Assembly (NCBI RefSeq): GCF_002795805.1
Contig: NZ_CP018799.1
Location: 675,001-739,000 of the forward strand
Origin: Mariprofundus aestuarium
GTDB lineage: Bacteria; Pseudomonadota; Zetaproteobacteria; Mariprofundales; Mariprofundaceae
Direction of reading: 5' to 3'
Length of the DNA: 64,000 bases
Positions within the stretch are counted from its first letter, which is position 1. Each line of letters starts with the position of its first letter. The notes beneath the pieces are model-generated. The model saw nothing but the letters and a program-made list of their open reading frames with translations, did not search any database and was not told the origin of the DNA. Made by a program: the position numbers and the translations under genes. Below, piece after piece: positions 1 to 64,000 of the stretch.

Positions 1-1
1 C

Positions 2-898
2 CGGTCAGCTAAAAAAGTGACACTTTCAGACCTGTTGCTACGTTATAAGAAAGAGATTGTTCCTCATGTAACTAACTACCCAAATCGAGAAAATTCAAAA
101 ATTGAAGGGATTAGAAAGCGGAAGTTTGCAAAAAATACTGTTGCTAAACTTAAGCCTATTCACTTTTCACAATACCGTGATGAACGAAGATTAGAGAAAG
201 GCCGTGGTGGTGGTCTAATAAAGAAAAAAACCATTAAAGAAGAGCTGGCACTTATGGCGCGAGTTCTTGATTACGCGGCATCGGAGTGGGAGGTGAGTCT
301 TCCCGCAGGCAATCCTGTAAATGTTCGAACACTATTAAAGTTACTCCCAAATGATTCCATAAAACGCAAACCTCTTCCTCGTGATGATAACGGTAAATCT
401 TATGGTTCTGAACGTGAGTTGATTAAGGCCTGTGCTGCATATGCTGATGGGGAGCTTGCGCTGTATATGCGTTTTGCTATTGAAACCTCTTGTAGGCGTA
501 GCGCTCTTGTTGACTTAAAATGGGAGAATATTTCCATTGATAAACGAATTGCAGTTGTCCGACAAAAAGGGCGTTCAAAAGACGAAACATATAAAGTCCC
601 ATTAACACGCCGAGCAATTGCCACATTGAATAGGCTCGGTGTTAAAAAAGCAGGAAAGGTGTTTAGCTGGACACACCCGGATTCAATCAACACGGCTTTG
701 AATCGTGCTTGCGAAAGGGCAGGGATCGAGAAAATAACTCCTCATCAACTTAGGCATGAGGCGACTACTCGCGCTCAAGCAAGGCGTTGGACATCTGCAG
801 AGGTTAAAGCACTTACTGGCCATAAAACCACTCAGATGCTTGATAATTATGGTCATCTTGGAGCAGAAGATATATTACCATTGATGAAGAATAAGTAA
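2..898 (+). CDS. Tyrosine-type site-specific integrase (5' end cut by window)
   Basis: Catalyses integration and excision of the island by strand exchange at att sites. The frame is open to the left edge, so the true start lies upstream; the first in-window possible start is a GTG at 17. About 293 residues are visible: an N-terminal SAM-like DNA-binding segment, then the catalytic domain with the first Arg in CRRSALVDLKW (about residue 159 counted from 17), the box II HQLRHE, the LTGHKT His and the nucleophile Tyr in LDNYGHL near the C-terminus. All catalytic landmarks are present, so it is probably active. It is followed by a promoter with an internal palindrome and an AlpA-like regulator, the usual integrase-excisionase arrangement. 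The subfamily is not resolved. Confidence 0.9.
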   Translation, partial: RSAKKVTLSDLLLRYKKEIVPHVTNYPNRENSKIEGIRKRKFAKNTVAKLKPIHFSQYRDERRLEKGRGGGLIKKKTIKEELALMARVLDYAASEWEVSLPAGNPVNVRTLLKLLPNDSIKRKPLPRDDNGKSYGSERELIKACAAYADGELALYMRFAIETSCRRSALVDLKWENISIDKRIAVVRQKGRSKDETYKVPLTRRAIATLNRLGVKKAGKVFSWTHPDSINTALNRACERAGIEKITPHQLRHEATTRAQARRWTSAEVKALTGHKTTQMLDNYGHLGAEDILPLMKNK

Positions 899-904
899 AA
901 AGTA

Positions 905-940
905 TTGACTTTTACATGTTATGTAACATACTGATATAAT
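905..940 (+). promoter_or_regulatory. Promoter with palindromic operator between -35 and -10, upstream of the AlpA-like gene
   Basis: A consensus -10 TATAAT lies at 935-940. With TTTACA at 911-916 as -35 the spacer is 18 bp; a better -35 (TTGACT, 905-910) is 24 bp away and would be too far. A perfect inverted repeat, ATGTTA-TG-TAACAT (916-929), fills the spacer, the position expected for a repressor site. The upstream string AGTATTGACTTTT recurs at the promoter at 8938, suggesting co-regulation. Confidence 0.55.
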
Positions 941-1069
941 TGAATTATTTTAATTTAGCCCCTTGACTTTTAGACTTGAGCACATTATGTTTGCGCTCGG
1001 CCATTTGGATTAGTGAGATGAATATATAGGTTCCCAGAATCTCAAAAAAGCGACCAAGTGTAATATGCG

Positions 1070-1092
1070 GCTACAGTCGAAAAGACTGTAGC
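1070..1092 (+). other. Hairpin in the leader of the AlpA-like gene
   Basis: Nine perfect base pairs (GCTACAGTC / GACTGTAGC) close a five-base GAAAA loop. It lies within the roughly 300-nt untranslated stretch between the promoter at 935-940 and the regulator start at 1239, a stretch in which I see no credible coding frame. It has no U-tract, so it is not a simple terminator; a leader or small-RNA role is conjecture. Confidence 0.4.
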
Positions 1093-1238
1093 AGGGAATA
1101 AGAGGGCAGGGAGAAATCCTGTCACGCCATCTTCAGACATAGGATTGCGACGGTCACTCAGAGAAAACCGTTTCCTTTGCGAGGGGTCGAAACCTACTAA
1201 ATCCGTTTTACGGGTAAGGGTAGCTTTGGACTGCTGAG

Positions 1239-1478
1239 ATGAAGGAATTAATAATATCAATTGAAGAGCTTGCTGACATTCGAGGGTGTTCTACTCGGAC
1301 AATCAAAAACATCTTATGGAGTGATAAGAGTGTAACTTTACCGCCAGCTCATAAGCTTGGTCGTAAAGTATTTTTCTTGAAGTCGGAAGTTGAAGACTGG
1401 CTAAGAAATGCACCTGTTATTAATGCGCCTGCGCAGCCAGTTCGTCGAGGGCGTCCAAGAAAGAACGGGAAACTATAA
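1239..1478 (+). CDS. AlpA/excisionase-family helix-turn-helix DNA-binding protein
   Basis: A 79-residue protein with a MerR/AlpA-like winged helix in residues 5-55: ISIEELADIRGCSTRTIKN is the helix-turn-helix and the stretch ending KSEVEDWL is the typical end of an excisionase-type domain. The tail (VRRGRPRKNGKL) is basic and resembles an AT-hook. Known: such proteins activate or direct excision of islands or regulate their integrase. It lies 340 bp downstream of the integrase behind a promoter with an operator, so autoregulation is likely (inference). No strong Shine-Dalgarno is visible before the ATG; the start is chosen because it gives the complete HTH. Confidence 0.8.
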   Translation: MKELIISIEELADIRGCSTRTIKNILWSDKSVTLPPAHKLGRKVFFLKSEVEDWLRNAPVINAPAQPVRRGRPRKNGKL

Positions 1479-1586
1479 TGGGCAGTACTCCTACATGAAT
1501 AAATATCTAAAAAGCACATGCGTCCCTAGTAATAGGAGCTGTTGCGGAACCAAACGGTCTAAAGGCATTATAAGTGGTGGCATGCG

Positions 1587-2009
1587 ATGAGAATTGGTTT
1601 GGAAATAATAATCAATCAAATACCAATCATTGATGACAATGAGAAACAAAGACTTATCAGTGAAATTCCACTTGATTCACTCATTCAGTCTGATGTTCAT
1701 GCTGCATTAGACCAAATGAGACAATACTTAAGTTCATTATCGACCATGATTGATGATGAAAAAGTAAAAGAAAATCTTCGTGACCTAATGAATAAAATTG
1801 AAAGTGCAGGCGTCATGTATGATCTGAATATCGAAACCTTTGAATGTAGCGAATGTGCGTTTAGGCGAATCGATTATGAACAAAATATTGAACATAATGA
1901 TTTTGATGGCGAATATATTCTTGAATATGAAAATGCATGCCTAGAGTGTTTTGAATGTGGGAATGAATATCAGCAAGCATGGAACAGTACTTGTTCAGTT
2001 CTATTCTAA
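1587..2009 (+). CDS. Hypothetical protein with two paired-cysteine motifs
   Basis: A 140-residue protein that I do not recognise. The first 90 residues are helical and acidic. The C-terminal part carries CSEC (about residue 88) and CLECFEC (about residues 119-125), a spacing compatible with one zinc ribbon. The start follows a GGTGG stretch (1573-1577) by nine bases. It stands alone after the AlpA-like gene and before the repeat-rich spacer at 2035. Codon use is AT-rich like the rest of the island. Function unknown; a zinc-binding nucleic-acid or protein-interaction role is only a guess from the cysteines. Confidence 0.6.
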   Translation: MRIGLEIIINQIPIIDDNEKQRLISEIPLDSLIQSDVHAALDQMRQYLSSLSTMIDDEKVKENLRDLMNKIESAGVMYDLNIETFECSECAFRRIDYEQNIEHNDFDGEYILEYENACLECFECGNEYQQAWNSTCSVLF

Positions 2010-2034
2010 TAATGATGCAGTGTAGATAAACTGA

Positions 2035-2246
2035 GTCGACTTTTTTTGGCATCCGAATGCCAACACATAATCTAGTGACAATAAAAAGTAGACTCCCTAT
2101 CTATCGATTTGAGTTTCTTGCTTAGTTCAGATGAAGACAAATAGAAGGAACTAGCTATCAGTATAATCAGTCGACTTTTTGTTGTCGTGCCATGTCAAGA
2201 AAACGGTGAATGTCCCATTCGACTTTTTCTTGTCATACAATGACAA
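2035..2246. repeat. Three iterated palindromic units (TCGACTTTTT + TTGTCAT...ATGACAA)
   Basis: Three units start near 2035, 2170 and 2218. Each has TCGACTTTTT followed within a few bases by a palindrome. In unit 1 it is TTGGCAT-N4-ATGCCAA (2046-2063); in unit 3 it is TTGTCAT-N3-ATGACAA (2230-2246); unit 2 (2182-2198) is degenerate. Units 1 and 3 are also followed by a similar GACTCC string (about 2090 and 2257). The layout resembles iterons or a multi-site operator. No gene product that binds them can be named. Confidence 0.55.
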
Positions 2247-2261
2247 TGATAAAGGTGACTC

Positions 2262-2345
2262 CTAAACAGCTTGGATCTGTTCGTTGTAGGCGGCAATCAA
2301 TTCAGCAGGTCAGTGCAATCCAAGCCTGCACCCTATTGAACTATG
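2262..2345 (-). pseudogene. Remnant of an IS3-type transposase (orfB C-terminus)
   Basis: Read on the minus strand, the segment translates as HSSIGC...(stop)...PAELIAAYNEQIQ and then a stop. HSSIG followed by a PAE-type motif is the usual C-terminal signature of IS3-family orfB integrases (rHSsLg.lsPaef). It has an in-frame stop and no upstream continuation, so it is a decayed scrap. The rest of the 2010-2489 spacer holds the palindromic units and one copy of the GGCCGA-type repeat (2363-2383). Confidence 0.4.
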
Positions 2346-2489
2346 GCTAATTGTGACATTTGGCGACCGGCTGGGTTCGGCCAATTGCAGCCGTTTTCTT
2401 GAGGATGTATGGGATTCCAGAACTTCTAACGCCTTGGTAAGCGGTGGATTGGAGCCTGGCAGCGTAAGGGCATCCGCTTGACCATCTTG

Positions 2490-3203
2490 TTACATGACTA
2501 AATTAAGTTCGGATTTAAGTAACTTTCGAGCTGCATCATATGCAGCCTTGTATTCATGAGGGGCTTTATTCTTAGGCTTTTTAATAAGCTCTTCTGACAA
2601 GAAAGCCCAGCCATTAGCTTTGGATAGTCTCGACCATTCTCTATTCATTTTATCTATTTGAAAATCTAATGGCCCGTTGTAGAACTTTTCAGACGGTTGC
2701 TTATATAGGTATTGCTCTAATATGAAAACGTCCTCTCCAAGGCTGTATAAATGAAATAAACCCAAATTTTTATTCTTAATGCAGCCCTCAACGTAAGACC
2801 TGTAGCTGTTTATTCTTTCAAGTCGATCTAGAATGTTAAGTTTTTTTAGTTCTCCATAGTTTATATCTTCAGCTTTGCATCCTAAATGAGTAACTCGTTC
2901 TCTATACGATTGTAAATATGCAGTGTCGCTGTAATTGTATTCATAATCGTATAATGACCGCGGTCTTAAAATGTCTTTTCCCGCCCAGTACGCTGATGTT
3001 ATTTCTGCACTTGTTTTTGGTGAGATAACATCGTTAGAAAAATATTCATTTATTTCACTACCAACTTTATATACACCGCCAAAAGTTTCGATCAATGGAG
3101 AAGCCAGCGTATAAATGATACTGAAATAAACCAGCTTTCTTACCCAACTTTTATTACCTATCTTCAGCCAGAAATCTTTCTTTAACGAATCTTCGGTACT
3201 CAA
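2490..3203 (-). CDS. Hypothetical single-pass membrane protein
   Basis: A 237-residue protein that I do not recognise. Residues 22-45 (around VYFSIIYTLASPLIETFGG) form one probable membrane segment; the remainder is polar, rich in Tyr, Lys and Glu, and likely faces one side of the membrane. There is no signal-peptide cleavage motif. Base composition is strongly AT-rich, unlike the chromosomal backbone. It is divergent from the nuclease gene at 3444, and in this defence island could be an anti-phage effector or immunity component, but nothing in the sequence shows that. Confidence 0.55.
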   Translation of the reverse strand: MSTEDSLKKDFWLKIGNKSWVRKLVYFSIIYTLASPLIETFGGVYKVGSEINEYFSNDVISPKTSAEITSAYWAGKDILRPRSLYDYEYNYSDTAYLQSYRERVTHLGCKAEDINYGELKKLNILDRLERINSYRSYVEGCIKNKNLGLFHLYSLGEDVFILEQYLYKQPSEKFYNGPLDFQIDKMNREWSRLSKANGWAFLSEELIKKPKNKAPHEYKAAYDAARKLLKSELNLVM

Positions 3204-3443
3204 TGTTATTCCCCGTGTAACTTATTAATATACGCACATATCTTTTTGCTTGGTGATCATAATTATCCTACCCCTGATTGACTGAGTTCAAACATAGACC
3301 AGCATACTTAAGGCAGCAAATTTAGCGTACCGATATACTGAATTGCTTCTGAATTTCCAGACTGCCATGAGCGTTTGTTTATGGCGGTGATCTCAACTTA
3401 TCAGGCTCAATCAGCATATTTCATTTGTGTCCAGTAAAGAAAA

Positions 3444-4430
3444 ATGAACAAACAAAATTTATATGCTATAACTCTCCCTATGGCAAACCGTAACGAGAAC
3501 GTATCAATCAGGAACTTCGTTTTTGGCGAAACATATAGCCGGACCGATGTCGCCGAGACTGGAAAAGTAACGCCGCCAGGAACCCCTAGGGCGTGGAATG
3601 GAATAGTCAGATTTAAAAACTGCATATTACTATTCGTAACTCTTGATAAAAAAGACTTCGATAAAAAATCTCGATACAACGACATCTTTGAAGATGCCGG
3701 CCAAACTTTTTACTGGGAGTCACAAAACAGAAACACCTCTAAATCTCCTATCATTAAAAGCATCCTGAGTGACAACAACACCTATTTATTCGCGCGAATC
3801 AAAGAGAAAGTGGCTGGAAGAACTGAACCATTCGCATTTGTTGGCAGATTAGAAGCCGAAGCTTCTGAAGGTGATAAGCCAGTCAAAGTGTTGTTTTCCG
3901 TTTGTGATTACATTCCAAGTCCGACAGATGCTCTATACAATCTCTATCATTGGAGGGAAGAAGCTCCACTGAGCCAAAAACCCGCCCTAACAGCCTGGCG
4001 GCCCACCAAACGACAAACAAAACAATCAGGCCAAGGACGCTTAGTCGACCCCGAAAAGAAGAAAGCCATTGAGAACCATGCTATGAGAATGGCTGCGAAG
4101 CACTATGCAAATTTAGGCTTTTCTGTTGATGATACATCAAGCAACTCTCCATATGACTACCTCTGCAAGATGAACGAGACCCAAAAGCGAGTTGAAGTAA
4201 AAGGGACCACAATGGGTCCAGGCACAGTTAACGTGACATTCAACGAGGTGGAATCCGCTAGATCGAATGGGTGTGAAACGGATTTATTTATAGCCCATGC
4301 AATTAACGTGGAGCGGAAAGGTGGTAAATTCATTACTAGTGGCGGCAAGAAAAAGATCATTAGTAACTGGACCCCTAAAGATGCGGACCTAACCCCTACT
4401 GCTTATACTTACAAAGTCCCAGCCCAGTAA
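3444..4430 (+). CDS. DUF3427-like + DUF3883 PD-(D/E)XK nuclease-like protein
   Basis: A 328-residue, two-domain protein. Residues 15-145 match the DUF3427-type module found at the C-terminus of some restriction helicases: NFVFGETYSRTDV, then GIVRF, LFVTLDKKD and FYWESQNRNTSKSP. Residues 205-315 form a DUF3883-like domain with SPYDYL followed by RVEVKGTT, which reads as the D...ExK core of a PD-(D/E)XK nuclease. Known: these domains occur in modification-dependent restriction enzymes. Inferred: a stand-alone type IV-like restriction enzyme, with the first domain perhaps sensing modified DNA. No helicase partner is adjacent. The ATG at 3444 lies shortly after AAAGAAAAA, a weak ribosome site. 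Confidence 0.65.
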   Translation: MNKQNLYAITLPMANRNENVSIRNFVFGETYSRTDVAETGKVTPPGTPRAWNGIVRFKNCILLFVTLDKKDFDKKSRYNDIFEDAGQTFYWESQNRNTSKSPIIKSILSDNNTYLFARIKEKVAGRTEPFAFVGRLEAEASEGDKPVKVLFSVCDYIPSPTDALYNLYHWREEAPLSQKPALTAWRPTKRQTKQSGQGRLVDPEKKKAIENHAMRMAAKHYANLGFSVDDTSSNSPYDYLCKMNETQKRVEVKGTTMGPGTVNVTFNEVESARSNGCETDLFIAHAINVERKGGKFITSGGKKKIISNWTPKDADLTPTAYTYKVPAQ

Positions 4431-4552
4431 GCTGAAGATTGTAATCCAAGCCATCACTATGCTGCACCGCAGTAGCAATTCCGGCCAGTCACGACAAGCT
4501 TAATTCGGCCAAAAATGGACATTCGGTTAGCAGTTAATGCAGACTGATGAGC

Positions 4553-4636
4553 AGGCCTGTCGTTTAAATGGAAAGACCACTCGGTGACTGCGAGGTTGAG
4601 AATCAACAGATCCCGGTTCGAATCCGGGTGGGCCTA
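4553..4636 (+). tRNA. tRNA-like gene, long variable arm, anticodon GAC (non-canonical)
   Basis: The cloverleaf folds by eye. Acceptor 4553-4559 pairs with 4629-4635 (seven pairs, two wobbles). The D-arm is 4562-4577 with GG in the loop. The anticodon stem is 4580-4583/4591-4594 with loop GTGACTG, giving anticodon GAC (4586-4588) after T33. The variable arm is a hairpin GTTGA-GAA-TCAAC, and the T-arm is a perfect CCCGG-TTCGAAT-CCGGG (4612-4628). The discriminator A is followed by CCC, so CCA is not encoded. A long variable arm is normal for Leu, Ser and Tyr tRNAs, whereas GAC would read valine codons. It could be a decayed tRNA, a tRNA mimic acting as an attachment site for the neighbouring recombinase, or an unusual island tRNA. 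Confidence 0.5.
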
Positions 4637-4708
4637 CCCCATCTATTTCTAAACGGCTGCTTTTGGCCGGATAGTGACCCCGTTGTCAGCGGCCACTTCC
4701 GTGACCAT

Positions 4709-5347
4709 TCAAGCTTCAGTTTGCTCTGATATCTCTAATGCATCATCGACTTCAATTCCAAGGTATCTGACTGTACTTTCTAGCTTGGTGTGCCCCAAGA
4801 GGAGTTGAACAGCCCGAAGGTTCTTTGTTCGCTTATAAATCAAAGTTGCCTTGGTTCGTCGTAATGAGTGTGTTCCATACTCCATAGGGTCTAGGCCAAT
4901 CAGTTCAGTCCACGATTTTACTATTCGTGCATATTGACGCGTAGAAAGATGAGGAGACTGACGTATTCTACTTGGGAAAAGGTAGTGACCCGCAAAAAGA
5001 TGGGCTTTATTAATCCAGGCTTCTACTGCCTCTCTGGTTTGTTCGGTTAATTCAAACCGAACTGGCTGGCCGGTCTTTTGTTGCGTGACTGTGGCTCTCG
5101 ACATAACTCGCCCATTATGAGCGATGTCGTGAACCTGAAGCTTAACGAGATCACATCCGCGAAGCTTGCTGTCGATTGCAAGGTCGAACAGAGCAAGATC
5201 TCTTGTTTGGTCTTGCAACTGGAGGCGGATTCTAATTGCCCATATCTCTTTCAGCTTGAAAGGAGGCTTCGGGCCAACCAATCGACTTATTCTTGTCAAA
5301 GCCTGCTGTGGGGTTGCTACCCGTGTGCTATTAGTATTGTCATTCAT
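4709..5347 (-). CDS. Small tyrosine recombinase/integrase (catalytic domain only)
   Basis: A 212-residue protein made almost only of the catalytic domain. It has the Arg in KLRGCDL (about residue 62), the HSLRRT box (about 160), LLLGHT with its His (about 183) and the Tyr nucleophile in VRYLG (about 194). The ATG at 5347 is chosen because a strong AAGGAGG sits upstream of it; the frame extends to an ATG at 5422 without such a site. Family members of this size occur on small plasmids and islands. Its 3' end lies 70 bp from the tRNA-like gene at 4553-4636, suggesting that gene is its attachment site (inference). It may mark a second element nested in the island. Confidence 0.85.
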   Translation of the reverse strand: MNDNTNSTRVATPQQALTRISRLVGPKPPFKLKEIWAIRIRLQLQDQTRDLALFDLAIDSKLRGCDLVKLQVHDIAHNGRVMSRATVTQQKTGQPVRFELTEQTREAVEAWINKAHLFAGHYLFPSRIRQSPHLSTRQYARIVKSWTELIGLDPMEYGTHSLRRTKATLIYKRTKNLRAVQLLLGHTKLESTVRYLGIEVDDALEISEQTEA

Positions 5348-5499
5348 GCTATGTTTCCTCCTTGTTGGTGTGGAAACATAATTATGAGCCATGGCCACTA
5401 GTGGACGTTGAAAATTACACACTTATAGTGACATTTGAATTGGAGGAGCCTAAAGATTGGGGGATCTCCCTCACATCAACGAAAGGTGGCTGAATAAAC

Positions 5500-5844
5500 A
5501 TGGCATTCAATGAACTCGACTTTCAACGTATTAAAAAACATGTGGGCGGCTTATGTGAAAAACGATCACCAGTGCATCTTCGCAGTGAATTACGCCTGAT
5601 TTATAACATTGAGAACCAAAGCGTTATAATTTTTGAGGAGCGTCCAGACTGGCGAAACTCAGATGTATTCACGCAAACAGAGATTGGAAAGATGACATTT
5701 GTCCGCAGCCAGAAAGTTTGGAAACTCTTTTGGATGAGAGGTAATTTGAAGTGGCACAGTTACGATCCACTTCCATCAGCCTCCAATCTAGAAAGTCTAG
5801 TTGCTGAAATTGATGAAGATCCTATGTGCTGCTTTTTTGGCTAA
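5500..5844 (+). CDS. DUF3024 family protein
   Basis: A 114-residue protein that follows the DUF3024 pattern along its whole length: ELDFQRIKKHVGGLCEKR, then the Arg-Pro-Trp segment FEERPDWRN, the basic-aromatic KMTFVRSQKVWKLFW, KWHSYDPLP and the ending EIDEDPMCCFFG. The length is normal for the family. The molecular role of the family is unknown to me; it is common as an isolated small gene in proteobacterial accessory regions. The stop overlaps upstream options of the next gene, which has its own ribosome site. Confidence 0.8.
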   Translation: MAFNELDFQRIKKHVGGLCEKRSPVHLRSELRLIYNIENQSVIIFEERPDWRNSDVFTQTEIGKMTFVRSQKVWKLFWMRGNLKWHSYDPLPSASNLESLVAEIDEDPMCCFFG

Positions 5845-5885
5845 TCATCAATTATGTTTTGCTGATTAGGCTAGGAGAGCAGACC

Positions 5886-6623
5886 ATGCATATGGGGTTA
5901 AGGTGCAACTATCGGCCAAAAGTAGATATTCAACAATCCTGGGGACATAATAAGCCCATATCGATTTACTGGAGAGAGGGGAAAGGTTTGCATATCAAAC
6001 TTAGCGAGGCCGTGGGTGCATACAACAAAGCGTTTTCTGATTTTTTCGTTCATCTAGAGAAATTCAAAAAAGGTGAGTCTGAGTTTGACTACGTTGAGTT
6101 GCGAAAATTTAAAGAGCTTGAGGATTATGCGACAGACCTTAGAAAAGGTGACAAGATAACAGAAAAAGTTGATCTATCTTGCTCACATCCAGAGCTAATA
6201 AAGATCATGGACCTCCCTAATGAGGATCATGACTATATATATACTTTTGAAGTAAAAAATGGCGAATCGAATAAAGATAAGGTGGAAATGATTCGCGATG
6301 CGTGTGCAGATATAAAGTTTCGTCAGAGGCATGAAGAATATAGAAAATTCAACTTACCCCAAGTCAATGATGAATCAGATACAAAATATATTTATGTTGG
6401 GAAGACTCAGAAAACCTGTCTAGGCATTAGAATCATGACACATTTAGGATTCGATAGTGATAGTGCGCGAGGACTCCATCTAAATAAATGGGTGGAGGAT
6501 ATGGATGTTGATTTTGTCCTCAATGTATATGGTTTTGAAAAAGACAAATACTCAAACTTGCTGAGTGAGATTGAACTCAAGTTGTGGGATCAACTCATGC
6601 CGATATTGGGGCAGAGGGGGTAA
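5886..6623 (+). CDS. GIY-YIG nuclease-like protein
   Basis: A 245-residue protein counted from the ATG at 5886, chosen for the AGGAGAG 12 bases before it; the frame is open to 5826. The C-terminal 85 residues look like a diverged GIY-YIG fold: KYIYVGKTQ, then the Arg in LGIRIMTHLG, LHLNKW, and a Glu in SEIELKLWDQLMPILG that fits the metal-binding Glu. The N-terminal 150 residues are not recognisable. Known: stand-alone GIY-YIG proteins of this layout are often in defence or mobile contexts. Inferred: DNA cleavage. The two Tyr of the canonical GIY and YIG motifs read here as YIY and YVG. Confidence 0.6.
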   Translation: MHMGLRCNYRPKVDIQQSWGHNKPISIYWREGKGLHIKLSEAVGAYNKAFSDFFVHLEKFKKGESEFDYVELRKFKELEDYATDLRKGDKITEKVDLSCSHPELIKIMDLPNEDHDYIYTFEVKNGESNKDKVEMIRDACADIKFRQRHEEYRKFNLPQVNDESDTKYIYVGKTQKTCLGIRIMTHLGFDSDSARGLHLNKWVEDMDVDFVLNVYGFEKDKYSNLLSEIELKLWDQLMPILGQRG

Positions 6624-6790
6624 ATGCTTTGTACCTTGATGAATCACCACTGATTCCTAGATGGTTCTGAGTGTCCGCTCCTGGCCGAACCCAGCCGGTC
6701 GCAAATTGCAGCAGGGTGCCGTTTTGGATAGCAATCACCTGCGGTTTCAATTGCAATGGGGTGACGGATTCGACTGCAATCTGCAGTTCG

Positions 6791-8626
6791 TCATGCTTGA
6801 TCCATTTTTAGATATTGAGAGAACACCTCTTTAAGTTTTTGTTTGGCATAGTTGCAAATGCGGCCAGTGTACTCTTTAAGGGTGACGAATATGTGCTTAC
6901 CATTCTGACCATGAGGCTTTTGGGACATGTTTTGAAACCCGGCAAGATGGAGGAGAGTACCAACATTCAGGTCGACATGCTCTTCATTAAGCATGCGAGA
7001 AAAAGCTTGTGACTTTTGAGCAGATAACCCTTCATCGGTAATCTTTAATACACCCTGCAGTGAGTTGGAATAAGCTTCGGATACAACCGCGAAAGTATAT
7101 CCATCACGTTCCATCGCTCTCTTAGTTTCTGCTGTCATATTATCAATAATGACATAGTCGTGCATCCGGCTATGTGCCGTAACAAACACATTATAGCCAT
7201 TTTTATGGTTTTTTACATTCAGCATGCGTACAACCTTGGGGTCCAAAAGCTCATCGTTAGAATAGCTGCATTCTCCTTCATCTATGCAATCACCTGACTT
7301 GCCTGCTGAACCTTCTTTGGTGAGCGTTACGTGGTACTCATCCGCATCTAAAGCAATAAGCTGCCTCTCTATTTCCTGGCTAATCGCATGCTCATGATGG
7401 GATAAACGTATGCCATTTTTAGCCTGCTCTCTAACAGCCCCTTCCAAGTCAGTCTTTGCAGCGGAATCCCCTGCATCAGCATAAAACTGTCGAATGGTAT
7501 CCTGAGCTTCTTCACTGCTGAAAATATCGTTTAGATATACAATAGCATCATTGTATTGCATGTTTTCCGTGTCCATCAAGAAGTCGATAGCGTTTCGGTG
7601 TTTTTTTGGGTTGATCACACCTGTGTAGTTGCATGACTGGGCAACACGCTCAACTGGTATTTTGCGCAGTGTGCCGATCTGTTCTTTTGAAAGCAGGTCT
7701 TTCAGAAGTTTCACCTCGCTCTCAAGCACACGAATATTATCCCTTAGCTCTGAAATAACACGAGTAGCGGCTTTGGAGTTCTTCTCGTAAACCTTTCCCT
7801 TTTTTCCTTCGGCCTCTTTCTGCACCGCATAGGCAAGGGTGGATTTCACATATTGATGGGCCTTAGCAACTTCACGATCTGCCCATTGCTCGATTTCCTT
7901 TTTGCCAAGTATTCCTACATCAGGTTTTGGGTTTGGCCGAAAGGGCTTAGGCCGACCCGCTGCGGGGTCTACATCAGCAATCGCTCTCCATTCTGACGTT
8001 TTCTGATGAACAGCGAAGGCATTATAGGTGCCGCGCTCAAGACCGAGCGGGTTCATGGCTTCCGCATATTCAGACTGTAACCGTCCGGTTTTTGTGAGCT
8101 CTGAATTATTCTCTTTACGGGCTTTCGAAATGACCGCTGCCGTATCACCGAACACCTTATTGTAGGCAATGCGAGTAACCTTTTTCTCGCCATGTCTGAA
8201 TCTCTTGGTGTACGTTGCTTTGGCTGCAATCACTACATGAAGATGGGGTGCCTTTTCGTCTAGGTGGAGGTCGCAAGAAACAAGCGCATCGCCATACTTC
8301 TTACGCAACCACCTAACATTACGCTCAACCCACTCTCTGAGTCTTTTTTCTTGTTCTTTTTGGGTGCCTTGCTCGAACCATTCATGGTGAGCCGTGAGGA
8401 TCATCTCACAAGCAACATTTGTAGAGCGCTTGTCATTCATCCCATAACGGTCAATAACGGACTGCATGTCAGATTCAAGATCGCCAGTACCTGCGAATGA
8501 CCTGTTAAGATGCGAGCGATCTGCATCAACGTGTTTTTCTATAAACTCGCGTTTATTATGAGTCTGAACTTTCTTCAGGTCTTTCATTTTTAGCGGCTGA
8601 ATACGCATTGAGCATTGATATGCCAT
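6791..8626 (-). CDS. MobV/Mob_Pre-type relaxase with C-terminal RepB-like primase region
   Basis: A 611-residue protein. The N-terminal 230 residues match plasmid mobilization relaxases of the MobV (Mob_Pre) type: QTHNKREF, HLNRSF and the histidine triad region HLDEKAPHLHVVI (about 121-133). A helical linker follows (about 250-320). Residues about 425-530 (YHVTLTKEG, GYNVFVTA, DYVIIDNMT, AVVSEAYSNS, GVLKI) resemble the RepB-type archaeo-eukaryotic primase region of MobA-RepB fusions. Inferred: it nicks oriT and primes replacement synthesis during transfer. The ATG at 8626 is chosen for a GGAG eight bases upstream, against an alternative at 8668. No accessory mob genes are adjacent. Confidence 0.8.
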   Translation of the reverse strand: MAYQCSMRIQPLKMKDLKKVQTHNKREFIEKHVDADRSHLNRSFAGTGDLESDMQSVIDRYGMNDKRSTNVACEMILTAHHEWFEQGTQKEQEKRLREWVERNVRWLRKKYGDALVSCDLHLDEKAPHLHVVIAAKATYTKRFRHGEKKVTRIAYNKVFGDTAAVISKARKENNSELTKTGRLQSEYAEAMNPLGLERGTYNAFAVHQKTSEWRAIADVDPAAGRPKPFRPNPKPDVGILGKKEIEQWADREVAKAHQYVKSTLAYAVQKEAEGKKGKVYEKNSKAATRVISELRDNIRVLESEVKLLKDLLSKEQIGTLRKIPVERVAQSCNYTGVINPKKHRNAIDFLMDTENMQYNDAIVYLNDIFSSEEAQDTIRQFYADAGDSAAKTDLEGAVREQAKNGIRLSHHEHAISQEIERQLIALDADEYHVTLTKEGSAGKSGDCIDEGECSYSNDELLDPKVVRMLNVKNHKNGYNVFVTAHSRMHDYVIIDNMTAETKRAMERDGYTFAVVSEAYSNSLQGVLKITDEGLSAQKSQAFSRMLNEEHVDLNVGTLLHLAGFQNMSQKPHGQNGKHIFVTLKEYTGRICNYAKQKLKEVFSQYLKMDQA

Positions 8627-8667
8627 GATGCACTCCGGTACATATGCAACACCTGGAAGGTGTCTCA

Positions 8668-8935
8668 TGCACAGCTCAATATTTTATTATTTTGAGCTAG
8701 CGAGTGCGGCATTTATATCCGCTAAATCGAGTTCCAGTTTTTAGAATCATGGTCGGATTCAAAGGCCCCGCAGGGCGAACGGTAGTTTAAAAAAGCGTAG
8801 CGGTTGCGGAGCAATTTTTAAACTGCGATAGTGAGTGTATCATAGTTTAAAAATAAACATGATGCGTGTTTCACGGCAGGAATCCTACTTCGCCTGATCA
8901 ATAAAATCAATCTAACTTACTGATAAATAAGGAAG
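8668..8935. other. Candidate oriT upstream of the relaxase gene
   Basis: Transfer origins of MobV-type relaxases normally lie just upstream of the gene. Here an inverted repeat AGTTTAAAAA / TTTTTAAACT (8784-8793 and 8815-8824) encloses a 21-base GC-rich loop. A third copy of AGTTTAAAAA at 8844-8853 starts another small palindrome (8845-8858). No protein-coding frame is evident between 8668 and 8935. The nic position cannot be read from sequence. Confidence 0.4.
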
Positions 8936-8937
8936 TA

Positions 8938-8972
8938 TTGACTTTTGAAAGGCGGTTCGTATAATGATTATA
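8938..8972 (+). promoter_or_regulatory. Strong promoter with palindrome over the -10, no obvious gene downstream
   Basis: TTGACT (8938-8943), 16-bp spacer, TATAAT (8960-8965). The -10 is embedded in the perfect palindrome TATAAT-G-ATTATA (8960-8972). The -35 context AGTATTGACTTTT repeats that of the promoter at 905. Transcription would run into the 3' end of the convergent gene at 9195-10310. The 8973-9194 stretch has only an 18-codon frame without a ribosome site, but contains a small hairpin (GTTACC-N7-GGTAAC near 8998-9016), so a regulatory RNA is possible. Confidence 0.5.
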
Positions 8973-9194
8973 CTTCAGTCAGGCCTTAATGACCTTTGTT
9001 ACCAATATCAGGTAACACTCTCCCGGAAGGGCGTTTATTGGGGTTTTGAAATGCCGAATTTCGGAAACTCAGTTGCCTGCATTCGGATGTTCAATTGTCG
9101 ATATTAGGACACTGAGGTTCCGTATTTTGGATATCTGGATTCCCTGTGCCGCACTTCTCTCCCATAGGCCGCAGTAGACCTTTCTACCACTTAG

Positions 9195-10310
9195 TCAGTA
9201 GTACAATGAGTGTTCATCAATGGTGAGCGGAAGAGTTTCCGGGTTATTTAGAGGATCGATTTGGCTCACATGTTTTTTGCACCATTCAATCCAGTCAGCC
9301 AGTTCAAGGCTGATCTCAGGCAGTGACTCAACCTGCTGGATATAAGACCGAATGCGTTCAGCTTGATGCCAGTCATTGGCATCTGCCATCAGTTTTTCAG
9401 CTTTCCTTTTTTCGATTCGTTCCAGACGCTCGCGTTCCTCTCGGAGCTTCTTTTCCTCGGCCCATCTGATTTCATCAATCCGATGTTGTTCACGAGCTGA
9501 CTTGATGCAGGAAGCGGTTTCTCGAAGGCTCTGAATGAATGGGCCTAGACAATTCTCAAGGTTTTGGCGTTTGCCATCAGACCATTTTTTACGAGGTGCC
9601 TGCCAGGTACGGATGTTCAGTGATAGGTTGCCGGTTGGATGATGCTCGTATCTGGGCAGCATCCAGGATCGTTCCTTGTACTTTTTCTTCTCCTCTGCTG
9701 TGGGCTTATAATCTGTTCGACGCACTCTTTCATCCAGACTGATCTCAATATGTTCATCATCGACTTCTACAATAGTTTTCAATGGCCGGTCGCCAATGGT
9801 GAGGATCTTGAATCCTCGGGACTCTATCTCTTTGATTAACGTATCCATGATCAGGCAAGCACGATCAAGGCAGTCCTGAGTTACATGAATGTCGAGGTAG
9901 ACTTTGTTTCGAGAAAGAAGAATTTCCCGTTCATCAGTTTTGGCCTTGTTGAATGATGCAAATGTTTTCTTTGTTAGACGATGAGGGGCAACCAATTCAT
10001 CCGGAAAAGGAATGGCTTCAGCTTTTCTGATAGTTTTCATGGATTGGCTTTCAGGTGGTGCTGGACGGATAGTCGCTTGTTGTTGTCCTTTGGAGCTCAG
10101 CTTTTTCAGCTTAGCTTTTCGAGGCACCCGTCCTCCAACTTCAACCTTTCGCCAATAACCCAGCGTCGGTTTTGGAATCTCCATGCGTTTGCATATTTTT
10201 CCAAGGCCAACATCGGATATACCAAACTCTTTGGCCAGCTTTGTTGCTGGCATTGACCAGATCAATTCGTACAACTCTTCCCGTGATAAAGTTCGCCCAT
10301 TTTTCTCCAT
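9195..10310 (-). CDS. Conserved HTH and coiled-coil protein of unknown function
   Basis: A 371-residue protein. The N-terminus (about residues 8-55: SREELYELIWSMPATKLAKE, then GISDVGLGKICKRMEIPKP and GYWRKVEVG) is a helix-turn-helix of a conserved family often seen beside restriction genes. The middle is unassigned. Residues about 280-330 are Glu/Arg/Lys-rich and probably a coiled coil. It is transcribed away from the restriction operon that starts at 10458, with a 147-bp shared upstream region, which would suit a regulator of that operon. That role is inference. I cannot name an enzymatic activity. Confidence 0.7.
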   Translation of the reverse strand: MEKNGRTLSREELYELIWSMPATKLAKEFGISDVGLGKICKRMEIPKPTLGYWRKVEVGGRVPRKAKLKKLSSKGQQQATIRPAPPESQSMKTIRKAEAIPFPDELVAPHRLTKKTFASFNKAKTDEREILLSRNKVYLDIHVTQDCLDRACLIMDTLIKEIESRGFKILTIGDRPLKTIVEVDDEHIEISLDERVRRTDYKPTAEEKKKYKERSWMLPRYEHHPTGNLSLNIRTWQAPRKKWSDGKRQNLENCLGPFIQSLRETASCIKSAREQHRIDEIRWAEEKKLREERERLERIEKRKAEKLMADANDWHQAERIRSYIQQVESLPEISLELADWIEWCKKHVSQIDPLNNPETLPLTIDEHSLYY

Positions 10311-10457
10311 GCTTAACCTCTCTTTTTATCTAAAAGTTTCACCTCACTGTAAATTGTCTATAATGTTACAGATAGGTGTAGAGGGGGCGGGGTTTTGATT
10401 ACTGGATATGAATACTTTCGATATCATTTGATTCGTCTCGTTTGCATATAATAATCA

Positions 10458-13400
10458 ATGAAAATTATTGATAATGTAAACACGCTCTTTGGCGATGATC
10501 TTAAAGAATCCTTAAAGTCGGGTGGCAAACTGAAAGTTGCTGCTTCCTGTTTTTCAATTTATGCATATGAAGCATTAAAAACAGAGCTGGAAAAGCTTGA
10601 TGAGCTTCAGTTTATTTTCACATCGCCGACATTTGTTACGGGTGAAGCAACAGACAAGGTTCGTAAAGAGCATCGTGAATTCCACATCCCAAAACTTGAC
10701 CGTGAGCGCAGCCTTTATGGCAATGAATTCGAGATACAGCTTCGGAATAAGCTGACCCAAAGAGCGATTGCCAAAGAGTGTGCAGAGTGGTTGCGGCGTA
10801 AGGCCTGTTTCAGGTCTAATCGGTCTAAAGCACCTATGCAGCAATTTGCATGTGTTGATGGCAACCATGAAAGCGCTGCATACATGCCTCTGCATGGGTT
10901 TACTGCAGTTGATCTGGGTTATCAGCCGGGAAATGCAGTTTCCAATATCGTGAACAAGCTTGATGAGCAGAGCCATGCAGCCACCTATCTGGATTTGTTC
11001 GACCAAATCTGGAATGACACTTCCAAGGTTGAAGATGTGACCGAGCAGATTTGCGAGCATATAGCCTCGGTCTATCAGGAAAATTCACCGGAACGCATAT
11101 ACTTTCTGATGTTGTACAACATCTTTAGTGAATTTCTGGAAGATATTGATGAGGATGTTTTGCCGAACGATCGCACTGGCTACCAGGACACATTGGTGTG
11201 GCAGAAGCTTTTCAATTACCAGAAAGATGCTGCGACAGGTATTATCAATAAACTGGAAAAGTATAACGGCTGTATTCTGGCTGACAGCGTAGGCCTTGGA
11301 AAAACATTCACTGCACTGGCTGTCATCAAGTATTACGAACTTAGAAATAGGTCTGTACTGGTACTGTGTCCAAAGAAGCTTGCAGATAACTGGCTCAACT
11401 TTAACCGCAATCTGAGAACGAACCTTTTCATCAAAGATAGGTTTAACTATGAGGTCTTGTGCCATACTGACTTAAGCCGCACCAGCGGAGAGTCTTATGG
11501 TACCCCCTTAAACCGGATCAATTGGGGTAATTATGATCTGGTAGTCATTGATGAGTCGCATAACTTCCGCAACAACGATGCAGTCAAAGAGCGAGAGACT
11601 CGCTATCAGAAGTTGATGAATCAGGTCATACGCGATGGTGTTAAAACCAAGGTGCTGATGCTCTCTGCAACGCCGGTGAACAATCGCTTCAATGATCTTC
11701 GCAATCAGCTTGCTCTGGCCTATGAAGGTGAATCAGAAAACCTGACTAAGCATTTGCGTACAGGGAAATCAGTCGAAGAGATTTTCCGCAACGCACAAAA
11801 GGCTTTCAATTTCTGGTCCAAGCTACCTCCTGAAGAGCGTACAGCCAAAGCCATCCTGGATGCGCTCGACTTCGATTTCTTCGAGTTACTGGACAGCGTT
11901 ACGATTGCCCGCTCCCGCAAGCATATTCAGAATTTCTACGATACCAGTGAGATAGGTAAGTTTCCAGAGCGGCTCAAGCCCTTGTCGTTCCACTGTCAAC
12001 TGACAAACCGTCCAGATGTTATGGGATTTAATGAGATATTTGAGCAGCTTTCGATGTTAAAGCTCTCCGTCTATGCCCCTATTAGCTACATTCTGCCAAG
12101 CCGTTTGAGGAAATATGAGGAGATATACGATACACAGGTTGAAGGCGGCAAAGGTAAGCTGAGACAGGTGGACCGTGAGCGCAGCCTTCAGGCTCTGATG
12201 ACCACGAACCTGCTTAAACGTTTGGAGAGTTCGGTTCAATCATTCCGGCTAACCCTGCAGACTCTTCACAATAATCACACCAATACGTTGGCCAAAATCG
12301 CATCGTTCAAACAATCAGGGCTTCTGGAAGATGTGAGTGACTGGTCGGAACGTCTCGAAGCACTGGATGCTGAAGAGGATGACTTCACCGATATCGGCGA
12401 TGATGTCATTGGTGGCAAGGTAAAGATCAGTTTGGCTGATATGGATCTCCCCTCATGGGAATATGATCTCACCCTGGACCTGGAAATTATCGATGCATTA
12501 CTGGCTTCCATGAAGAAGGTCTCTCCAGAGGATGATACCAAGCTGCAACATATCAAGGCACAGATTTTTAGTAAGATCAGTAACCCTATCAATCCAGGAA
12601 ACAAAAAGGTGCTTGTCTTTACTGCCTTTGCAGATACGGCTGATTATCTTTATGCCAATCTGGCTCCTGAACTTCGGGACTCGCTGCAACTGCATTCAGC
12701 TAAGGTGACAGGCAAAGATGCTCCCAGGTCGACACTGAAAAAGGGCTATGACTTCCAGGAGCTGTTGACGCTCTTCTCGCCGCGTTCCAAAGAGAAGCAA
12801 GCTGTATTGCCTGATGAACCAGCAGAGCTTGATCTGTTGATTGGCACTGACTGTATCTCCGAAGGCCAAAACCTCCAGGATTGTGATTATCTGATCAATT
12901 ACGATATTCACTGGAATCCGGTTCGTATTATTCAACGCTTTGGACGAATTGATCGAATTGGTTCCATTAATGACAGCATCCAGCTTGTGAACTATTGGCC
13001 TGATATCTCGCTGGATGAATACATCAACCTTAAAGAGCGAGTGGAAAGCCGAATGGTGATTGCAGACGTGACTGCAACCGGTGACGATAATGTGCTGAGT
13101 GCGAAAGCTAATGATGTGGCCTACCGAAAAGAGCAACTTCGCAGGCTTCAGGAAGAGGTCATTGAGTTAGAGGATTTGAAGACAGGTGTATCCATCACTG
13201 ATCTTGGCTTGAATGATTTCCGCATGGACCTTCTCAATTATGTCAAAGTGAATGGTGAGCTGAATAACACCCCGAACGGTTTACATGCTGTTGTACAGGC
13301 CAAACCCGAAGTGGGCCTATTGCCAGGTGTGATTTTCACTCTGAGAAATCGTAATGAAGGCGTGAATGTCAACCAGCACAACCGGCTACATCCCTATTAT

Positions 13401-13730
13401 CTGGTGTACATTGGCCACGATGGCGAGGTCATCACAGACCATACAGATGTGAAGCGCCTGCTCGATCTGGTTCGGGCAAGTTGCAAGGGGCAAAGTGCTC
13501 CATTGCTTGAGATCTGTCACAGGTTTAATCAGGAGACTGGCGATGGCCGCAAGATGCAGGCTTATTCAGAACTGCTCAATGCATCGATCCGCTCCATGAT
13601 TGAGGTCAAAGAGGAGAAAGACCTGGATAGTCTGTTTACCACAGGTAAGACCACTGCGCTGGTAAATACTATTGCTGGCTTGAACGATTTTGAACTTATC
13701 ACCTTCCTGGTGATTCAGGATATGGTGTGA
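10458..13730 (+). CDS. SNF2-type helicase of the type III restriction operon
   Basis: A 1090-residue ATP-dependent DNA translocase. Residues 1-150 resemble a phospholipase-D-like N-terminal module (KLKVAASCFSIYAYEAL) but without a clear HxK motif, so probably inactive. The SNF2 core has Walker A SVGLGKTFTA (about 275-285), DESHNFRNN (about 365), LSATPVNNRF and the C-terminal helicase signature IGTDCISEGQNL...QRFGRIDRIGS. It is the first gene of a five-gene run ending at 21424; its stop overlaps the next start by 4 bp (GTGA). Known: such helicases with DUF4391 partners travel with type III Mod and Res. It may translocate or remodel DNA for the complex (inference). Confidence 0.85.
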   Translation: MKIIDNVNTLFGDDLKESLKSGGKLKVAASCFSIYAYEALKTELEKLDELQFIFTSPTFVTGEATDKVRKEHREFHIPKLDRERSLYGNEFEIQLRNKLTQRAIAKECAEWLRRKACFRSNRSKAPMQQFACVDGNHESAAYMPLHGFTAVDLGYQPGNAVSNIVNKLDEQSHAATYLDLFDQIWNDTSKVEDVTEQICEHIASVYQENSPERIYFLMLYNIFSEFLEDIDEDVLPNDRTGYQDTLVWQKLFNYQKDAATGIINKLEKYNGCILADSVGLGKTFTALAVIKYYELRNRSVLVLCPKKLADNWLNFNRNLRTNLFIKDRFNYEVLCHTDLSRTSGESYGTPLNRINWGNYDLVVIDESHNFRNNDAVKERETRYQKLMNQVIRDGVKTKVLMLSATPVNNRFNDLRNQLALAYEGESENLTKHLRTGKSVEEIFRNAQKAFNFWSKLPPEERTAKAILDALDFDFFELLDSVTIARSRKHIQNFYDTSEIGKFPERLKPLSFHCQLTNRPDVMGFNEIFEQLSMLKLSVYAPISYILPSRLRKYEEIYDTQVEGGKGKLRQVDRERSLQALMTTNLLKRLESSVQSFRLTLQTLHNNHTNTLAKIASFKQSGLLEDVSDWSERLEALDAEEDDFTDIGDDVIGGKVKISLADMDLPSWEYDLTLDLEIIDALLASMKKVSPEDDTKLQHIKAQIFSKISNPINPGNKKVLVFTAFADTADYLYANLAPELRDSLQLHSAKVTGKDAPRSTLKKGYDFQELLTLFSPRSKEKQAVLPDEPAELDLLIGTDCISEGQNLQDCDYLINYDIHWNPVRIIQRFGRIDRIGSINDSIQLVNYWPDISLDEYINLKERVESRMVIADVTATGDDNVLSAKANDVAYRKEQLRRLQEEVIELEDLKTGVSITDLGLNDFRMDLLNYVKVNGELNNTPNGLHAVVQAKPEVGLLPGVIFTLRNRNEGVNVNQHNRLHPYYLVYIGHDGEVITDHTDVKRLLDLVRASCKGQSAPLLEICHRFNQETGDGRKMQAYSELLNASIRSMIEVKEEKDLDSLFTTGKTTALVNTIAGLNDFELITFLVIQDMV

Positions 13731-14401
13731 GCGAAAACCTGTTTTCATGGCCTAAACAGGCGGCGTTTGGGCGGGTATTACCCAAAACCAAGATCTATGA
13801 ACACGTTAAGCCGACGCAGGCGGTAAAAGAACTGTTTGTACGACAGGTCGAACAGATTGTCTGGCAGTATAAGCTTGCACCTGAAACGATCCATCTTTCA
13901 GCCACTAAAAGTGTGCCAGAGATCCAAGTGTTTTCTATAAAGCAGAAGACAGACACCTTGAGCAATGAAGTTCTCCGATGCATTGATCAGGCAGTACAGT
14001 TCCCGATTATTTTTGAATTGAAGTATGAAGATAAAATCAGCATGAAGGCGTGCTATAAACGTCCGAATGAGGCGGATCGTAATAAGTGGGTGCGTAGTGA
14101 ATACTTCTCATCTGATTGGCTGAATACGGATTCTGATAGAGTGCCACTACCTATGTCACTGGACTTGGGTAGTCTTTACGGACATTTGTTGGAGGCATTG
14201 ATCCCTGTTGATGCCAGACAAGGGGAATCTCTTTCCACGTTTACCGCCAGAATTGAACGCATGCATGCCAAACAACGTGAAATGGATAAATTGGCTGGTC
14301 GCCTTGCCAATGAAAAGCAGTTTAATCGAAAAGTGGAGATCAATGCCCAGTTGAGGGGATTAAGAAGTGAATTGGAAGAGTTAAAGGCTCACGAGGCTTA
14401 G
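13727..14401 (+). CDS. DUF4391 domain protein
   Basis: A 224-residue protein with a GTG start overlapping the helicase stop by 4 bp, implying translational coupling. It fits DUF4391: N-terminal FSWPKQAAFGRVLPKTKIYEH, a central IKQKTDTLSNEVLRCIDQ and FELKYEDKISMKACYKRP, then SDWLNTD. The last 70 residues are a charged probable coiled coil (ARIERMHAKQREMDKLAGRL onward). The family's biochemical role is unknown. Its strict pairing with the preceding helicase suggests an adaptor subunit. Confidence 0.8.
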   Translation: MSENLFSWPKQAAFGRVLPKTKIYEHVKPTQAVKELFVRQVEQIVWQYKLAPETIHLSATKSVPEIQVFSIKQKTDTLSNEVLRCIDQAVQFPIIFELKYEDKISMKACYKRPNEADRNKWVRSEYFSSDWLNTDSDRVPLPMSLDLGSLYGHLLEALIPVDARQGESLSTFTARIERMHAKQREMDKLAGRLANEKQFNRKVEINAQLRGLRSELEELKAHEA

Positions 14402-14411
14402 GGGAGTACAC

Positions 14412-16232
14412 ATGGAGATAAAAGCCGATGTTCACAGTATATCAAAGCTGAAGGACTACTTTTTTTTGGTTCCTGACTATCAAAGGGAGTACGTCTGGAA
14501 AGTGGATGATCAAGTTGAACAGTTCTTGGTCGATATCGATAATGAATATGAAGAGGGCCAGATTGAGCAAAAGAGTTACTTCATCGGCTCTATCATTATT
14601 GTTGAGAACAAAGGTCGTTTTGATGTAATTGATGGCCAGCAGCGACTTACCACGATTGTTCTTACCCTATGTGCATTCCGGGACTTGTTCGCCACTCTGG
14701 AGCTGGATAAAAAACAGCAGAGCTATTTCAAAACAATCAATGAGTGGCTTTCTGATTTTGATATTGAAACCGATGAGACACAGATTCGGCTCGACCTTCA
14801 GTATCAAGAGAGCAAGGACTTCCTGAGTAAATTAATCCTTTCTTCGCCCTACACAGACGAACAGACCTCCTCTATTAAACGGATGCAGGAGGCGTATGAA
14901 ACAATAAAAGAGCACATGCAAGGTTATCTGGATGTTGGAACTGATAATTTCACTTCGTTTGTCCGGTATTTTCTTTCAAAGATCGAGTTGGTTGTAATTA
15001 AATCTGAGAATCTCAGTAGTGCTTTGAAGATATTCGAGACGATTAACCAGCGTGGGGCCGGTTTGAATGCCATGGATTTGGTAAAGAATCTAATATTCAG
15101 CCAGTCCAAGGAAAATGACTTCCAAAAGATTAAGGAAAAATGGAAGAACATTGGCGCTAATCTGGCTGCTTGCGGAGAAGATCAGAATCAACTCCGTTTC
15201 CTTCGTTATTTTATTATGGCCCGTTATTACAACGGCATTATGCGTGAGGATGAGATTTACAAGTGGATCATCTCAACAGAGGGCAAGAAGGCAATAGCTT
15301 ATGAAGCCAATCCGCTTGGGTTCGCTACAGAGCTTGAAAAGCTATCCAAGCGTTACAGTACGCTAGTTAATGCAACGATGTACCAGAAGGATGGAGGTGA
15401 CTATCCGGCTGTAACTCGAATTGGCTTTATCAACAAATATAAGTCGCGGCAGCATCTGGTTTTACTGCTTGCCCTAAGAATCGATTGCTCCAAAGAGATG
15501 ATCGAATTTTTAGCCAAGCAACTGGAGAGTCTCTTCTTTTATAGCTCGACACTTGGCATTCAGGCTAAGAACAATGAGCGCCTGTTTACCGACTGGGCGG
15601 TGAAACTACGCACCGCTTCTTCTGAGCTTGAACTATCTCTGGTTGTGAACGTCACAATCCTGCCATACCTCCGAAAGTTGATAGGAGAGTTTAAACAGAC
15701 GTTCCTTACTCTGCGGCACTACCATTACAATCCTCTCTATAGGCAACGCTATGTGCTTGGCCAAATTGAGAACACACTGCGGCGAAAGGCTAACCTACCG
15801 GAACAGGGGCTAGAGTTTTTTAATAGCCTACAGATTGAGCATATACTTCCACAAACTCCAAAAGATGGGGTTATTCCAGAAGGCTTTGTGGATCAGGAAG
15901 AGTACGAGTCCACGTTGTACATGCTTGGAAATGTCACCCTTCTTGAAGGCACGATCAACCAGGCCATCAATAAATTCAATGATATGACACAAGGCTGGTT
16001 TGCCCAGAAACAAGGTGAATATACCAAGTCCAATGTTTTAACCACCGCCTTACTCAATCATGAATTCAGCATTGGTAAGAATACTCAGCTCAATAAATTC
16101 AAAGAAGAGTACCAATATCAATTCTCGGAATGGACTAAAGAACAGGTGTCCATGAGACAACGGTTTCTACTAAAACTTGTATTCGAAACATGGTTAATTA
16201 ACGGAATGCGTATTGATGAGCAACAAGATTGA
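14412..16232 (+). CDS. GmrSD-like DUF262/DUF1524 protein inside the type III operon
   Basis: A 606-residue protein. The N-terminal DUF262 (ParB/Srx-like) part has VPDYQREYVW (about 21-30), FIGSIIIVE and FDVIDGQQRLTTI (about 70-82), the nucleotide-binding/hydrolysis signature of GmrS. The C-terminal DUF1524 part has IEHILPQTP (about 474-482) and MLGNVTLLE, matching the His-Me (HNH-like) nuclease of GmrD. Known: GmrSD enzymes are type IV restriction nucleases that cut glucosylated hydroxymethylcytosine DNA. Start is 10 bp after the DUF4391 stop and follows GGGGAG. Its location between helicase and Mod suggests it backs up the type III system against modified phages (inference). Confidence 0.85.
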   Translation: MEIKADVHSISKLKDYFFLVPDYQREYVWKVDDQVEQFLVDIDNEYEEGQIEQKSYFIGSIIIVENKGRFDVIDGQQRLTTIVLTLCAFRDLFATLELDKKQQSYFKTINEWLSDFDIETDETQIRLDLQYQESKDFLSKLILSSPYTDEQTSSIKRMQEAYETIKEHMQGYLDVGTDNFTSFVRYFLSKIELVVIKSENLSSALKIFETINQRGAGLNAMDLVKNLIFSQSKENDFQKIKEKWKNIGANLAACGEDQNQLRFLRYFIMARYYNGIMREDEIYKWIISTEGKKAIAYEANPLGFATELEKLSKRYSTLVNATMYQKDGGDYPAVTRIGFINKYKSRQHLVLLLALRIDCSKEMIEFLAKQLESLFFYSSTLGIQAKNNERLFTDWAVKLRTASSELELSLVVNVTILPYLRKLIGEFKQTFLTLRHYHYNPLYRQRYVLGQIENTLRRKANLPEQGLEFFNSLQIEHILPQTPKDGVIPEGFVDQEEYESTLYMLGNVTLLEGTINQAINKFNDMTQGWFAQKQGEYTKSNVLTTALLNHEFSIGKNTQLNKFKEEYQYQFSEWTKEQVSMRQRFLLKLVFETWLINGMRIDEQQD

Positions 16233-16254
16233 AGTTAATAAAAGGAACTATGAA

Positions 16255-18306
16255 ATGGAAAAAATGAAAATGCATTCGCCGGATATGACCCAGGACAATA
16301 TCGACCGCATCCGTGACCTTTTCCCCGGCTGTGTGACTGAGGCACGGGATGAATCTGGTCAGGTGAAGCTGGCGGTAGATTTCGATCAGTTGAAGCAGGA
16401 ACTTTCTGATTCCATCGTGGAAGGTCCACAAGAGCGCTATCACCTCAACTGGCCAGGTAAACGGGAGGCCCTGCTTACTGCCAATGCCCCAATCGCTAAA
16501 ACACTTCGTCCATGTCCAGAAGAAAGTGTCGACTTTGATTCTACCAAAAACCTTTTCATTGAAGGTGACAACCTGGATGCATTGAAACTCTTGCAGGAGG
16601 CCTACCTTAGTCAGGTCAAAATGATCTACATTGATCCACCTTACAACACAGGCAATGACTTTATCTATGATGATGACTTTGCTGAAAATACTGAAGGGTT
16701 TTTGAAACGATCCAATCAAAAAGATGAAGAAGGAAATCGTCTTGTAGCAAACAAGGAGTCAAATGGTCGATTTCACTCAGATTGGATGAGCATGATGTAT
16801 TCTCGATTGAAATTGGCGCGGAATTGTCTTCGTGAGGATGGAGTCATTTTCATTAGCATTGATGATGCAGAGTTTGCTAATCTTAAAGAACTTTGTGGAG
16901 AAGTGTTTGGCGAGAATAACTTTATTGCCTCTTTAATTTGGGAAAAGGGGAGGAAGAATGATGCCAAGTTAGTATCAGTTGGGCATGAGTACATACTAGT
17001 GTTTGCCAAAAATAAAGCCTTCTTTCAGGAACGAAAAATCAAATGGAGAGAAGCAAAGGCGGGTGCGAAAGAAATTCTAGATGAGTATCTAAAGCTCAGA
17101 AAAGATTTTGGCAGCGATAATGAAGCTGTTGAAAAGGGGATCCGAGATTTTTATGCGAGTTTGCCAAAGAAACATCCTTCAAAGAAGCACTCGCGATATA
17201 ATAAGGTTGACGATAAGGGCGTATGGCGAGATGACAATATGTCATGGCCTGGTGGTGATGGGCCAACATATGATGTTATACATCCTGAAACTAATGTCCC
17301 TTGTACAGTTCCAGAGGGAGGATGGCGTTACAGTACTATCGAAAAAATGAATGAGATGATTCGGCTCGGAAAAGTTGTGTTCCGAAAGGACCACATTGAA
17401 CCACCAATTCGAAAAACATATCTCGTTGAGGTAGATGAGGGGCAAGAGTGCTCAGGTATGGACGAAGAAGAGTCTGATGATTTGCCAATTCAAGTGGCTG
17501 GCTCCTACTTTTACAGAAGTGCATTGCAGGCTAGTAATGAATTAAATCAGTTGTTTGGAGCGAAAGTTTTTAACAACCCTAAAGATAAAGAAGTTCTTGC
17601 CAGGTGGATTGAGTACATTGGTACTTCAGATGGTGACATTGTAATGGACTTTTTTGCAGGTTCCGGCACCACCGGGCATGCGGTGTTAGAATTAAATGCC
17701 AAAGAAAACAAGGCTATTCGTTATGTGTTGGTACAATTACCTGAGGTAATAAACCCAAAGGCGAAGGGTGCAAAGTCTGCAGTGGCATTTCTAGAAAAAT
17801 TAAATCGCTCTTGCGTTGTTTCCGAGCTGACTAAAGAGCGCCTTCGTCGTGCTGGAAAGAAAATTCTAGAGGGTGAATATCACGATGCTTGGAATAAGGA
17901 TGTTGGTTTTCGTGTGCTCAAAATCGACTCATCTAATATGGCCGATGTGTATTATACCCCGGACGTCATTGCGCAGGGTGATCTCTTGACCAGAGTTGAT
18001 AACATCAAGCATGGTCGGACACCCGAGGATTTGCTATTCCAGGTATTGTTGGATTGGGGTGTGGATTTGTCATTGCCCATTCGCAGGGAAACCATCCAGG
18101 GGAAATCAGTGTTCTTTGTTGATGAGAATGCTTTGATTGCGTGTTTCGATCAAGGGGTCAGCGAAGAGCTGGTGAAAGATCTGGCCAAGTACAAACCCCT
18201 GCGTGTTGTCTTCCGGGACAATGGCTTTGCCTCGGATGCCGTCAAAATCAACGTCGAGCAAATCTTCCGGCAGATGTCTCCGGGCACCGAAGTGAAGGCG
18301 ATTTGA
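16255..18306 (+). CDS. mod: Type III restriction-modification DNA methyltransferase (Mod)
   Basis: A 683-residue beta-class N6-adenine methyltransferase. The catalytic motif IV DPPYN is at about 128 ([13 protein letters not shown]) and the SAM-binding motif I is downstream at about 465 ([13 protein letters not shown]), the beta order expected for Mod. The variable target-recognition domain lies between them (about 240-430). ATG 16255 is preferred because AAGGA lies a few bases upstream; the frame also has an ATG at 16216 that overlaps the previous gene. Known: Mod confers sequence specificity and pairs with Res. Mid-gene base composition is AT-richer than the ends, consistent with an exchanged recognition domain. 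Confidence 0.9.
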
Positions 18307-18316
18307 GGTCCATGGC

Positions 18317-21300
18317 GTGAAACTCAAATTCAAAGTTCAGCCATACCAGACCAATGCCGTTGAAGCCGTCGTCGATTGCTTTGCCGGTCAGGTCAATACA
18401 TCCGGCATCCAGTATCGGATCGATCCGGGGGCGATGAAACAGTCGAGCATGTACGAGGAGGTCGGGTTCAAGAATGCCGGCATCCAGCTAACTGACGAGC
18501 AATTACTAAAGAACGTTTATAATGTTCAGCATCGGCAGAACCTCCCCATATCGAATTCTCTCGATGACTTCTATATCAAAGACAGGCAAGGCAATAACCA
18601 ACCAGCACCACCAGCGTATAAAAAATCAGCGCGAGATATATGCCGAGTTCATCTTGATGTGGAGATGGAGACAGGGACCGGCAAGACCTATTGCTATATC
18701 AAAACCATCTTCGAGATGAACAAGCTCTATGGTTGGAGCAAGTTCATCATTGTAGTGCCAAGCATTGCCATTCGCGAAGGCATTTATAAGTCGCTAGAAA
18801 TCACAGCCGAGCACTTCACCGAGAGCTACGGCAAGAAGGCCCGCTTCTTTATCTATAATTCTCGACAGCTTCATCATCTTGAAAGCTTCTCTTCTGATGC
18901 TGGCATCAACGTCATGGTGATTAATATTCAGGCGTTTAATGCAACGGGCAAAGACAATCGCCGCATTTATGATGAGTTGGATGATTTTCAATCTCGTAGA
19001 CCAATAGATGTTATCAGCAGCAATCGTCCCATCCTTATCCTTGATGAGCCGCAAAAGATGGAGGGGGCCAGGACATTAGGTGCACTGGCAAAATTCAATC
19101 CATTGATGATTCTACGCTATTCGGCAACCCATAAGACTACGCACAATAAGATTCATCGTCTTGATGCATTGGATGCTTATAACCAGAAACTGGTGAAAAA
19201 AATCGGTGTTCGCGGCATTTCTGTAAAGGGGCTTGCCGGCACCAATCCTTACCTCTATTTGGAATCCATTGAGGTTTCAAAAAAGGCTCCAATTGCTCGT
19301 ATAGAATTTGAGATAAAACTTAAATCCGGGAAAATTCAAAGGAAACTCATGCGCCTTGAAAAGGGCAAGAATCTGTTCGATGCATCTGGAGAGCTGGACC
19401 AATACCGTGACTTTGTGATTTCACAGATCGATGCTAATAGTGATACGGTTGAATTCACTAATGGGCATTGCCTTGCCGCTGGTGAAGCGACCGGAGACGT
19501 CACTGAAGAGACGATAAGGCGGATTCAAATTCGCGAGACCATCAAGGCACATTTTGAGAAAGAGCAGAAGCTCTTTGCCCAGGGGATCAAGGTACTATCC
19601 CTCTTCTTTATCGATGAAGTGGTTAAATACCGCGACTACAGCCAGGCAGATGAACAAGGCCATTATGCACGCATATTTGAAGAGGAATACGAGCAACTGA
19701 AGTCGGACTACCTCAGCGAACTGGCACTGGATAATGAAGACTATCGGAGTTATCTGGCGGGCATTGACGTTGGCCGGACTCATAACGGTTATTTCTCAAT
19801 CGATAAGAAGAACAAGATGGTTGATCCAGCAGTGAAGAAAAGAGGTGAGGATGCTGGCCTTACGGATGATGTCGATGCCTATGACTTGATTCTGAAAGAT
19901 AAGGAGCGGCTATTGTCATTTGCAGAGCCGGTTCGCTTTATCTTCTCCCATTCAGCTCTCAGGGAAGGTTGGGATAATCCCAATGTTTTCGTAATGTGTA
20001 TGCTTAAACACAGTGATAACACTATTTCCAGAAGACAGGAGGTAGGTCGTGGACTGCGTTTGTCTGTGAATCAACACGGAGACCGCATGGATCATCCGGC
20101 AACGGTACACGACATTAATGTACTTACCGTGGTTGCCAGCGAAAGCTATAAGGACTTTGTAGCCAGCCTGCAGCGTGAGATCAGCGATACACTTTCATCC
20201 AGACCCCGGAAAGCTGATGAAGAATATTTTATCGGCAAGACAATCACTACAGAAGCTGGCCCAATGGAAGTAACGCAGATCATGGCCAGGCAGATATATA
20301 AATATCTGCTCAAAAACGATTATACCGATGATGCTGATCGGGTTGCGGATATTTACCATGAAGCTAAAACTGAAGGCACTCTCGCTGCACTACCTCCTGA
20401 GCTTGCTCCTTATGCAGAACAGATTTTTGGACTCATTGATAGTGTGTTCAGTGAATCGCAGCTTCCGGACGTGGGTGATGACCGCAAGCCAAAGACAAAT
20501 CCACTGAATGACAACTTCGACAAGAAAGAGTTCCAGGAGTTATGGAAGCGAATCAATCGCAAGGCTGTTTATCAAGTTGATTTCGATTCTGATGAGTTGG
20601 TTCAAAAATGTGTCAGCACACTGGATTCAGAGCTACGGGTAACTCCGTTACAATATACAATCCAGTCGGGTATTCAGAGCGACCAGGTTACCGATTCACA
20701 ACTTAAACGTGGAGAGGGTTTCACTCTCAAGAACACAGAACAGGCAAAGGAGACAACTTCCGTTCATTCAATGGTCAAATATGATCTGTTAGGCAAGCTG
20801 GCAGAAAACACTCAGCTTACCCGCAAGACCATTGCCGATATCTTGTCGACAGTTCAGCCAGCAATATTTTCACAGTTCAAAATGAACCCTGAACACTTCA
20901 TTACTGAAGCTTCGAGGTTGATCAATGAACAAAAAGCGACAGTCATTGTTGAGCGGCTGACTTATAATGAAACAGCCGATCAATACGACACCGACATCTT
21001 CACGGTCGGTCAGAGCAAACAGGATTTCACCAATGCAGGCTCTCCACTCAAACGTCATATTTACGACTATGTGATTACAGACTCGAAAGTTGAACGTGAA
21101 TTTGTATCAGAGCTGGACACCAGCGCCGAAGTGGTTGTCTATGCCAAGCTACCCAGTGGCTTCCTGATTCCTACCCCTGTTGGTGATTACAACCCCGATT
21201 GGGCTATCTCCTTTAAAGAAGGAAGCGTCAGACACATCTACTTCGTAGCAGAAACCAAGGGGTCTATGTCTACGATGCAACTGCGTGGTGTAGAAGAGAA

Positions 21301-21424
21301 GAAAATCGAATGTGCCCGTAAGTTTTTCGACAAATTAAACTGCCAGGTTGCAGCCGACCAGGTGAAGTATGATGTGGTGACCGACTACGGGAAGTTGATG
21401 GATATAGTTGGAGCATCCAATTGA
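18317..21424 (+). CDS. res: Type III restriction endonuclease subunit (Res)
   Basis: A 1035-residue DEAD-like helicase and nuclease. Walker A is [11 protein letters not shown] (about 115-125), motif II is [11 protein letters not shown] (about 240), motif III is RYSATHK, and [14 protein letters not shown] with [12 protein letters not shown] gives motifs V and VI. The C-terminal PD-(D/E)XK nuclease has NPDWAI (about 960) and AETKG (about 979). GTG start, 10 bp after the mod stop. Full length for the family with all motifs intact, so cleavage competence is expected. Res acts only in complex with Mod. Confidence 0.93.
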
Positions 21425-21476
21425 TTGATCGCATAAAAGTGCAATCGCTATTCATGACAGCGCATGGGTTGATGTA

Positions 21477-22064
21477 ATGCCACATAATCAAGTAATAGAA
21501 AAATTTGAGCTTTATATTGTATCTCTTTGGCTACTCTTTCTTCTTATTGTGGTTGTTACGGTTGATATTCCAATTTGCTTTGGCGATGGATGTACCTTTA
21601 TAGGCTTTGGCGAACTGTTAAATAGAAATGTAGTGCCAGCAGTTGCAATAATTTTCATCGTTTTTGGTATGATCTATTTCTTGCGGTTTAATTATAAGAT
21701 CGCTGGAAGCAAGTCGAACCCGGTTACCATTGAATCAGTTGAAGACATGAATTATGAGCACCTTACATTCCTAACAACATATATTATCCCTTTAATATGC
21801 TTTAATTTAACAAGCACCAGGTATTTAATCGCCCTCGGAGTTCTCCTGTTTGTTATTGGAATAATTTATGTCAAAACAGATAAGTTTTATGCAAATCCAA
21901 CCTTGGCCATATTGGGGTTTCGTCTCTACTCTGCTGTGGTAACGAAGCGTACCGGAGAGAAGGTAAAAGTTGTTCTGATTACGAAAAGCCATCTCCAGGA
22001 TGGTAAATATATTCAGTATTTAGAGTTGGATAGTAGAGTTTATTTTGCCAAGGAGAGATCATGA
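21477..22064 (+). CDS. kwaA: KwaA, membrane component of the Kiwa anti-phage system
   Basis: A 195-residue protein with four probable membrane segments (around residues 12-32, 51-70, 94-112 and 117-134) and a soluble C-terminal tail. The length, the four-helix topology and the 4-bp overlap with a DUF4868 gene match Kiwa. Known: KwaA is the membrane subunit thought to sense phage attack and KwaB the DNA-binding effector. It lies 52 bp after res, on the same strand, so the pair could be co-transcribed with the restriction operon or use its own start in the gap. Assignment rests on topology plus partner rather than on invariant residues. Confidence 0.82.
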   Translation: MPHNQVIEKFELYIVSLWLLFLLIVVVTVDIPICFGDGCTFIGFGELLNRNVVPAVAIIFIVFGMIYFLRFNYKIAGSKSNPVTIESVEDMNYEHLTFLTTYIIPLICFNLTSTRYLIALGVLLFVIGIIYVKTDKFYANPTLAILGFRLYSAVVTKRTGEKVKVVLITKSHLQDGKYIQYLELDSRVYFAKERS

Positions 22065-23032
22065 GTTTAGACAAGTTGCGATCTACAATATCTGGAGTCA
22101 TTGAAGACAAAAAGTGCGATGCTGAATTCTTTTTTCTATTAGATTCTAATGGTGAAATAAGTATTAAGCGCGTTGATATGGATGAAGGTGCACATGAAGA
22201 GCTGACACAAAAATTCATCGCATCAATTGGCGAGGCCATTCTTCTTAATGATGAGATTTCACTTCTGGACATATCGGGTGCCGATGATCGCTCAAATGCA
22301 ATTTATAAATATGATCTTCCAGAACTGCCTTTCCAACTTTCAAACTTAGAAACAGTTCTACAGTCAGATGATTTTCCTTCTTTTGATTTTAGTTCAGATG
22401 ATCTTAAGCATCTTGAAGGAATATTGATTATTCTAGGCCATGGTCAAACTCAGATGGCTATATATAAACATCAATATCCTGTGGCTTTATTGAAGAGAGA
22501 TGGGGGGTACTTCCACAGAGGAAGTCGATTGGTTCAACTCGATGAAGAAGTTCTCCGAATTAATTCAAAATTTGAGTTTATGCACATAGATGATGATTAC
22601 TATATTGTTGACCTGAAAACTTTAGAGAGATTTTTTGGATTTCATGAAGCAATTAAAAATGTTGCTACTCAAGGTCTAACCAATATTCAAAACTCTGAAT
22701 TGGTGGTTGATATAAGTCCTCTTGAGGGCCGTATTGATGATATATCTTTTGCAAGAAAGCTAGTGCGGGTTGCAAGAGCATCACCAGTACTCGGGGTTAT
22801 ACCGAATGAAGAAATTATTACTTTTGTAAGCACATATCCCGCTCTTCGTGGGAAGTTCAAGGTAAATGATGATGGCACTAAGCTTAGATTGGAAACTAAA
22901 GTATCTCAGAATCTATTTCTAAAGCTCCTGAATGATGACTTTCTCCAGTCCGAATTGACAAAACGTCATTATGACAGCTTGGCTAAAGACTCTTTGGAAG
23001 CGGTTGAAAATGAATCAACTACTGAGTCATGA
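22061..23032 (+). CDS. kwaB: KwaB, DUF4868 effector of the Kiwa anti-phage system
   Basis: A 323-residue soluble protein. The DUF4868-like features are the central YKYDLPELPF, the beta-rich QMAIYKHQYPVALLKR, FEFMHIDDDYYIVDLKTLERFFGFHE and the final winged-helix-like part with KFKVNDDGTKLRLETK. Its ATG overlaps the kwaA stop (ATGA), so the two are translationally coupled. Known: KwaB binds DNA, and Kiwa blocks late phage replication and transcription, including as a response to RecBCD inhibition. No catalytic motif is evident, as expected for the family. Confidence 0.82.
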   Translation: MSLDKLRSTISGVIEDKKCDAEFFFLLDSNGEISIKRVDMDEGAHEELTQKFIASIGEAILLNDEISLLDISGADDRSNAIYKYDLPELPFQLSNLETVLQSDDFPSFDFSSDDLKHLEGILIILGHGQTQMAIYKHQYPVALLKRDGGYFHRGSRLVQLDEEVLRINSKFEFMHIDDDYYIVDLKTLERFFGFHEAIKNVATQGLTNIQNSELVVDISPLEGRIDDISFARKLVRVARASPVLGVIPNEEIITFVSTYPALRGKFKVNDDGTKLRLETKVSQNLFLKLLNDDFLQSELTKRHYDSLAKDSLEAVENESTTES

Positions 23033-23199
23033 GAAGGTCGAATATTTATAACGTAAATATCATCTATGTTGTTGAGATATTAAATCGGGCACAAATGAAA
23101 ATCGGAAAGTTTTCGACACGCTTTATACGAAGCAAAAATCAATGAAGTGCTTTGAAGATAAGAAGCCTCAACTGCTCAAGAGTTGCGGAGCAAGTTGAT

Positions 23200-24045
23200 A
23201 TGTTTGGGTGGATTGAGAAGCTACTGAAAATCCCTGCTGCTGCCTCCTCTTCAAAGGAAGCAATACAAAGCGAAATAAATAAAGAACCAGTTCGCCGTTT
23301 TGTGCAGCTCTTCGAAGCTCATGGTGTTGCTCGAACCCAAATTCCACGCTTTCTGAAAAACCATGGAGTTGAAATATCATATGAAGACATCAATACAGAC
23401 TCATCATTACTCAAGCGTCTTGATGAAGAGATGTTGGAGAAGTCATGTGAAATATTCGGAGTACGCCGAGAATGGTTAGATGGCGTAGATGATAGGATTT
23501 ACCCCAGAGTAGGATTCTACAAAAATCTATCAGAATTTACTGAGTTGATGAGTCAACTACAAACGCAATCTGATGATATTGACCTCATTGCAATCAAGAG
23601 CCCAAAGAATAAGCTAGATAAGAACTCAGACAGCTTTAATAGCCCAATCGCCTTAGTCATTAAAATTGAAATTGGCTGGCTGGGAGACACACCAATATAC
23701 CGATACATACCATGTGATGATGAATGGAACTGGGGATATTGTAAAGCACGTTTTGAGCTGAAAGGGTTGGCTCTATTTGCATGGCAGTTCCGTAACGTGG
23801 TGTTTGGTTGTCATATGCCTCAGAACACCATCAATAACATAATTCATGGCGTTACATTTCCTGGTCCAGAAATTGAAGCAGCAGGGCATAAGGGGCATTT
23901 CAGGCTCGATTATATGATCTTCACAGAGGATGAGAGCTGTGCCGCAGATGATCCGGAAGAGGCTCTCAAGGTAAGAGAATATCTTTCTGATACTGGGGAC
24001 ATAAAGAATTATGAATCTAAATACAAACCAATGTTTTTTAGCTAA
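23200..24045 (+). CDS. Conserved protein of unknown function, possibly HTH-like at its N-terminus
   Basis: A 282-residue protein counted from the ATG at 23200, preferred for a GGAG ten bases upstream over an earlier start at 23152. Residues about 28-100 are helical with a regular pattern (RRFVQLFEAHGVARTQIPRF, ISYEDINTDSSLLKRLDEEM, EIFGVRREWLDGVDD) resembling a phage-repressor-like domain. The C-terminal 150 residues hold aromatic strands (WLGDTPIYRYIPCDDEWNWG) and no motif I know. It lies 167 bp after kwaB and its stop is only seven bases before the first of two operator-like palindromes. It could regulate the next genes or be a sensor; unproven. Confidence 0.6.
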   Translation: MFGWIEKLLKIPAAASSSKEAIQSEINKEPVRRFVQLFEAHGVARTQIPRFLKNHGVEISYEDINTDSSLLKRLDEEMLEKSCEIFGVRREWLDGVDDRIYPRVGFYKNLSEFTELMSQLQTQSDDIDLIAIKSPKNKLDKNSDSFNSPIALVIKIEIGWLGDTPIYRYIPCDDEWNWGYCKARFELKGLALFAWQFRNVVFGCHMPQNTINNIIHGVTFPGPEIEAAGHKGHFRLDYMIFTEDESCAADDPEEALKVREYLSDTGDIKNYESKYKPMFFS

Positions 24046-24051
24046 AAGATA

Positions 24052-24143
24052 TTTTTTGTTGCAAATACGCAACAAAAAAAGTCATGAGGATCTCTAATAA
24101 TCAAAGCCCACGTAGGAATTGTTGCATATACACAACAATTCCT
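24052..24143. promoter_or_regulatory. Two near-identical palindromic operators upstream of the AAA+ gene
   Basis: Two 20-bp sites, TTGTTGCAAATACGCAACAA (24056-24075) and TTGTTGCATATACACAACAA (24119-24138), differ at two positions and are 63 bp apart. Site 1 is extended by A/T tracts to 11-bp arms (24052-24062 / 24069-24079). Site 2 is extended to a different 11-bp arm (24114-24124 / 24133-24143). They flank the region just before a strong promoter at 24163. The symmetry and spacing fit binding by a dimeric repressor, with possible looping. Confidence 0.6.
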
Positions 24144-24162
24144 CAGAAAAATCAACTACTTA

Positions 24163-24190
24163 TTGACAAATCGATAAGATTTGATATACT
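24163..24190 (+). promoter_or_regulatory. Promoter of the AAA+/phosphoesterase pair
   Basis: TTGACA (24163-24168), 16-bp spacer, TATACT (24185-24190). It drives a leader of about 175 nt before the start at 24368. The leader contains the hairpin TCAGGC-TGTT-GCCTGA and a GCGC-rich stem, and ends with AAGGAG seven bases before the ATG. The strong consensus beside two operators indicates a tightly repressed, inducible unit (inference). Confidence 0.6.
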
Positions 24191-24367
24191 ACTAAAGCTA
24201 TCTGCAGAGCCATTCCTTTAAAAATCAGGCTTCTGTTACCGAGGTGGCAAACTCCATGATAAAGAAAATGTAATTCCAGTCAGGCTGTTGCCTGATCAAA
24301 ACCATTTTGCTGTTTTTCCGCTGCGCTTATGCGCGGCATAGATGTCTATTGCCTATAAGGAGAATGA

Positions 24368-25567
24368 ATGGACGAGAATTTAGACCTTTGTGCAGAACAA
24401 CGATCAGAACACTTGATGTCTGATCATCCTCAAAATGTTCCTACAGTTGATCAGAAAGACGATAGCATCTTTGGTTGCGACCCATTCGGGCCAGTGACTG
24501 AAGATCAAATGGAGCGCATGAAAAAACGTTTCCAGGAAGCAAAGGATTTGCGCATGGCTGCCGCTGAAGAAGCGTCGGCTTATTCGCTAGAAATGTATGA
24601 TAATGCTGAAGTGGTGCAGAGACTAACGAGTGTTGAACGGCAGAAGGACATGGAGCATTTACGCTCTATTTTACGAAAAATGCAGATTACTAAGTCTCGC
24701 CGCGAACTAACGCCGCAGCCTCGAAATTACGATGATCTAATGAACCGTCTATCTAAGCGTTACCCACATTTTGGTGATGTTATCGAGCTTCTTCGCGCAA
24801 GAATGAGAATGAATGCTTTGAAAAAGCATCCTACTGTAGATTTCGGGGGAAATCTTTTACTACTGGGTGCTCCGGGGTGTGGAAAAAGCTCCTTCTTATG
24901 TGATCTCGGAGAAGCATTAGGTACAAAATTCTCAGTCGTTTCCTGTGCTGCAGCTTCAACATCAGCGGAATTAACAGGGTTGTCATCTTGTTGGGGCAAC
25001 GGCCACCCAGGCATTGTACATGAGCTTCTTGTTCAGCAGGGATGCGCCAATCCCATCTTTCTTCTCGACGAGGTAGAAAAATCTCAATCTGAGGGTCAGC
25101 AGCCGTTTATGCATGCTCTATACGGATTACTCGAAAAAAGTTTCGCTCGAAATTTCAAGGATGAATTTGTAAACGTGACTATCAACGCAAGTAAAATTAA
25201 CTGGTTTGCGAGTGCAAATGACGTCAATTCATTAGATCCACCTATCCGCGATAGGTTCGAAGTGATTCATGTTAATGTACCTAGCCGTAGTGACTTAGAG
25301 TTGATCGTTCCTCAAATATACAAGCGACAGGTAGATGATCATGGGCTACAGCATATCTATGCGCCTAGCTTGTCGGATGACATCTTATCCTTGTTGCTGA
25401 AAATGAAGATTTCCTCAATTCGCCGAATCAAAGTGTTGATCGAGCGAGCATTGGCCAATGCCGCAATTCGTGCAAATCAAGATGGTGATTTGGTCCACTT
25501 GGTATGTGAAGACTTTCCAGATATGCGGTCTGAGCAAGAGAGTCTGCCCAGAATTGGTTTTATTTAG
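24368..25567 (+). CDS. AAA+ ATPase, Lon-like ATPase core without protease domain
   Basis: A 399-residue ATPase. The N-terminal 120 residues are acidic and helical. The AAA+ core has Walker A GAPGCGKSSFL (about 168-177), Walker B IFLLDEVEKS (about 230-239) and a sensor/arginine-finger stretch FASANDVNSLDPPIRDRF, the pattern of the Lon ATPase module. A small helical lid follows (SDDILSLLLKMK, IRRIKVLIERALANAA). There is no Lon Ser-Lys protease domain, so the motor probably serves a separate partner. The metallophosphoesterase gene starts 3 bp after its stop, suggesting that partner. Ribosome site AAGGAG is well placed. Function unproven. Confidence 0.75.
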   Translation: MDENLDLCAEQRSEHLMSDHPQNVPTVDQKDDSIFGCDPFGPVTEDQMERMKKRFQEAKDLRMAAAEEASAYSLEMYDNAEVVQRLTSVERQKDMEHLRSILRKMQITKSRRELTPQPRNYDDLMNRLSKRYPHFGDVIELLRARMRMNALKKHPTVDFGGNLLLLGAPGCGKSSFLCDLGEALGTKFSVVSCAAASTSAELTGLSSCWGNGHPGIVHELLVQQGCANPIFLLDEVEKSQSEGQQPFMHALYGLLEKSFARNFKDEFVNVTINASKINWFASANDVNSLDPPIRDRFEVIHVNVPSRSDLELIVPQIYKRQVDDHGLQHIYAPSLSDDILSLLLKMKISSIRRIKVLIERALANAAIRANQDGDLVHLVCEDFPDMRSEQESLPRIGFI

Positions 25568-25569
25568 TC

Positions 25570-26310
25570 ATGAAGGTACAAGTATTGTCTGACCTTCATC
25601 TTGAGTGTGCGCCCTTTGAGCCAAGGCTCACTGATGCTGATGTCATTATCCTTGCTGGAGATGTCGGGGATGGGTGTGCTGGCATTTTGTGGGCGCAGAA
25701 GGTGTTCTCAGTCCACGTAATTTATGTGTGCGGTAATCACGAATTTCATAATTCCGACTATTCTATGAAAGAACACATCGCTGAAATGAAAAATATTGCT
25801 GATGGTTCAAACGTACATCTGTTGGATAATGACTCTATTGTCATCAGCGGAGTGCGATTTCTTGGATCAACGATGTGGACAGATCTCAGGCATTTCGGCT
25901 CAGTACTTCATTGCGACTACGACCAGATTATTATGTCTCATGAGCCAGGATGCATCCCCAGCCATTTTAGCGTGGGTCACCAGCAGGCTCTGTTCGATAC
26001 AAATAGAGAATGGTTAGCTAATGAATTGAGTCAGATTCACATAGGCAATACGGTGGTTATTTCACATCATGCACCCAGCCAGAAAAGTATTCACCCCAGA
26101 TACGTCGGCCATCCTTGGAATTCCTGTTTTGTGACGAATTTAGAGGATTTAATGGATAATAGCGTTGATTTATGGATACACGGGCATACACATAGCAATT
26201 GCGATTATATGATTAACAATACCCGAGTAGTTTGCAATCCAAGAGGATACCCAATGGAGGTTGGTTGGGAGAATGCCGATTTTGATCCTGAATGCTTGGT
26301 TCGGCTCTAA
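25570..26310 (+). CDS. Calcineurin-like metallophosphoesterase paired with the AAA+ ATPase
   Basis: A 246-residue enzyme with all five metallophosphoesterase motifs: SDLHLE (residues 7-12), AGDVGDG (about 34-40), GNHEFH (about 57-62), ISHHAPS (about 163-169) and HGHTHS (about 214-219). It should bind two metal ions and hydrolyse phosphodiesters or phosphomonoesters; the substrate cannot be read from the motifs. It starts 3 bp after the ATPase gene with no ribosome site of its own, implying translational coupling. In this context a nucleotide-signal or nucleic-acid phosphodiesterase controlled by the ATPase is the simplest reading (inference). Confidence 0.8.
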   Translation: MKVQVLSDLHLECAPFEPRLTDADVIILAGDVGDGCAGILWAQKVFSVHVIYVCGNHEFHNSDYSMKEHIAEMKNIADGSNVHLLDNDSIVISGVRFLGSTMWTDLRHFGSVLHCDYDQIIMSHEPGCIPSHFSVGHQQALFDTNREWLANELSQIHIGNTVVISHHAPSQKSIHPRYVGHPWNSCFVTNLEDLMDNSVDLWIHGHTHSNCDYMINNTRVVCNPRGYPMEVGWENADFDPECLVRL

Positions 26311-26378
26311 CAATGTGTGGTTAATAAATGGGATAAAGTATTGTGGTCAGTTGGAATCTACTACGCATGATTGAAATA

Positions 26379-26445
26379 TGCTGTCCTGCGGAGCCAGGTG
26401 TCGCCTTCACCCCAGAGAGGTGATACCTGGATTTGCAGGATGGCA
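26379..26445. other. Long near-perfect hairpin (two-part stem, 24 pairs)
   Basis: An outer stem of 11 pairs (26379-26389 with 26435-26445) and an inner stem of 13 pairs (26394-26406 with 26418-26430) are separated by a 4x4 internal loop (GGAG / ATTT) and closed by an 11-base loop. The G-T pairs fall where plus-strand RNA would make G-U wobbles. There is no U-tract, so it is not a terminator. It sits in a 448-bp stretch (26311-26758) with no gene I can support. It may be a structural RNA, an RNA processing site or a folded single-stranded DNA substrate. Confidence 0.6.
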
Positions 26446-26527
26446 GATTATCTTTGCTGTTTTGTGGTGGGCGTGGAGCTCATGTGATATAAACTAAGAC
26501 AGTCAAACATGTTTTGGTGAAATTAAA

Positions 26528-26656
26528 TTGCTGGGTCAAACTACTCTGATTGATAACTCTTCTTCAATACTGGAACGTCACTATGAAAGCTTGGTTCAAA
26601 TCAAACGATTTAAAGGTTATCCTGATGATCAAGAGTTATTTAAGCTGATGAGGTGA
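26528..26656 (+). CDS. Possible small protein with TTG start
   Basis: A 42-residue frame opening with TTG at 26528, preceded by GGTGA a few bases upstream, and reading LGQTTLIDNSSSILERHYES, then LVQIKRFKGYPDDQELFKLMR. The amino-acid mix is protein-like rather than random, but there is no ATG and no homologue I recognise. It may be a gene fragment left between the phosphoesterase and the next small gene. Confidence 0.25.
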   Translation: MLGQTTLIDNSSSILERHYESLVQIKRFKGYPDDQELFKLMR

Positions 26657-26758
26657 TTGATTGAAGGAAGAAGCGAATGCTCGAATAGTTGATAAGCGTT
26701 GCTTGGACAGCGATGTATTGAAGGGTGAAACTAAGAAAAAACATGAAATGGAGGATAT

Positions 26759-26959
26759 ATGCATTTATCTGATGTGAAAGAAGTTGTTGAAACAAATAGC
26801 AAGGAGGCGGTTAACATGTATCTTGATGCTGGATGGACTCTCTTGGACACAGCGTCAGGGAAGACACCAGAATACGGCGAGTCTTATATTAAGTATTCAT
26901 TAGGTTGGGATAAAGATGGTGTTCCAGTTGTTCCCGAGGGAGTTGTTGGTCGTGGGTGA
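26759..26959 (+). CDS. Small conserved-type hypothetical protein
   Basis: A 66-residue protein. It starts five bases after a good GGAGG. The pattern of a short helical start (DVKEVVETNSKEAVNMYLDA) followed by GWTLLDTASG and YSLGW resembles small proteins often found as cargo of proteobacterial mobile elements. No catalytic residue or membrane segment is visible. It is the last gene before the tRNA-fMet terminator. Confidence 0.55.
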   Translation: MHLSDVKEVVETNSKEAVNMYLDAGWTLLDTASGKTPEYGESYIKYSLGWDKDGVPVVPEGVVGRG

Positions 26960-27033
26960 AGGAAACAAAACTGAATGCATTGCAAACCATTTTGCAAACC
27001 AAATTCAAAATAATTAAACTCAAGGCAAAAGAA

Positions 27034-27074
27034 AAGCCTGTAAATCACTTGTTTTTACAAGGACTTACAGGCTT
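27034..27074 (-). terminator. Rho-independent terminator of tRNA-fMet copy 1
   Basis: A 10-bp stem AAGCCTGTAA / TTACAGGCTT (27034-27043 / 27065-27074) with an inner CTTGT/ACAAG extension. On the minus strand it is followed by TTTTCTTTT, and it begins six bases after the tRNA 3' end. Confidence 0.8.
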
Positions 27075-27079
27075 ATGTT

Positions 27080-27154
<75 letters not shown>

Positions 27155-27167
27155 TTAAGGAGGCCGA

Positions 27168-27195
27168 ACCATAGGGCGGACTGTCGTGGTGTCAA
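27168..27195 (-). promoter_or_regulatory. Promoter of tRNA-fMet copy 1
   Basis: On the minus strand: TTGACA (27190-27195), 16-bp spacer, TATGGT (27168-27173), then GGCCTCCTTAA before the tRNA. The same arrangement and spacing precede copy 2, so both copies look expressible. Confidence 0.7.
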
Positions 27196-27518
27196 CAAAT
27201 AATCCGGCAAAGGCATGATTTATTTGAATAAACTCAAATGCAATATAAAGGGATCATTTTTTCATGCCATGCAGGTAGATGCATGCTGAATGCAGGCTAG
27301 TGCAGCTCAGAACAGATGAAGTGTCCCAAAATTGTCCCATTTTTGTCCCATCGACCGGTTGAGCCGACAGCCAACTCCGGTCATTCAGGGGGGGTACAGC
27401 AACAGCTTTTTGACGACTTTAGTGATAGTCTATGCTTCAATGCATATGGGGAGTTATTTATGCTATCAAATAGATTCCCATGCTCATTAATAAATAAGGT
27501 CACTTTTTGGGATAAAAT

Positions 27519-27758
27519 ATGCAATGTGAAATATGTAAAGTTGAAATGGTAGCAATTACTAAGAAGAATAGTGTTAGTGTGCTTGGAATTATCGGCGTGT
27601 TAATATTTCTTGTTGGGCTTGGATATGCTTTTGCTAATTTTTTGGTGGGAGTAATTATAATGGCACTTGGCATTTTTGTTGGCATGGCAATGAGAGGAGA
27701 AAAACTGACAATGACTTGTCCTAGTTGTGGTAATAAAACAAATCCTGTCTCTTTATAG
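27519..27758 (+). CDS. Small zinc-ribbon membrane protein
   Basis: A 79-residue protein. CEIC (residues 3-6) and CPSCG (about 68-72) make a split four-cysteine zinc ribbon around two closely spaced membrane segments (about 21-41 and 43-57). Such small proteins are frequent and functionally unassigned. It is monocistronic and followed at 27780-27850 by a copy of the GGCCGA-type repeat found after other accessory genes in this window. There is no strong Shine-Dalgarno; the start is set by the first Cys pair. Confidence 0.6.
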   Translation: MQCEICKVEMVAITKKNSVSVLGIIGVLIFLVGLGYAFANFLVGVIIMALGIFVGMAMRGEKLTMTCPSCGNKTNPVSL

Positions 27759-27880
27759 GCTGAATTGTTTGTTATCTGAAGTAATCGTTAATTGATAGCT
27801 GAACGTCTGTTCATGGCCGTTATGTGCCGATCATGACGCGACCAAAAAAGACACTCACTTAATTAACCAAAGGTTTGAAC

Positions 27881-29122
27881 TTAGCTTGCCATAATCATCG
27901 GATACATAAACCGAATCCTCTGCCCCGATATTTTTGAAACATGGGCGCCAGCGACTCTCAATGTACCACTCCCATATTTCTTATTAATGTCATCCATGGT
28001 GGTAAATATGGAGGCCTGTTTTGCATCACTTTTCATAACGCCAAACAAGTCAGGCATAGCATTTTCAGCGTTGGTAATGGATTCAGCAATAATGCCGCAA
28101 GCCCGATATAGCTCACTGGCCTGATAAAGCTCAGTCATCATGGCCTGAACAGAGTGGCTGAGTCTGAAGTAGTTGTTTGTCGGGTACTCAAAATCAACCT
28201 TGGCTGAAACCGAACTGAAGTCTTTAAGCCTCAAAAAAATACTAATGCGTTTGGTAAGTAAACGCTTTGTTACAAGCTCTGTGGCCAGCCGAGAAGTATG
28301 GCGAATCAAATGCGAGATAATGGTTTTCCTATTACCTGTAACTTCTCCCATGCTGGCAGTTCGGGCCATGGTTTTTGGCAGTTGCGCGTGCAGCTCTAGA
28401 CCTATTGCAGAGGCTCCTCTCATCTCCAGCCAAAGATCAGTTCCGGCCTTCCCGAGAAGTCGTTTGATTACCTCTATGTCAGTATTAATAAAATCCATCG
28501 GAGTATGAATGCTAACCTTGTTCAAGGTTGCGAGCCTGTTGCGTCCAATGCCGCATACATCAGACAGTTTAACCCGTTCAAGAAAGAGTTGAATCATACT
28601 GGTGGGCACAATGGTTACGCCATTGGGTTTATTATATTCCGATGCCATCTTCGCCAGGATACGTGTAACGGATACACCGACCGATACGGTGATGCCAACC
28701 TCACGATGAACTGTGCGCCGGATGTCATGAGCAATCCCTTTGTAGTCCTTCTTCCAGAGCATCATCGTACCATTCAAGTCGAGGAAACCTTCATCGATGG
28801 AGTAGACCTCCATATCAGGTGAATAACGTCTTAGAATTGAAAACATCTTCTCAGAGATCAGGCCATAGAACCGGAAGTCCGCTGACAGGTAGGTGGCATG
28901 GGGCAAAAGCTTCTTCGCTTCCCATATCGGCATTCCAGTTGTAATGCCCACAGCCTTCGCATCATACGTTTTGGCTACCACGCATGCATCCTGGCTGGAA
29001 AGAATGCACACAGGTGATCCTCTGAGCTCTGGGCGGCGTACCAACTCACATGAAGCGAAGAAGCAATCCGCATCGATATGGGCAATGGCATTTGGCCAAT
29101 TCTGGTCTGGGGGAGTCGTCAT
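27881..29122 (-). CDS. Y-family (UmuC/DinB-like) translesion DNA polymerase
   Basis: A 413-residue error-prone polymerase. The palm has AHIDADCFFASCE (about residues 13-25) with the first catalytic Asp, and YSIDEGFLDL (about 105-114) with the Asp-Glu pair; then SVGVSVTRILAKMASEYNKP and the helix-hairpin-helix VCGIGRNRLATL. The little-finger domain fills the C-terminus. It is closer to UmuC than DinB in the N-terminal Cys/Phe steric-gate region. No umuD partner is adjacent. The ATG directly follows a 7-bp-arm palindrome (29135-29150), probably an operator. It likely provides damage-induced mutagenic bypass. Confidence 0.9.
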   Translation of the reverse strand: MTTPPDQNWPNAIAHIDADCFFASCELVRRPELRGSPVCILSSQDACVVAKTYDAKAVGITTGMPIWEAKKLLPHATYLSADFRFYGLISEKMFSILRRYSPDMEVYSIDEGFLDLNGTMMLWKKDYKGIAHDIRRTVHREVGITVSVGVSVTRILAKMASEYNKPNGVTIVPTSMIQLFLERVKLSDVCGIGRNRLATLNKVSIHTPMDFINTDIEVIKRLLGKAGTDLWLEMRGASAIGLELHAQLPKTMARTASMGEVTGNRKTIISHLIRHTSRLATELVTKRLLTKRISIFLRLKDFSSVSAKVDFEYPTNNYFRLSHSVQAMMTELYQASELYRACGIIAESITNAENAMPDLFGVMKSDAKQASIFTTMDDINKKYGSGTLRVAGAHVSKISGQRIRFMYPMIMAS

Positions 29123-29134
29123 TTGCGAATCATG

Positions 29135-29150
29135 GTGTACGCTCGTACAC
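29135..29150. promoter_or_regulatory. Palindromic operator before the Y-family polymerase gene
   Basis: GTGTACG-CT-CGTACAC is symmetric over 7-bp arms and ends 13 bp upstream of the polymerase start codon. Known: Y-family polymerases are usually under LexA control, and LexA boxes differ between phyla. Inferred: this is the local LexA-type box. It is not the enterobacterial CTGT-N8-ACAG form. Confidence 0.45.
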
Positions 29151-29286
29151 TTGTGAAGTTTTATGCACCCTTCAATATGGTAAAGTTATTTTTGGTAGCA
29201 CTTCGATGTTGTCGACCGTCTCAAGACGGCCAACAACGGACACACGACTGAGTCGCGCTTTCATCAAAATATACAGTAAGAATAAA

Positions 29287-29808
29287 TTATGGCAGCTGTG
29301 CCTGCAGGTGTTCAAGACTTCGTTTGAGTTCGGCCACCTCAAAAACCCCTTCTAGGTCGCTCTCGATGATCTTTGCTAATAGTGCCATAAGTTCACCATT
29401 ACTGGTTGCCTTCTGGTTATTTTCCCTGTCCAGCACACAGACAGTCCCAAAAGTTTCACCATTCGGCCACCTAAGCGGAAATCCGAGGTAATATACCATG
29501 CCAAGCTCTATATCCGGGTTGTGATTCCATTCTGGGTCACTCAATGCATCTGGGACCAGTAAAGGCTCCCCTGTGCTCATAACTGTTTCGCAATAAAGGC
29601 CACTGTTTAATTGAGCCCGCTCATTTTGTTTATAAGGGTTGCCTGCAGAATGACTTGAGATGAACACCTCTATCTCTGAAGGGTGGACTCTCATGATCAG
29701 GGCCGCTGGAACGCCAGAGCTACTGGCTAATAGGTCAGCAATTCGCTGCCATGTACTCAACTTCCTATCCGGAATATCGAGGGTTAATGGGGCAGAAGGT
29801 GACACCAC
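29287..29808 (-). CDS. Stand-alone GAF-domain protein
   Basis: A 173-residue protein that is essentially one GAF domain (about residues 20-155): LSTWQRIADLLASSSGVPAA, LNSGLYCETVMSTGEPLLVP, then LGFPLRWPNGETFGTVCVLD. A short C-terminal helix (EVAELKRSLEHLQAQL) could dimerise or dock on a kinase. GAF modules of this type usually precede diguanylate cyclases or kinases; here no output domain is attached. The hybrid kinase at 30118 is divergent and 310 bp away, so it is a possible partner (inference). The start codon is uncertain. Confidence 0.75.
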   Translation of the reverse strand: MVSPSAPLTLDIPDRKLSTWQRIADLLASSSGVPAALIMRVHPSEIEVFISSHSAGNPYKQNERAQLNSGLYCETVMSTGEPLLVPDALSDPEWNHNPDIELGMVYYLGFPLRWPNGETFGTVCVLDRENNQKATSNGELMALLAKIIESDLEGVFEVAELKRSLEHLQAQLP

Positions 29809-29989
29809 TACACCACCTGATCCGAGATGAATTTTTCTCTTTCAATCATATGTCTATTATAGCAAATAAATGAATGTCTGCTTTAGTGTCACCTTCACTA
29901 TCTACTCTGGTTAAGGAACCAGCCTCCTTAATCGCTTGGGATCAAGCAGGGCGAAGTAACCCTGCTATAATGAGGTCAGAAGCGTTGGG

Positions 29990-30044
29990 GAATGACCTTT
30001 AATGGCCTTCTAAGACGGTCAGAATACAATGGCGAGAGTCTCAA
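29990..30044. repeat. Direct repeat A upstream of the hybrid kinase
   Basis: Imperfect copy of repeat B (32819-32874). Both share GAAYG.CC..., GGCC, TTCTAAGACGGTCAGAAT and a degenerate CAA.GCGA.AGT.TCAA tail. The two copies bracket the kinase gene. The rest of 29809-30117 has no gene I can support. Confidence 0.6.
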
Positions 30045-30117
30045 CTTCTTTAGTGCGACAATTTGCCGCACTCCTTTGACATTGTAATTTCAGCATGTAT
30101 TTGTTTGATTGTTTTTT

Positions 30118-32772
30118 ATGCACATGCTTAGTAAGTACGATTGTTTCAAACTGATAGAAATGTCGCCTATCGGCATGGCTTTGTGCGGAACAGATAGGGT
30201 TCCAGTCTATATAAACAATGAGTTTACGAGAATCCTCGGTTATTCACCCGAAGAGCTAAAAAACATGTGCTGTACAGAGTTGACTCCAGCTGAGTATGTA
30301 TCGCAAGAAATACAATTGTTTGAACAGTTGGCTACAGATAAAACTTTAGGGCCGTATGACAAGGAATACATAAAAAAAGATGGTTCCCGAATTAATGTTC
30401 GCATTAAAGGTATTTCTGTTGAACTGGATGGAGAACAGTATATCTGGTCAAGTGTGGTAGAGATCGAAGATCTAAAAAATGCAGAAAAAGCTACACGGAT
30501 AAGTGAAGAGCGATTTGCACTTGCTATGGAAGGTGCGAATGACGGCTTGTGGGACTGGGACCTTAAGACAGATGAAGTCTACTACTCTCCTCGCTGGAAA
30601 GAGATTCTTGGTTATCAAGAGGACGAACTAGAACCTACATTCTCGACCGGGATTGATTTTGTTCATCCAGATGATCGAGCAACGGTAATAGATAAAGTTG
30701 AGCAGTATATAAGTGGCACTACAGACTCATATAACATGGAATTTCGAATGCGCCATAAGCTGGGGCATTGGGTAGACATTCTTTCTAAAGCCACCTTAGT
30801 AGCTGACAAGGTTTCTAATAAGCCGATTCGTTTAGTTGGAACACACCAAGATATTACTGAGAAAAAGCAAGCAGAGAAATGCTTATATGAGGCTAATGAG
30901 CGCCATAGAGATCTTGCTGAAAGCATGTCTGACTGGATATGGGAGGTGAATGCAGACGGTGTTTATACATACTGCTCTGCCAAAGTCAGCTCAATCCTGG
31001 GGTATCAACAGGATGAGATCATTGGCAAAAGGCCATTTGATTTTATGCTTCCAGATGAGGCAGGTCGAGTTGGCACGATTTTCAGTGAAATAGTCCAAGC
31101 CCAGAGGCCCTTCCGAAACCTTGAAAACTGGAATCTAACCAAAGAAGGGCAATTGATATGCCTACTGACGAGTGGGGTGCCAATTATAGGAGGTGATGGC
31201 GAACTGTTGGGTTATAGAGGCGTAGACGCCGATATCACCGATCAAAAAAAAGCCGAAGAGGAGTTAAGAAAGCAGTCTCAGGCCATCAAATATGGTGGCG
31301 AAGGCGTGATGATCACAGGCACCGATGGCTCCATTGAATACATCAATCCTGCCTTTACTGAAATCACGGGGTATTTACCTGATGAGATTCTAGGAAAAAA
31401 CCCCAGGATATTAAAGAGTTCAGCCCAAGATCCTTCCTACTATAAAGCATTATGGGACACAATCAGCAGCGGAAGTGTTTGGCGAGGAACCTTGATCGAT
31501 AAGAGAAAGGATGGCTCTTTCTATCCAGCCATGATGACCGTTTCACCAATTAAAGATTTAAATGAAAAAACCACACATTATGTATCCACACATAGAGATA
31601 TGACCGAGCATCAACAGCTTGAGGAGCAGGCTCGGCAGTCTCAAAAACTGGAGTCGATTGGAACCTTGGTGGGGGGGATCGCTCACGACTTTAACAATAT
31701 GCTTGCTGCCATCGAAGGGAGCCTATATCTAGCCAGAACGCAGCTAGATGACCACGTTTATGTGGAAAACATATTAAATGACATTAATAAATTAACTTCT
31801 CGCTCAGCAGATATGGTGAAGCAACTGCTTACCTATGCACGCAAAGGCAAGGTATCCATGAGGCCATTAATTCTTAATGCACTCATGGAAGATGCTTTCA
31901 AACTGGCAAACAAGATGATTCCAGAGAATATCGAGCATATTTGTGACACATGCAATGAGCATCTTATCATCAATGCTGATGCCACCCAGATTCAACAGGT
32001 ATTGATGAATCTGGCAGCTAACGCACTCCATGCAGTGGCAGGAGTTGAGAATCCTAAAATTACATGCGGCACCAGCTATTTCAAAGCGAATGAGAATTTT
32101 ATGCAGAAACACTCTCATTCGCAGTCAGGCGAGTTCGCCCGAATCTCAGTCCGTGACAATGGTTGTGGAATCAAGAAAGATCACATGGATAAAATCACTG
32201 AACCGTTTTTTACCACAAAAGGAGTCGGTGAAGGAACAGGCTTAGGGCTTTCTATGGTATATGGTGTAGTAAAAATGCATAACGGCACCTTGGAAGTTGA
32301 GAGTGAAAAGGGAAAAGGAACTGTGTTCCATATCTATATTCCATTGAGTAAAAGCCTGGAGATGAGAGAATCAGAAACGTCGGAGGCAAATGTTCCCATT
32401 GCTGGCAACAAGGAAACCATTCTCTTGGTCGATGACGAGAATGATTTACTTATTACATCTGCTCAAGTTCTTGAAAGTCTCAATTATCGAGTATTACAAG
32501 CCACCAATGGTGAGGAAGCGCTACAAATCTTTGAGGATGAACAAGATTCAATATCTCTAGTCTTTACTGATATCATTATGCCAAAAATTAGCGGTTTTGA
32601 TTTAATGGAGCAGATATGGTTGAAAAGTAAGAATACCCCTGCTCTTTTTGCCTCTGGTTACGATGCAATGGGACACGAAATCCCAAAAGAGAAAGAGCAA
32701 CAAGCTATCATTATTAGCAAACCATATTCGCCTTTAGAAGTTAGCTTCCACATAAGAGATCTTTTGAATTAA
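30118..32772 (+). CDS. Multi-PAS hybrid sensor histidine kinase with receiver domain
   Basis: About 884 residues. Four PAS domains fill residues 1-505, with recurring pattern examples NNEFTRILGYSPEEL, YSPRWKEILGYQEDEL, VSSILGYQQDEIIGK and INPAFTEITGYLPDEILGK. HisKA follows with the phospho-acceptor His in GGIAHDFNN (about 523), then the HATPase (NLAANALHAV, VRDNGCGIKK, GEGTGLGLSM). A receiver domain ends the protein with LVDDEN and the acceptor Asp in FTDIIMPKISG (about 818). No membrane segment is visible, so the sensor is probably cytoplasmic. There is no ribosome site clear enough to choose among TTG 30109, ATG 30118 and ATG 30124. The 3' end is duplicated in inverse orientation at 58419-58771. 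Confidence 0.9.
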   Translation: MHMLSKYDCFKLIEMSPIGMALCGTDRVPVYINNEFTRILGYSPEELKNMCCTELTPAEYVSQEIQLFEQLATDKTLGPYDKEYIKKDGSRINVRIKGISVELDGEQYIWSSVVEIEDLKNAEKATRISEERFALAMEGANDGLWDWDLKTDEVYYSPRWKEILGYQEDELEPTFSTGIDFVHPDDRATVIDKVEQYISGTTDSYNMEFRMRHKLGHWVDILSKATLVADKVSNKPIRLVGTHQDITEKKQAEKCLYEANERHRDLAESMSDWIWEVNADGVYTYCSAKVSSILGYQQDEIIGKRPFDFMLPDEAGRVGTIFSEIVQAQRPFRNLENWNLTKEGQLICLLTSGVPIIGGDGELLGYRGVDADITDQKKAEEELRKQSQAIKYGGEGVMITGTDGSIEYINPAFTEITGYLPDEILGKNPRILKSSAQDPSYYKALWDTISSGSVWRGTLIDKRKDGSFYPAMMTVSPIKDLNEKTTHYVSTHRDMTEHQQLEEQARQSQKLESIGTLVGGIAHDFNNMLAAIEGSLYLARTQLDDHVYVENILNDINKLTSRSADMVKQLLTYARKGKVSMRPLILNALMEDAFKLANKMIPENIEHICDTCNEHLIINADATQIQQVLMNLAANALHAVAGVENPKITCGTSYFKANENFMQKHSHSQSGEFARISVRDNGCGIKKDHMDKITEPFFTTKGVGEGTGLGLSMVYGVVKMHNGTLEVESEKGKGTVFHIYIPLSKSLEMRESETSEANVPIAGNKETILLVDDENDLLITSAQVLESLNYRVLQATNGEEALQIFEDEQDSISLVFTDIIMPKISGFDLMEQIWLKSKNTPALFASGYDAMGHEIPKEKEQQAIIISKPYSPLEVSFHIRDLLN

Positions 32773-32818
32773 CGCTTCCGGCAGTGGCCTCTAAACAGGA
32801 CTAAACTAAAGGCTCTTC

Positions 32819-32874
32819 GAACGTCCGGTTTTGGCCGTTCTAAGACGGTCAGAATGCAAGAGCGACAGTGTCAA
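32819..32874. repeat. Direct repeat B downstream of the hybrid kinase
   Basis: Partner of repeat A (29990-30044). The 353-bp segment copied to 58419-58771 ends inside this repeat at 32834, directly after CCGGTTTTGG, which implicates the repeat in the duplication. The remainder of 32875-33027 contains a CCCAAAA-type repeat (33000-33018) and no gene. Confidence 0.6.
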
Positions 32875-33027
32875 TCCAGTGGTGCCCAGATTTGTTCGGA
32901 CTGGGGAGCCGCATAGGACTCGAACAAATGATGGGCCATAGTCCCAAAAGTGCCCCATAAGAGAACAGTGGTATTACATTGTGGGGGGATGTGAGTTTAG
33001 TGTCCCAAAATTGTCCCAAATAAAGAA

Positions 33028-33060
33028 AAAGGGCCCGCAGTGATTAGCTGCGAGCCCTTT
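33028..33060 (-). terminator. Rho-independent terminator of tRNA-fMet copy 2
   Basis: A 13-bp stem AAAGGGCTCGCAG / CTGCGGGCCCTTT as read on the minus strand, with one U-G wobble, followed by TTTCTTTATTT. It begins seven bases after the tRNA 3' end. Unrelated in sequence to the terminator of copy 1, so the two tRNA loci differ on this side. Confidence 0.85.
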
Positions 33061-33067
33061 GTATGTT

Positions 33068-33142
<75 letters not shown>

Positions 33143-33155
33143 TTAAGGAGGCCGA

Positions 33156-33183
33156 ACTATAGGGTTGGCTTTCATCGTGTCAA
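33156..33183 (-). promoter_or_regulatory. Promoter of tRNA-fMet copy 2
   Basis: Minus strand: TTGACA (33178-33183), 16-bp spacer, TATAGT (33156-33161), then the same GGCCTCCTTAA box as copy 1. The -10 is one base better than that of copy 1. Confidence 0.75.
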
Positions 33184-33291
33184 CCGCCTTTGTTCATGTC
33201 GGGTGTGTGGTTGACCGGCAGAGCGGGTGGTCTAAAATCGGGTCGCACTACAAGGGCTGCATTAATAATCGTTTGCCAAGGATGACACGCC

Positions 33292-33951
33292 ATTACCTCC
33301 CGACCTTCTCTAATACTTTTCGATTGCGACGGAACATTGACTGATTCTCATGGCGCCATTGTCGAGGCGATGCAGCAGGCATTCCAAAATTCCGGACTGG
33401 ATGCACCCGATGCCGGTGCGGTGAACGGTGTGATCGGCCTGTCGCTGCACGAGGCGGTGCGCAGGCTGTTGACTGATCCTGAACAGAAAGCGTTGATGGA
33501 GTCGATCATGCAGGGCTATCGTGAGTGTTACCGCGTTGCCGAGCAGCATATAACCCTCTATCCCGGAGTGCATGAGGTGTTGGGCGAGTTGCGCAAACGC
33601 GGCTATTGGCTCGGGGTGGTGACCGGAAAATCACTCCCTGGAGTAAAACGGGTACTCGAAACATTTTCACTGTCTGATTACTTCTATGTGATACGCAGCG
33701 CAGACTGCACCCATTCCAAGCCGCATCCTGCGATGGTGAGCGAGTGTATGGCAGAACTAGGAATAGATGTAGAGCGGACCGTTGTGGTCGGTGATGCTCT
33801 GTTTGATGTGCAGATGGCAGTGGCTGCAGGCGTGCCCTGTATCGGTGTCTCCTTCGGCGTAGGAGAGCGTGATGAGCTTCTTGAGGCGGGGGCAGAAGTC
33901 GTCATCGATGAGTTTTCCACCCTGCTGAATTACTTTCCACCCCTTGTGTGA
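33292..33951 (+). CDS. HAD-family phosphatase (phosphoglycolate phosphatase-like)
   Basis: A HAD hydrolase of about 219 residues. The nucleophile motif LFDCDGTLTDS is at its N-terminus, motif II Thr in VVTGKSLPG, the motif III Lys in HSKPHPAM and motif IV VVGDALFDVQMA. It likely dephosphorylates a small phosphorylated metabolite, such as phosphoglycolate. The DxDGT motif lies upstream of the first ordinary in-frame start (TTG 33337), so that start would remove the catalytic Asp. The only in-frame option with an AAGGA nine bases away is ATT at 33292; a frameshift downstream of ATG 33282 is the alternative. The exact start is therefore uncertain. Confidence 0.8.
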   Translation: MTSRPSLILFDCDGTLTDSHGAIVEAMQQAFQNSGLDAPDAGAVNGVIGLSLHEAVRRLLTDPEQKALMESIMQGYRECYRVAEQHITLYPGVHEVLGELRKRGYWLGVVTGKSLPGVKRVLETFSLSDYFYVIRSADCTHSKPHPAMVSECMAELGIDVERTVVVGDALFDVQMAVAAGVPCIGVSFGVGERDELLEAGAEVVIDEFSTLLNYFPPLV

Positions 33952-34045
33952 ACCATGCTCTTTGACCTACGATGCCTGCCTGTCGAATCCATGCTAGACT
34001 ACGGTTAAATAGGTTGCATAAGTCTTTTCATAAAAGGAGTTTGCC

Positions 34046-36355
34046 ATGAAACCAGCCATTGCTAAAACAGTTCGATATTCTCTGATTATTCTGGGGCTGT
34101 TGATTGTCGGGTTGCTTGTCGCTCCCTTCTTTATCGATGTGAACAGCTACAAAACACAAATCGAACAGACAGTAGAGGATGCGACCGGGCGCAAGCTCAC
34201 CATTGGTAACATCAATGCGTCGCTTTTTCCGTGGATCGGCGTTGAACTCGATGATGTGCATCTTGCTAACCGCGAAGGCTTTGCCGAGCGTGACTTTGCC
34301 AGTGTGCAGAAGCTGAATGTAAAGCTGGCACTTCTGCCGCTTCTGAGTAAAAACATTGAGATCAAACATTTCGAAGTAACCTCGCCCATCATCTATCTTG
34401 AGCGTCATGAGGATGGCCAGAGCAACTGGGATGACCTAGTGGCTTCTGATGATGCAGGCAAAGGCGGTGTAGCAGTGGATACGCCTGCCACACAACAACC
34501 CGCAGATGCGGCTGCATCTCCGGCATTGGCTGCACTGCAGGCGGAATCGTTAACGCTAAGCGGTGGTGAGCTGACTTGGGCCGATGCCGGGTCTGAGCCT
34601 GTGGTTCTCTCAGAATTGAATGTGGCGCTGAATGATGTGCAGCTTGAACGCCCGGTTGGGGTAACACTTTCCGGCAAGCTTTCGGGCAATGCCTTTGATG
34701 TTGATGCCACTGTCGGTCCACTGGGGGATCTGAGTAAAATTGATCCGGTCCAGCTGCCCGTGCAGGGGCATATTAAGGCAGAGAAGGTGGAACTGAAGGC
34801 TTTTAAAGGGTTCATCAGCGGCTGGCCCGAACAGCTGGGAAGTATCGATAACGCCTCGGTAGGACTCTCTGCCAATATTGAACAGCATCCCGATGGTCTG
34901 CGTCTCGCCGAAGGGGAGTTGATTCTCAATTCGTTGATTAATGTCAAAGTCGGCTGGAAGGTCGATATGGCCAAGGCTGATGTTCTTGAGGTGCGTCGAG
35001 CCACGCTGGCTATCAACGGTAAGGATGTCTTCGAAGCGCGGGGAAGCGTAAATCAGTTGAATACTTCACCGGCATTTCAGCTGCGCCTGGACGGGCAGCC
35101 ACTGCAGCGCAGCTGGCTGGCCGCATTTGCCCCCGAGCTGAGCACACTGTATGCCGGCCATCCGGCACCCTGGAAACAGGTGAAGTTCAGTACACTTCTA
35201 GCCGGTGATGCCAAGCAGGTCGAGATTCGTGATATGCAACTTATGCTTGATGAGGAGCTGGTGCAGATCTCCGGTGCTGTGGTTTATGCCGTACCTGATA
35301 TTCGCCTGCGTATTGCCACGCGCGAACTGCATATGGATCCGTGGCTTCCGCAGCCTAAAGAAGAACCAGTTACCGCTGGTGCAGTACCTGCTGGCAAAAC
35401 GGCCACAGCCGGTGGCAGAGCTGCCTCCGAGGAGCCTGCTGTGGAGCCCGACCTTCGTTTTCTCAAACCATGGCGTGTTACCGCCAAAATGCAGGCCGGC
35501 ACGCTTCACCTGCGCGGACTGCAGATGGGTAACTTCAACGTAAATATCAACGGCTCGGGTGGGAATTTCGATCTGAATCCACTCAGGTTCAATCTTGCCG
35601 GTGGCACTGTGACCGAAAAGGCGAGCCTAGATGCGGCTGCTTATCCGGCCAGGTGGAAAGAGTCGGTTCATATTACCGATGTGCAGGTAGGTCCACTTCT
35701 CAAGACATTGGCTGACATGGATATGCTCGAAGGCAGCCTCTCCATGGATTCGAGCCTTAAGGCAACAGGTCTGACACAGGCGGCGGTGAAAACTCTGAAC
35801 GGGCGCGGCAATGTGCTGATGAGCAACGGCAAGATCAAAGGCTTCGACATCGCCGGAGCGATTCGTAAATTCACCAATCCAATGGCAACGATGGGTGCCA
35901 AAGAGACTGATTTCTCGCAGCTCTCAGGTAGTTTTACTGTGACAAATGGCGTGGCAGATAACCGGGATCTCTTTATGGCTTCGCCGCTACTGCGTGTGAC
36001 CGGCATGGGAAGTGTTGATCTGGTGCAAAAAACGCTGGATTATCATGTGAAACCGCGCGTGGTCGGCACACTGGTCGGGCAGGGCGATACATCACCGGTA
36101 CGCAGCGGCCTAACCGTACCGTTGCATATCACCGGCCCGTTTGCTGCCCCCAGCGTGAAGCCTGAAATCAGCGCATCGACGATTATCGAAAATGCGCCAG
36201 CACTTCTGAACAAGGGGAAAGTGGGTGGAACCCTTGGCAAAATTCTTGGCGGTGGTAATAAACCTGCAAACCAGCCTGCGCCGGCGGACCAGCCTGCACC
36301 ACAATCACCTGAGAAGAAGTTACTCAAGGGGCTTGGCGGAGCGTTCGGTTTTTAG
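34046..36355 (+). CDS. AsmA family protein
   Basis: A 769-residue envelope protein. The N-terminus is a membrane anchor (residues 11-31, YSLIILGLLIVGLLVAPFFI) followed directly by the AsmA signature DVNSYKTQIEQTVEDATGRKL. A long beta-rich body follows, then the conserved AsmA C-terminal region (LNGRGNVLMSNGKIKGFDIA, and KTLDYHVKPRVVGTLVGQG). Known: AsmA-like proteins are bridge-type proteins linked to lipid transport between the membranes. Residues about 450-475 form an Ala/Pro/Glu-rich linker and the C-terminus is Pro/Ala-rich. A clear AAAGGAG precedes the ATG. Confidence 0.9.
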   Translation: MKPAIAKTVRYSLIILGLLIVGLLVAPFFIDVNSYKTQIEQTVEDATGRKLTIGNINASLFPWIGVELDDVHLANREGFAERDFASVQKLNVKLALLPLLSKNIEIKHFEVTSPIIYLERHEDGQSNWDDLVASDDAGKGGVAVDTPATQQPADAAASPALAALQAESLTLSGGELTWADAGSEPVVLSELNVALNDVQLERPVGVTLSGKLSGNAFDVDATVGPLGDLSKIDPVQLPVQGHIKAEKVELKAFKGFISGWPEQLGSIDNASVGLSANIEQHPDGLRLAEGELILNSLINVKVGWKVDMAKADVLEVRRATLAINGKDVFEARGSVNQLNTSPAFQLRLDGQPLQRSWLAAFAPELSTLYAGHPAPWKQVKFSTLLAGDAKQVEIRDMQLMLDEELVQISGAVVYAVPDIRLRIATRELHMDPWLPQPKEEPVTAGAVPAGKTATAGGRAASEEPAVEPDLRFLKPWRVTAKMQAGTLHLRGLQMGNFNVNINGSGGNFDLNPLRFNLAGGTVTEKASLDAAAYPARWKESVHITDVQVGPLLKTLADMDMLEGSLSMDSSLKATGLTQAAVKTLNGRGNVLMSNGKIKGFDIAGAIRKFTNPMATMGAKETDFSQLSGSFTVTNGVADNRDLFMASPLLRVTGMGSVDLVQKTLDYHVKPRVVGTLVGQGDTSPVRSGLTVPLHITGPFAAPSVKPEISASTIIENAPALLNKGKVGGTLGKILGGGNKPANQPAPADQPAPQSPEKKLLKGLGGAFGF

Positions 36356-36414
36356 GAGCATATAGGCTTTGAAGGGAGGGTCGCCCCAGGGGTGACCGAA
36401 GGGAGAGAGGGAAT

Positions 36415-37032
36415 ATGCATCTGTTTGAACATCTCCGGTTGCATCCGGAGCGCCCCCAGATTCGCCAGATCAGGCGTGCTGCGGAATTGCTGCGCAAGGG
36501 GCTGTTTGTCGCCATGCCTACCGAGACGACCTATGTGCTGGTCTGCCTGCCGGAATCGGTAAAGGCTATCGCGGACATCACCAAACTCAGGCAACTGGAT
36601 AGCTCGCACCTCTGGTCGCTGGTTTGCGATGACCTGTCACAGGCGGCGACCTGTGTACGTATGGATAACAATGCACACCGTATCCTTAAACGCTGCCTTC
36701 CTGGCGCCTTCACCTTTATTCTCCCCGCCAGTTCATCACTGCCACGGCGCATTTTTGGAAAACGAAAGGATGTCGGTATCCGGATTCCGGCGCACCCAAT
36801 TTGCCAGGCGCTGCTTGAGGAGGTGGGGGAAGTGCTGTTAGCAACAACCCTGCAACTACCGGGAGAGGCTGAACCTGAATACGATCCGGATGAGTTTGTA
36901 CCGCGCTTGAAACACCTCTCATGCGCGATCATGGATGCAGGCTGGGGAAGCTTGGTGCCGACGACAGTAGTCGACCTCTGCGGTGATGAGCCGGAGCTGC
37001 GCAGACAGGGTGCAGGCGAGTGGCCTGCCTGA
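36415..37032 (+). CDS. Sua5/YciO/YrdC-family protein (YciO-like)
   Basis: A 205-residue protein of the YrdC fold. The N-terminal AAELLRKGLFVAMPTETTYV matches the PT(E/D)T.Y ATP/threonine-binding segment, and LPGAFTFILPASSSLPRR with VGIRIPAHPICQALLEE is the second conserved block. Length and ending fit YciO rather than longer Sua5 proteins. The usual YGLG after the first motif is YVLV here, so activity as threonylcarbamoyl-AMP synthase is doubtful. It lies 59 bp after the AsmA gene with GGGAGAGAGGG before the ATG. Confidence 0.8.
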   Translation: MHLFEHLRLHPERPQIRQIRRAAELLRKGLFVAMPTETTYVLVCLPESVKAIADITKLRQLDSSHLWSLVCDDLSQAATCVRMDNNAHRILKRCLPGAFTFILPASSSLPRRIFGKRKDVGIRIPAHPICQALLEEVGEVLLATTLQLPGEAEPEYDPDEFVPRLKHLSCAIMDAGWGSLVPTTVVDLCGDEPELRRQGAGEWPA

Positions 37033-37125
37033 ATTACCAACAGCAATACAACAAATAAGCTGCATGCAGACGATCTACCGAAAAAAGTCTAAAATCGGCA
37101 AAATTTTTCCAGAATGGAGTATGGA

Positions 37126-37641
37126 ATGAAAATATTTTTTGAAAAACTTCTTTGGAGTTCGCGCTATATGACGCTTCTGGCCGTATGGTCCTGTATCGTC
37201 GGTATGGCGCTGCTATTTACCCTCTCTGCCATCGATATGGGTAAGCTGCTCTTAGAATTCATTGATGTTTATATCTTCGGTCACGACGTTCCCAACTTCC
37301 ACACTGTGGTGGTCAGCCATGTTATTACTGCAGTGGACGACTTCCTGCTTGCCATCGTACTGCTGATTTTTGCACTTGGTGTCTATGAACTGCATATCGA
37401 TAAGCTCGATTTCATCCGCGATAATGAAGCTGCAGGCAAGCTTTTGCAGATCGAGAGCCTTGACGATCTGAAAGACCGTTTGGGTAAAGTCATCCTGATG
37501 ATTCTGATCGTAACCTTCTTCAAGAATGTACTGAGCGTTAAATTCGATGATCCGCTTAATATCCTCTACATGGGTGGCGGTATCTTTCTGGTAGCACTGG
37601 CCAGTTACTTCGGTCATAAGGGTGGCGACAGTCACAAGTAG
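37126..37641 (+). CDS. YqhA/UPF0114 family membrane protein
   Basis: A 171-residue inner-membrane protein with three to four membrane segments (around 15-40, 60-85, 120-140 and 145-165). The motif LLWSSRYMTLLAV at the start and the interior AVDDFLLAIVLLIFALGVYEL are typical of UPF0114. Role unknown; some members influence ion or stress handling. ATG 37126 is preferred over 37114 because GGAG lies just upstream. It is followed after 9 bp by a potassium channel gene, so the two are probably co-transcribed. Confidence 0.85.
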   Translation: MKIFFEKLLWSSRYMTLLAVWSCIVGMALLFTLSAIDMGKLLLEFIDVYIFGHDVPNFHTVVVSHVITAVDDFLLAIVLLIFALGVYELHIDKLDFIRDNEAAGKLLQIESLDDLKDRLGKVILMILIVTFFKNVLSVKFDDPLNILYMGGGIFLVALASYFGHKGGDSHK

Positions 37642-37650
37642 GTAGCGCTG

Positions 37651-38340
37651 GTGACCCGTAGGCTTCTTATTCAGCGTTTTCTCGATGTCGGTCTGTTTAC
37701 GGCGACTATCGCAGCTGTAGCTCTCTCCTTTATCGAGGATCTGCCTGATTGGGGCATCATGGTGGTACTTATACTCTTTGTGGTGATGTTCTTCTCCCGC
37801 TGGTGGGCTGCTGAGAATCGCAGGGCATGGATGAAATCCAACTGGTTCGATCTGGCTCTGGTGGTACTGCTTTCATCCCCGATTCTGCGTATGCTGATGG
37901 CACTTCGTCTCGCGCATCTGCTTCCGGCACTTAGATTGGGCGTATTGATTCGCGCCAACAGGGAGCGACTTCTGCGCCTTCTGGTGTTATCAGGGGAGAG
38001 CCTTCCTGCGGCAATGGCGACGATGTTCGGTCTGGTCTTCGTATTTGGTGCAGCCACATTCACACTCGAGAGCGGCCATAACCCACAATTTGGCGAGCTC
38101 TCTGATGCGCTTTGGTGGGCTTTTGTGACGATAACGACCGTTGGTTATGGCGATATTGTGCCGATAACCTCAGGTGGGCGAGTGGTGGCAGTGATGACAA
38201 TGATCTTCGGTATTGTCATCTACTCGCTTCTGGTGGCTAACCTGACTGTATTCCTGAGCGAGTACGGTAGAAGAAGTGCAAATCCTGCTGCCATTGCGGT
38301 AAGCAGTGACGAATCGAGCAGAGAAACTCCCGAAAAATAG
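37651..38340 (+). CDS. Voltage-gated-type potassium channel protein
   Basis: A 229-residue channel subunit. The selectivity filter is TVGYGD (about residues 164-169) in ITTVGYGDIVPITSGGR, followed by a final membrane helix. Upstream are membrane helices at about 12-28, 33-50, 67-85 and 115-137, and an Arg-rich stretch (LRLAHLLPALRLGVLIRANR) resembling an S4 or linker. It is shorter than six-helix Kv channels but fits compact bacterial ion-transport proteins. GTG start, 9 bp downstream of the YqhA-like gene. The C-terminal 20 residues are soluble with no ligand-binding domain. Confidence 0.88.
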   Translation: MTRRLLIQRFLDVGLFTATIAAVALSFIEDLPDWGIMVVLILFVVMFFSRWWAAENRRAWMKSNWFDLALVVLLSSPILRMLMALRLAHLLPALRLGVLIRANRERLLRLLVLSGESLPAAMATMFGLVFVFGAATFTLESGHNPQFGELSDALWWAFVTITTVGYGDIVPITSGGRVVAVMTMIFGIVIYSLLVANLTVFLSEYGRRSANPAAIAVSSDESSRETPEK

Positions 38341-38477
38341 ACGCTGTGCAATTCAGCTCAATAACAGTGTGGCACTAATCACGTGCGATATTTCCCCTGA
38401 ATGGTTGACATAGTCCACTTTATTGGGAAATCGATCTCCTTCAGACTCTCCTCACAGCCAATGACAAGGAGGCGAAA

Positions 38478-39032
38478 ATGAAGAAATTATTTATAGCCAT
38501 GTTAGTTGTATCATTCACATCGGCAGCTGCTTATGCAGGGCCACAGGAGCGCGGTATGGTTACCGGAGCCGCTGTCGGTGCCACAGCCGGCGCTGTGATC
38601 GGTTCGCAGACCAATGAGACTGCCCAAGGAGCGATTGTAGGCGCGATGTTCGGTGCTATTGCCGGCGCCATCCTTTCTGATGTGCACGCCACTCCGGTTC
38701 ACTACTCAAATCACAGGCCTGTGCATGTGCAGAAGAGACAGTATCAGCATGTGCGTGAGCGCAGGCATGGACACTACCGTGATAACCACGCCTACCGAAA
38801 TGGAAAGAGGTATGGGCGTCACGATGTGAGGCATGCAAACTATCGCGGTAATGATCGCTACCAGAGAGGTCACGATGGCCATGAGCGTCACGAGTACCGT
38901 GAACAGCAGCGCCAGAGTGACAGGCACGTCCAGAATTCACGCCTCCGTTCAAATGATCGCCAGATGTTCACGCGTCACAGCCTGATTCGTCCGGGAAGCA
39001 GAGTGGATCACTACGCCTACGCGGGTAGGTAA
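38478..39032 (+). CDS. Glycine-zipper, His/Arg-rich envelope protein
   Basis: A 184-residue exported protein. A signal peptide (MKKLFIAMLVVSFTSAAAYA, cleavage after AYA) is followed by a glycine-zipper membrane module (TGAAVGATAGAVIGSQ, GAIVGAMFGAIAGAIL). From about residue 75 it becomes a repetitive His/Arg/Tyr-rich tail with many HR, RH and YR pairs, and it ends basic. Such tails may bind metal, heme or polyanions; not shown here. It has its own GAGG ribosome site and is followed by a strong bidirectional terminator. Confidence 0.75.
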   Translation: MKKLFIAMLVVSFTSAAAYAGPQERGMVTGAAVGATAGAVIGSQTNETAQGAIVGAMFGAIAGAILSDVHATPVHYSNHRPVHVQKRQYQHVRERRHGHYRDNHAYRNGKRYGRHDVRHANYRGNDRYQRGHDGHERHEYREQQRQSDRHVQNSRLRSNDRQMFTRHSLIRPGSRVDHYAYAGR

Positions 39033-39054
39033 CCAGCGCGATCACTAGAGCACA

Positions 39055-39084
39055 AAAAAAGGCCGCTGAAAAGCGGCCTTTTTT
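39055..39084. terminator. Bidirectional rho-independent terminator
   Basis: A perfect 13-bp arm pair AAAAAAGGCCGCT / AGCGGCCTTTTTT with a GAAA tetraloop separates two converging genes, the envelope protein at 38478 and the aminotransferase at 39103. T-tracts exist on both strands. Confidence 0.92.
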
Positions 39085-39102
39085 AATTGATGCGAGAAAG
39101 TT

Positions 39103-40305
39103 TTAAGCCAGCGTTGCTGCTGCCTTGGCAATACGATCAACGGCATCCTGCAATGTATCCTGACTGACAGCATAGGAGAAACGCAGATGACCGGGGGAGC
39201 CGAATTCAGTGCCCGGAACAAGCGCAACACCAGCCTCCTCCAGCAACCATTCGCAAACCTTCACATCATCACTGAGTGTAATGCCGCTAGGCGTGGTTTT
39301 GCCGATCCATCCTTCTACAGAGGGGAATACGTAGAATGCGCCATCCGGCATGATTGCATGCATACCGGGAATGGCATTGATTGCATTCACTAGCCAGGTA
39401 CGACGGGCCTCATAAGTGCGAACCATCTCATCAAGTTCATCGGTCGGCCCTGTCAAGGCAGCCAGTGCCGCTTTCTGGGCGATCGAGTTGGGATTGGAGG
39501 TACTCTGTCCCTGAATTTTACCCATTGCCTTGATGATGGTTGAGGGGCCTGCACAGTAGCCAATACGCCAGCCGGTCATGCAGTAGGCTTTGGAGACACC
39601 GTTCAAAGTCACCGTCTGCTCTTTCAGGCCAGGGTTAACCTGCGCAAAGGTGGCGAAGGTTTTGCCATCGAAGAGAATTTTTTCATACATGTCGTCGGTG
39701 GCGACAATTAGATCCGGGTATTTGCGAACCACTTCGCCAATGGAAGCCAGCTCTTCAGCCGAATAGGCCATGCCGGTCGGATTGGAAGGGGAGTTGAGGA
39801 AGAGTACTTTGCAGTTATCGCAGAGTGCCTCTTCAAGCTGCTCGGCAGTGATCTTGAAATTGTTTTCGGCCATTGTATTCACAATCACCGGCGTCCCTTC
39901 GGCCAGCTTGACCATATCAGGATAGGAAACCCAGTAGGGGGCGGGGATAACCGCACGTTGGCCTGGATCCATCACCGCCATCAGCAGGTTGAAGATGCAC
40001 TGTTTACCGCCGGTGGAGACAAGAATGTCATTGGGGGAATAGTCGAGGTCGTTATCCCGCTTGAACTTTTCCGCAATCGCCTTGCGTAGCTCAGGGATTC
40101 CGGCTACAGCAGTGTAGCGGGTGAAACCGTCATTGATCGCCGCAATACCCGCATCACGGGCGGCTTTCGGCGTTTCGAAATCTGGTTCGCCGACGGAGAG
40201 TGAAATGACACTTCTTCCTGCGGCCCTCATTTCTGCTGCCTTGGCGGTGATGGCTAATGTAGCTGATGGTTTAACCTGTTGTACGCGATTGGATAGTCTT
40301 CTCAT
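39103..40305 (-). CDS. Pyridoxal-phosphate class I aminotransferase (aspartate aminotransferase type)
   Basis: A 400-residue fold-type I aminotransferase. SLSVGEPDFETP at the N-terminus, NSPSNPTGMAYSAEE, VATDDMYEKILFDG and the PLP-lysine region LNGVSKAYCMTGWRIGYCAG are all present, along with the late LRFSYAVS (substrate carboxylate Arg). This is the Ib-type aspartate/prephenate aminotransferase pattern. It transfers an amino group between aspartate or glutamate and keto acids in the cytoplasm. It is a single gene bounded by the terminator at 39055. Exact substrate range is inference. Confidence 0.9.
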   Translation of the reverse strand: MRRLSNRVQQVKPSATLAITAKAAEMRAAGRSVISLSVGEPDFETPKAARDAGIAAINDGFTRYTAVAGIPELRKAIAEKFKRDNDLDYSPNDILVSTGGKQCIFNLLMAVMDPGQRAVIPAPYWVSYPDMVKLAEGTPVIVNTMAENNFKITAEQLEEALCDNCKVLFLNSPSNPTGMAYSAEELASIGEVVRKYPDLIVATDDMYEKILFDGKTFATFAQVNPGLKEQTVTLNGVSKAYCMTGWRIGYCAGPSTIIKAMGKIQGQSTSNPNSIAQKAALAALTGPTDELDEMVRTYEARRTWLVNAINAIPGMHAIMPDGAFYVFPSVEGWIGKTTPSGITLSDDVKVCEWLLEEAGVALVPGTEFGSPGHLRFSYAVSQDTLQDAVDRIAKAAATLA

Positions 40306-40366
40306 AGTACCCTTAATGATGCCATGAAAATGGGAATGCTCAAGAGACTCTGCTTACTACCCTTTT

Positions 40367-42982
40367 TTACTGGAGCAGTTTCCATGAGGGTTTTGGCCAT
40401 GTACCACCAAGGGAGTAGAGTGATTTCCTGTCTGTACTTTCCACTGTCCCCTGAATAGCTCCATCAGCAGCAACCTCCGCTTTTCCGCGTAGCTGGACGC
40501 CATTGTAGTTGAGGTTGACCTGGTCGAAGTCGACCTGTTGTTCACGCAGACGGAAGCGGAACCCCAGTTGATTAAATGCATGCGAGATCTGTTCCGGTTT
40601 TTTAATGCCAAGGTGTTCAGTCAGGGTGTCGGCTTTGCTCTCTCTGCTCCATTCACCGTTGTAGATCAGGATGTCTCCATTGCTCTGTTGCCAGCTGTCA
40701 GCCTGCAGGCTGGGAAAGCTTCCTTGTAGCTCGATATTGGCGTGAAGCCTGCCTTTAAGCTCAGCCTGCAAAATTGGCGTCAACCCCTTGATCTGTTCGC
40801 TACGGATATTTTTCAGGCGCATTTTTCCGCTAACAGCATATTTGTCAGCCGCAGGCGTGATAACCAGTTTCGTGGAAAACAGCTGCCCATCGGCAATTGA
40901 GCCCTGAATATTCTCAAGGTCCAGTTGGCCCCTGTGCATCCTGTAGTAGCCGTGAATATCCTGTAGTTCATTCTCAAGCATTGTCAGCTGGGCGTGATGA
41001 ATACGTCCACGAATGTTTTTTCCCTCCAGAAAAGCGGGTGGATCGGGGTAGCTGCTGAAGTCGAGCTTTGCTTCAAGAATGTCTACATCGCCGGTACCTG
41101 TGGCAAAGCTAACTTCCCCCTGTAGTTCCGCCTGACCCTGCGGCCCATGCAGCATAAGATGCGATGATTCAAGTTGTCCCTTAATTGCCTTGACTGCTCC
41201 GCTGGCATGCCATTGTGGATCACCAAAGTTCTGCAGGTGCCATGACCCACTCATGTGAGTAGCCCAGCCAAAATTATTTTTGCCGCCATCTTCCCAAGCT
41301 GTTTTTCCATCTCCCTCCAGGTCTCCACGCAATGTACTCAACCCATCGGGAAGTAATACAGCATGGTTATGCAGTTGGTCAAAATGAACACTGAGCTTCT
41401 TTATCTCCAGTTGATGCTGGCTGGTGTGCATCCAGCGGGCGAGCTGCAGCGAGGAGTTATCCAGATGACACTCTCTCAGTGTTACCACATCCGGAGTGGT
41501 CGCTGTCTTTGGCCACCTGATTTCCACATTGCATGCAGCTTCGATATTCTCCGGTTTTTTAAAAAGTGAAGGGTAGGAGAGAGCTGCCGTTTTGCCGTCA
41601 AGCTCCAGCCTGAGGATTTTTCCGCTGATATGCTGGTGCAAGCCAATCGTTCCGTTCATTAACCCGGTCGCCTCAAGCTGAGGGTCGATCTCCAGTGAGC
41701 TGAGCAGAAGATTGGCAAGTGGTTGCCAGAGTGGTGCATCCACATCGCTGGCATTGATTTGCATCTCCTTGATGCCTGACTTTTTCTGCACGCTCTCGAT
41801 CACCAGTTCGCCTTTTGCGTCAGGGGAAGTCAGGGCTGCTTTGACGAGCCAGCTCTTGTTGTCGCCCTGCAACTCCGCTGTTTGCAATAGTATTTCGGGC
41901 AGTTGGTGTCCTGTCTCTTTATATCGATATGAAGCATCCTTCAGCCTGAATGCAGCGCTACTGTCCCAGCCCTGATCATCCCACTGAACAACAGCATTAA
42001 TATCTGTCAGGCCGTTGATCTGCTTGTGGAATGAGACCGTCTTTGGAATAAGTGGAAACCAGGTTTTCAGTTCGATATTTGTTGCATCCAGTGCTGTTTC
42101 ACACTGCTCATTCCTGCATTCGCCATCAATGGCAATCACTGCATCTTCATTAAAATGGATAAAGCTGTCGTGCCAGATCAGGACACCGGTTTCAGGATGC
42201 TCCAGTTTGCCCCGTAACCTCAATGGTGGCTCTTCCGTGGCACCATTGAGGCTCAGTTCTCCAAATACTGCCCAGCTCTGATTGCGGGTGATGTCGAGTG
42301 TCAGCGAGCCGCTGATTTTGCCTTGTGACTGATCAAACCATGAGAAAATTGATTCGGGGGTTACGGCGCGAAGCGGAGCCACCGGCACGTGATCAAACTT
42401 GAGTTTTCCGAATCCCGAGGAGATTTCACCATTGTAGAAGTTCAAAAGGCCGTGGCCGCTGATGGAGTGACCATCCTGTTTTGCCTGTAGCTCCCATAGC
42501 GTCTCACGGTTAGCGCCGATATTCCTCAGCTCCAGATGCAAATTATTCAGCAGTTCGGAACCGTCAAATGTCCTGATCTGGCTGCGTACAAGTTTGATGC
42601 GTTCAAAGGGTAGCGATGAGATGGCCGTTGAGGTGGGTTGAAGCGCCTCTGGCCGCACCATGATGACCGCATCGTGGATATCCAGCGTATCAACTTCAAC
42701 CTTGCCGAGCAGCAGTGGCAGCAGGCGGATGCCGATATTCATATGCCCGGCATCCACCCGGTAGTGCTCCTGCTTTAGTATTACCTCATCCAGCCTTACG
42801 CCAATACCATGCAAAAATGAGAGCGAGCTTTTTTTGGCTTCCAGTCCACTTTCGGTAAAACCCTGCACCTCCTGACGGATATAGCTGTTCAGGCTCTCGA
42901 TATCGATCCGCATGACCAGCGTCACGCCAAGAGCAAGCAGTAGTGCGCCGGCTATAGCTATCCTGCGCACTTTAACTCTCAT
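40367..42982 (-). CDS. Large AsmA-like (DUF3971/YhdP-type) envelope protein
   Basis: An 871-residue protein with an N-terminal membrane anchor (residues 7-25, RIAIAGALLLALGVTLVM), a stretch resembling the AsmA start (IESLNSYIRQEVQGFTESGL) and then a very long beta-strand-rich body. The C-terminal region (GLTPILQAELKGRLHANIEL, then NYNGVQLRGKAEVAADGAIQ) is typical of AsmA/YhdP-like lipid-bridge proteins. It lies 10 bp after gatB on the same strand and is probably the last gene of that operon, an unusual companion for a translation enzyme. It is a distinct paralogue of the AsmA protein at 34046. Confidence 0.8.
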   Translation of the reverse strand: MRVKVRRIAIAGALLLALGVTLVMRIDIESLNSYIRQEVQGFTESGLEAKKSSLSFLHGIGVRLDEVILKQEHYRVDAGHMNIGIRLLPLLLGKVEVDTLDIHDAVIMVRPEALQPTSTAISSLPFERIKLVRSQIRTFDGSELLNNLHLELRNIGANRETLWELQAKQDGHSISGHGLLNFYNGEISSGFGKLKFDHVPVAPLRAVTPESIFSWFDQSQGKISGSLTLDITRNQSWAVFGELSLNGATEEPPLRLRGKLEHPETGVLIWHDSFIHFNEDAVIAIDGECRNEQCETALDATNIELKTWFPLIPKTVSFHKQINGLTDINAVVQWDDQGWDSSAAFRLKDASYRYKETGHQLPEILLQTAELQGDNKSWLVKAALTSPDAKGELVIESVQKKSGIKEMQINASDVDAPLWQPLANLLLSSLEIDPQLEATGLMNGTIGLHQHISGKILRLELDGKTAALSYPSLFKKPENIEAACNVEIRWPKTATTPDVVTLRECHLDNSSLQLARWMHTSQHQLEIKKLSVHFDQLHNHAVLLPDGLSTLRGDLEGDGKTAWEDGGKNNFGWATHMSGSWHLQNFGDPQWHASGAVKAIKGQLESSHLMLHGPQGQAELQGEVSFATGTGDVDILEAKLDFSSYPDPPAFLEGKNIRGRIHHAQLTMLENELQDIHGYYRMHRGQLDLENIQGSIADGQLFSTKLVITPAADKYAVSGKMRLKNIRSEQIKGLTPILQAELKGRLHANIELQGSFPSLQADSWQQSNGDILIYNGEWSRESKADTLTEHLGIKKPEQISHAFNQLGFRFRLREQQVDFDQVNLNYNGVQLRGKAEVAADGAIQGTVESTDRKSLYSLGGTWPKPSWKLLQ

Positions 42983-42992
42983 GGTGAAGGAA

Positions 42993-44426
42993 TCAGCCTT
43001 TGAGCAGTTCGTTCAGGCGTTGATTAACCATACCCGGATTGGCCTTACCGCGCGAAGCTTTCATCACCTGACCGACAAAGAAGCCCATCAGTTTATCTTT
43101 ACCAGCGCGGTAACCAGCCACCTGATCGGGATTGGCTGCCATCACCTCATGGATGATGGCATCAATGGCTCCACTATCAGAGACCTGTTTCAGCCCCTTG
43201 GCTTCGATAATGGTATCGGCATCATCGCCTGATTCCATCATTGCCTCGAATACATCCTTGGCCATTTTGCCGGAGATGGTGTTATCTGCGATACGATCCA
43301 GAAGACCTGCAAGGTGAGCTGCTGAAACGGGAGATTCCGATAGCTCCTTGCCTGCCTCTTTCAGTCGACCAAGCAGGTCATTGGCCATCCAGTTGGCACA
43401 GCGCTTGGGATCAGCCGGATGAGCGGCTACCAGTGATTCGTACCATGCAGCAGACTCAAGAGTCTGGGTGAGAACATCAGCATCGTAAGAGGATAGTCCA
43501 TATTCTATTTCAAAACGTTTGCGCAGCTGTCCAGGTAGCTCAGGCATGCCTGCCCTGATGGCATCTACCTCCTGCTGTGAAACGCGCAGTGGTGGTAGGT
43601 CCGGTTCCGGAAAGTAGCGGTAATCATGCGCTTCCTCTTTACTGCGCATGGAGCGTGATTCACATTTTACCGAATCCCACAGCCGCGACTCCTGTACTAC
43701 TTCACCGCCATCCTCAATGATTTCGATCTGGCGCAGTACTTCAAACTCAATCGCCTGCTTGATAAAGCGGAATGAGTTCATGTTTTTCATTTCAGTGCGT
43801 GTGCCGAATGGTTCGCCGGGACGGCGCACGGAAACATTGGCATCGCAACGGAACTGCCCCTTCTCCATATCGGCACCGGAAACTCCGAGGAAGCGTATCA
43901 GCTGGTGCAGCTGCTTCAGGTAGGCGATGGCCTCATCAGCAGAACGCATGTCCGGCTCGGAAACGATCTCCATCAAGGGTACGCCTGAACGATTCAGGTC
44001 GATGTGTGATACCGCATCCAGCCCCTCATGCATCGACTTTCCGGCATCCTCTTCCATGTGAATGCGGGTAACGCCGAGGCGTTTTTCACCACCATCCTTG
44101 GTGGGGATGTCAATATAACCACCTTCAACAATCGGAACGGCAAACTGGGAAATCTGGTAGCCCTTTGGCAGATCCGGGTAGAAGTAGTTTTTACGGTCGA
44201 ATTTTGATTCCAGATTGATGTGGGCGTTGATCGCCAGACCTGTCAGAATGGTTTTATCGACAGCAACAGTGTTGAGTACAGGCAGCTGGCCTGGCATGCC
44301 GAGGCATACCGGACAGGTCTGGGTGTTTGGTTCTGCGCCAAACTCGGTGGAGCAGCCGCAGAAGGCTTTGGTGTCGGTATTGAGCTGACAGTGTACTTCC
44401 AGTCCGATTACAACTTCCCAACTCAT
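42993..44426 (-). CDS. gatB: Asp/Glu-tRNA amidotransferase subunit B
   Basis: A 477-residue subunit. It has the GatB N-terminus WEVVIGLEVHCQLNTDTKAF, the zinc-type cysteines CGCS and CPVCLGMPGQLPVLN, FYPDLPKGYQISQ and the YqeY-like helical C-terminal tail. It phosphorylates misacylated Glu-tRNA(Gln) or Asp-tRNA(Asn) and presents it for amidation using ammonia from GatA. Start overlaps the gatA stop by 4 bp (ATGA). All expected blocks are present at normal length. Confidence 0.97.
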   Translation of the reverse strand: MSWEVVIGLEVHCQLNTDTKAFCGCSTEFGAEPNTQTCPVCLGMPGQLPVLNTVAVDKTILTGLAINAHINLESKFDRKNYFYPDLPKGYQISQFAVPIVEGGYIDIPTKDGGEKRLGVTRIHMEEDAGKSMHEGLDAVSHIDLNRSGVPLMEIVSEPDMRSADEAIAYLKQLHQLIRFLGVSGADMEKGQFRCDANVSVRRPGEPFGTRTEMKNMNSFRFIKQAIEFEVLRQIEIIEDGGEVVQESRLWDSVKCESRSMRSKEEAHDYRYFPEPDLPPLRVSQQEVDAIRAGMPELPGQLRKRFEIEYGLSSYDADVLTQTLESAAWYESLVAAHPADPKRCANWMANDLLGRLKEAGKELSESPVSAAHLAGLLDRIADNTISGKMAKDVFEAMMESGDDADTIIEAKGLKQVSDSGAIDAIIHEVMAANPDQVAGYRAGKDKLMGFFVGQVMKASRGKANPGMVNQRLNELLKG

Positions 44427-45892
44427 GATTCACCCCCAAATGCTGCAGGAGATCTGGTAGCCCAGTCTGTGGCTCCTTCATAGGCAGCTGCTGCTGAAAG
44501 TACCGTATCTTCACGCCATGCAGGGCCTATCCACTGCAGGCCTACAGGCAGATTATTGGCAAAACCGCACGGTTGTGACAAGCCAGGCAGCCCGGCCAGA
44601 TTAACCGCGATGGTGAAGATGTCTGACAAATACATGGTCAGCGGATCATCTGTTTTCTCGCCGAGTCTGAAGGCAGGAATTGGCGATGTTGGTGTGGCAA
44701 TGATATCGACCTGCTCAAAGGCTTGAATGAAATCTTGCTGAATCAGTGTGCGTACCTGCTGGGCTTTTAGGTAATAGGCATCGTAATAGCCCGATGAGAG
44801 AGCAAAAGCACCGGTCAGAATACGGCGTTTTACCTCTGAGCCGAAACCTTCATCACGGGAGCGGGTGTACATATCAAGTAGGTCTTCCGGGTTCTCACAG
44901 CGGTGTCCGAAACGTACCCCATCATAGCGCGACAAATTGGCTGATGCCTCAGACGGTGCAATAACATAATAAGCTGCAACTGCATGCTCTGTGTTTGGCA
45001 GACTGATATCAATGATCTCAGCTCCCAGCTCTTCACATTTCTTCAGTGCTGCCTCTACGGATGCGCGAACCTCTGCATCCATACCATCGACAAAATACTC
45101 TTTCGGCTTGCCGATTTTCAGCCCTTTCATATCGCGTGATTCACAGGCTGCAAGCCAGTCGACGGCGGGAGCGTCGGCAACGGATGTTGCATCGCGGGGG
45201 TCATGGCCTGAAATAGCGGCGGTAATCATGGCGCTGTCTTTTACAGTGCGCGTCATCGGCCCTGCCTGATCAAGGGAGGAGGCGAATGCGATGATGCCGC
45301 GACGTGATACACGACCATAGGTTGGTTTCAGGCCGGTAATGCCGGTGAGAGCCGCAGGCTGGCGAATAGAGCCGCCGGTATCTGTGCCAAGGGCTGCAGG
45401 CGTAAGTGCTGCTGCTACTGCAGCTGCAGAGCCGCCGGATGAACCACCGGGGATACAATTGGTATCCCACGGGTTGCGGCAGACGCCAAAAGCTGATGTT
45501 TCAGTAGATGAACCCATGGCGAACTCATCCATGTTGGTTTTACCCACCAGTACAGCACCGGCTTCTTTCAGTTTTGTAATCACCTCTGCGTCATAGGGTG
45601 CATGGAAATCTTTAAGGATATTTGAGCAGCACTGGGTTGGACCGTCCTGTGTGCAGAAAATATCTTTGACTGCAATCGGCAACCCTTCCAGTGGGCGAGC
45701 ATCATGTTTGGCACGGTATTTGTCGGATGCTTCGGCCTGTGCCAATACGTGGGCCGGGTCGATATGAACAAAAGCATTCAGTGTGTCGTTAAATGCAGCA
45801 ATGCGGTCAAGGTAGAGCTGGGCCACTTTAACGGCAGTGGTTTCGCCGCTGTTTAAGCGGCTCTGGATGTCTGATAACGAAGAGTATGGCAT
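44423..45892 (-). CDS. gatA: Asp/Glu-tRNA amidotransferase subunit A
   Basis: A 489-residue amidase-signature enzyme that releases ammonia from glutamine. The catalytic Lys lies in LPIAVKDIFCT, the Ser-cis-Ser pair in GGSSGGSAAAVA and GTDTGGSIRQPAA. It is 3 bp after gatC and overlaps gatB. The presence of GatCAB indicates that this organism makes Gln-tRNA and/or Asn-tRNA by the indirect route. Confidence 0.97.
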   Translation of the reverse strand: MPYSSLSDIQSRLNSGETTAVKVAQLYLDRIAAFNDTLNAFVHIDPAHVLAQAEASDKYRAKHDARPLEGLPIAVKDIFCTQDGPTQCCSNILKDFHAPYDAEVITKLKEAGAVLVGKTNMDEFAMGSSTETSAFGVCRNPWDTNCIPGGSSGGSAAAVAAALTPAALGTDTGGSIRQPAALTGITGLKPTYGRVSRRGIIAFASSLDQAGPMTRTVKDSAMITAAISGHDPRDATSVADAPAVDWLAACESRDMKGLKIGKPKEYFVDGMDAEVRASVEAALKKCEELGAEIIDISLPNTEHAVAAYYVIAPSEASANLSRYDGVRFGHRCENPEDLLDMYTRSRDEGFGSEVKRRILTGAFALSSGYYDAYYLKAQQVRTLIQQDFIQAFEQVDIIATPTSPIPAFRLGEKTDDPLTMYLSDIFTIAVNLAGLPGLSQPCGFANNLPVGLQWIGPAWREDTVLSAAAAYEGATDWATRSPAAFGGES

Positions 45893-45895
45893 GGT

Positions 45896-46174
45896 TTATT
45901 CGATCACCTTCGGCACAACGTAGAGGCCGGATTCTGTTTTTGGCGCTGGAGCCTGCAGCTCATCGCGACGGTTGCTGTTGGTAACAATATTGGCGCGCAA
46001 CGGCATGGCAGCATCATGAGGGTGTGCAGTTGGTGCCACACCGTCGGTATCGACCTTGCTCAGCTGTTCAACATAACCAAGAATGCTGGAAAGCTGGGGG
46101 CCAAGCTCTGCGGCCTCGTCATCGGTCAGGCGAATGCGGGAGAGCATTGCCACTTTTCTTACATCAATTTCCAT
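45896..46174 (-). CDS. gatC: Asp/Glu-tRNA amidotransferase subunit C
   Basis: A 92-residue stabilising subunit that wraps around GatA and GatB. KVAMLSRIRLTDDEAAEL, ILGYVEQLSKVDTDGVAPTA and the Arg-containing PLRANIVTN are the usual blocks. It is the first gene of the gatCAB operon, which ends with the AsmA-like gene. Its upstream region carries a long inverted repeat (46191-46262). Confidence 0.95.
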   Translation of the reverse strand: MEIDVRKVAMLSRIRLTDDEAAELGPQLSSILGYVEQLSKVDTDGVAPTAHPHDAAMPLRANIVTNSNRRDELQAPAPKTESGLYVVPKVIE

Positions 46175-46190
46175 TGTCTAGCCTCTCACC

Positions 46191-46262
46191 AACGCGCACG
46201 GGATTTTTCCATTTCGCGATATGAAACAGACAATCACGGGATGGAAAAAGCCCATGCGCGTT
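46191..46262. repeat. 22-bp inverted repeat upstream of gatC
   Basis: Left arm 46191-46212 and right arm 46241-46262 match as inverse complements at 20 of 22 positions, with a 28-base spacer. It lies 17 bp upstream of the gatC start and would fold in the gatC leader. It could be a leader attenuator or the remains of a small MITE. Confidence 0.55.
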
Positions 46263-46391
46263 ATTATTCTGTTTCAAATTCAAATCGCTGCGAAGCATAG
46301 CCAGAATCTGCTTTCGACTCCACCGGCAGCTTAGCAGAAAAATATGCTAGGGTGGCGCAACGCCATCAGCAGTAGAAGGGGATATTTCGTA

Positions 46392-46940
46392 TTGAAGACT
46401 GTGTTGCGGCTCTTTTGCCTGTTTCTGATTTTATGTGCAGCCGGATGTGCTGCACACCAGCCTCTTTCAGCTGACCGGGAGCAGCAGAAGATCGATGCGT
46501 TAACCCGTGATCTTCTTTCGCTGCACAGCTCGATCGACAGGGGTTCTGCACGCATGGTTGCGCGAACTGCCGTGTTATATTCAAGAGAACTGGCGGATAG
46601 ATACGGGGTTACCGGTTCGCCGCGTTTTCATAACCTGCTGGTAAACGTAGGCCTGAAAGAGAGGGGGTTGTGCTACCAGTGGACAGATGACCTGTTGGTA
46701 AGGTTAAAGAGCCTTGGTGTCAGGCTGTTTGATTTTCACTCTGCTGTAGCGCATCGGGACAGTGACCTGCGCGAGCACTCTTCTGTGGTGGTCACCCCTC
46801 ATGGCACCGCTTTCGAAACCGGTATCATGCTGGATGGTTGGCGCTACTCCGGCGATCTCTACTGGTCGGCTGTACAAGACGACAGCTACGAGTGGTCGCA
46901 GCGCTATCCGAATCTTCAACAGCAAACAGGTTCGCTTTAA
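46392..46940 (+). CDS. Putative outer-membrane lipoprotein
   Basis: A 182-residue protein counted from TTG 46392, which has AGAAGGGG upstream and gives a compact lipoprotein signal: LRLFCLFLILCAAGC, with the lipobox ending at Cys about 19. An ATG at 46344 would add 16 residues. The mature part is soluble (SLHSSIDRGSARMVARTAVL, FHNLLVNVGLKERGLCYQWT, LKSLGVRLFDFHSAVAHR) and ends GDLYWSAVQDDSYEWSQRYP, a pattern seen in small conserved lipoproteins. I do not recognise its function. It is divergent from gatC. Confidence 0.65.
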   Translation: MKTVLRLFCLFLILCAAGCAAHQPLSADREQQKIDALTRDLLSLHSSIDRGSARMVARTAVLYSRELADRYGVTGSPRFHNLLVNVGLKERGLCYQWTDDLLVRLKSLGVRLFDFHSAVAHRDSDLREHSSVVVTPHGTAFETGIMLDGWRYSGDLYWSAVQDDSYEWSQRYPNLQQQTGSL

Positions 46941-47037
46941 CGCGGCGGGTATTGGTGATTACAACCTGGCACATGTCACACTATAATAATGGTAACTGAG
47001 AAGATTTGTCCTGAACGTGGCTGCGAGGTGATGAAGG

Positions 47038-47688
47038 ATGGTCAGAAAATTACGCTTGAAAGTGCATCCGGCAGAAGTAGAGAAGGTTCCACCTGTAGAA
47101 GGGTCAACACCTCTTGCTGAGGGTGAGGATGTTATCGAAGAAACCTCTGCCGGAGGAGAACACGAGGATGAGTTCGGGGTCTATAATATCAGCGAGTTGA
47201 ATGTCGCCGATTCGACAGGCAAAGAGTCCTCCTCCTACAAGGTCAGGCAAACAGTGATCGGGCTTGCTATCGCACTGCTTCTGATCTGGCTGGTGTGGCC
47301 AGCTGGAGAAGAGACTCCAGCTCCTGCAAAATCTGTGGTCGAGGAGGAGGAAGGTAGAGCTGTTGCTGAAGCTTCGGGAGAACGGCTGACCGTAATGCTT
47401 TCGATCGGCAATGTCAGGAGTAAGCCAAGTGCGGGGGCAGATGTGCTGTTCCAATTGGAAAAAGATGCAGTGGTCACCAAGCTGGATACAAAATGGGGTT
47501 GGCACCAGATTCGCTTGGATGACGGGAGAACCGGATGGGCCTACCAGAGTTTGTTTATGGAACCGGAACCCGCTCCGGCAGACCCAGAGGCTAAGGCGGC
47601 CCCTGACGGTGCGGCGGCAAACGAAGAAGGTGCGGGTGATTCAGAGCCAATCAAGCAGCCAGAAGATCCGGGGGCAGCACAGCAATAA
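47038..47688 (+). CDS. Membrane-anchored bacterial SH3-domain protein
   Basis: A 216-residue protein. An acidic N-terminal 75 residues precede one membrane helix (about 76-90, IGLAIALLLIWLVWP). After a Glu-rich linker a bacterial SH3 domain covers about 115-180: LSIGNVRSKPSAGADVLFQL, then WGWHQIRLDDGRTGWAYQSLF. The tail is Pro/Ala/Glu-rich and disordered. Known: SH3b domains bind cell-wall peptides. Probable periplasmic display on a single inner-membrane anchor (inference). Confidence 0.75.
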   Translation: MVRKLRLKVHPAEVEKVPPVEGSTPLAEGEDVIEETSAGGEHEDEFGVYNISELNVADSTGKESSSYKVRQTVIGLAIALLLIWLVWPAGEETPAPAKSVVEEEEGRAVAEASGERLTVMLSIGNVRSKPSAGADVLFQLEKDAVVTKLDTKWGWHQIRLDDGRTGWAYQSLFMEPEPAPADPEAKAAPDGAAANEEGAGDSEPIKQPEDPGAAQQ

Positions 47689-47740
47689 CCATGTTTCTGG
47701 TGTTCTCTGTAAACGCTGATCTCATGGAAGGAGCAGACGA

Positions 47741-48352
47741 ATGAGCTTTCTAACCCAACGACCTCTACTGCTGCCGCTGTGTATCCTCCTTCTCTGCTGC
47801 TCTTCACAAACAGAACTTCCTAGATTGACACCAGAAGCCGTGATTCTTGCTTTCGGTGATAGCCTGACCTACGGCTCAGGCGCAAGGGCGGAGCAGGCCT
47901 ATCCTGCAGTGCTTAAGAGGTTAACCGGCCACAAAGTGGTGAATGCCGGTGTTCCTGGTGAAGAGACAGAAGACGGACTTAAACGGTTACCTGATGTGCT
48001 CGATGAGCTGCAGCCGGAACTGCTGATTCTCTGCCATGGCGGCAATGACCTGATCAGGAAAAGGGGAGAGGAGCAGGCGGCAGCCAACCTGCGGAGCATG
48101 ATTGTGGCGGCACGGAAGCGCGGTATTGCGGTGCTGCTGATTGCTGTGCCCAAACCGGGTGTTCTGTTTTCAGTTCCTGAGTTTTATAAGTCGATCTCTG
48201 CAGAGATGCATATTCCAATTGAGCAGAAGGTGCTGGCCGATGTGCTATCCAGAAGATCACTGAAATCCGATGCGATTCATCCCAATGCTGAGGGGTACCG
48301 GCTTATGGCCGAAGCGGTGTACCGGCAACTGGTGGAAGCCGGAGCTCTGTAG
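47741..48352 (+). CDS. GDSL/SGNH arylesterase (TesA-like)
   Basis: A 203-residue exported esterase. The signal peptide ends in a lipoprotein-like LLLCCSS. Catalytic blocks are FGDSLTYGSGA (Ser), NAGVPGEET (Gly), CHGGNDLIRK (Asn) and DAIHPNAEGY (Asp-x-x-His). It hydrolyses thioesters or aryl esters in the periplasm. ATG follows GGAAGGAG. Full length for the TesA type. Confidence 0.9.
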   Translation: MSFLTQRPLLLPLCILLLCCSSQTELPRLTPEAVILAFGDSLTYGSGARAEQAYPAVLKRLTGHKVVNAGVPGEETEDGLKRLPDVLDELQPELLILCHGGNDLIRKRGEEQAAANLRSMIVAARKRGIAVLLIAVPKPGVLFSVPEFYKSISAEMHIPIEQKVLADVLSRRSLKSDAIHPNAEGYRLMAEAVYRQLVEAGAL

Positions 48353-48420
48353 CGGGCTGGGGTGCATGCTGCTATAATGATTCTGTTACCGGATTGCTGG
48401 ATCCGGAGCAGGAGGTCATC

Positions 48421-48915
48421 ATGAATCCATTGTCTTTTGTTTTTCTGAGTGCGTTGATGTTGTCCTCATACCCTGCACTGGCTGCACATCCCGATGCTCC
48501 CTCAAAAAAAGTCGGAACGTTGACCTGTAAAATACTGCCCCATGCTGGCATCAACCTGCTGATTCATTCAACTAGGGATATCCGCTGTGAATTCGAGATG
48601 CTTGAGGATGGGGTGATAGAGCGATACAAGGGCGAAACGGGTATCGGCTTTGGTCTTGATGTTGCTTTCGCGAGGGGTTCGGTATTGATCTATTCGGTTC
48701 TTGCAGATCATTTCAAACAGAATACCAACCAGTTGGCAGGAAAGTACTCCGGAGCCAGAGGCAATGTCACTACGCTTGGCGCAACGGTTGGTGATTCCGC
48801 GCCGATTGAGAAGGATGACGGTACGATTTCCCTGCAACCGATGAGTGTCCAAAACAAGGGTGTCGGGGCCACACTCGGCTTTAGCTATATCTATCTGGAA
48901 CCAGACAGTCAGTAA
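48421..48915 (+). CDS. DUF992 family exported protein
   Basis: A 164-residue protein with a signal peptide (cleavage after LAAHP or ALA). The mature part fits DUF992: VGTLTCKILPHAGINLLIHS, FGLDVAFARGSVLIYSVLAD, LAGKYSGARGNVTTLGATVG and ISLQPMSVQNKGVGATLG. Predicted small periplasmic beta protein of unknown role. ATG 48421 is preferred because GGAGG lies 5 bases upstream; the frame is open to 48394. Confidence 0.78.
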   Translation: MNPLSFVFLSALMLSSYPALAAHPDAPSKKVGTLTCKILPHAGINLLIHSTRDIRCEFEMLEDGVIERYKGETGIGFGLDVAFARGSVLIYSVLADHFKQNTNQLAGKYSGARGNVTTLGATVGDSAPIEKDDGTISLQPMSVQNKGVGATLGFSYIYLEPDSQ

Positions 48916-48924
48916 GTGGCGGAA

Positions 48925-49239
48925 TTAACTTCCTGAGTCTGTCACCGACTCAAATATCTCGAGCTTCGAGGGGGCGATAAACCACTCTTTCGGTGTCTGT
49001 CCCGCCTTTTCATGTGCTTTGCGGAAGGAGTCCGATTTCGTCCATGCTTCAAATGCGCTGCGTGACTCCCACGTGGTCATCACCACATGCTGATTTGATG
49101 TGGCAGATTCAGGCCTTAATACGGCGTTGCGGATAAACCCCGGTTCACCATCAACCAATCCGGCGCGCTGCCTGAAGCGCTCCTCGAAATCTTCCCAGTG
49201 ATCAGGGTCAATGGTAAAACGGTTCATGGTAACAAACAT
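48925..49239 (-). CDS. Antibiotic-biosynthesis-monooxygenase (ABM) domain protein
   Basis: A 104-residue ferredoxin-like-fold protein: MFVTMNRFTIDPDHWEDFEE, then the pattern GLVDGEPGFIRNAVLRPES, VMTTWESRSAFEAWTKSDSF. This is the IsdG/ABM family layout; some members degrade heme, others quinones, and many are uncharacterised. The start follows GAGGAG. It is 9 bp downstream of the alpha/beta hydrolase gene and is probably co-transcribed with it. Confidence 0.8.
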   Translation of the reverse strand: MFVTMNRFTIDPDHWEDFEERFRQRAGLVDGEPGFIRNAVLRPESATSNQHVVMTTWESRSAFEAWTKSDSFRKAHEKAGQTPKEWFIAPSKLEIFESVTDSGS

Positions 49240-49248
49240 ACTTTCTCC

Positions 49249-49956
49249 TCAGTGCTGTAAAATCCACTCGCCAATATCCCGATAGACGGGCAGTACATCA
49301 AAGCGAATCCGGGTTCGCAAGGGGTTAAACCAGAAGTCGCGACGAATAAGTTCAAAGTGGTCGCAGGGCAGGGTGGCAATATGATCGCCCCACCGGCCTG
49401 AGGCTACGGAGACCTGGCTGTCGTTGTCGCCCTCTATTTTCTGGATGCATCGCCCATAACGGCGGACGATCCAAGGCTGCTCATCTACGGGACGTTTTGC
49501 GGTATAGCTGCGGTAAATGATATGCGATTGATCGGGGGTGATTTTATTGAAACGCTGCAACTGATTCATTGTCAGGGAGTGGATGCCAGCAAACAGCCTG
49601 AAAGGGGAGATATGGCAGCAGACATGATCAGCGGCAGAAGAGCCCCGGTGCGGTGTGGCTAGCGTTGTCAGGCTGGCTACCTTCGCGGCTCCGTTGAGAT
49701 GGTTGATCCAGTAACGGGCATCGACTCCGCCCATTGAGTGGGCAACCAGGTGCAGTGGCCCCTCTTCATCCTGCAGTTGGTGGGAAAGGGCGTTGGCACG
49801 TTGCTCCAGAGATCCTGCCCATGGCAGGCTGGGAACAACAACCCGAAGACCCATTGCCTCGTGCAGCTGACGCACATCCTGGAAATACTCCAGCCACAAC
49901 AGCTTTCTAAAACCGAACAGGCCGTGGATCAGAACGACCGTCGGTTGTACGTTCAC
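49249..49956 (-). CDS. Alpha/beta-hydrolase, lipase-like
   Basis: A 235-residue cytoplasmic lipase/esterase. The oxyanion region is VVLIHGLFGFRKLL, the nucleophile elbow LVAHSMGGVDAR (Ser about 99), and a late DHFELIRR supplies the probable His. No signal peptide is evident. Its start overlaps the purF stop by 4 bp, so it is translationally coupled to purine synthesis by position only. It resembles triacylglycerol lipases of the LipA type, but the substrate is unknown. Confidence 0.83.
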   Translation of the reverse strand: MNVQPTVVLIHGLFGFRKLLWLEYFQDVRQLHEAMGLRVVVPSLPWAGSLEQRANALSHQLQDEEGPLHLVAHSMGGVDARYWINHLNGAAKVASLTTLATPHRGSSAADHVCCHISPFRLFAGIHSLTMNQLQRFNKITPDQSHIIYRSYTAKRPVDEQPWIVRRYGRCIQKIEGDNDSQVSVASGRWGDHIATLPCDHFELIRRDFWFNPLRTRIRFDVLPVYRDIGEWILQH

Positions 49957-51386
49957 TGCTTCTTGTTAAGGATCTTCAGCAGGGATAGTTGAGGTGAGCG
50001 TGGGCCTTCAATGGCAACCGGATAGTCGCCTGAGAAGCAGGCGTCACAGTGCATATCGCGAGGTTTACCAACCGCACGGTACATGCCATCGAAACTGACA
50101 AAGGCCAGCGAGTCAGCACCGATTGCTTTGCGCATCTCTTCCAGATCCATTTTGTTGGCCATCAGCTCATCGGCATCGGGTGTGTCTACCCCGTAAAAAC
50201 AGGAAAATTTGGTTGGCGGGCTGGAGATGCGCATGTGAATCTCTGCTGCACCTGCTGCACGCACCATTTCGACAATCTTGCGACTGGTGGTGCCACGTAC
50301 GATTGAGTCATCTACCAGCACCACGCGCTTGCCCCTGATCAGTTCCCGGTTGGGGTTAAGCTTCAGTTTTACGCCGAAGTTGCGGATCGACTGTTTGGGT
50401 TCGATAAAGGTGCGTCCGACATAGTGGTTACGGATCAAACCCATCTGGAACGGGATGCCTGATGCCTCGGCATAGCCCATGGCGGGCGGTACGCCGGAAT
50501 CCGGTACGGGAATTACCAGGTCGGCCTCTGCTGGGGACTCCTTGGCCAGTTCCACGCCAATCTGATAGCGCGCCTTGTAGACGTTGACACCCTCAAGGGT
50601 GGAGTCGGGGCGTGCAAAATAGACATATTCAAAGACGCAGAAGTGAGGTTTGCAATCATTGCCCAGTGGTTTGTAGCTGGTCAGGCCGGTCTCTTCGATG
50701 ACAACCATCTCACCCGGTTCGACATCACGTACATACTTGGCGCCGATCAGATCGAAGGCGCAGGTCTCCGATGCCAGTACCCATGATTCATCCAGTTTTC
50801 CGAGTACCAGCGGACGGATGCCATCGCGGTCACGGACACCGACAAGCCTCTTCTCCACCAGCACGAGCAGCGAGAAGCCGCCTGCCAACTGCCTGACTGC
50901 CTCGGTTAGGCGCTCAGTCATGGTTGCGGCCTTGCTGCGGGCTACCAGGTGGATAAGCACCTCGGTATCGGATGTGGACTGGAAGATCGAGCCCTCTTTC
51001 TCAAGCTGTTTACGCAGCTCTGGTGCATTGACGATATTGCCGTTGTGGCACATGGCGATGCCGCCATGGGCATATTCAAACGAAAATGGCTGGCAGTTAC
51101 GCAAGCCTGAGTCACCGGATGTGGAGTAACGCACATGGCCAATACCGTGCCTTCCCTGGAGTTCCTTGATTTCCGATTTATGGAAAATATCAGCAACAAG
51201 ACCCATGCCGCGATGGCTGTGAAAGCTGTGACCATCGGTGCATACAATACCGGCAGACTCCTGGCCGCGATGTTGTTGTGCATAGAGGCCGAGATAGGTC
51301 AGGTTGGCAGCTTCCGGGTTATCAAATACGCCGAATACCCCGCACTCGTCGTGGAAATGATCGTTCTTGTCGCTTTCAAGACTCAT
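49953..51386 (-). CDS. purF: Amidophosphoribosyltransferase
   Basis: A 477-residue enzyme of de novo purine synthesis that converts PRPP and glutamine to phosphoribosylamine. The nucleophile Cys follows a short acidic propeptide (DHFHDECGVFGVF), and the PRPP loop is VVLVDDSIVRGTTSRKI. The cysteines in HFCVFEYVYF, KFSCFYG and HCDACFSG fit the Fe-S cluster ligands of the Bacillus-type enzyme, unlike the E. coli form that lacks the cluster. It is followed by the lipase-like gene and preceded by cvpA 7 bp away. Confidence 0.96.
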   Translation of the reverse strand: MSLESDKNDHFHDECGVFGVFDNPEAANLTYLGLYAQQHRGQESAGIVCTDGHSFHSHRGMGLVADIFHKSEIKELQGRHGIGHVRYSTSGDSGLRNCQPFSFEYAHGGIAMCHNGNIVNAPELRKQLEKEGSIFQSTSDTEVLIHLVARSKAATMTERLTEAVRQLAGGFSLLVLVEKRLVGVRDRDGIRPLVLGKLDESWVLASETCAFDLIGAKYVRDVEPGEMVVIEETGLTSYKPLGNDCKPHFCVFEYVYFARPDSTLEGVNVYKARYQIGVELAKESPAEADLVIPVPDSGVPPAMGYAEASGIPFQMGLIRNHYVGRTFIEPKQSIRNFGVKLKLNPNRELIRGKRVVLVDDSIVRGTTSRKIVEMVRAAGAAEIHMRISSPPTKFSCFYGVDTPDADELMANKMDLEEMRKAIGADSLAFVSFDGMYRAVGKPRDMHCDACFSGDYPVAIEGPRSPQLSLLKILNKKQ

Positions 51387-51393
51387 GGATGCC

Positions 51394-51990
51394 TCATTGT
51401 GTACTGTTTTCCAGGATTGCTTTCAATGCTTCCTGATCTTTGACCGGGATTGTCATGTTTTTCAGGTGGGTGTTGCTGCTCTGTGGGGAGGCCTGTTTTG
51501 CTGCCCCCTGTCGTGAGAATGGGTAACCTTCGGGGATTACACCGCCGAGCATTTCGCCCAGTTCAATGGCATAGGGGGTGAGCATACTCTTTTTCAGCCA
51601 TGGAGAATCGGGTTTGGCATAGGAGGTGTAAACGAGAAAGGTGAGCGCAATCAGCAGCATGCCACGGGCTGCGCCAAAAAAGATACCCAGTGTACGATCG
51701 GTTGCGGTAAGGGCTGCCAGGTCAACCAGCCGGCGGATAAGGGCACCAATCAGGCCAACCAGAATCATAACGACAATGAATACAAGGGCGAATCCGGCGA
51801 TATCAGCTATGGTTGCATTGGTGATCCAATCTCCGAGGAAATCACCGGCGCGTCCGGAGAGGCGGCTGGCAGCCAGGAAAGCGAGGACAAGGCCAATTAG
51901 GGAGATCACCTCGCGCACAAATCCGCGCCAGAGAGAAAGAACCATCGAGAGCCCGACAATTGCAATCAGAATATAATCAACAAAATTCAA
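51394..51990 (-). CDS. cvpA: CvpA family membrane protein
   Basis: A 198-residue inner-membrane protein with four probable membrane helices (about 5-24, 28-48, 63-85 and 104-122) and a soluble tail. The N-terminal NFVDYILIAIVGLSMVLSLW, then GFVREVISL, is typical of CvpA. It is immediately upstream of purF, the classic cvpA-purF arrangement, in which CvpA influences envelope homeostasis. Confidence 0.92.
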   Translation of the reverse strand: MNFVDYILIAIVGLSMVLSLWRGFVREVISLIGLVLAFLAASRLSGRAGDFLGDWITNATIADIAGFALVFIVVMILVGLIGALIRRLVDLAALTATDRTLGIFFGAARGMLLIALTFLVYTSYAKPDSPWLKKSMLTPYAIELGEMLGGVIPEGYPFSRQGAAKQASPQSSNTHLKNMTIPVKDQEALKAILENSTQ

Positions 51991-52029
51991 TGTTGTTGCC
52001 CTCTATTTTATCCGTACCCGAAATCATAT

Positions 52030-53418
52030 TCAGGCTAATAGTTTCTGTACTGCATCAGACAGGTGTCTGACTTCTGACATTTGCAATGTGGAACCGGTTT
52101 CGTCGCGAATCTTAGCAATGATATTTGCCTTCTGCACCCTCCGGTAATTTTCTCCCGGAAGCAGTACATGCGTGAAGCCTAGATTTGCCGCTTCTCTGGT
52201 CCGCGATTCCGGTTGCCCGACTGGCCGAACCTCACCAGTCAGGCCTACTTCGCCGAATAGAGCCACTTCAGCTGCAACAGGTTTTTCCTGAAAGGCCGAG
52301 ACCATAGCCAGCAGTACTGCTAGGTCGGCGGCGGGCTCAGCAATGCGGGCACCACCAGCAATATTGATATAAACATCGTGCTGTGAGAGTGGCAGTCCAA
52401 TGCGACGCTCCAGTACGGCAGTGAGCATGGCGACACGGCCTGCATCAAGGCCGACAGCCGACCGTTTTGGCGTGGAGTAGACGGTAGGTGCGACCAGCGC
52501 CTGCACCTCCACCAGTAGCGGGCGCGTCCCCTCCATGCAGGCCAGAACCACGGAGCCCGGTGTATCGAGGCTGCGTTCGGCCAGGAAGAGGCGGGAAGCA
52601 TCCCGGATGCCGATCAATCCCCGATCCGTCATCTCGAAAACGCCGATCTCACCAGCTGGACCGAAACGGTTTTTCACCGCCCGTAAGATGCGGTGCTCGT
52701 GGCCGTTCTCACCTTCGAAATAGATCACCGCATCAACCATATGTTCAAGTACGCGCGGGCCAGCGAGGGCGCCATCCTTGGTGACATGGCCAACCAGAAT
52801 CAGGGCATGGCCAATGCGTTTGGCGTTCTGGATAAGGGCCGCAGCACAATCGCGTACCTGCGACACCGTTCCCGGAGCGCTGGTCAAACGATTGCTGACG
52901 GTCGTCTGGATTGAATCGACGATCACGACCTCCGGTTTAATCTGATCAATCGTAGCCAGCATCGATTCCAGCTCACATGCCGATACAAGCAGCAGGTTCT
53001 CGTGGATCGAATCGATGCGTTCGCCACGCAGATGTACCTGTTGAATGGACTCTTCACCGGTAATATAGAGTACCGGCCTTTTGCTGTGAGCAGCCAGCCT
53101 GGCAGCTGCCTGCAGCAGCAGCGTTGATTTGCCGATGCCGGGGTTGCCGCCGATCAGTACGGCTGAACCCGGAACAATGCCGCCGCCGAGCACCCGGTCG
53201 AGCTCCTGGATATGGGAGGAGCGACGCGGGCTTGTCAGGCTGCTTATCTTGGTGATCGGTGAGGTGGCCAGCGCCTTGCCTTTACTGCCTATGCGGTGCG
53301 CGGTGGCTTCAAGGAGCTGCTCGCTGATGCAGTTCCAGTCACCGCAATCGGGACACTGGCCGATCCACTTCCTGTGTTCTGCACCGCAGGACTGACAGAC
53401 AAAGATTGATTTGGCCAT
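52030..53418 (-). CDS. radA: DNA repair protein RadA
   Basis: A 462-residue RecA-like ATPase that drives branch migration in recombinational repair. It has the N-terminal four-Cys zinc finger (VCQSCGAEHRKWIGQCPDCG), Walker A GGNPGIGKSTL, the RadA motif LRAVKNRFGPAGEIGVFEM and the Lon-like C-terminal domain ending with LGFTHVLLPGEN. Start is ATG 53418 (MAKSIFVC); the frame runs on to 53496 but that would overlap coaX and add non-family residues. It lies 4 bp after the coaX stop region, same strand. Confidence 0.94.
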   Translation of the reverse strand: MAKSIFVCQSCGAEHRKWIGQCPDCGDWNCISEQLLEATAHRIGSKGKALATSPITKISSLTSPRRSSHIQELDRVLGGGIVPGSAVLIGGNPGIGKSTLLLQAAARLAAHSKRPVLYITGEESIQQVHLRGERIDSIHENLLLVSACELESMLATIDQIKPEVVIVDSIQTTVSNRLTSAPGTVSQVRDCAAALIQNAKRIGHALILVGHVTKDGALAGPRVLEHMVDAVIYFEGENGHEHRILRAVKNRFGPAGEIGVFEMTDRGLIGIRDASRLFLAERSLDTPGSVVLACMEGTRPLLVEVQALVAPTVYSTPKRSAVGLDAGRVAMLTAVLERRIGLPLSQHDVYINIAGGARIAEPAADLAVLLAMVSAFQEKPVAAEVALFGEVGLTGEVRPVGQPESRTREAANLGFTHVLLPGENYRRVQKANIIAKIRDETGSTLQMSEVRHLSDAVQKLLA

Positions 53419-53422
53419 GCTT

Positions 53423-54238
53423 TTACAGTTTTCCAGCTTGAAAAAAGTGATGTTCGGCGAGCAGATGGAGCCCTGCAAGGGTGAGGTGGGGCTCATGATG
53501 GCTGATCTGCGGAAGCTCTTCCCGCAACAGGGAGATCAGGCCACCTGTGGCCACAACCGGAGCATTCTCATAACCGGGTTCTTCGCGCAGCCTTCTGATA
53601 AGGCCGGCATAACTCTCTACCGCACCCCAATAACTTCCTGCCTGCATGCTGCTGGCCGTATCACGGGCAATCAGGGAGGTGTTGCGACCGACTGATACCT
53701 CGGGAAGTTTGGCAGCCCGTTTGCAGAGCGCTTTGAGTGAAATCTCGATGCCGGGAAGGATCAGGCCTCCGGCATAGTGGCCGTCGGGCGATACAATATC
53801 GAAGGTGGTGGCTGTGCCACAGTCAAGTACGATGACTGGCGAGCCGAACTGCTCTCTGGCGGCAACGGCATTAACGATTCGGTCGGCACCCACTTCGCGT
53901 GGATTTTTGTAGTCGACAGCCATGCCTGTTTTGACCTCGGGCGAGCCGACAAAAGCGGGTGTGATGCCGCAAGTGCGTTCGCAGGCGGCTGCAAGCGGGG
54001 CATCAAGATGGGGAACTACGCTGGAAACCAGAATACCATCAATGTTGTCAGCTTTCTGTCCCGACTGCTCAAACATGCCGTGCAGCTGCCAGGCAAGCTC
54101 ATCAGGTGTGAGCTGGCGTTCGCTGGAGAGGCGCCAATGGGTGAGTAGTTCATGATCCTCGTAGAGGCCGAACACCATCTGCGTATTGCCGATGTCGGCA
54201 ACAAGAAGACGTTTTCGCATCGGTTTCGTTGTAATCAT
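53423..54238 (-). CDS. coaX: Type III pantothenate kinase
   Basis: A 271-residue enzyme that phosphorylates pantothenate in the first step of CoA synthesis. P-loop-like motif LLVADIGNTQMVFGLYE, ribose/pantothenate motif GADRIVNAVAA, and LDCGTATTFDIV with its catalytic Asp are present. The start overlaps the birA stop (ATGA), supporting ATG 54238 over the ATG six codons later. It belongs to the nadC-birA-coaX-radA run. Confidence 0.95.
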   Translation of the reverse strand: MITTKPMRKRLLVADIGNTQMVFGLYEDHELLTHWRLSSERQLTPDELAWQLHGMFEQSGQKADNIDGILVSSVVPHLDAPLAAACERTCGITPAFVGSPEVKTGMAVDYKNPREVGADRIVNAVAAREQFGSPVIVLDCGTATTFDIVSPDGHYAGGLILPGIEISLKALCKRAAKLPEVSVGRNTSLIARDTASSMQAGSYWGAVESYAGLIRRLREEPGYENAPVVATGGLISLLREELPQISHHEPHLTLAGLHLLAEHHFFQAGKL

Positions 54239-55194
54239 CTTAGCTCCAAGTCGCCTGCAATGATGCGTTGTGTGCCACGGCTTGTCTCTAACAGCAGGGC
54301 ACCATCCTCATCCAGAGCCGTGGCGATGCCATCAATATAGTTGCGACCATCAAACACGCGCACCTGCTGGCCGGAGGCTGCATGTGCCCGCCACCAGGCG
54401 GCATGGATCGGGCCGAAACCCTTTTCGAGATAGATGTCATACCAGTAGTCCAGCGCATTGAGTACCGAGGCGGCCACATCAAGCCGAGAGGGTTTGCGAC
54501 TGGATATGGAAAAAAGATCGGTCACTTTCTGGGTGATGTCAGAGGGCCAGCCGTCAATAGGGGCACTCAGGTTAATGCCAAAGCCGAGCACCACAGCATG
54601 AACGCGTCCCGGCTCAGCCCGCATCTCGGTGAGAATGCCGGCAAGTTTGGCGCCTCTGCAGAGGATGTCGTTAGGCCATTTGATACGGATGTCGGGTGAA
54701 AAGCTGCTCAGCGCATCATGCAGGGCGACTGCAGTGAGCAGGGAGAGTTGTGGCACCTGCTCCGGCGGCAGGTCAGGGCGCAGCAGTACGCTACAGGCCA
54801 GTGAATCGGTAACGGTATGCCAGCGTCGGCCCAGGCGCCCTTTGCCGGCACACTGCCTGTGGGCAAAGATGGCCAAACCTTCATTCGCCCCCTTGTCGGC
54901 TTCAGACATGGCATCGCGATTGGTCGAATCGGTTTCATCCAGAATCATGATTCTGCTGCCGATCCGCGTACCGTTGCAGCGTGCAGCCAGTGGCCCGCTG
55001 CTGAACACCTCAGATTCTAGCGAATAGCCCTGTCCCGAACTGGCTACGATGTCTGCGCCGCTTTTGCGCAGGTGCTCGATATGTTTCCAGATTCCGGTGC
55101 GAGAGAGCCCCAGTTCCTGCGCTAGCAGGTCGCCGGAAACCGGCTCCGAGCTTGCCTCGAGCCGGGTCAGGATTTTTTCACGGATCTCACTCAC
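54235..55194 (-). CDS. birA: Biotin-protein ligase / biotin operon repressor
   Basis: A 319-residue bifunctional protein. N-terminal winged HTH (GDLLAQELGLSRTGIWKHIE), then the ligase core with the biotinyl-AMP loop GKGRLGRRWHT and IKWPNDILCRG, and the C-terminal SH3-like domain. It attaches biotin to acetyl-CoA carboxylase; the HTH suggests it also represses biotin genes, none of which are in this window. It overlaps nadC upstream and coaX downstream by 4 bp each. Confidence 0.95.
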   Translation of the reverse strand: MSEIREKILTRLEASSEPVSGDLLAQELGLSRTGIWKHIEHLRKSGADIVASSGQGYSLESEVFSSGPLAARCNGTRIGSRIMILDETDSTNRDAMSEADKGANEGLAIFAHRQCAGKGRLGRRWHTVTDSLACSVLLRPDLPPEQVPQLSLLTAVALHDALSSFSPDIRIKWPNDILCRGAKLAGILTEMRAEPGRVHAVVLGFGINLSAPIDGWPSDITQKVTDLFSISSRKPSRLDVAASVLNALDYWYDIYLEKGFGPIHAAWWRAHAASGQQVRVFDGRNYIDGIATALDEDGALLLETSRGTQRIIAGDLELR

Positions 55195-56027
55195 TGCTGT
55201 TTGGAGACGATGCGCATCGACAGATCCAGAGATGGAGCGGAGTGGGTGATGGCTCCGATAGCGATACGGTCGATACCGGTTTCAGCATAGTCACGTGCAT
55301 TGGCCAGCGTGATGTTGCCGGAGGCCTCAAGTAGAATTGAAGTTGGTACGAGTTCGCGTGCCAGTACAACAGTTTCCGGCCCCATATTGTCCAGCAGAAT
55401 GATGTCGGGAGAGGCGTTTATGGCTTCATGTACCTCAGCCATCGTTTCACACTCCACCTCGACCCATATATCATGACTTTGACTTCTGCAGGCTTGAATT
55501 GCATCACTGATCGATCCGCACGCCTCGATATGGTTCTCCTTGATCAGCATGCCACTCTCAAGGTTGATACGGTGGTTGATGCCGCCGCCGTGGATCACCG
55601 CCTGCTTCTCAAGTCTGCGCAGGCCAGGGGTGGTTTTACGCGTATCGGCAACACTGCAGCCGGTTCCCTCAAGTTTTTCAACAAAGCTATGGGTGGCTGT
55701 TGCGATGCCTGAGAGGTGCTGCAGGAAATTCAGCGCGGTGCGCTCGGCTGCCAAGAGGGCGCGTAAAGGCCCGGTGAGTTCGCAGACAGTGTCGCCAGTT
55801 GCAACCTGATCACCATCTTTGACCAGCCAGTTGCGGGCGATGCCCGAATCAACTTTCGCAAATACCTCATCGGCTACTGTCAGGCCGGAAAGCACACCAG
55901 CAGCTTTGGCGCTGATGCGTGCGCATCCGGTTGCATCGGCGGCGATGGTGGCCTGCCCGGTCAAGTCATTAAAAGCGGCATCTTCATCAAGTGCGATCTG
56001 AATAAGCTGGCTATGTATTGTCTGCAT
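55191..56027 (-). CDS. nadC: Nicotinate-nucleotide diphosphorylase (carboxylating)
   Basis: A 278-residue quinolinate phosphoribosyltransferase of NAD synthesis. DTRKTTPGLRRLEKQAVIHG and GGINHRINLESGMLIKENHI contain the substrate-binding Arg, His and Lys; LLDNMGPETVV and GNITLANARDYAETGIDRIA follow. ATG 56027 (MQTIHSQ) fits the family N-terminus; the frame is open to 56087. First gene of the tightly overlapping nadC-birA-coaX-radA operon. Confidence 0.95.
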   Translation of the reverse strand: MQTIHSQLIQIALDEDAAFNDLTGQATIAADATGCARISAKAAGVLSGLTVADEVFAKVDSGIARNWLVKDGDQVATGDTVCELTGPLRALLAAERTALNFLQHLSGIATATHSFVEKLEGTGCSVADTRKTTPGLRRLEKQAVIHGGGINHRINLESGMLIKENHIEACGSISDAIQACRSQSHDIWVEVECETMAEVHEAINASPDIILLDNMGPETVVLARELVPTSILLEASGNITLANARDYAETGIDRIAIGAITHSAPSLDLSMRIVSKQQ

Positions 56028-56115
56028 CCTGCCAACTCTATGAACCTGTGAATAAATGTCATTAGAGATGATCTGAATAAGTGTCACGGTTGCCGATTTG
56101 TGTCATATTGCCGCC

Positions 56116-57534
56116 ATGAGCGGCCATTCAGATAGCAGTGATGCAGCATCGATGAGGGAGCATGAGAAGGCAACCATTCTGGTTGTCGACGATACCCCTG
56201 AAAATATTGATGTGCTGCGCGGTGTATTGAAGTCGGAATATAAGGTGAAGGTGGCAATCAACGGTGAGCAGGCGCTCAAGCTCTGCTTGTCGGGTACTCC
56301 CCCAGATCTGATTCTTCTGGATATTATGATGCCGGGCATGGATGGCTACGAGGTGTGCAGGCGCCTGAAGGCAGAGTCTAGCACCGAGGGCATTCCCGTG
56401 ATTTTTGTGACGGCGATGAATGAGACTCATGATGAGGTGCGCGGCTTTGAAGTAGGGGCCGTCGATTATATCAACAAGCCGATTACCCCTGCGATTGTGC
56501 ATGCGCGGGTGCAGACCCATCTCAAGCTCCGCTCCGCCTACCGTTTTATTCGCGACACATTCGGCCGTTACCTCTCCGAGGAGATTGTCGATAGCCTGAT
56601 TGATTCGCCGCATGGGTTAACACTTGGCGGTGAGAAGCGAGAGGTGACCGTGCTGATGTCAGACCTCAGGGGGTTTACCTCCATCGGAGAGCGACTGCCA
56701 GCCGAAGCTGTGGTTGATATGATCAATATCTACCTTGGAGAGATGACCGAGGTGATCCAGAAGTATATGGGCACCATCGATGAGTTTATCGGTGATGCCA
56801 TCTTGGCGATCTTCGGGGCACCGATTCAGCGCGAGGATGATGCTCTGCGTGCGCTGCGTTGTGCGGTGGAGATGCAGCTGACGATGGAGAGGGTGAACCG
56901 GCGATACATGGAGCTTGGTTACCCTGCACTGCAAATGGGCATCGGTATCAATACCGGGGCTGCCATTGTTGGAAATATTGGTTCAAAGAAGCGCAGCAAA
57001 TATGCAGTTGTCGGCCGGGTGGTGAATACCACATCTAGGATTGAATCCTATACCGTCGGCGGCCAGATCCTGATCTCTGAAGAGACGCGCGATGCCTGTG
57101 CTACCGACCTGCGAATTGATGACCAGCTGAAGGTGATGCCGAAGGGTATCAGCGAAGAGATGACCATCTTCGATATTGGAGGCATTTACGGCGATGATCC
57201 ACTGCTGCTGCCGGAGAAGATAGATGAACCTTTGACCAAGCTGGCCAATCCTTTGGCTGTAAAGGTTTGCCGGCTTGAGGGTAAGTTTGCGCTCGAGCCT
57301 TTTAGTGGAGAAATCCTCAGCCTGAATCGTTCAATGTTCGAGATGTGGCTGGAGAAGGAGGGCACGCCTCTTACCAGCCTGAAAGTGGTGCTGCCGGATG
57401 GTGGGGCCGAACTTTACGTCAAAGTAATGCGTTCCCGTTCGGATGATCCACGCAGGGTGCTTGCCCGGGTGAGCTATATGCCAGATGAGGCGGAAGCTTT
57501 TGTAGGTGGGATCCTGAGTGAGGCAAGAGAGTGA
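56116..57534 (+). CDS. Response regulator with class III nucleotide cyclase domain
   Basis: A 472-residue protein. A receiver domain (about 12-135) has ILVVDDTPENIDVL, the phospho-acceptor Asp in LILLDIMMPGMDG (about 71) and the Lys in YINKPITP. A class III cyclase domain (about 170-330) has the metal-binding Asp residues in VLMSDLRGFTSIGERL and FIGDAILAIFGAP, and MGIGINTGAAIVGNIGS. The C-terminal 120 residues form a beta-rich domain similar to a PilZ domain. Inferred: phosphorylation controls synthesis of cAMP or cGMP. Its stop overlaps the phosphodiesterase start at 57531. Confidence 0.88.
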   Translation: MSGHSDSSDAASMREHEKATILVVDDTPENIDVLRGVLKSEYKVKVAINGEQALKLCLSGTPPDLILLDIMMPGMDGYEVCRRLKAESSTEGIPVIFVTAMNETHDEVRGFEVGAVDYINKPITPAIVHARVQTHLKLRSAYRFIRDTFGRYLSEEIVDSLIDSPHGLTLGGEKREVTVLMSDLRGFTSIGERLPAEAVVDMINIYLGEMTEVIQKYMGTIDEFIGDAILAIFGAPIQREDDALRALRCAVEMQLTMERVNRRYMELGYPALQMGIGINTGAAIVGNIGSKKRSKYAVVGRVVNTTSRIESYTVGGQILISEETRDACATDLRIDDQLKVMPKGISEEMTIFDIGGIYGDDPLLLPEKIDEPLTKLANPLAVKVCRLEGKFALEPFSGEILSLNRSMFEMWLEKEGTPLTSLKVVLPDGGAELYVKVMRSRSDDPRRVLARVSYMPDEAEAFVGGILSEARE

Positions 57535-58322
57535 GTCTTCTGCTGCATATCTCCGATTCCCATCTTTATGAGGATCCTGCAGGCGAGTTGAAAGGGGTGC
57601 GTCCGCGCGACAGTTATGAGACCGTGTTAAAGGCAGCACACACGCGCTTTCCTGAGCCCGATGTGGTCGTGCTTGGCGGCGACATGGCGCAGGATGAGGC
57701 GGCACCCACCTATCGTAAGGTGGCGGAGATGTTGCCTTGGTGTGCGCCGGTGATGATCTCGCCCGGCAATCATGCCCACCTCCCTTCACTGCAGGGAGCG
57801 CTGATTCCGGCACTGAAAGCCTGTGCCTCCTATAGCGATCACCTGCAACTTGAACACTGGCAGGTGATCACACTGAATACACACCGTGAAGATACGATCT
57901 CCGGTTACCTTTCAGCGAGTGAGCTGGGGCGCCTTAAGCAGTTGCTGGAAGCATCCTCTGAAAAACATACAGTGATTGCACTGCACCATCCTCCACTTGA
58001 TGTGGGCAGCCGCTGGCTTGATGCAATCGGGCTTGAGAACAGGGGTGAGCTTTGGAGGCTGATTGCCGGATTTCCGCAGGTTAAGGTGTTGCTCTCCGGC
58101 CATATCCACCAAGCCTTCGATACGTTTCATAACGGGGTTCGCGTGCTCGGCACACCATCCACATGTATCCAGTTTAAGCGCAGAAGTGATAATTTCGGCA
58201 TGGATGATATTTCCCCCGGCTATCGCTGGATCAGGCTGCTGGAGGGTGGGCGAATCCAGACTGCAGTTGAGCGCATCAAAGGGTTCATTCCACCAGATCT
58301 GAACAATATTACCCCGTACTAA
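57531..58322 (+). CDS. cpdA: CpdA-like cyclic-nucleotide phosphodiesterase
   Basis: A 263-residue metallophosphoesterase of the CpdA type: ISDSHLYEDPAGELKGVRP, VLGGDMAQDEAAPTY, SPGNHAHLP, ALHHPPLDVGSRWLD, SGHIHQAFDTFHNG and GTPSTCIQF. Known: CpdA hydrolyses 3',5'-cAMP and carries the long first motif and the PST(C/I)xQF ending seen here. GNHA replaces the more usual GNHD, a change next to, not at, the metal-binding Asn and His. Its start overlaps the cyclase gene stop by 4 bp (GTGA), so both are made together. Confidence 0.88.
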   Translation: MSLLLHISDSHLYEDPAGELKGVRPRDSYETVLKAAHTRFPEPDVVVLGGDMAQDEAAPTYRKVAEMLPWCAPVMISPGNHAHLPSLQGALIPALKACASYSDHLQLEHWQVITLNTHREDTISGYLSASELGRLKQLLEASSEKHTVIALHHPPLDVGSRWLDAIGLENRGELWRLIAGFPQVKVLLSGHIHQAFDTFHNGVRVLGTPSTCIQFKRRSDNFGMDDISPGYRWIRLLEGGRIQTAVERIKGFIPPDLNNITPY

Positions 58323-58418
58323 TAACCCACCTTGGCCGAGTAACGAATGCCTGATTCGAGTCCAGCTCGGGGATGCAGTAGGGGCTCGAAAAAATATGTA
58401 CGAGTGGCGGTTTCCAGC

Positions 58419-58771
58419 CCAAAACCGGCCGTTCGAAGAGCCTTTAGTTTAGTCCTGTTTAGAGGCCACTGCCGGAAGCGTTAATTCAAAAGATCTCTTA
58501 TGTGGAAGCTAACTTCTAAAGGCGAATATGGTTTGCTAATAATGATAGCTTGTTGCTCTTTCTCTTTTGGGATTTCGTGTCCCATTGCATCGTAACCAGA
58601 GGCAAAAAGAGCAGGGGTATTCTTACTTTTCAACCATATCTGCTCCATTAAATCAAAACCGCTAATTTTTGGCATAATGATATCAGTAAAGACTAGAGAT
58701 ATTGAATCTTGTTCATCCTCAAAGATTTGTAGCGCTTCCTCACCATTGGTGGCTTGTAATACTCGATAATT
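58419..58771 (-). pseudogene. Inverted 353-bp copy of the 3' end of the hybrid kinase gene
   Basis: Reverse complement of 32482-32834, with a single mismatch that I can see (58429 against 32824). It carries codons for about the last 97 residues of the kinase receiver domain plus 62 bp of downstream sequence. It contains an intact 64-codon frame (58481-58675, MPKISGFDLMEQI...) but no promoter, ribosome site or the acceptor Asp in that frame, so it is a fragment. One end lies in a GGCCGA-type repeat, as does 32834. Near-identity implies a recent event. Confidence 0.92.
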
Positions 58772-58915
58772 TAAAGTATTGAATAGAAATCACAGCCTCT
58801 TACGTTGAGAGGCCTGTCCACATTAATAAAAATCAATACATAAATAATGAAATTATAATTCTATAATATATACAGTTCTGGAGCGTCAAGATAATGCAGC
58901 GGAAGGAGAATTATT

Positions 58916-59083
58916 GTGGCCAAACCAAAAAGCACATACAAGAATATGTACGGGTATCTTATAGATCCTATTCATTTCACTCATGAAAGGTTACAAAATA
59001 TCGTTGAGGTAAGTAATACCAATATTTTAACATCTCTTATGGCAGCGGTGGGAATATGGAGCATAGCCAGCCTTGTAATTTGA
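58916..59083 (+). CDS. Small membrane protein (55 aa)
   Basis: A GTG-started frame with AAGGAG seven bases upstream. It reads AKPKSTYKNMYGYLIDPIHF then a polar stretch, ending in a hydrophobic helix (ILTSLMAAVGIWSIASLVI). No homologue is recognised. A separate single gene within the accessory stretch; the quality of the ribosome site and of the terminal membrane segment support it. The 58323-58915 stretch before it otherwise holds only the kinase fragment and a repeat. Confidence 0.5.
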   Translation: MAKPKSTYKNMYGYLIDPIHFTHERLQNIVEVSNTNILTSLMAAVGIWSIASLVI

Positions 59084-59225
59084 CAGAAACCCTATTTCAT
59101 GATTTGAATGACCTCTTTTGGCGGACTCCTGCCTTTGGTGACCTGCGTATCGAGCCCAAATGCGAAGTGACTATAATATTTTGCGTCGGTATGCTTTGAT
59201 GAAATATCTACTTAGGAGGTGAATT

Positions 59226-59615
59226 ATGGCCAAGGGATTAATGGACTTTGCTGCTGAAGCAAGAACAAAGGTCGAAGAGATATCGACTGATGAAGTGGTT
59301 GCTCTAACAAGAGGCGGGAATGTGTTATTGCTCGATGTGCGTGAACCGGGCGAAGTACGTGAGGGCCATTTGTCTGGAGCTGTTAATGTCCCCCGTGGGC
59401 TGCTTGAGGCAAAGGCTGATTTGTCTTACCCGCATCGTGAACCGTGTTTGGAAAACCGCGAGCAATGTTTGGTTGTGTATTGCGCGAGTGGTGTGCGCAG
59501 TCTATTGGCTGCTGCCACCCTTCAGGAAATGGGGTTTGCAGATGTAAAGTCGATGGCCGGTGGATTTACGGCTTGGCAGACAGAAGGCAAGGACGTTACT
59601 TCTGAGTCATGGTGA
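59226..59615 (+). CDS. Rhodanese-domain protein
   Basis: A 129-residue single-domain rhodanese. VLLLDVREPGEVREGHLSGA is the N-terminal signature, and the active-site loop is YCASGVRSLLAA with the catalytic Cys at about 80. The C-terminal GFADVKSMAGGFTAWQTEG is also conserved. It transfers sulfane sulfur to a thiophilic acceptor. Good AGGAGG before the ATG. Monocistronic. Confidence 0.9.
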   Translation: MAKGLMDFAAEARTKVEEISTDEVVALTRGGNVLLLDVREPGEVREGHLSGAVNVPRGLLEAKADLSYPHREPCLENREQCLVVYCASGVRSLLAAATLQEMGFADVKSMAGGFTAWQTEGKDVTSESW

Positions 59616-59767
59616 TATTTTAATTCTGCGAAGGACCGATGCTTTTGGCCGGAAGCAGACATTCATCTGATTTATTACCTAGGGCATGCTTCAGATAGAA
59701 AAAGAGCTTCAGACCCCCCATTGTATAGCCCAGAGCTCTAACTTTTATAACCAATGACTGCTTTCGG

Positions 59768-59939
59768 CCCAGGCTGTGTGAAAACATGAAATATTTCAGA
59801 TAGCCGAGAATTTATCCCCAAAATCATGTGCTGTTGCATCACTTCTAGGCAGCAAAACCCACTTTTTCACATTATTTCGGGAGTACCAGGGGTCATTTAC
59901 CACTTTCAAAAATAATCTTTAGTTTTCACACAGCCTGGG
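59768..59939. mobile_element. MITE-like element with 18-bp perfect terminal inverted repeats
   Basis: CCCAGGCTGTGTGAAAAC at 59768-59785 is repeated as its exact complement at 59922-59939, giving a 172-bp unit with no coding frame. Terminal sequences of this type (GGCTGTGTGAAAA) resemble those of known insertion sequences. It interrupts a GGCCGA-type repeat (left part 59755-59767, right part from 59940). No target duplication is evident. The rest of 59616-60040 has another such repeat (59637-59670) and no gene. Confidence 0.75.
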
Positions 59940-60040
59940 TCACAAGCGGACACTCGAGTTTTGAATGATGTGCGCCCAATAAACGTTTCTTCTTTGCTAT
60001 ACTTATAATATGCAAAATCCATTTTATTTTGGGGAATGAC

Positions 60041-60760
60041 ATGTCAGCAAAGACGGTTAATGAAGAGGCAGCTCAAACAGTATCCCCTCGCCAGTGGATC
60101 AGATTAGTTGTGGCGTATCTCCTAATCCCGCTGATTTTGTTTATATGCGGTGGGGACCTCGGCTGGTGGCAGGCGTGGCTATATTCCATGCTGATCTTGG
60201 CCGCTGGTATTGGTGGGCGCATGTGGGCAGAACAGCGACATCCCGGATTAACAGCCGAAAGACAAAATATTGAAAGTATCCAAAATGCAAAAGCCTGGGA
60301 CAAAGTGCTTGCTCCACTGATGGCGGTGAGTCTCGTGTTTCCTATGGTCATAGTAGCAGGGCTGGACCACCGCTATAGCTGGTCACCCGAATTTCCGCTA
60401 TGGCTCATCGTGATTGGCTTCATTTTGATTTCGCTCGGATACGCTTTCGCTGCATGGGCATTGGCAGAGAACCGCTTTTTCTCCAGCTTGGTGCGCATTC
60501 AGACGGATCGAGGGCATGTGGTGTGTGACAGTGGTCCGTACCGGTTTGTACGGCATCCGGGTTACGCCGGAAATATTCTTCCACTGTTCGGTATTGTTCT
60601 TGCCCTGGGCTCGGCATGGACACTGATTCCTGCGGCGGTGGCATTAATCATCACGGTGATTAGAACCGGACTTGAAGACCGGACGCTACAGGAAGAGTTG
60701 CCGGGCTATTGGGACTATGCACAACGCGTGCGTTATCGGTTGTTTCCCGGGATATACTGA
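60041..60760 (+). CDS. Isoprenylcysteine-methyltransferase-like membrane protein
   Basis: A 239-residue integral membrane methyltransferase with helices at about 18-35, 42-60, 86-105, 118-140 and 175-205. The ICMT/PEMT signature is in the C-terminal half: ENRFFSSLVRIQTDRGHVVC, GPYRFVRHPGYAGN, and TGLEDRTLQEELPGYWDYAQ. The HPGY and E-E residues bind SAM. The lipid or protein substrate is unknown. ATG 60041 has GGGGAATGAC upstream. Confidence 0.87.
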   Translation: MSAKTVNEEAAQTVSPRQWIRLVVAYLLIPLILFICGGDLGWWQAWLYSMLILAAGIGGRMWAEQRHPGLTAERQNIESIQNAKAWDKVLAPLMAVSLVFPMVIVAGLDHRYSWSPEFPLWLIVIGFILISLGYAFAAWALAENRFFSSLVRIQTDRGHVVCDSGPYRFVRHPGYAGNILPLFGIVLALGSAWTLIPAAVALIITVIRTGLEDRTLQEELPGYWDYAQRVRYRLFPGIY

Positions 60761-61031
60761 GAGACCTGAAATTTATGTTGAGTGACTGCTTTTTGGCCGA
60801 CTGCTGCCGATCACGACAGGCGACTCACGGCCAGCAACGGGCACTCGACCTCACCCGCACAAAGGTGTATTTGCCATTTTCAATTTCCCAACTATGTTAA
60901 AGCAACTACGGAAGGGATATGAGGATTTTTCGACCTCGCCAGCTTCACCAAGTCAGAATAGTCACCAAAAATGGTGTCTAATATATGTTATATTCCAAAA
61001 CAATAAGAGCAGAAATCTTGAAGGGTAAGGC

Positions 61032-61568
61032 ATGATTCATCGAATCTTGGACAAATCAAAACAAAAAGAGGTAGAAGAGCTATTCACTTCTGTATTCACC
61101 TCATCAGAGGGCGAAAAGGAAGGAAAATTGATTGGCAGCCTTTCTTTACAGTTGGCATCAAACATCGACAATAAAGAAATAATCTGTATCGGCGCATACG
61201 AAGATGAAACACTCATCGGTTGTATTTTTTTCACTCGCCTTCATTTTAGTAAGCCTATTCTGGTTTACATGCTCGCCCCAGTTGCAGTGAGCGCTGAACA
61301 TCAGGGAAAAGGAATCGGTCAGGCTTTAATCAATTATGGGCTTGATGAACTGAAAAGGCGCGCTGCTAATGTTGCTGTTACATATGGAGATCCATCCTTT
61401 TATTCAAAGGTAGGGTTTCAGGCGCTTTCAGAAAATGTAATTAAGGCCCCGCTAAAGCTCTCAATGCCTTTTGGCTGGCTTGGGCAGTCTTTAACGGGAG
61501 AGCCAATTCCTACTATCAGTGAACGTCCCCTGTGCGTTAAGGAATTCATTGACCCCGTCTATTGGTAA
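61032..61568 (+). CDS. GNAT-family N-acetyltransferase
   Basis: A 178-residue acetyltransferase. The acetyl-CoA loop is VSAEHQGKGIGQALINYGLD (Q/RxxGxG/A), with the beta-strand LVYMLAPVAV before it. The C-terminal YGDPSFYSKVGFQALSEN is the YhbS-type ending. The acceptor is unknown. ATG follows GAAGGGTAAGGC. Single gene in a repeat-rich accessory stretch. Confidence 0.9.
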   Translation: MIHRILDKSKQKEVEELFTSVFTSSEGEKEGKLIGSLSLQLASNIDNKEIICIGAYEDETLIGCIFFTRLHFSKPILVYMLAPVAVSAEHQGKGIGQALINYGLDELKRRAANVAVTYGDPSFYSKVGFQALSENVIKAPLKLSMPFGWLGQSLTGEPIPTISERPLCVKEFIDPVYW

Positions 61569-61677
61569 CCAAAAGAACATAATAATCACATGCACCCGGA
61601 CAGAAAAAGCGCCGCGCGTTCCCCGCTCTGCTTTTTTGCGGCTGGTGATGTGAAGCGTTATACCTGATAATCGAATG

Positions 61678-61745
61678 ACCGGATCTGGCCGAACCTCGTC
61701 GTTGGCGACTGACGTAAAACGGCCAACTTCAGACATTCATACGGT
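61678..61745. repeat. GGCCGA-type repeat copy
   Basis: Contains ATCTGGCCGAACC, a GTCGTTGGCGAC palindrome and ACGGCCAACTTCAGACATTCA. It belongs to the family of imperfect repeats found after accessory genes in this window (others near 2363, 4484, 4651, 6675, 27790, 29205, 59102, 59637 and 60786). The rest of 61569-61903 holds nothing I can support beyond this repeat and an 11-bp hairpin near 61605-61635. Confidence 0.5.
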
Positions 61746-61903
61746 GATACGAGCTTCTCTTCTTTTGTACGAAAGCCCTATTTTGACTGCCAAAACGCTC
61801 AACCAAGTGTCTTTTAGGGAGCTAAAAAAAACTTGCGATTTTTTATTAATAAGCGTATCCTGTTATTACTCTGAGAGGGGAGAGCCTCAAGGAGGTAAAA
61901 GCC

Positions 61904-62011
61904 ATGAAAAAATTACTAAAGGAACATCTATGGGATGACGCGTTTATCCTTGTCATTGCGATTTGTATGGCCGCTTGGTTTGCTGGGATTGTGTTATACT
62001 CAGCATCATAG
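61904..62011 (+). CDS. Micro-membrane protein (35 aa)
   Basis: MKKLLKEHLWDDAF followed by a single hydrophobic helix (ILVIAICMAAWFAGIVLYS). A strong AAGGAGG lies nine bases before the ATG. There is a basic N-terminus, inside-positive. Such small one-helix proteins often modulate larger membrane partners; the TraB-like membrane protein starts 140 bp downstream. A terminator-like stem and a perfect 18-bp hairpin lie between them. Confidence 0.6.
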   Translation: MKKLLKEHLWDDAFILVIAICMAAWFAGIVLYSAS

Positions 62012-62038
62012 TGTTTAGTTGTCGCTCACGGCGGGAGA

Positions 62039-62060
62039 GCCTCGATTTGGTCGGGGCTTT
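62039..62060 (+). terminator. Terminator-like stem after the micro-membrane protein gene
   Basis: A seven-pair stem GCCTCGA / TCGGGGC (one G-U) with loop TTTGG, followed by TTTCC. Short U-tract, so termination is probably partial. Confidence 0.45.
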
Positions 62061-62088
62061 CCATGTCTGGGGATCAGATGGGAAGAGT

Positions 62089-62130
62089 GCTTTGGCTAGC
62101 CCTTGACGCTGATCAAGGGCTAGCCAAAGC
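62089..62130. promoter_or_regulatory. Perfect 18-bp hairpin in the leader of the TraB-like gene
   Basis: GCTTTGGCTAGCCCTTGA (62089-62106) and its exact complement (62113-62130) flank a six-base CGCTGA loop. It ends 21 bp upstream of the start codon and leaves the GGGGAG ribosome site free. No T-tract follows. Candidate attenuator, RNase site or protein operator. Confidence 0.6.
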
Positions 62131-62151
62131 ATACGAAAGGGGAGTTGTAGC

Positions 62152-63348
62152 ATGAGTAACCATCCCATTTTCACCTTCCAGCATGGTGGTCAGTATATCA
62201 CTGTTATGGGAACTGCTCATATCTCCAGAGCCAGTGCAGACAAAGTTCGTGAGCTACTCTCATCCGGTGAATATGATGCAGTTGCGGTTGAACTCTGTAC
62301 GGGCCGCCATGAAAAAATAACTAACCCCAACATGTTCGCAGACCTTGATCTCTTTACAGCCATCAAGAAGGGGCAAGGGCCGATGATATGGGCTAACCTA
62401 GTCATTGGTGCATTCCAGCAGCGCCTGGCTGAACAGGTGGATATTGAGCCAGGCGCGGAATTGAAGGCGGCACTCGAAGAGGCCGATAGAGCTGGATACC
62501 CAGTTTCACTGATCGACCGTGACATCAGTATTACCATGAGGCGCGTTTACCGAAACATTCCTTTTAAACGGCGCGTGGAGCTTGTTGGTCAGTTCATAAA
62601 GGGTTTCCTTACCCGGGAAAGCATCAGCGAAGAGGATGTCGAAAGCCTTAAAGATGGTGATATCCTCAATTCAGCCTTTGCTCAATTTGCGAAAAAAGAC
62701 AGCAAACTATACAAACCGCTGATTGATGAGAGAGACCAGTACATGGCACTACGCCTGATTCAGGAGGCAAACCGTACTGTGCATCACCACATTATTGCCG
62801 TTGTTGGAGCAGGTCACTTTAATGGCATTAGCAGTTATATGAGCCAATACTGTGACTTATCCGAGAGTGAGCTTGATGCAGCATTGCAAGAGCTGAAAGT
62901 GATTCCGGAGAAGAAAAATATCGGCAGGTATTTTCCCTGGCTTATCAGTTTTCTGGTTCTCTTAGGCTTTGCCAGCGGCTTTGCTAAGAACTCCTCGCTT
63001 GGCTGGGAGTTGGTACTGTACTGGGTAGTGATCAATGGCGGGCTTACATCCATTGGTGCACTGATGGCAAAGGCACATCCACTGACCATTCTTGGGGCCT
63101 TTGTCGCTGCCCCCATTACTTCTCTGAACCCGATGATTGGTGCAGGTGTGGTTACTTCTGCACTGGAGATATGGCTACGAAAGCCAAGAATGAAAGACTT
63201 TGACAGTTTGCGCCACGATACAGTTCATTTAGCTGGCTGGTGGAAAAATAGAATTTCACGCACCATGCTGGTTTTTATTTTCTCATCACTTGCCTCCGCT
63301 ATTGGAACCTATATCGCAGGCTTTATTATCTTTGATCGTTTGACTTGA
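62152..63348 (+). CDS. TraB/PrgY family membrane protein
   Basis: A 398-residue protein of the TraB/PrgY family. The signature VMGTAHISRASADKVRELLS is at the N-terminus, followed by VAVELCTGRHEKI, and the second GxxH-type motif is VVGAGHFNGI (about 219-228). The C-terminal part has four probable membrane helices (about 262-280, 285-303, 309-335 and 372-392). Known: PrgY-type proteins degrade or sequester peptide pheromones; the fold is related to tiki/TraB metalloproteases with paired GxxH motifs. The substrate here is unknown. Confidence 0.9.
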   Translation: MSNHPIFTFQHGGQYITVMGTAHISRASADKVRELLSSGEYDAVAVELCTGRHEKITNPNMFADLDLFTAIKKGQGPMIWANLVIGAFQQRLAEQVDIEPGAELKAALEEADRAGYPVSLIDRDISITMRRVYRNIPFKRRVELVGQFIKGFLTRESISEEDVESLKDGDILNSAFAQFAKKDSKLYKPLIDERDQYMALRLIQEANRTVHHHIIAVVGAGHFNGISSYMSQYCDLSESELDAALQELKVIPEKKNIGRYFPWLISFLVLLGFASGFAKNSSLGWELVLYWVVINGGLTSIGALMAKAHPLTILGAFVAAPITSLNPMIGAGVVTSALEIWLRKPRMKDFDSLRHDTVHLAGWWKNRISRTMLVFIFSSLASAIGTYIAGFIIFDRLT

Positions 63349-63413
63349 TTGGTTTGCTTATTTTGGAGCAGGCTCATTGAAAATAAAGGGCTCTTCGCAT
63401 CTCTTTAGCATTA

Positions 63414-64000
63414 TTACTTGGACAAAACGATAACCACGGCAATCAGGATGCCTGCACCCAAGGCAAACAGACTGTACTTGCGGTGTTCTTTCTCTGCCTG
63501 AGGTAATAGATGGGTGGCACCTACATAAACAAGTGCGCCTGCCGACAGCGACAGCATGGCCCCCAATGATGGTTTATCGATCTGGCTAATGAAGGGGTAG
63601 GACACCAGCATGCCTAACGGTGTGGACAAGGAAGCGGCGAGTAGAGCCAGAATCAATGATTTCTTTGCGCTGAAGCCTCCGTGCAAAAGTAGTAAATAGG
63701 TAATGATCCCCTCGGGGAATTCATGCAGTACCATGCCGGATGCGGCCAAAACTCCGGTGAAAGCACTAACGGAAAATGTGATGGCGTAAATAAACCCGTC
63801 AATAAACGAGTGAAAGCCGATACCGAGCATGGGTACCAGCCCTAGGCCATACAGTGAGTCAGGCCCCCTCTCGCAGACGAAGGCAGTGATAAAGCGATTG
63901 AATATATGCAACAGAACAAAACCGGAGAGTAGATAGGCCGGAGCATTTTCGTTCATCTCAAAAGATTTCGGGATGATGTGTAAAAACGATACGGAAATCA
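63414..64000 (-). CDS. ZIP-family metal transporter (5' end beyond window)
   Basis: At least 195 residues of a multi-helix membrane protein; the frame is open to the right edge and reads ISVSFLHIIPKSFEMNENAP before the first internal Met at 63956, which matches the ZIP motif with His and Glu in the membrane. Metal-site helices follow: IGFHSFIDGFIYAI and MVLHEFPEGIITYLLLLHGG (His and Glu ligands). Likely imports zinc or iron, or moves other divalent metals. Convergent with the TraB-like gene. Confidence 0.88.
   Translation of the reverse strand, partial: ISVSFLHIIPKSFEMNENAPAYLLSGFVLLHIFNRFITAFVCERGPDSLYGLGLVPMLGIGFHSFIDGFIYAITFSVSAFTGVLAASGMVLHEFPEGIITYLLLLHGGFSAKKSLILALLAASLSTPLGMLVSYPFISQIDKPSLGAMLSLSAGALVYVGATHLLPQAEKEHRKYSLFALGAGILIAVVIVLSK

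Follow-up and report, generated by a model that had tools for sequence, protein, structure and literature searches.

The stretch of DNA analysed here (the window) comprises 64,000 nucleotides, positions 675001-739000 of contig C1 in the 2.54-Mb genome of Mariprofundus aestuarium (G000), a member of the iron-oxidising class Zetaproteobacteria, and contains two adjoining genes on the plus strand. The first (24368-25567) encodes a protease-less, Lon-type AAA+ ATPase of 399 aa, hereafter AAA, and the second (25570-26310) a calcineurin-like metallophosphoesterase (MPE) of 246 aa. Between the stop codon of AAA and the start codon of MPE lie 2 nt (TAG-tc-ATG), not the 3 bp of the original prediction. 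That prediction had also described a two-gene operon, and indeed the genes share a strand and follow each other, AAA then MPE, behind a single promoter. The pair matches no described system in PADLOC or NCBIfam system models or in the literature found; its novelty is limited to these sources, as preprints and subscription papers lay outside the search.

AAA matches the Pfam families AAA_5 (1e-10) and AAA (3e-9). Among curated families, the Lon ATPase module (TIGR00763) comes closest, aligned over residues 160-373 at 5.6e-24, far below the model's whole-protein cut-off. The top PDB matches are Lon modules as well (2e-38 by profile), and the predicted fold also returns Lon. The protein carries Walker A (GAPGCGKS), Walker B (LLDE), and Arg finger (RDRF) motifs, and in an alignment to the genome's own Lon its pore-loop aromatic, W209, pairs with the Lon pore-loop tyrosine. 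AAA shares with the ATPase module of LonA protease its AAA+ core and fold, the Arg finger, and the position of the pore loop. LonA differs by its Ser-Lys protease and N domain: family searches found no Ser-Lys protease domain in AAA, nor was the Lon N domain found. The chain ends after the small AAA domain, at residue 399, in a C-terminal tail (RIGFI) that is disordered in the predicted monomer structure. An [IMLV]GF motif lies at most 5 residues from the end in 78/80 AAA homologues. To dock ClpP, ClpX uses an IGF loop internal to its chain; in several ATPase rings, C-terminal tails serve to dock partners. The conserved C-terminal [IM]GF of AAA may be an IGF-type docking motif facing a protease ring, as in ClpP-docking unfoldases. 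A search of viral contigs for AAA yielded only two distant matches.

The second protein is a calcineurin-like phosphoesterase, as had been predicted. It scores above the cut-off for PF00149 (4e-9), matches phrog_1649 at 1e-47, and keeps the dimetal-site motifs intact as SDLH, GD, GNHE, SHHAP, and HGHTH (DxH, GD, GNHE, H, and GHxH in the superfamily). These motifs are invariant in nine relatives, and the core residues are invariant in a further alignment. The structure model is confident (mean pLDDT 94). Its closest solved structure, by both profile (1.3e-8) and fold (TM-score 0.59-0.69), is PptH (6unc), yet the two share 17-18% identity and the substrate of PptH is not transferable to MPE. Structures of Rv0805, MPPED2, Mre11, and Dbr1 come next among the structural neighbors. 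Of 399 Pseudomonadota genomes, 53 contain the MPE family, for the most part as a solo chromosomal gene, and it also occurs in phages, many of them large. Since the family is this common, mostly solo, and shared with phages, MPE may be a general phosphatase that was recruited for convenience. Two side observations concern its neighbors: in Brevundimonas phage Kikimora a gene of this family (L170, 5001-5765) sits amid a large tRNA gene cluster, and HipA-type kinase genes adjoin the phosphoesterase at three loci (L067, L068, and L269).

Upstream of the operon stand two exact palindromes. The distal one (24052-24079) has the core TTGTTGCAAATACGCAACAA (24056-24075) and the proximal one (24114-24143) the core TTGTTGCATATACACAACAA (24119-24138); each possesses perfect 11-bp arms, and relative to the predicted start their centers fall at about -131 and -68, respectively. 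A terminator-like prediction on the minus strand coincides with the distal palindrome. The 2.54-Mb genome contains the motif TTGTTG-N8-CAACAA at four places and no more (reversed control, 0), two of them before each of its two AAA-MPE operons. At both operons the palindromes are spaced by an identical 63 bp, close to six helical turns, with the same centers. Whereas this spacing is conserved, the intervening sequence is not: only 11 of the 43 positions between the palindromes agree between the two operons, which is random-like. Three of the four palindromes have perfect arms of 11-12 bp, with outer bases that vary yet stay complementary. An operator shared across genomes did not emerge, as the search of the whole genome and of the other loci found the palindrome solely before this genome's two pairs. 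At other loci, an imperfect palindrome (CAYTATTG-S-CAATARTG) was noticed by eye near AAA promoters, twice in G030 (L066, 7250-7530; one overlaps the -10) and once in G058 (L067), and is a candidate for a different operator in these two genomes.

The promoter itself (24163-24190, plus strand) is of the sigma70 type, TTGACA-16-TATACT, with 11/12 consensus positions and a TG extended -10. The strong promoter and the long leader before AAA at 24368 were thus read correctly from the start, and the promoter layout is the same at the paralogous operon and in the G003:C4 copy. Tight repression, which the original prediction had derived from the palindromes, is not accepted because both palindromes are clear of the promoter and touch neither the -35 nor the -10. 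Their place upstream of the -35 suits activation or looping no less well than repression. A site-specific DNA-binding protein would control the operon via these two phased palindromes. The 297-aa product of the ORF directly before the pair (23152-24045, plus strand, family unassigned) was considered as binder of the operator shared by both copies and found unlikely, since the second copy has the operator and the genome contains no paralogue of this protein.

Within the leader (24241-24273, plus strand), a strong Shine-Dalgarno sequence, GAGGTGG, precedes the 5-codon mini-ORF ATGATAAAGAAAATGTAA (24256-24273), which reads MIKKM. This arrangement is common to the leaders of three AAA-MPE loci, with MKTHN and MQIKN as the peptides of the other two (L010 and L065), and translational attenuation by the mini-ORF is a possible consequence. 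The leader folds somewhat better than shuffled sequences (z -2.6) and has no match in Rfam at E <= 1. Elsewhere in the Zetaproteobacteria, at the search sensitivity used, the promoter-leader region was returned only for this genome's two operons.

The surroundings of the pair form a defence island, in agreement with the first description. Kiwa (KwaA and KwaB, 21477-23032) and a DUF262/GmrSD gene (HEC-06-like) with the Mod and Res genes of a type III restriction-modification (R-M) system (14412-21424) adjoin it, all on the plus strand. Just before the type III R-M genes, positions 10458-16232 encode an HKD+Snf2 helicase (PADLOC C3a139, 1e-127), a DUF4391 protein, and DUF262/GmrSD proteins; together with the type III R-M genes they may constitute one larger defence operon. 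A Mob_Pre relaxase gene that includes a RepB primase-like region (6791-8668) and ORFs resembling tyrosine recombinases (near 17-898 and 4709-5422) mark the island as mobile in origin. Beyond the pair, a 123-nt direct repeat (94%; 27074-27196 and 33062-33184) containing two tRNA-Met genes flanks a 6-kb segment with UmuC-like and histidine kinase genes, for which duplication or insertion is possible. Location in a defence island is context and no proof of defence.

How constant the pairing is can be read from 78 Zetaproteobacteria genomes. With E < 1e-100 as the threshold for close loci, AAA is found at eight loci in six genomes, with named relatives in Mariprofundus and Ghiorsea, and MPE accompanies it at 8/8, directly at six and with one gene between at two (cpYpsA in G022 and a second MPE in G108). 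The second pair of the window's genome lies on the other strand (1122331-1124336) and is 55% (AAA) and 58% (MPE) identical to the first. A 3929-aa open frame around AAA in G003:C3 was rejected as an artefact of a run of N. The co-occurrence that had been called for is therefore there, but the exclusive pairing that the original prediction implied stands only in part: it applies to all eight close AAA loci, whereas MPE is often solo and so are the AAA homologues of Burkholderiales. Even within the class, MPE is missing next to two more distant copies of AAA found in G001 (5e-77, about 29% identity), and five genomes have MPE without AAA, one of these at a contig end. Next to the solo MPE of G001 are genes for a WD40-repeat protein and for a protein that matches SLATT/SLOG weakly.

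Five of the eight loci lie with defence genes, two in mobilizable elements, and one at a contig edge. Type I methyltransferase genes are near the pair in G003:C3; type I methyltransferase and specificity genes in G030; MkoC (6e-292, Mokosh-like), AbiEii (AbiE), HsdS-like, and HipA genes in G058; and an SspH-like ATPase with an integrase in G108. The contig-edge copy, in G022, adjoins HipA-like and XRE-like genes. The remaining two show that the pair is carried by mobile elements: the second copy of the window's genome has a large serine recombinase on one side and a MobA/MobL relaxase on the other, and the G003:C4 element consists of a recombinase, AAA, MPE, a NIF-type HAD, and a related relaxase. 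The latter element (L065, 5935-17190), of the large serine recombinase kind, splits a histidine kinase gene at its H-box (HDFNN).

Outside the class, the best 80 AAA relatives in genome contigs with DNA available, mostly from Burkholderiales, have no MPE near AAA in 77 cases. These solo proteins (about 335 aa) resemble AAA in sequence (about 30% identity) and in the C-terminal [IM]GF tail, present at 78/80 loci, but they mostly lack a nearby MPE, often stand next to a membrane-protein gene, and are apparently chromosomal. Because solo AAAs carry the tail too, it is not MPE-specific. The Burkholderiales family (L085-L161) is large, ends in RIGF[VLM]Q, and is apparently uncharacterised. A Sphaerotilus plasmid carries AAA-MPE-MPE, with a second MPE akin to that of the Ghiorsea locus. 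On several Rhizobiales plasmids, members of the same MPE family follow a different protease-lineage AAA+, either with a 4-nt overlap or after one to three genes (one plasmid of this survey was read from ORFs alone). Unlike the Lon-type AAA, this ATPase resembles FtsH and IetA and has retained an M41 protease whose HExxH is intact. Some of these operons lie in defence settings, as a CBASS cyclase adjoins once and a DNA methyltransferase is nearby once.

We tentatively read AAA-MPE as a mobile two-gene cassette for conflict or stress, in which an AAA+ motor is joined to a phosphodiesterase effector, and we give this reading a real chance of being right. The genes would be transcribed together from their one promoter and AAA would assemble into a hexamer. 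Upon an infection or stress cue, this hexamer would engage a target protein and thread or remodel it, or gate its partner, and MPE would act as the chemical effector by hydrolysing a phosphodiester bond in a nucleotide signal, an RNA or DNA end, or a phospho-modified protein. The likeliest role would be to shield the host or the mobile element from phages or competing elements. This defence role is one that we infer from gene content and neighborhood.

The main rival, which we hold to be possible but rather unlikely, is a cassette for RNA or nucleotide repair. Here, MPE would work with associated HAD phosphatases, a second MPE, or cpYpsA to clean up after an attack by dealing with RNA ends that were damaged or nucleotides that are toxic, while AAA would remodel a damaged ribonucleoprotein or a stalled protein. 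Near pairs or solo MPEs, a NIF-type HAD is indeed found by both G003 copies and in G041, a HAD_SAK_2 ("Swiss Army Knife RNA repair") protein in G108, and cpYpsA in G022. Second MPEs occur in G108, Sphaerotilus, Acidiphilium, and Shinella, and one phage has its MPE within a tRNA cluster. Calcineurin-like enzymes have, moreover, been discussed in phage RNA-repair neighborhoods (PMC9503650, PMC7824862). However, none of the pair loci read was seen to carry an RNA ligase or kinase, the copy in the window has neither a HAD nor a second MPE, and the PDB neighbors of MPE are diverse.

The pair might instead serve the integrative elements themselves as a module for maintenance, competition, or addiction rather than host defence, which we deem unlikely. 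It is the main cargo of the two compact recombinase-plus-relaxase elements, and other AAA-MPE pairs are on plasmids. On the other hand, a MobA/MobL relaxase is beside only two of the eight copies, and in profile searches no known toxin or antitoxin resembled either protein. A conjugation or mobilization module in the strict sense is rejected, because most copies lack a neighboring relaxase and the linkage is not constant; in the window, the Mob_Pre gene is 16 kb off.

Control of protein modification, in which the AAA+ unfoldase would present a protein and MPE would strip it of phosphopantetheine or another group attached by a phosphodiester, is very unlikely. It draws on PptH, a phosphopantetheinyl hydrolase, being the nearest solved structure, but the resemblance is as low as described above, and a cyclic-nucleotide phosphodiesterase and RNA-acting enzymes follow close behind. 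That two ordinary genes were put together by chance in mobile DNA is likewise very unlikely: AAA and MPE are each found solo elsewhere and their distances are uncorrelated over the eight loci (Mantel r -0.01, P 0.47, with little power at eight loci), yet adjacency holds at all eight diverged copies, with short gaps, a single promoter, and parallel operons of FtsH-type AAA and MPE. The uncorrelated distances imply that the partners may have been reassembled or shuffled rather than strictly co-inherited.

Returning to the conflict or stress cassette, its nearest analogues are IetAS and other systems that combine an AAA ATPase with an effector enzyme in a two-gene layout. In IetAS the partner is a subtilase (IetS) instead of an MPE, and AAA matches IetA weakly and partially (2e-5 over 52 residues in PADLOC, 0.058 in NCBIfam). 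SbcCD and Mre11-Rad50 likewise couple a calcineurin-like enzyme to an ATPase, but one of the ABC/SMC type and not AAA+. A bolder version, to which we assign a low probability, is that motors from protease lineages, of the Lon type here and of the FtsH type in Rhizobiales, were combined time and again with a single phosphodiesterase family into an undescribed mobile immune class. In the Lon-type members the IGF tail would dock a partner ring, e.g., ClpP, in place of the lost protease, thus bringing unfolding and phosphodiester cleavage together.

Should the pair prove to be a defence system, the AAA-plus-effector systems known so far would be joined by one that couples a phosphodiesterase effector to an AAA+ motor derived from proteolysis. 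There would then also be a role to test for the phrog_1649 phosphoesterases, a widespread family that is still uncharacterised. Lon relatives with an IGF tail and no protease, for their part, make up a sizeable and apparently uncharacterised family that extends to Burkholderiales too.
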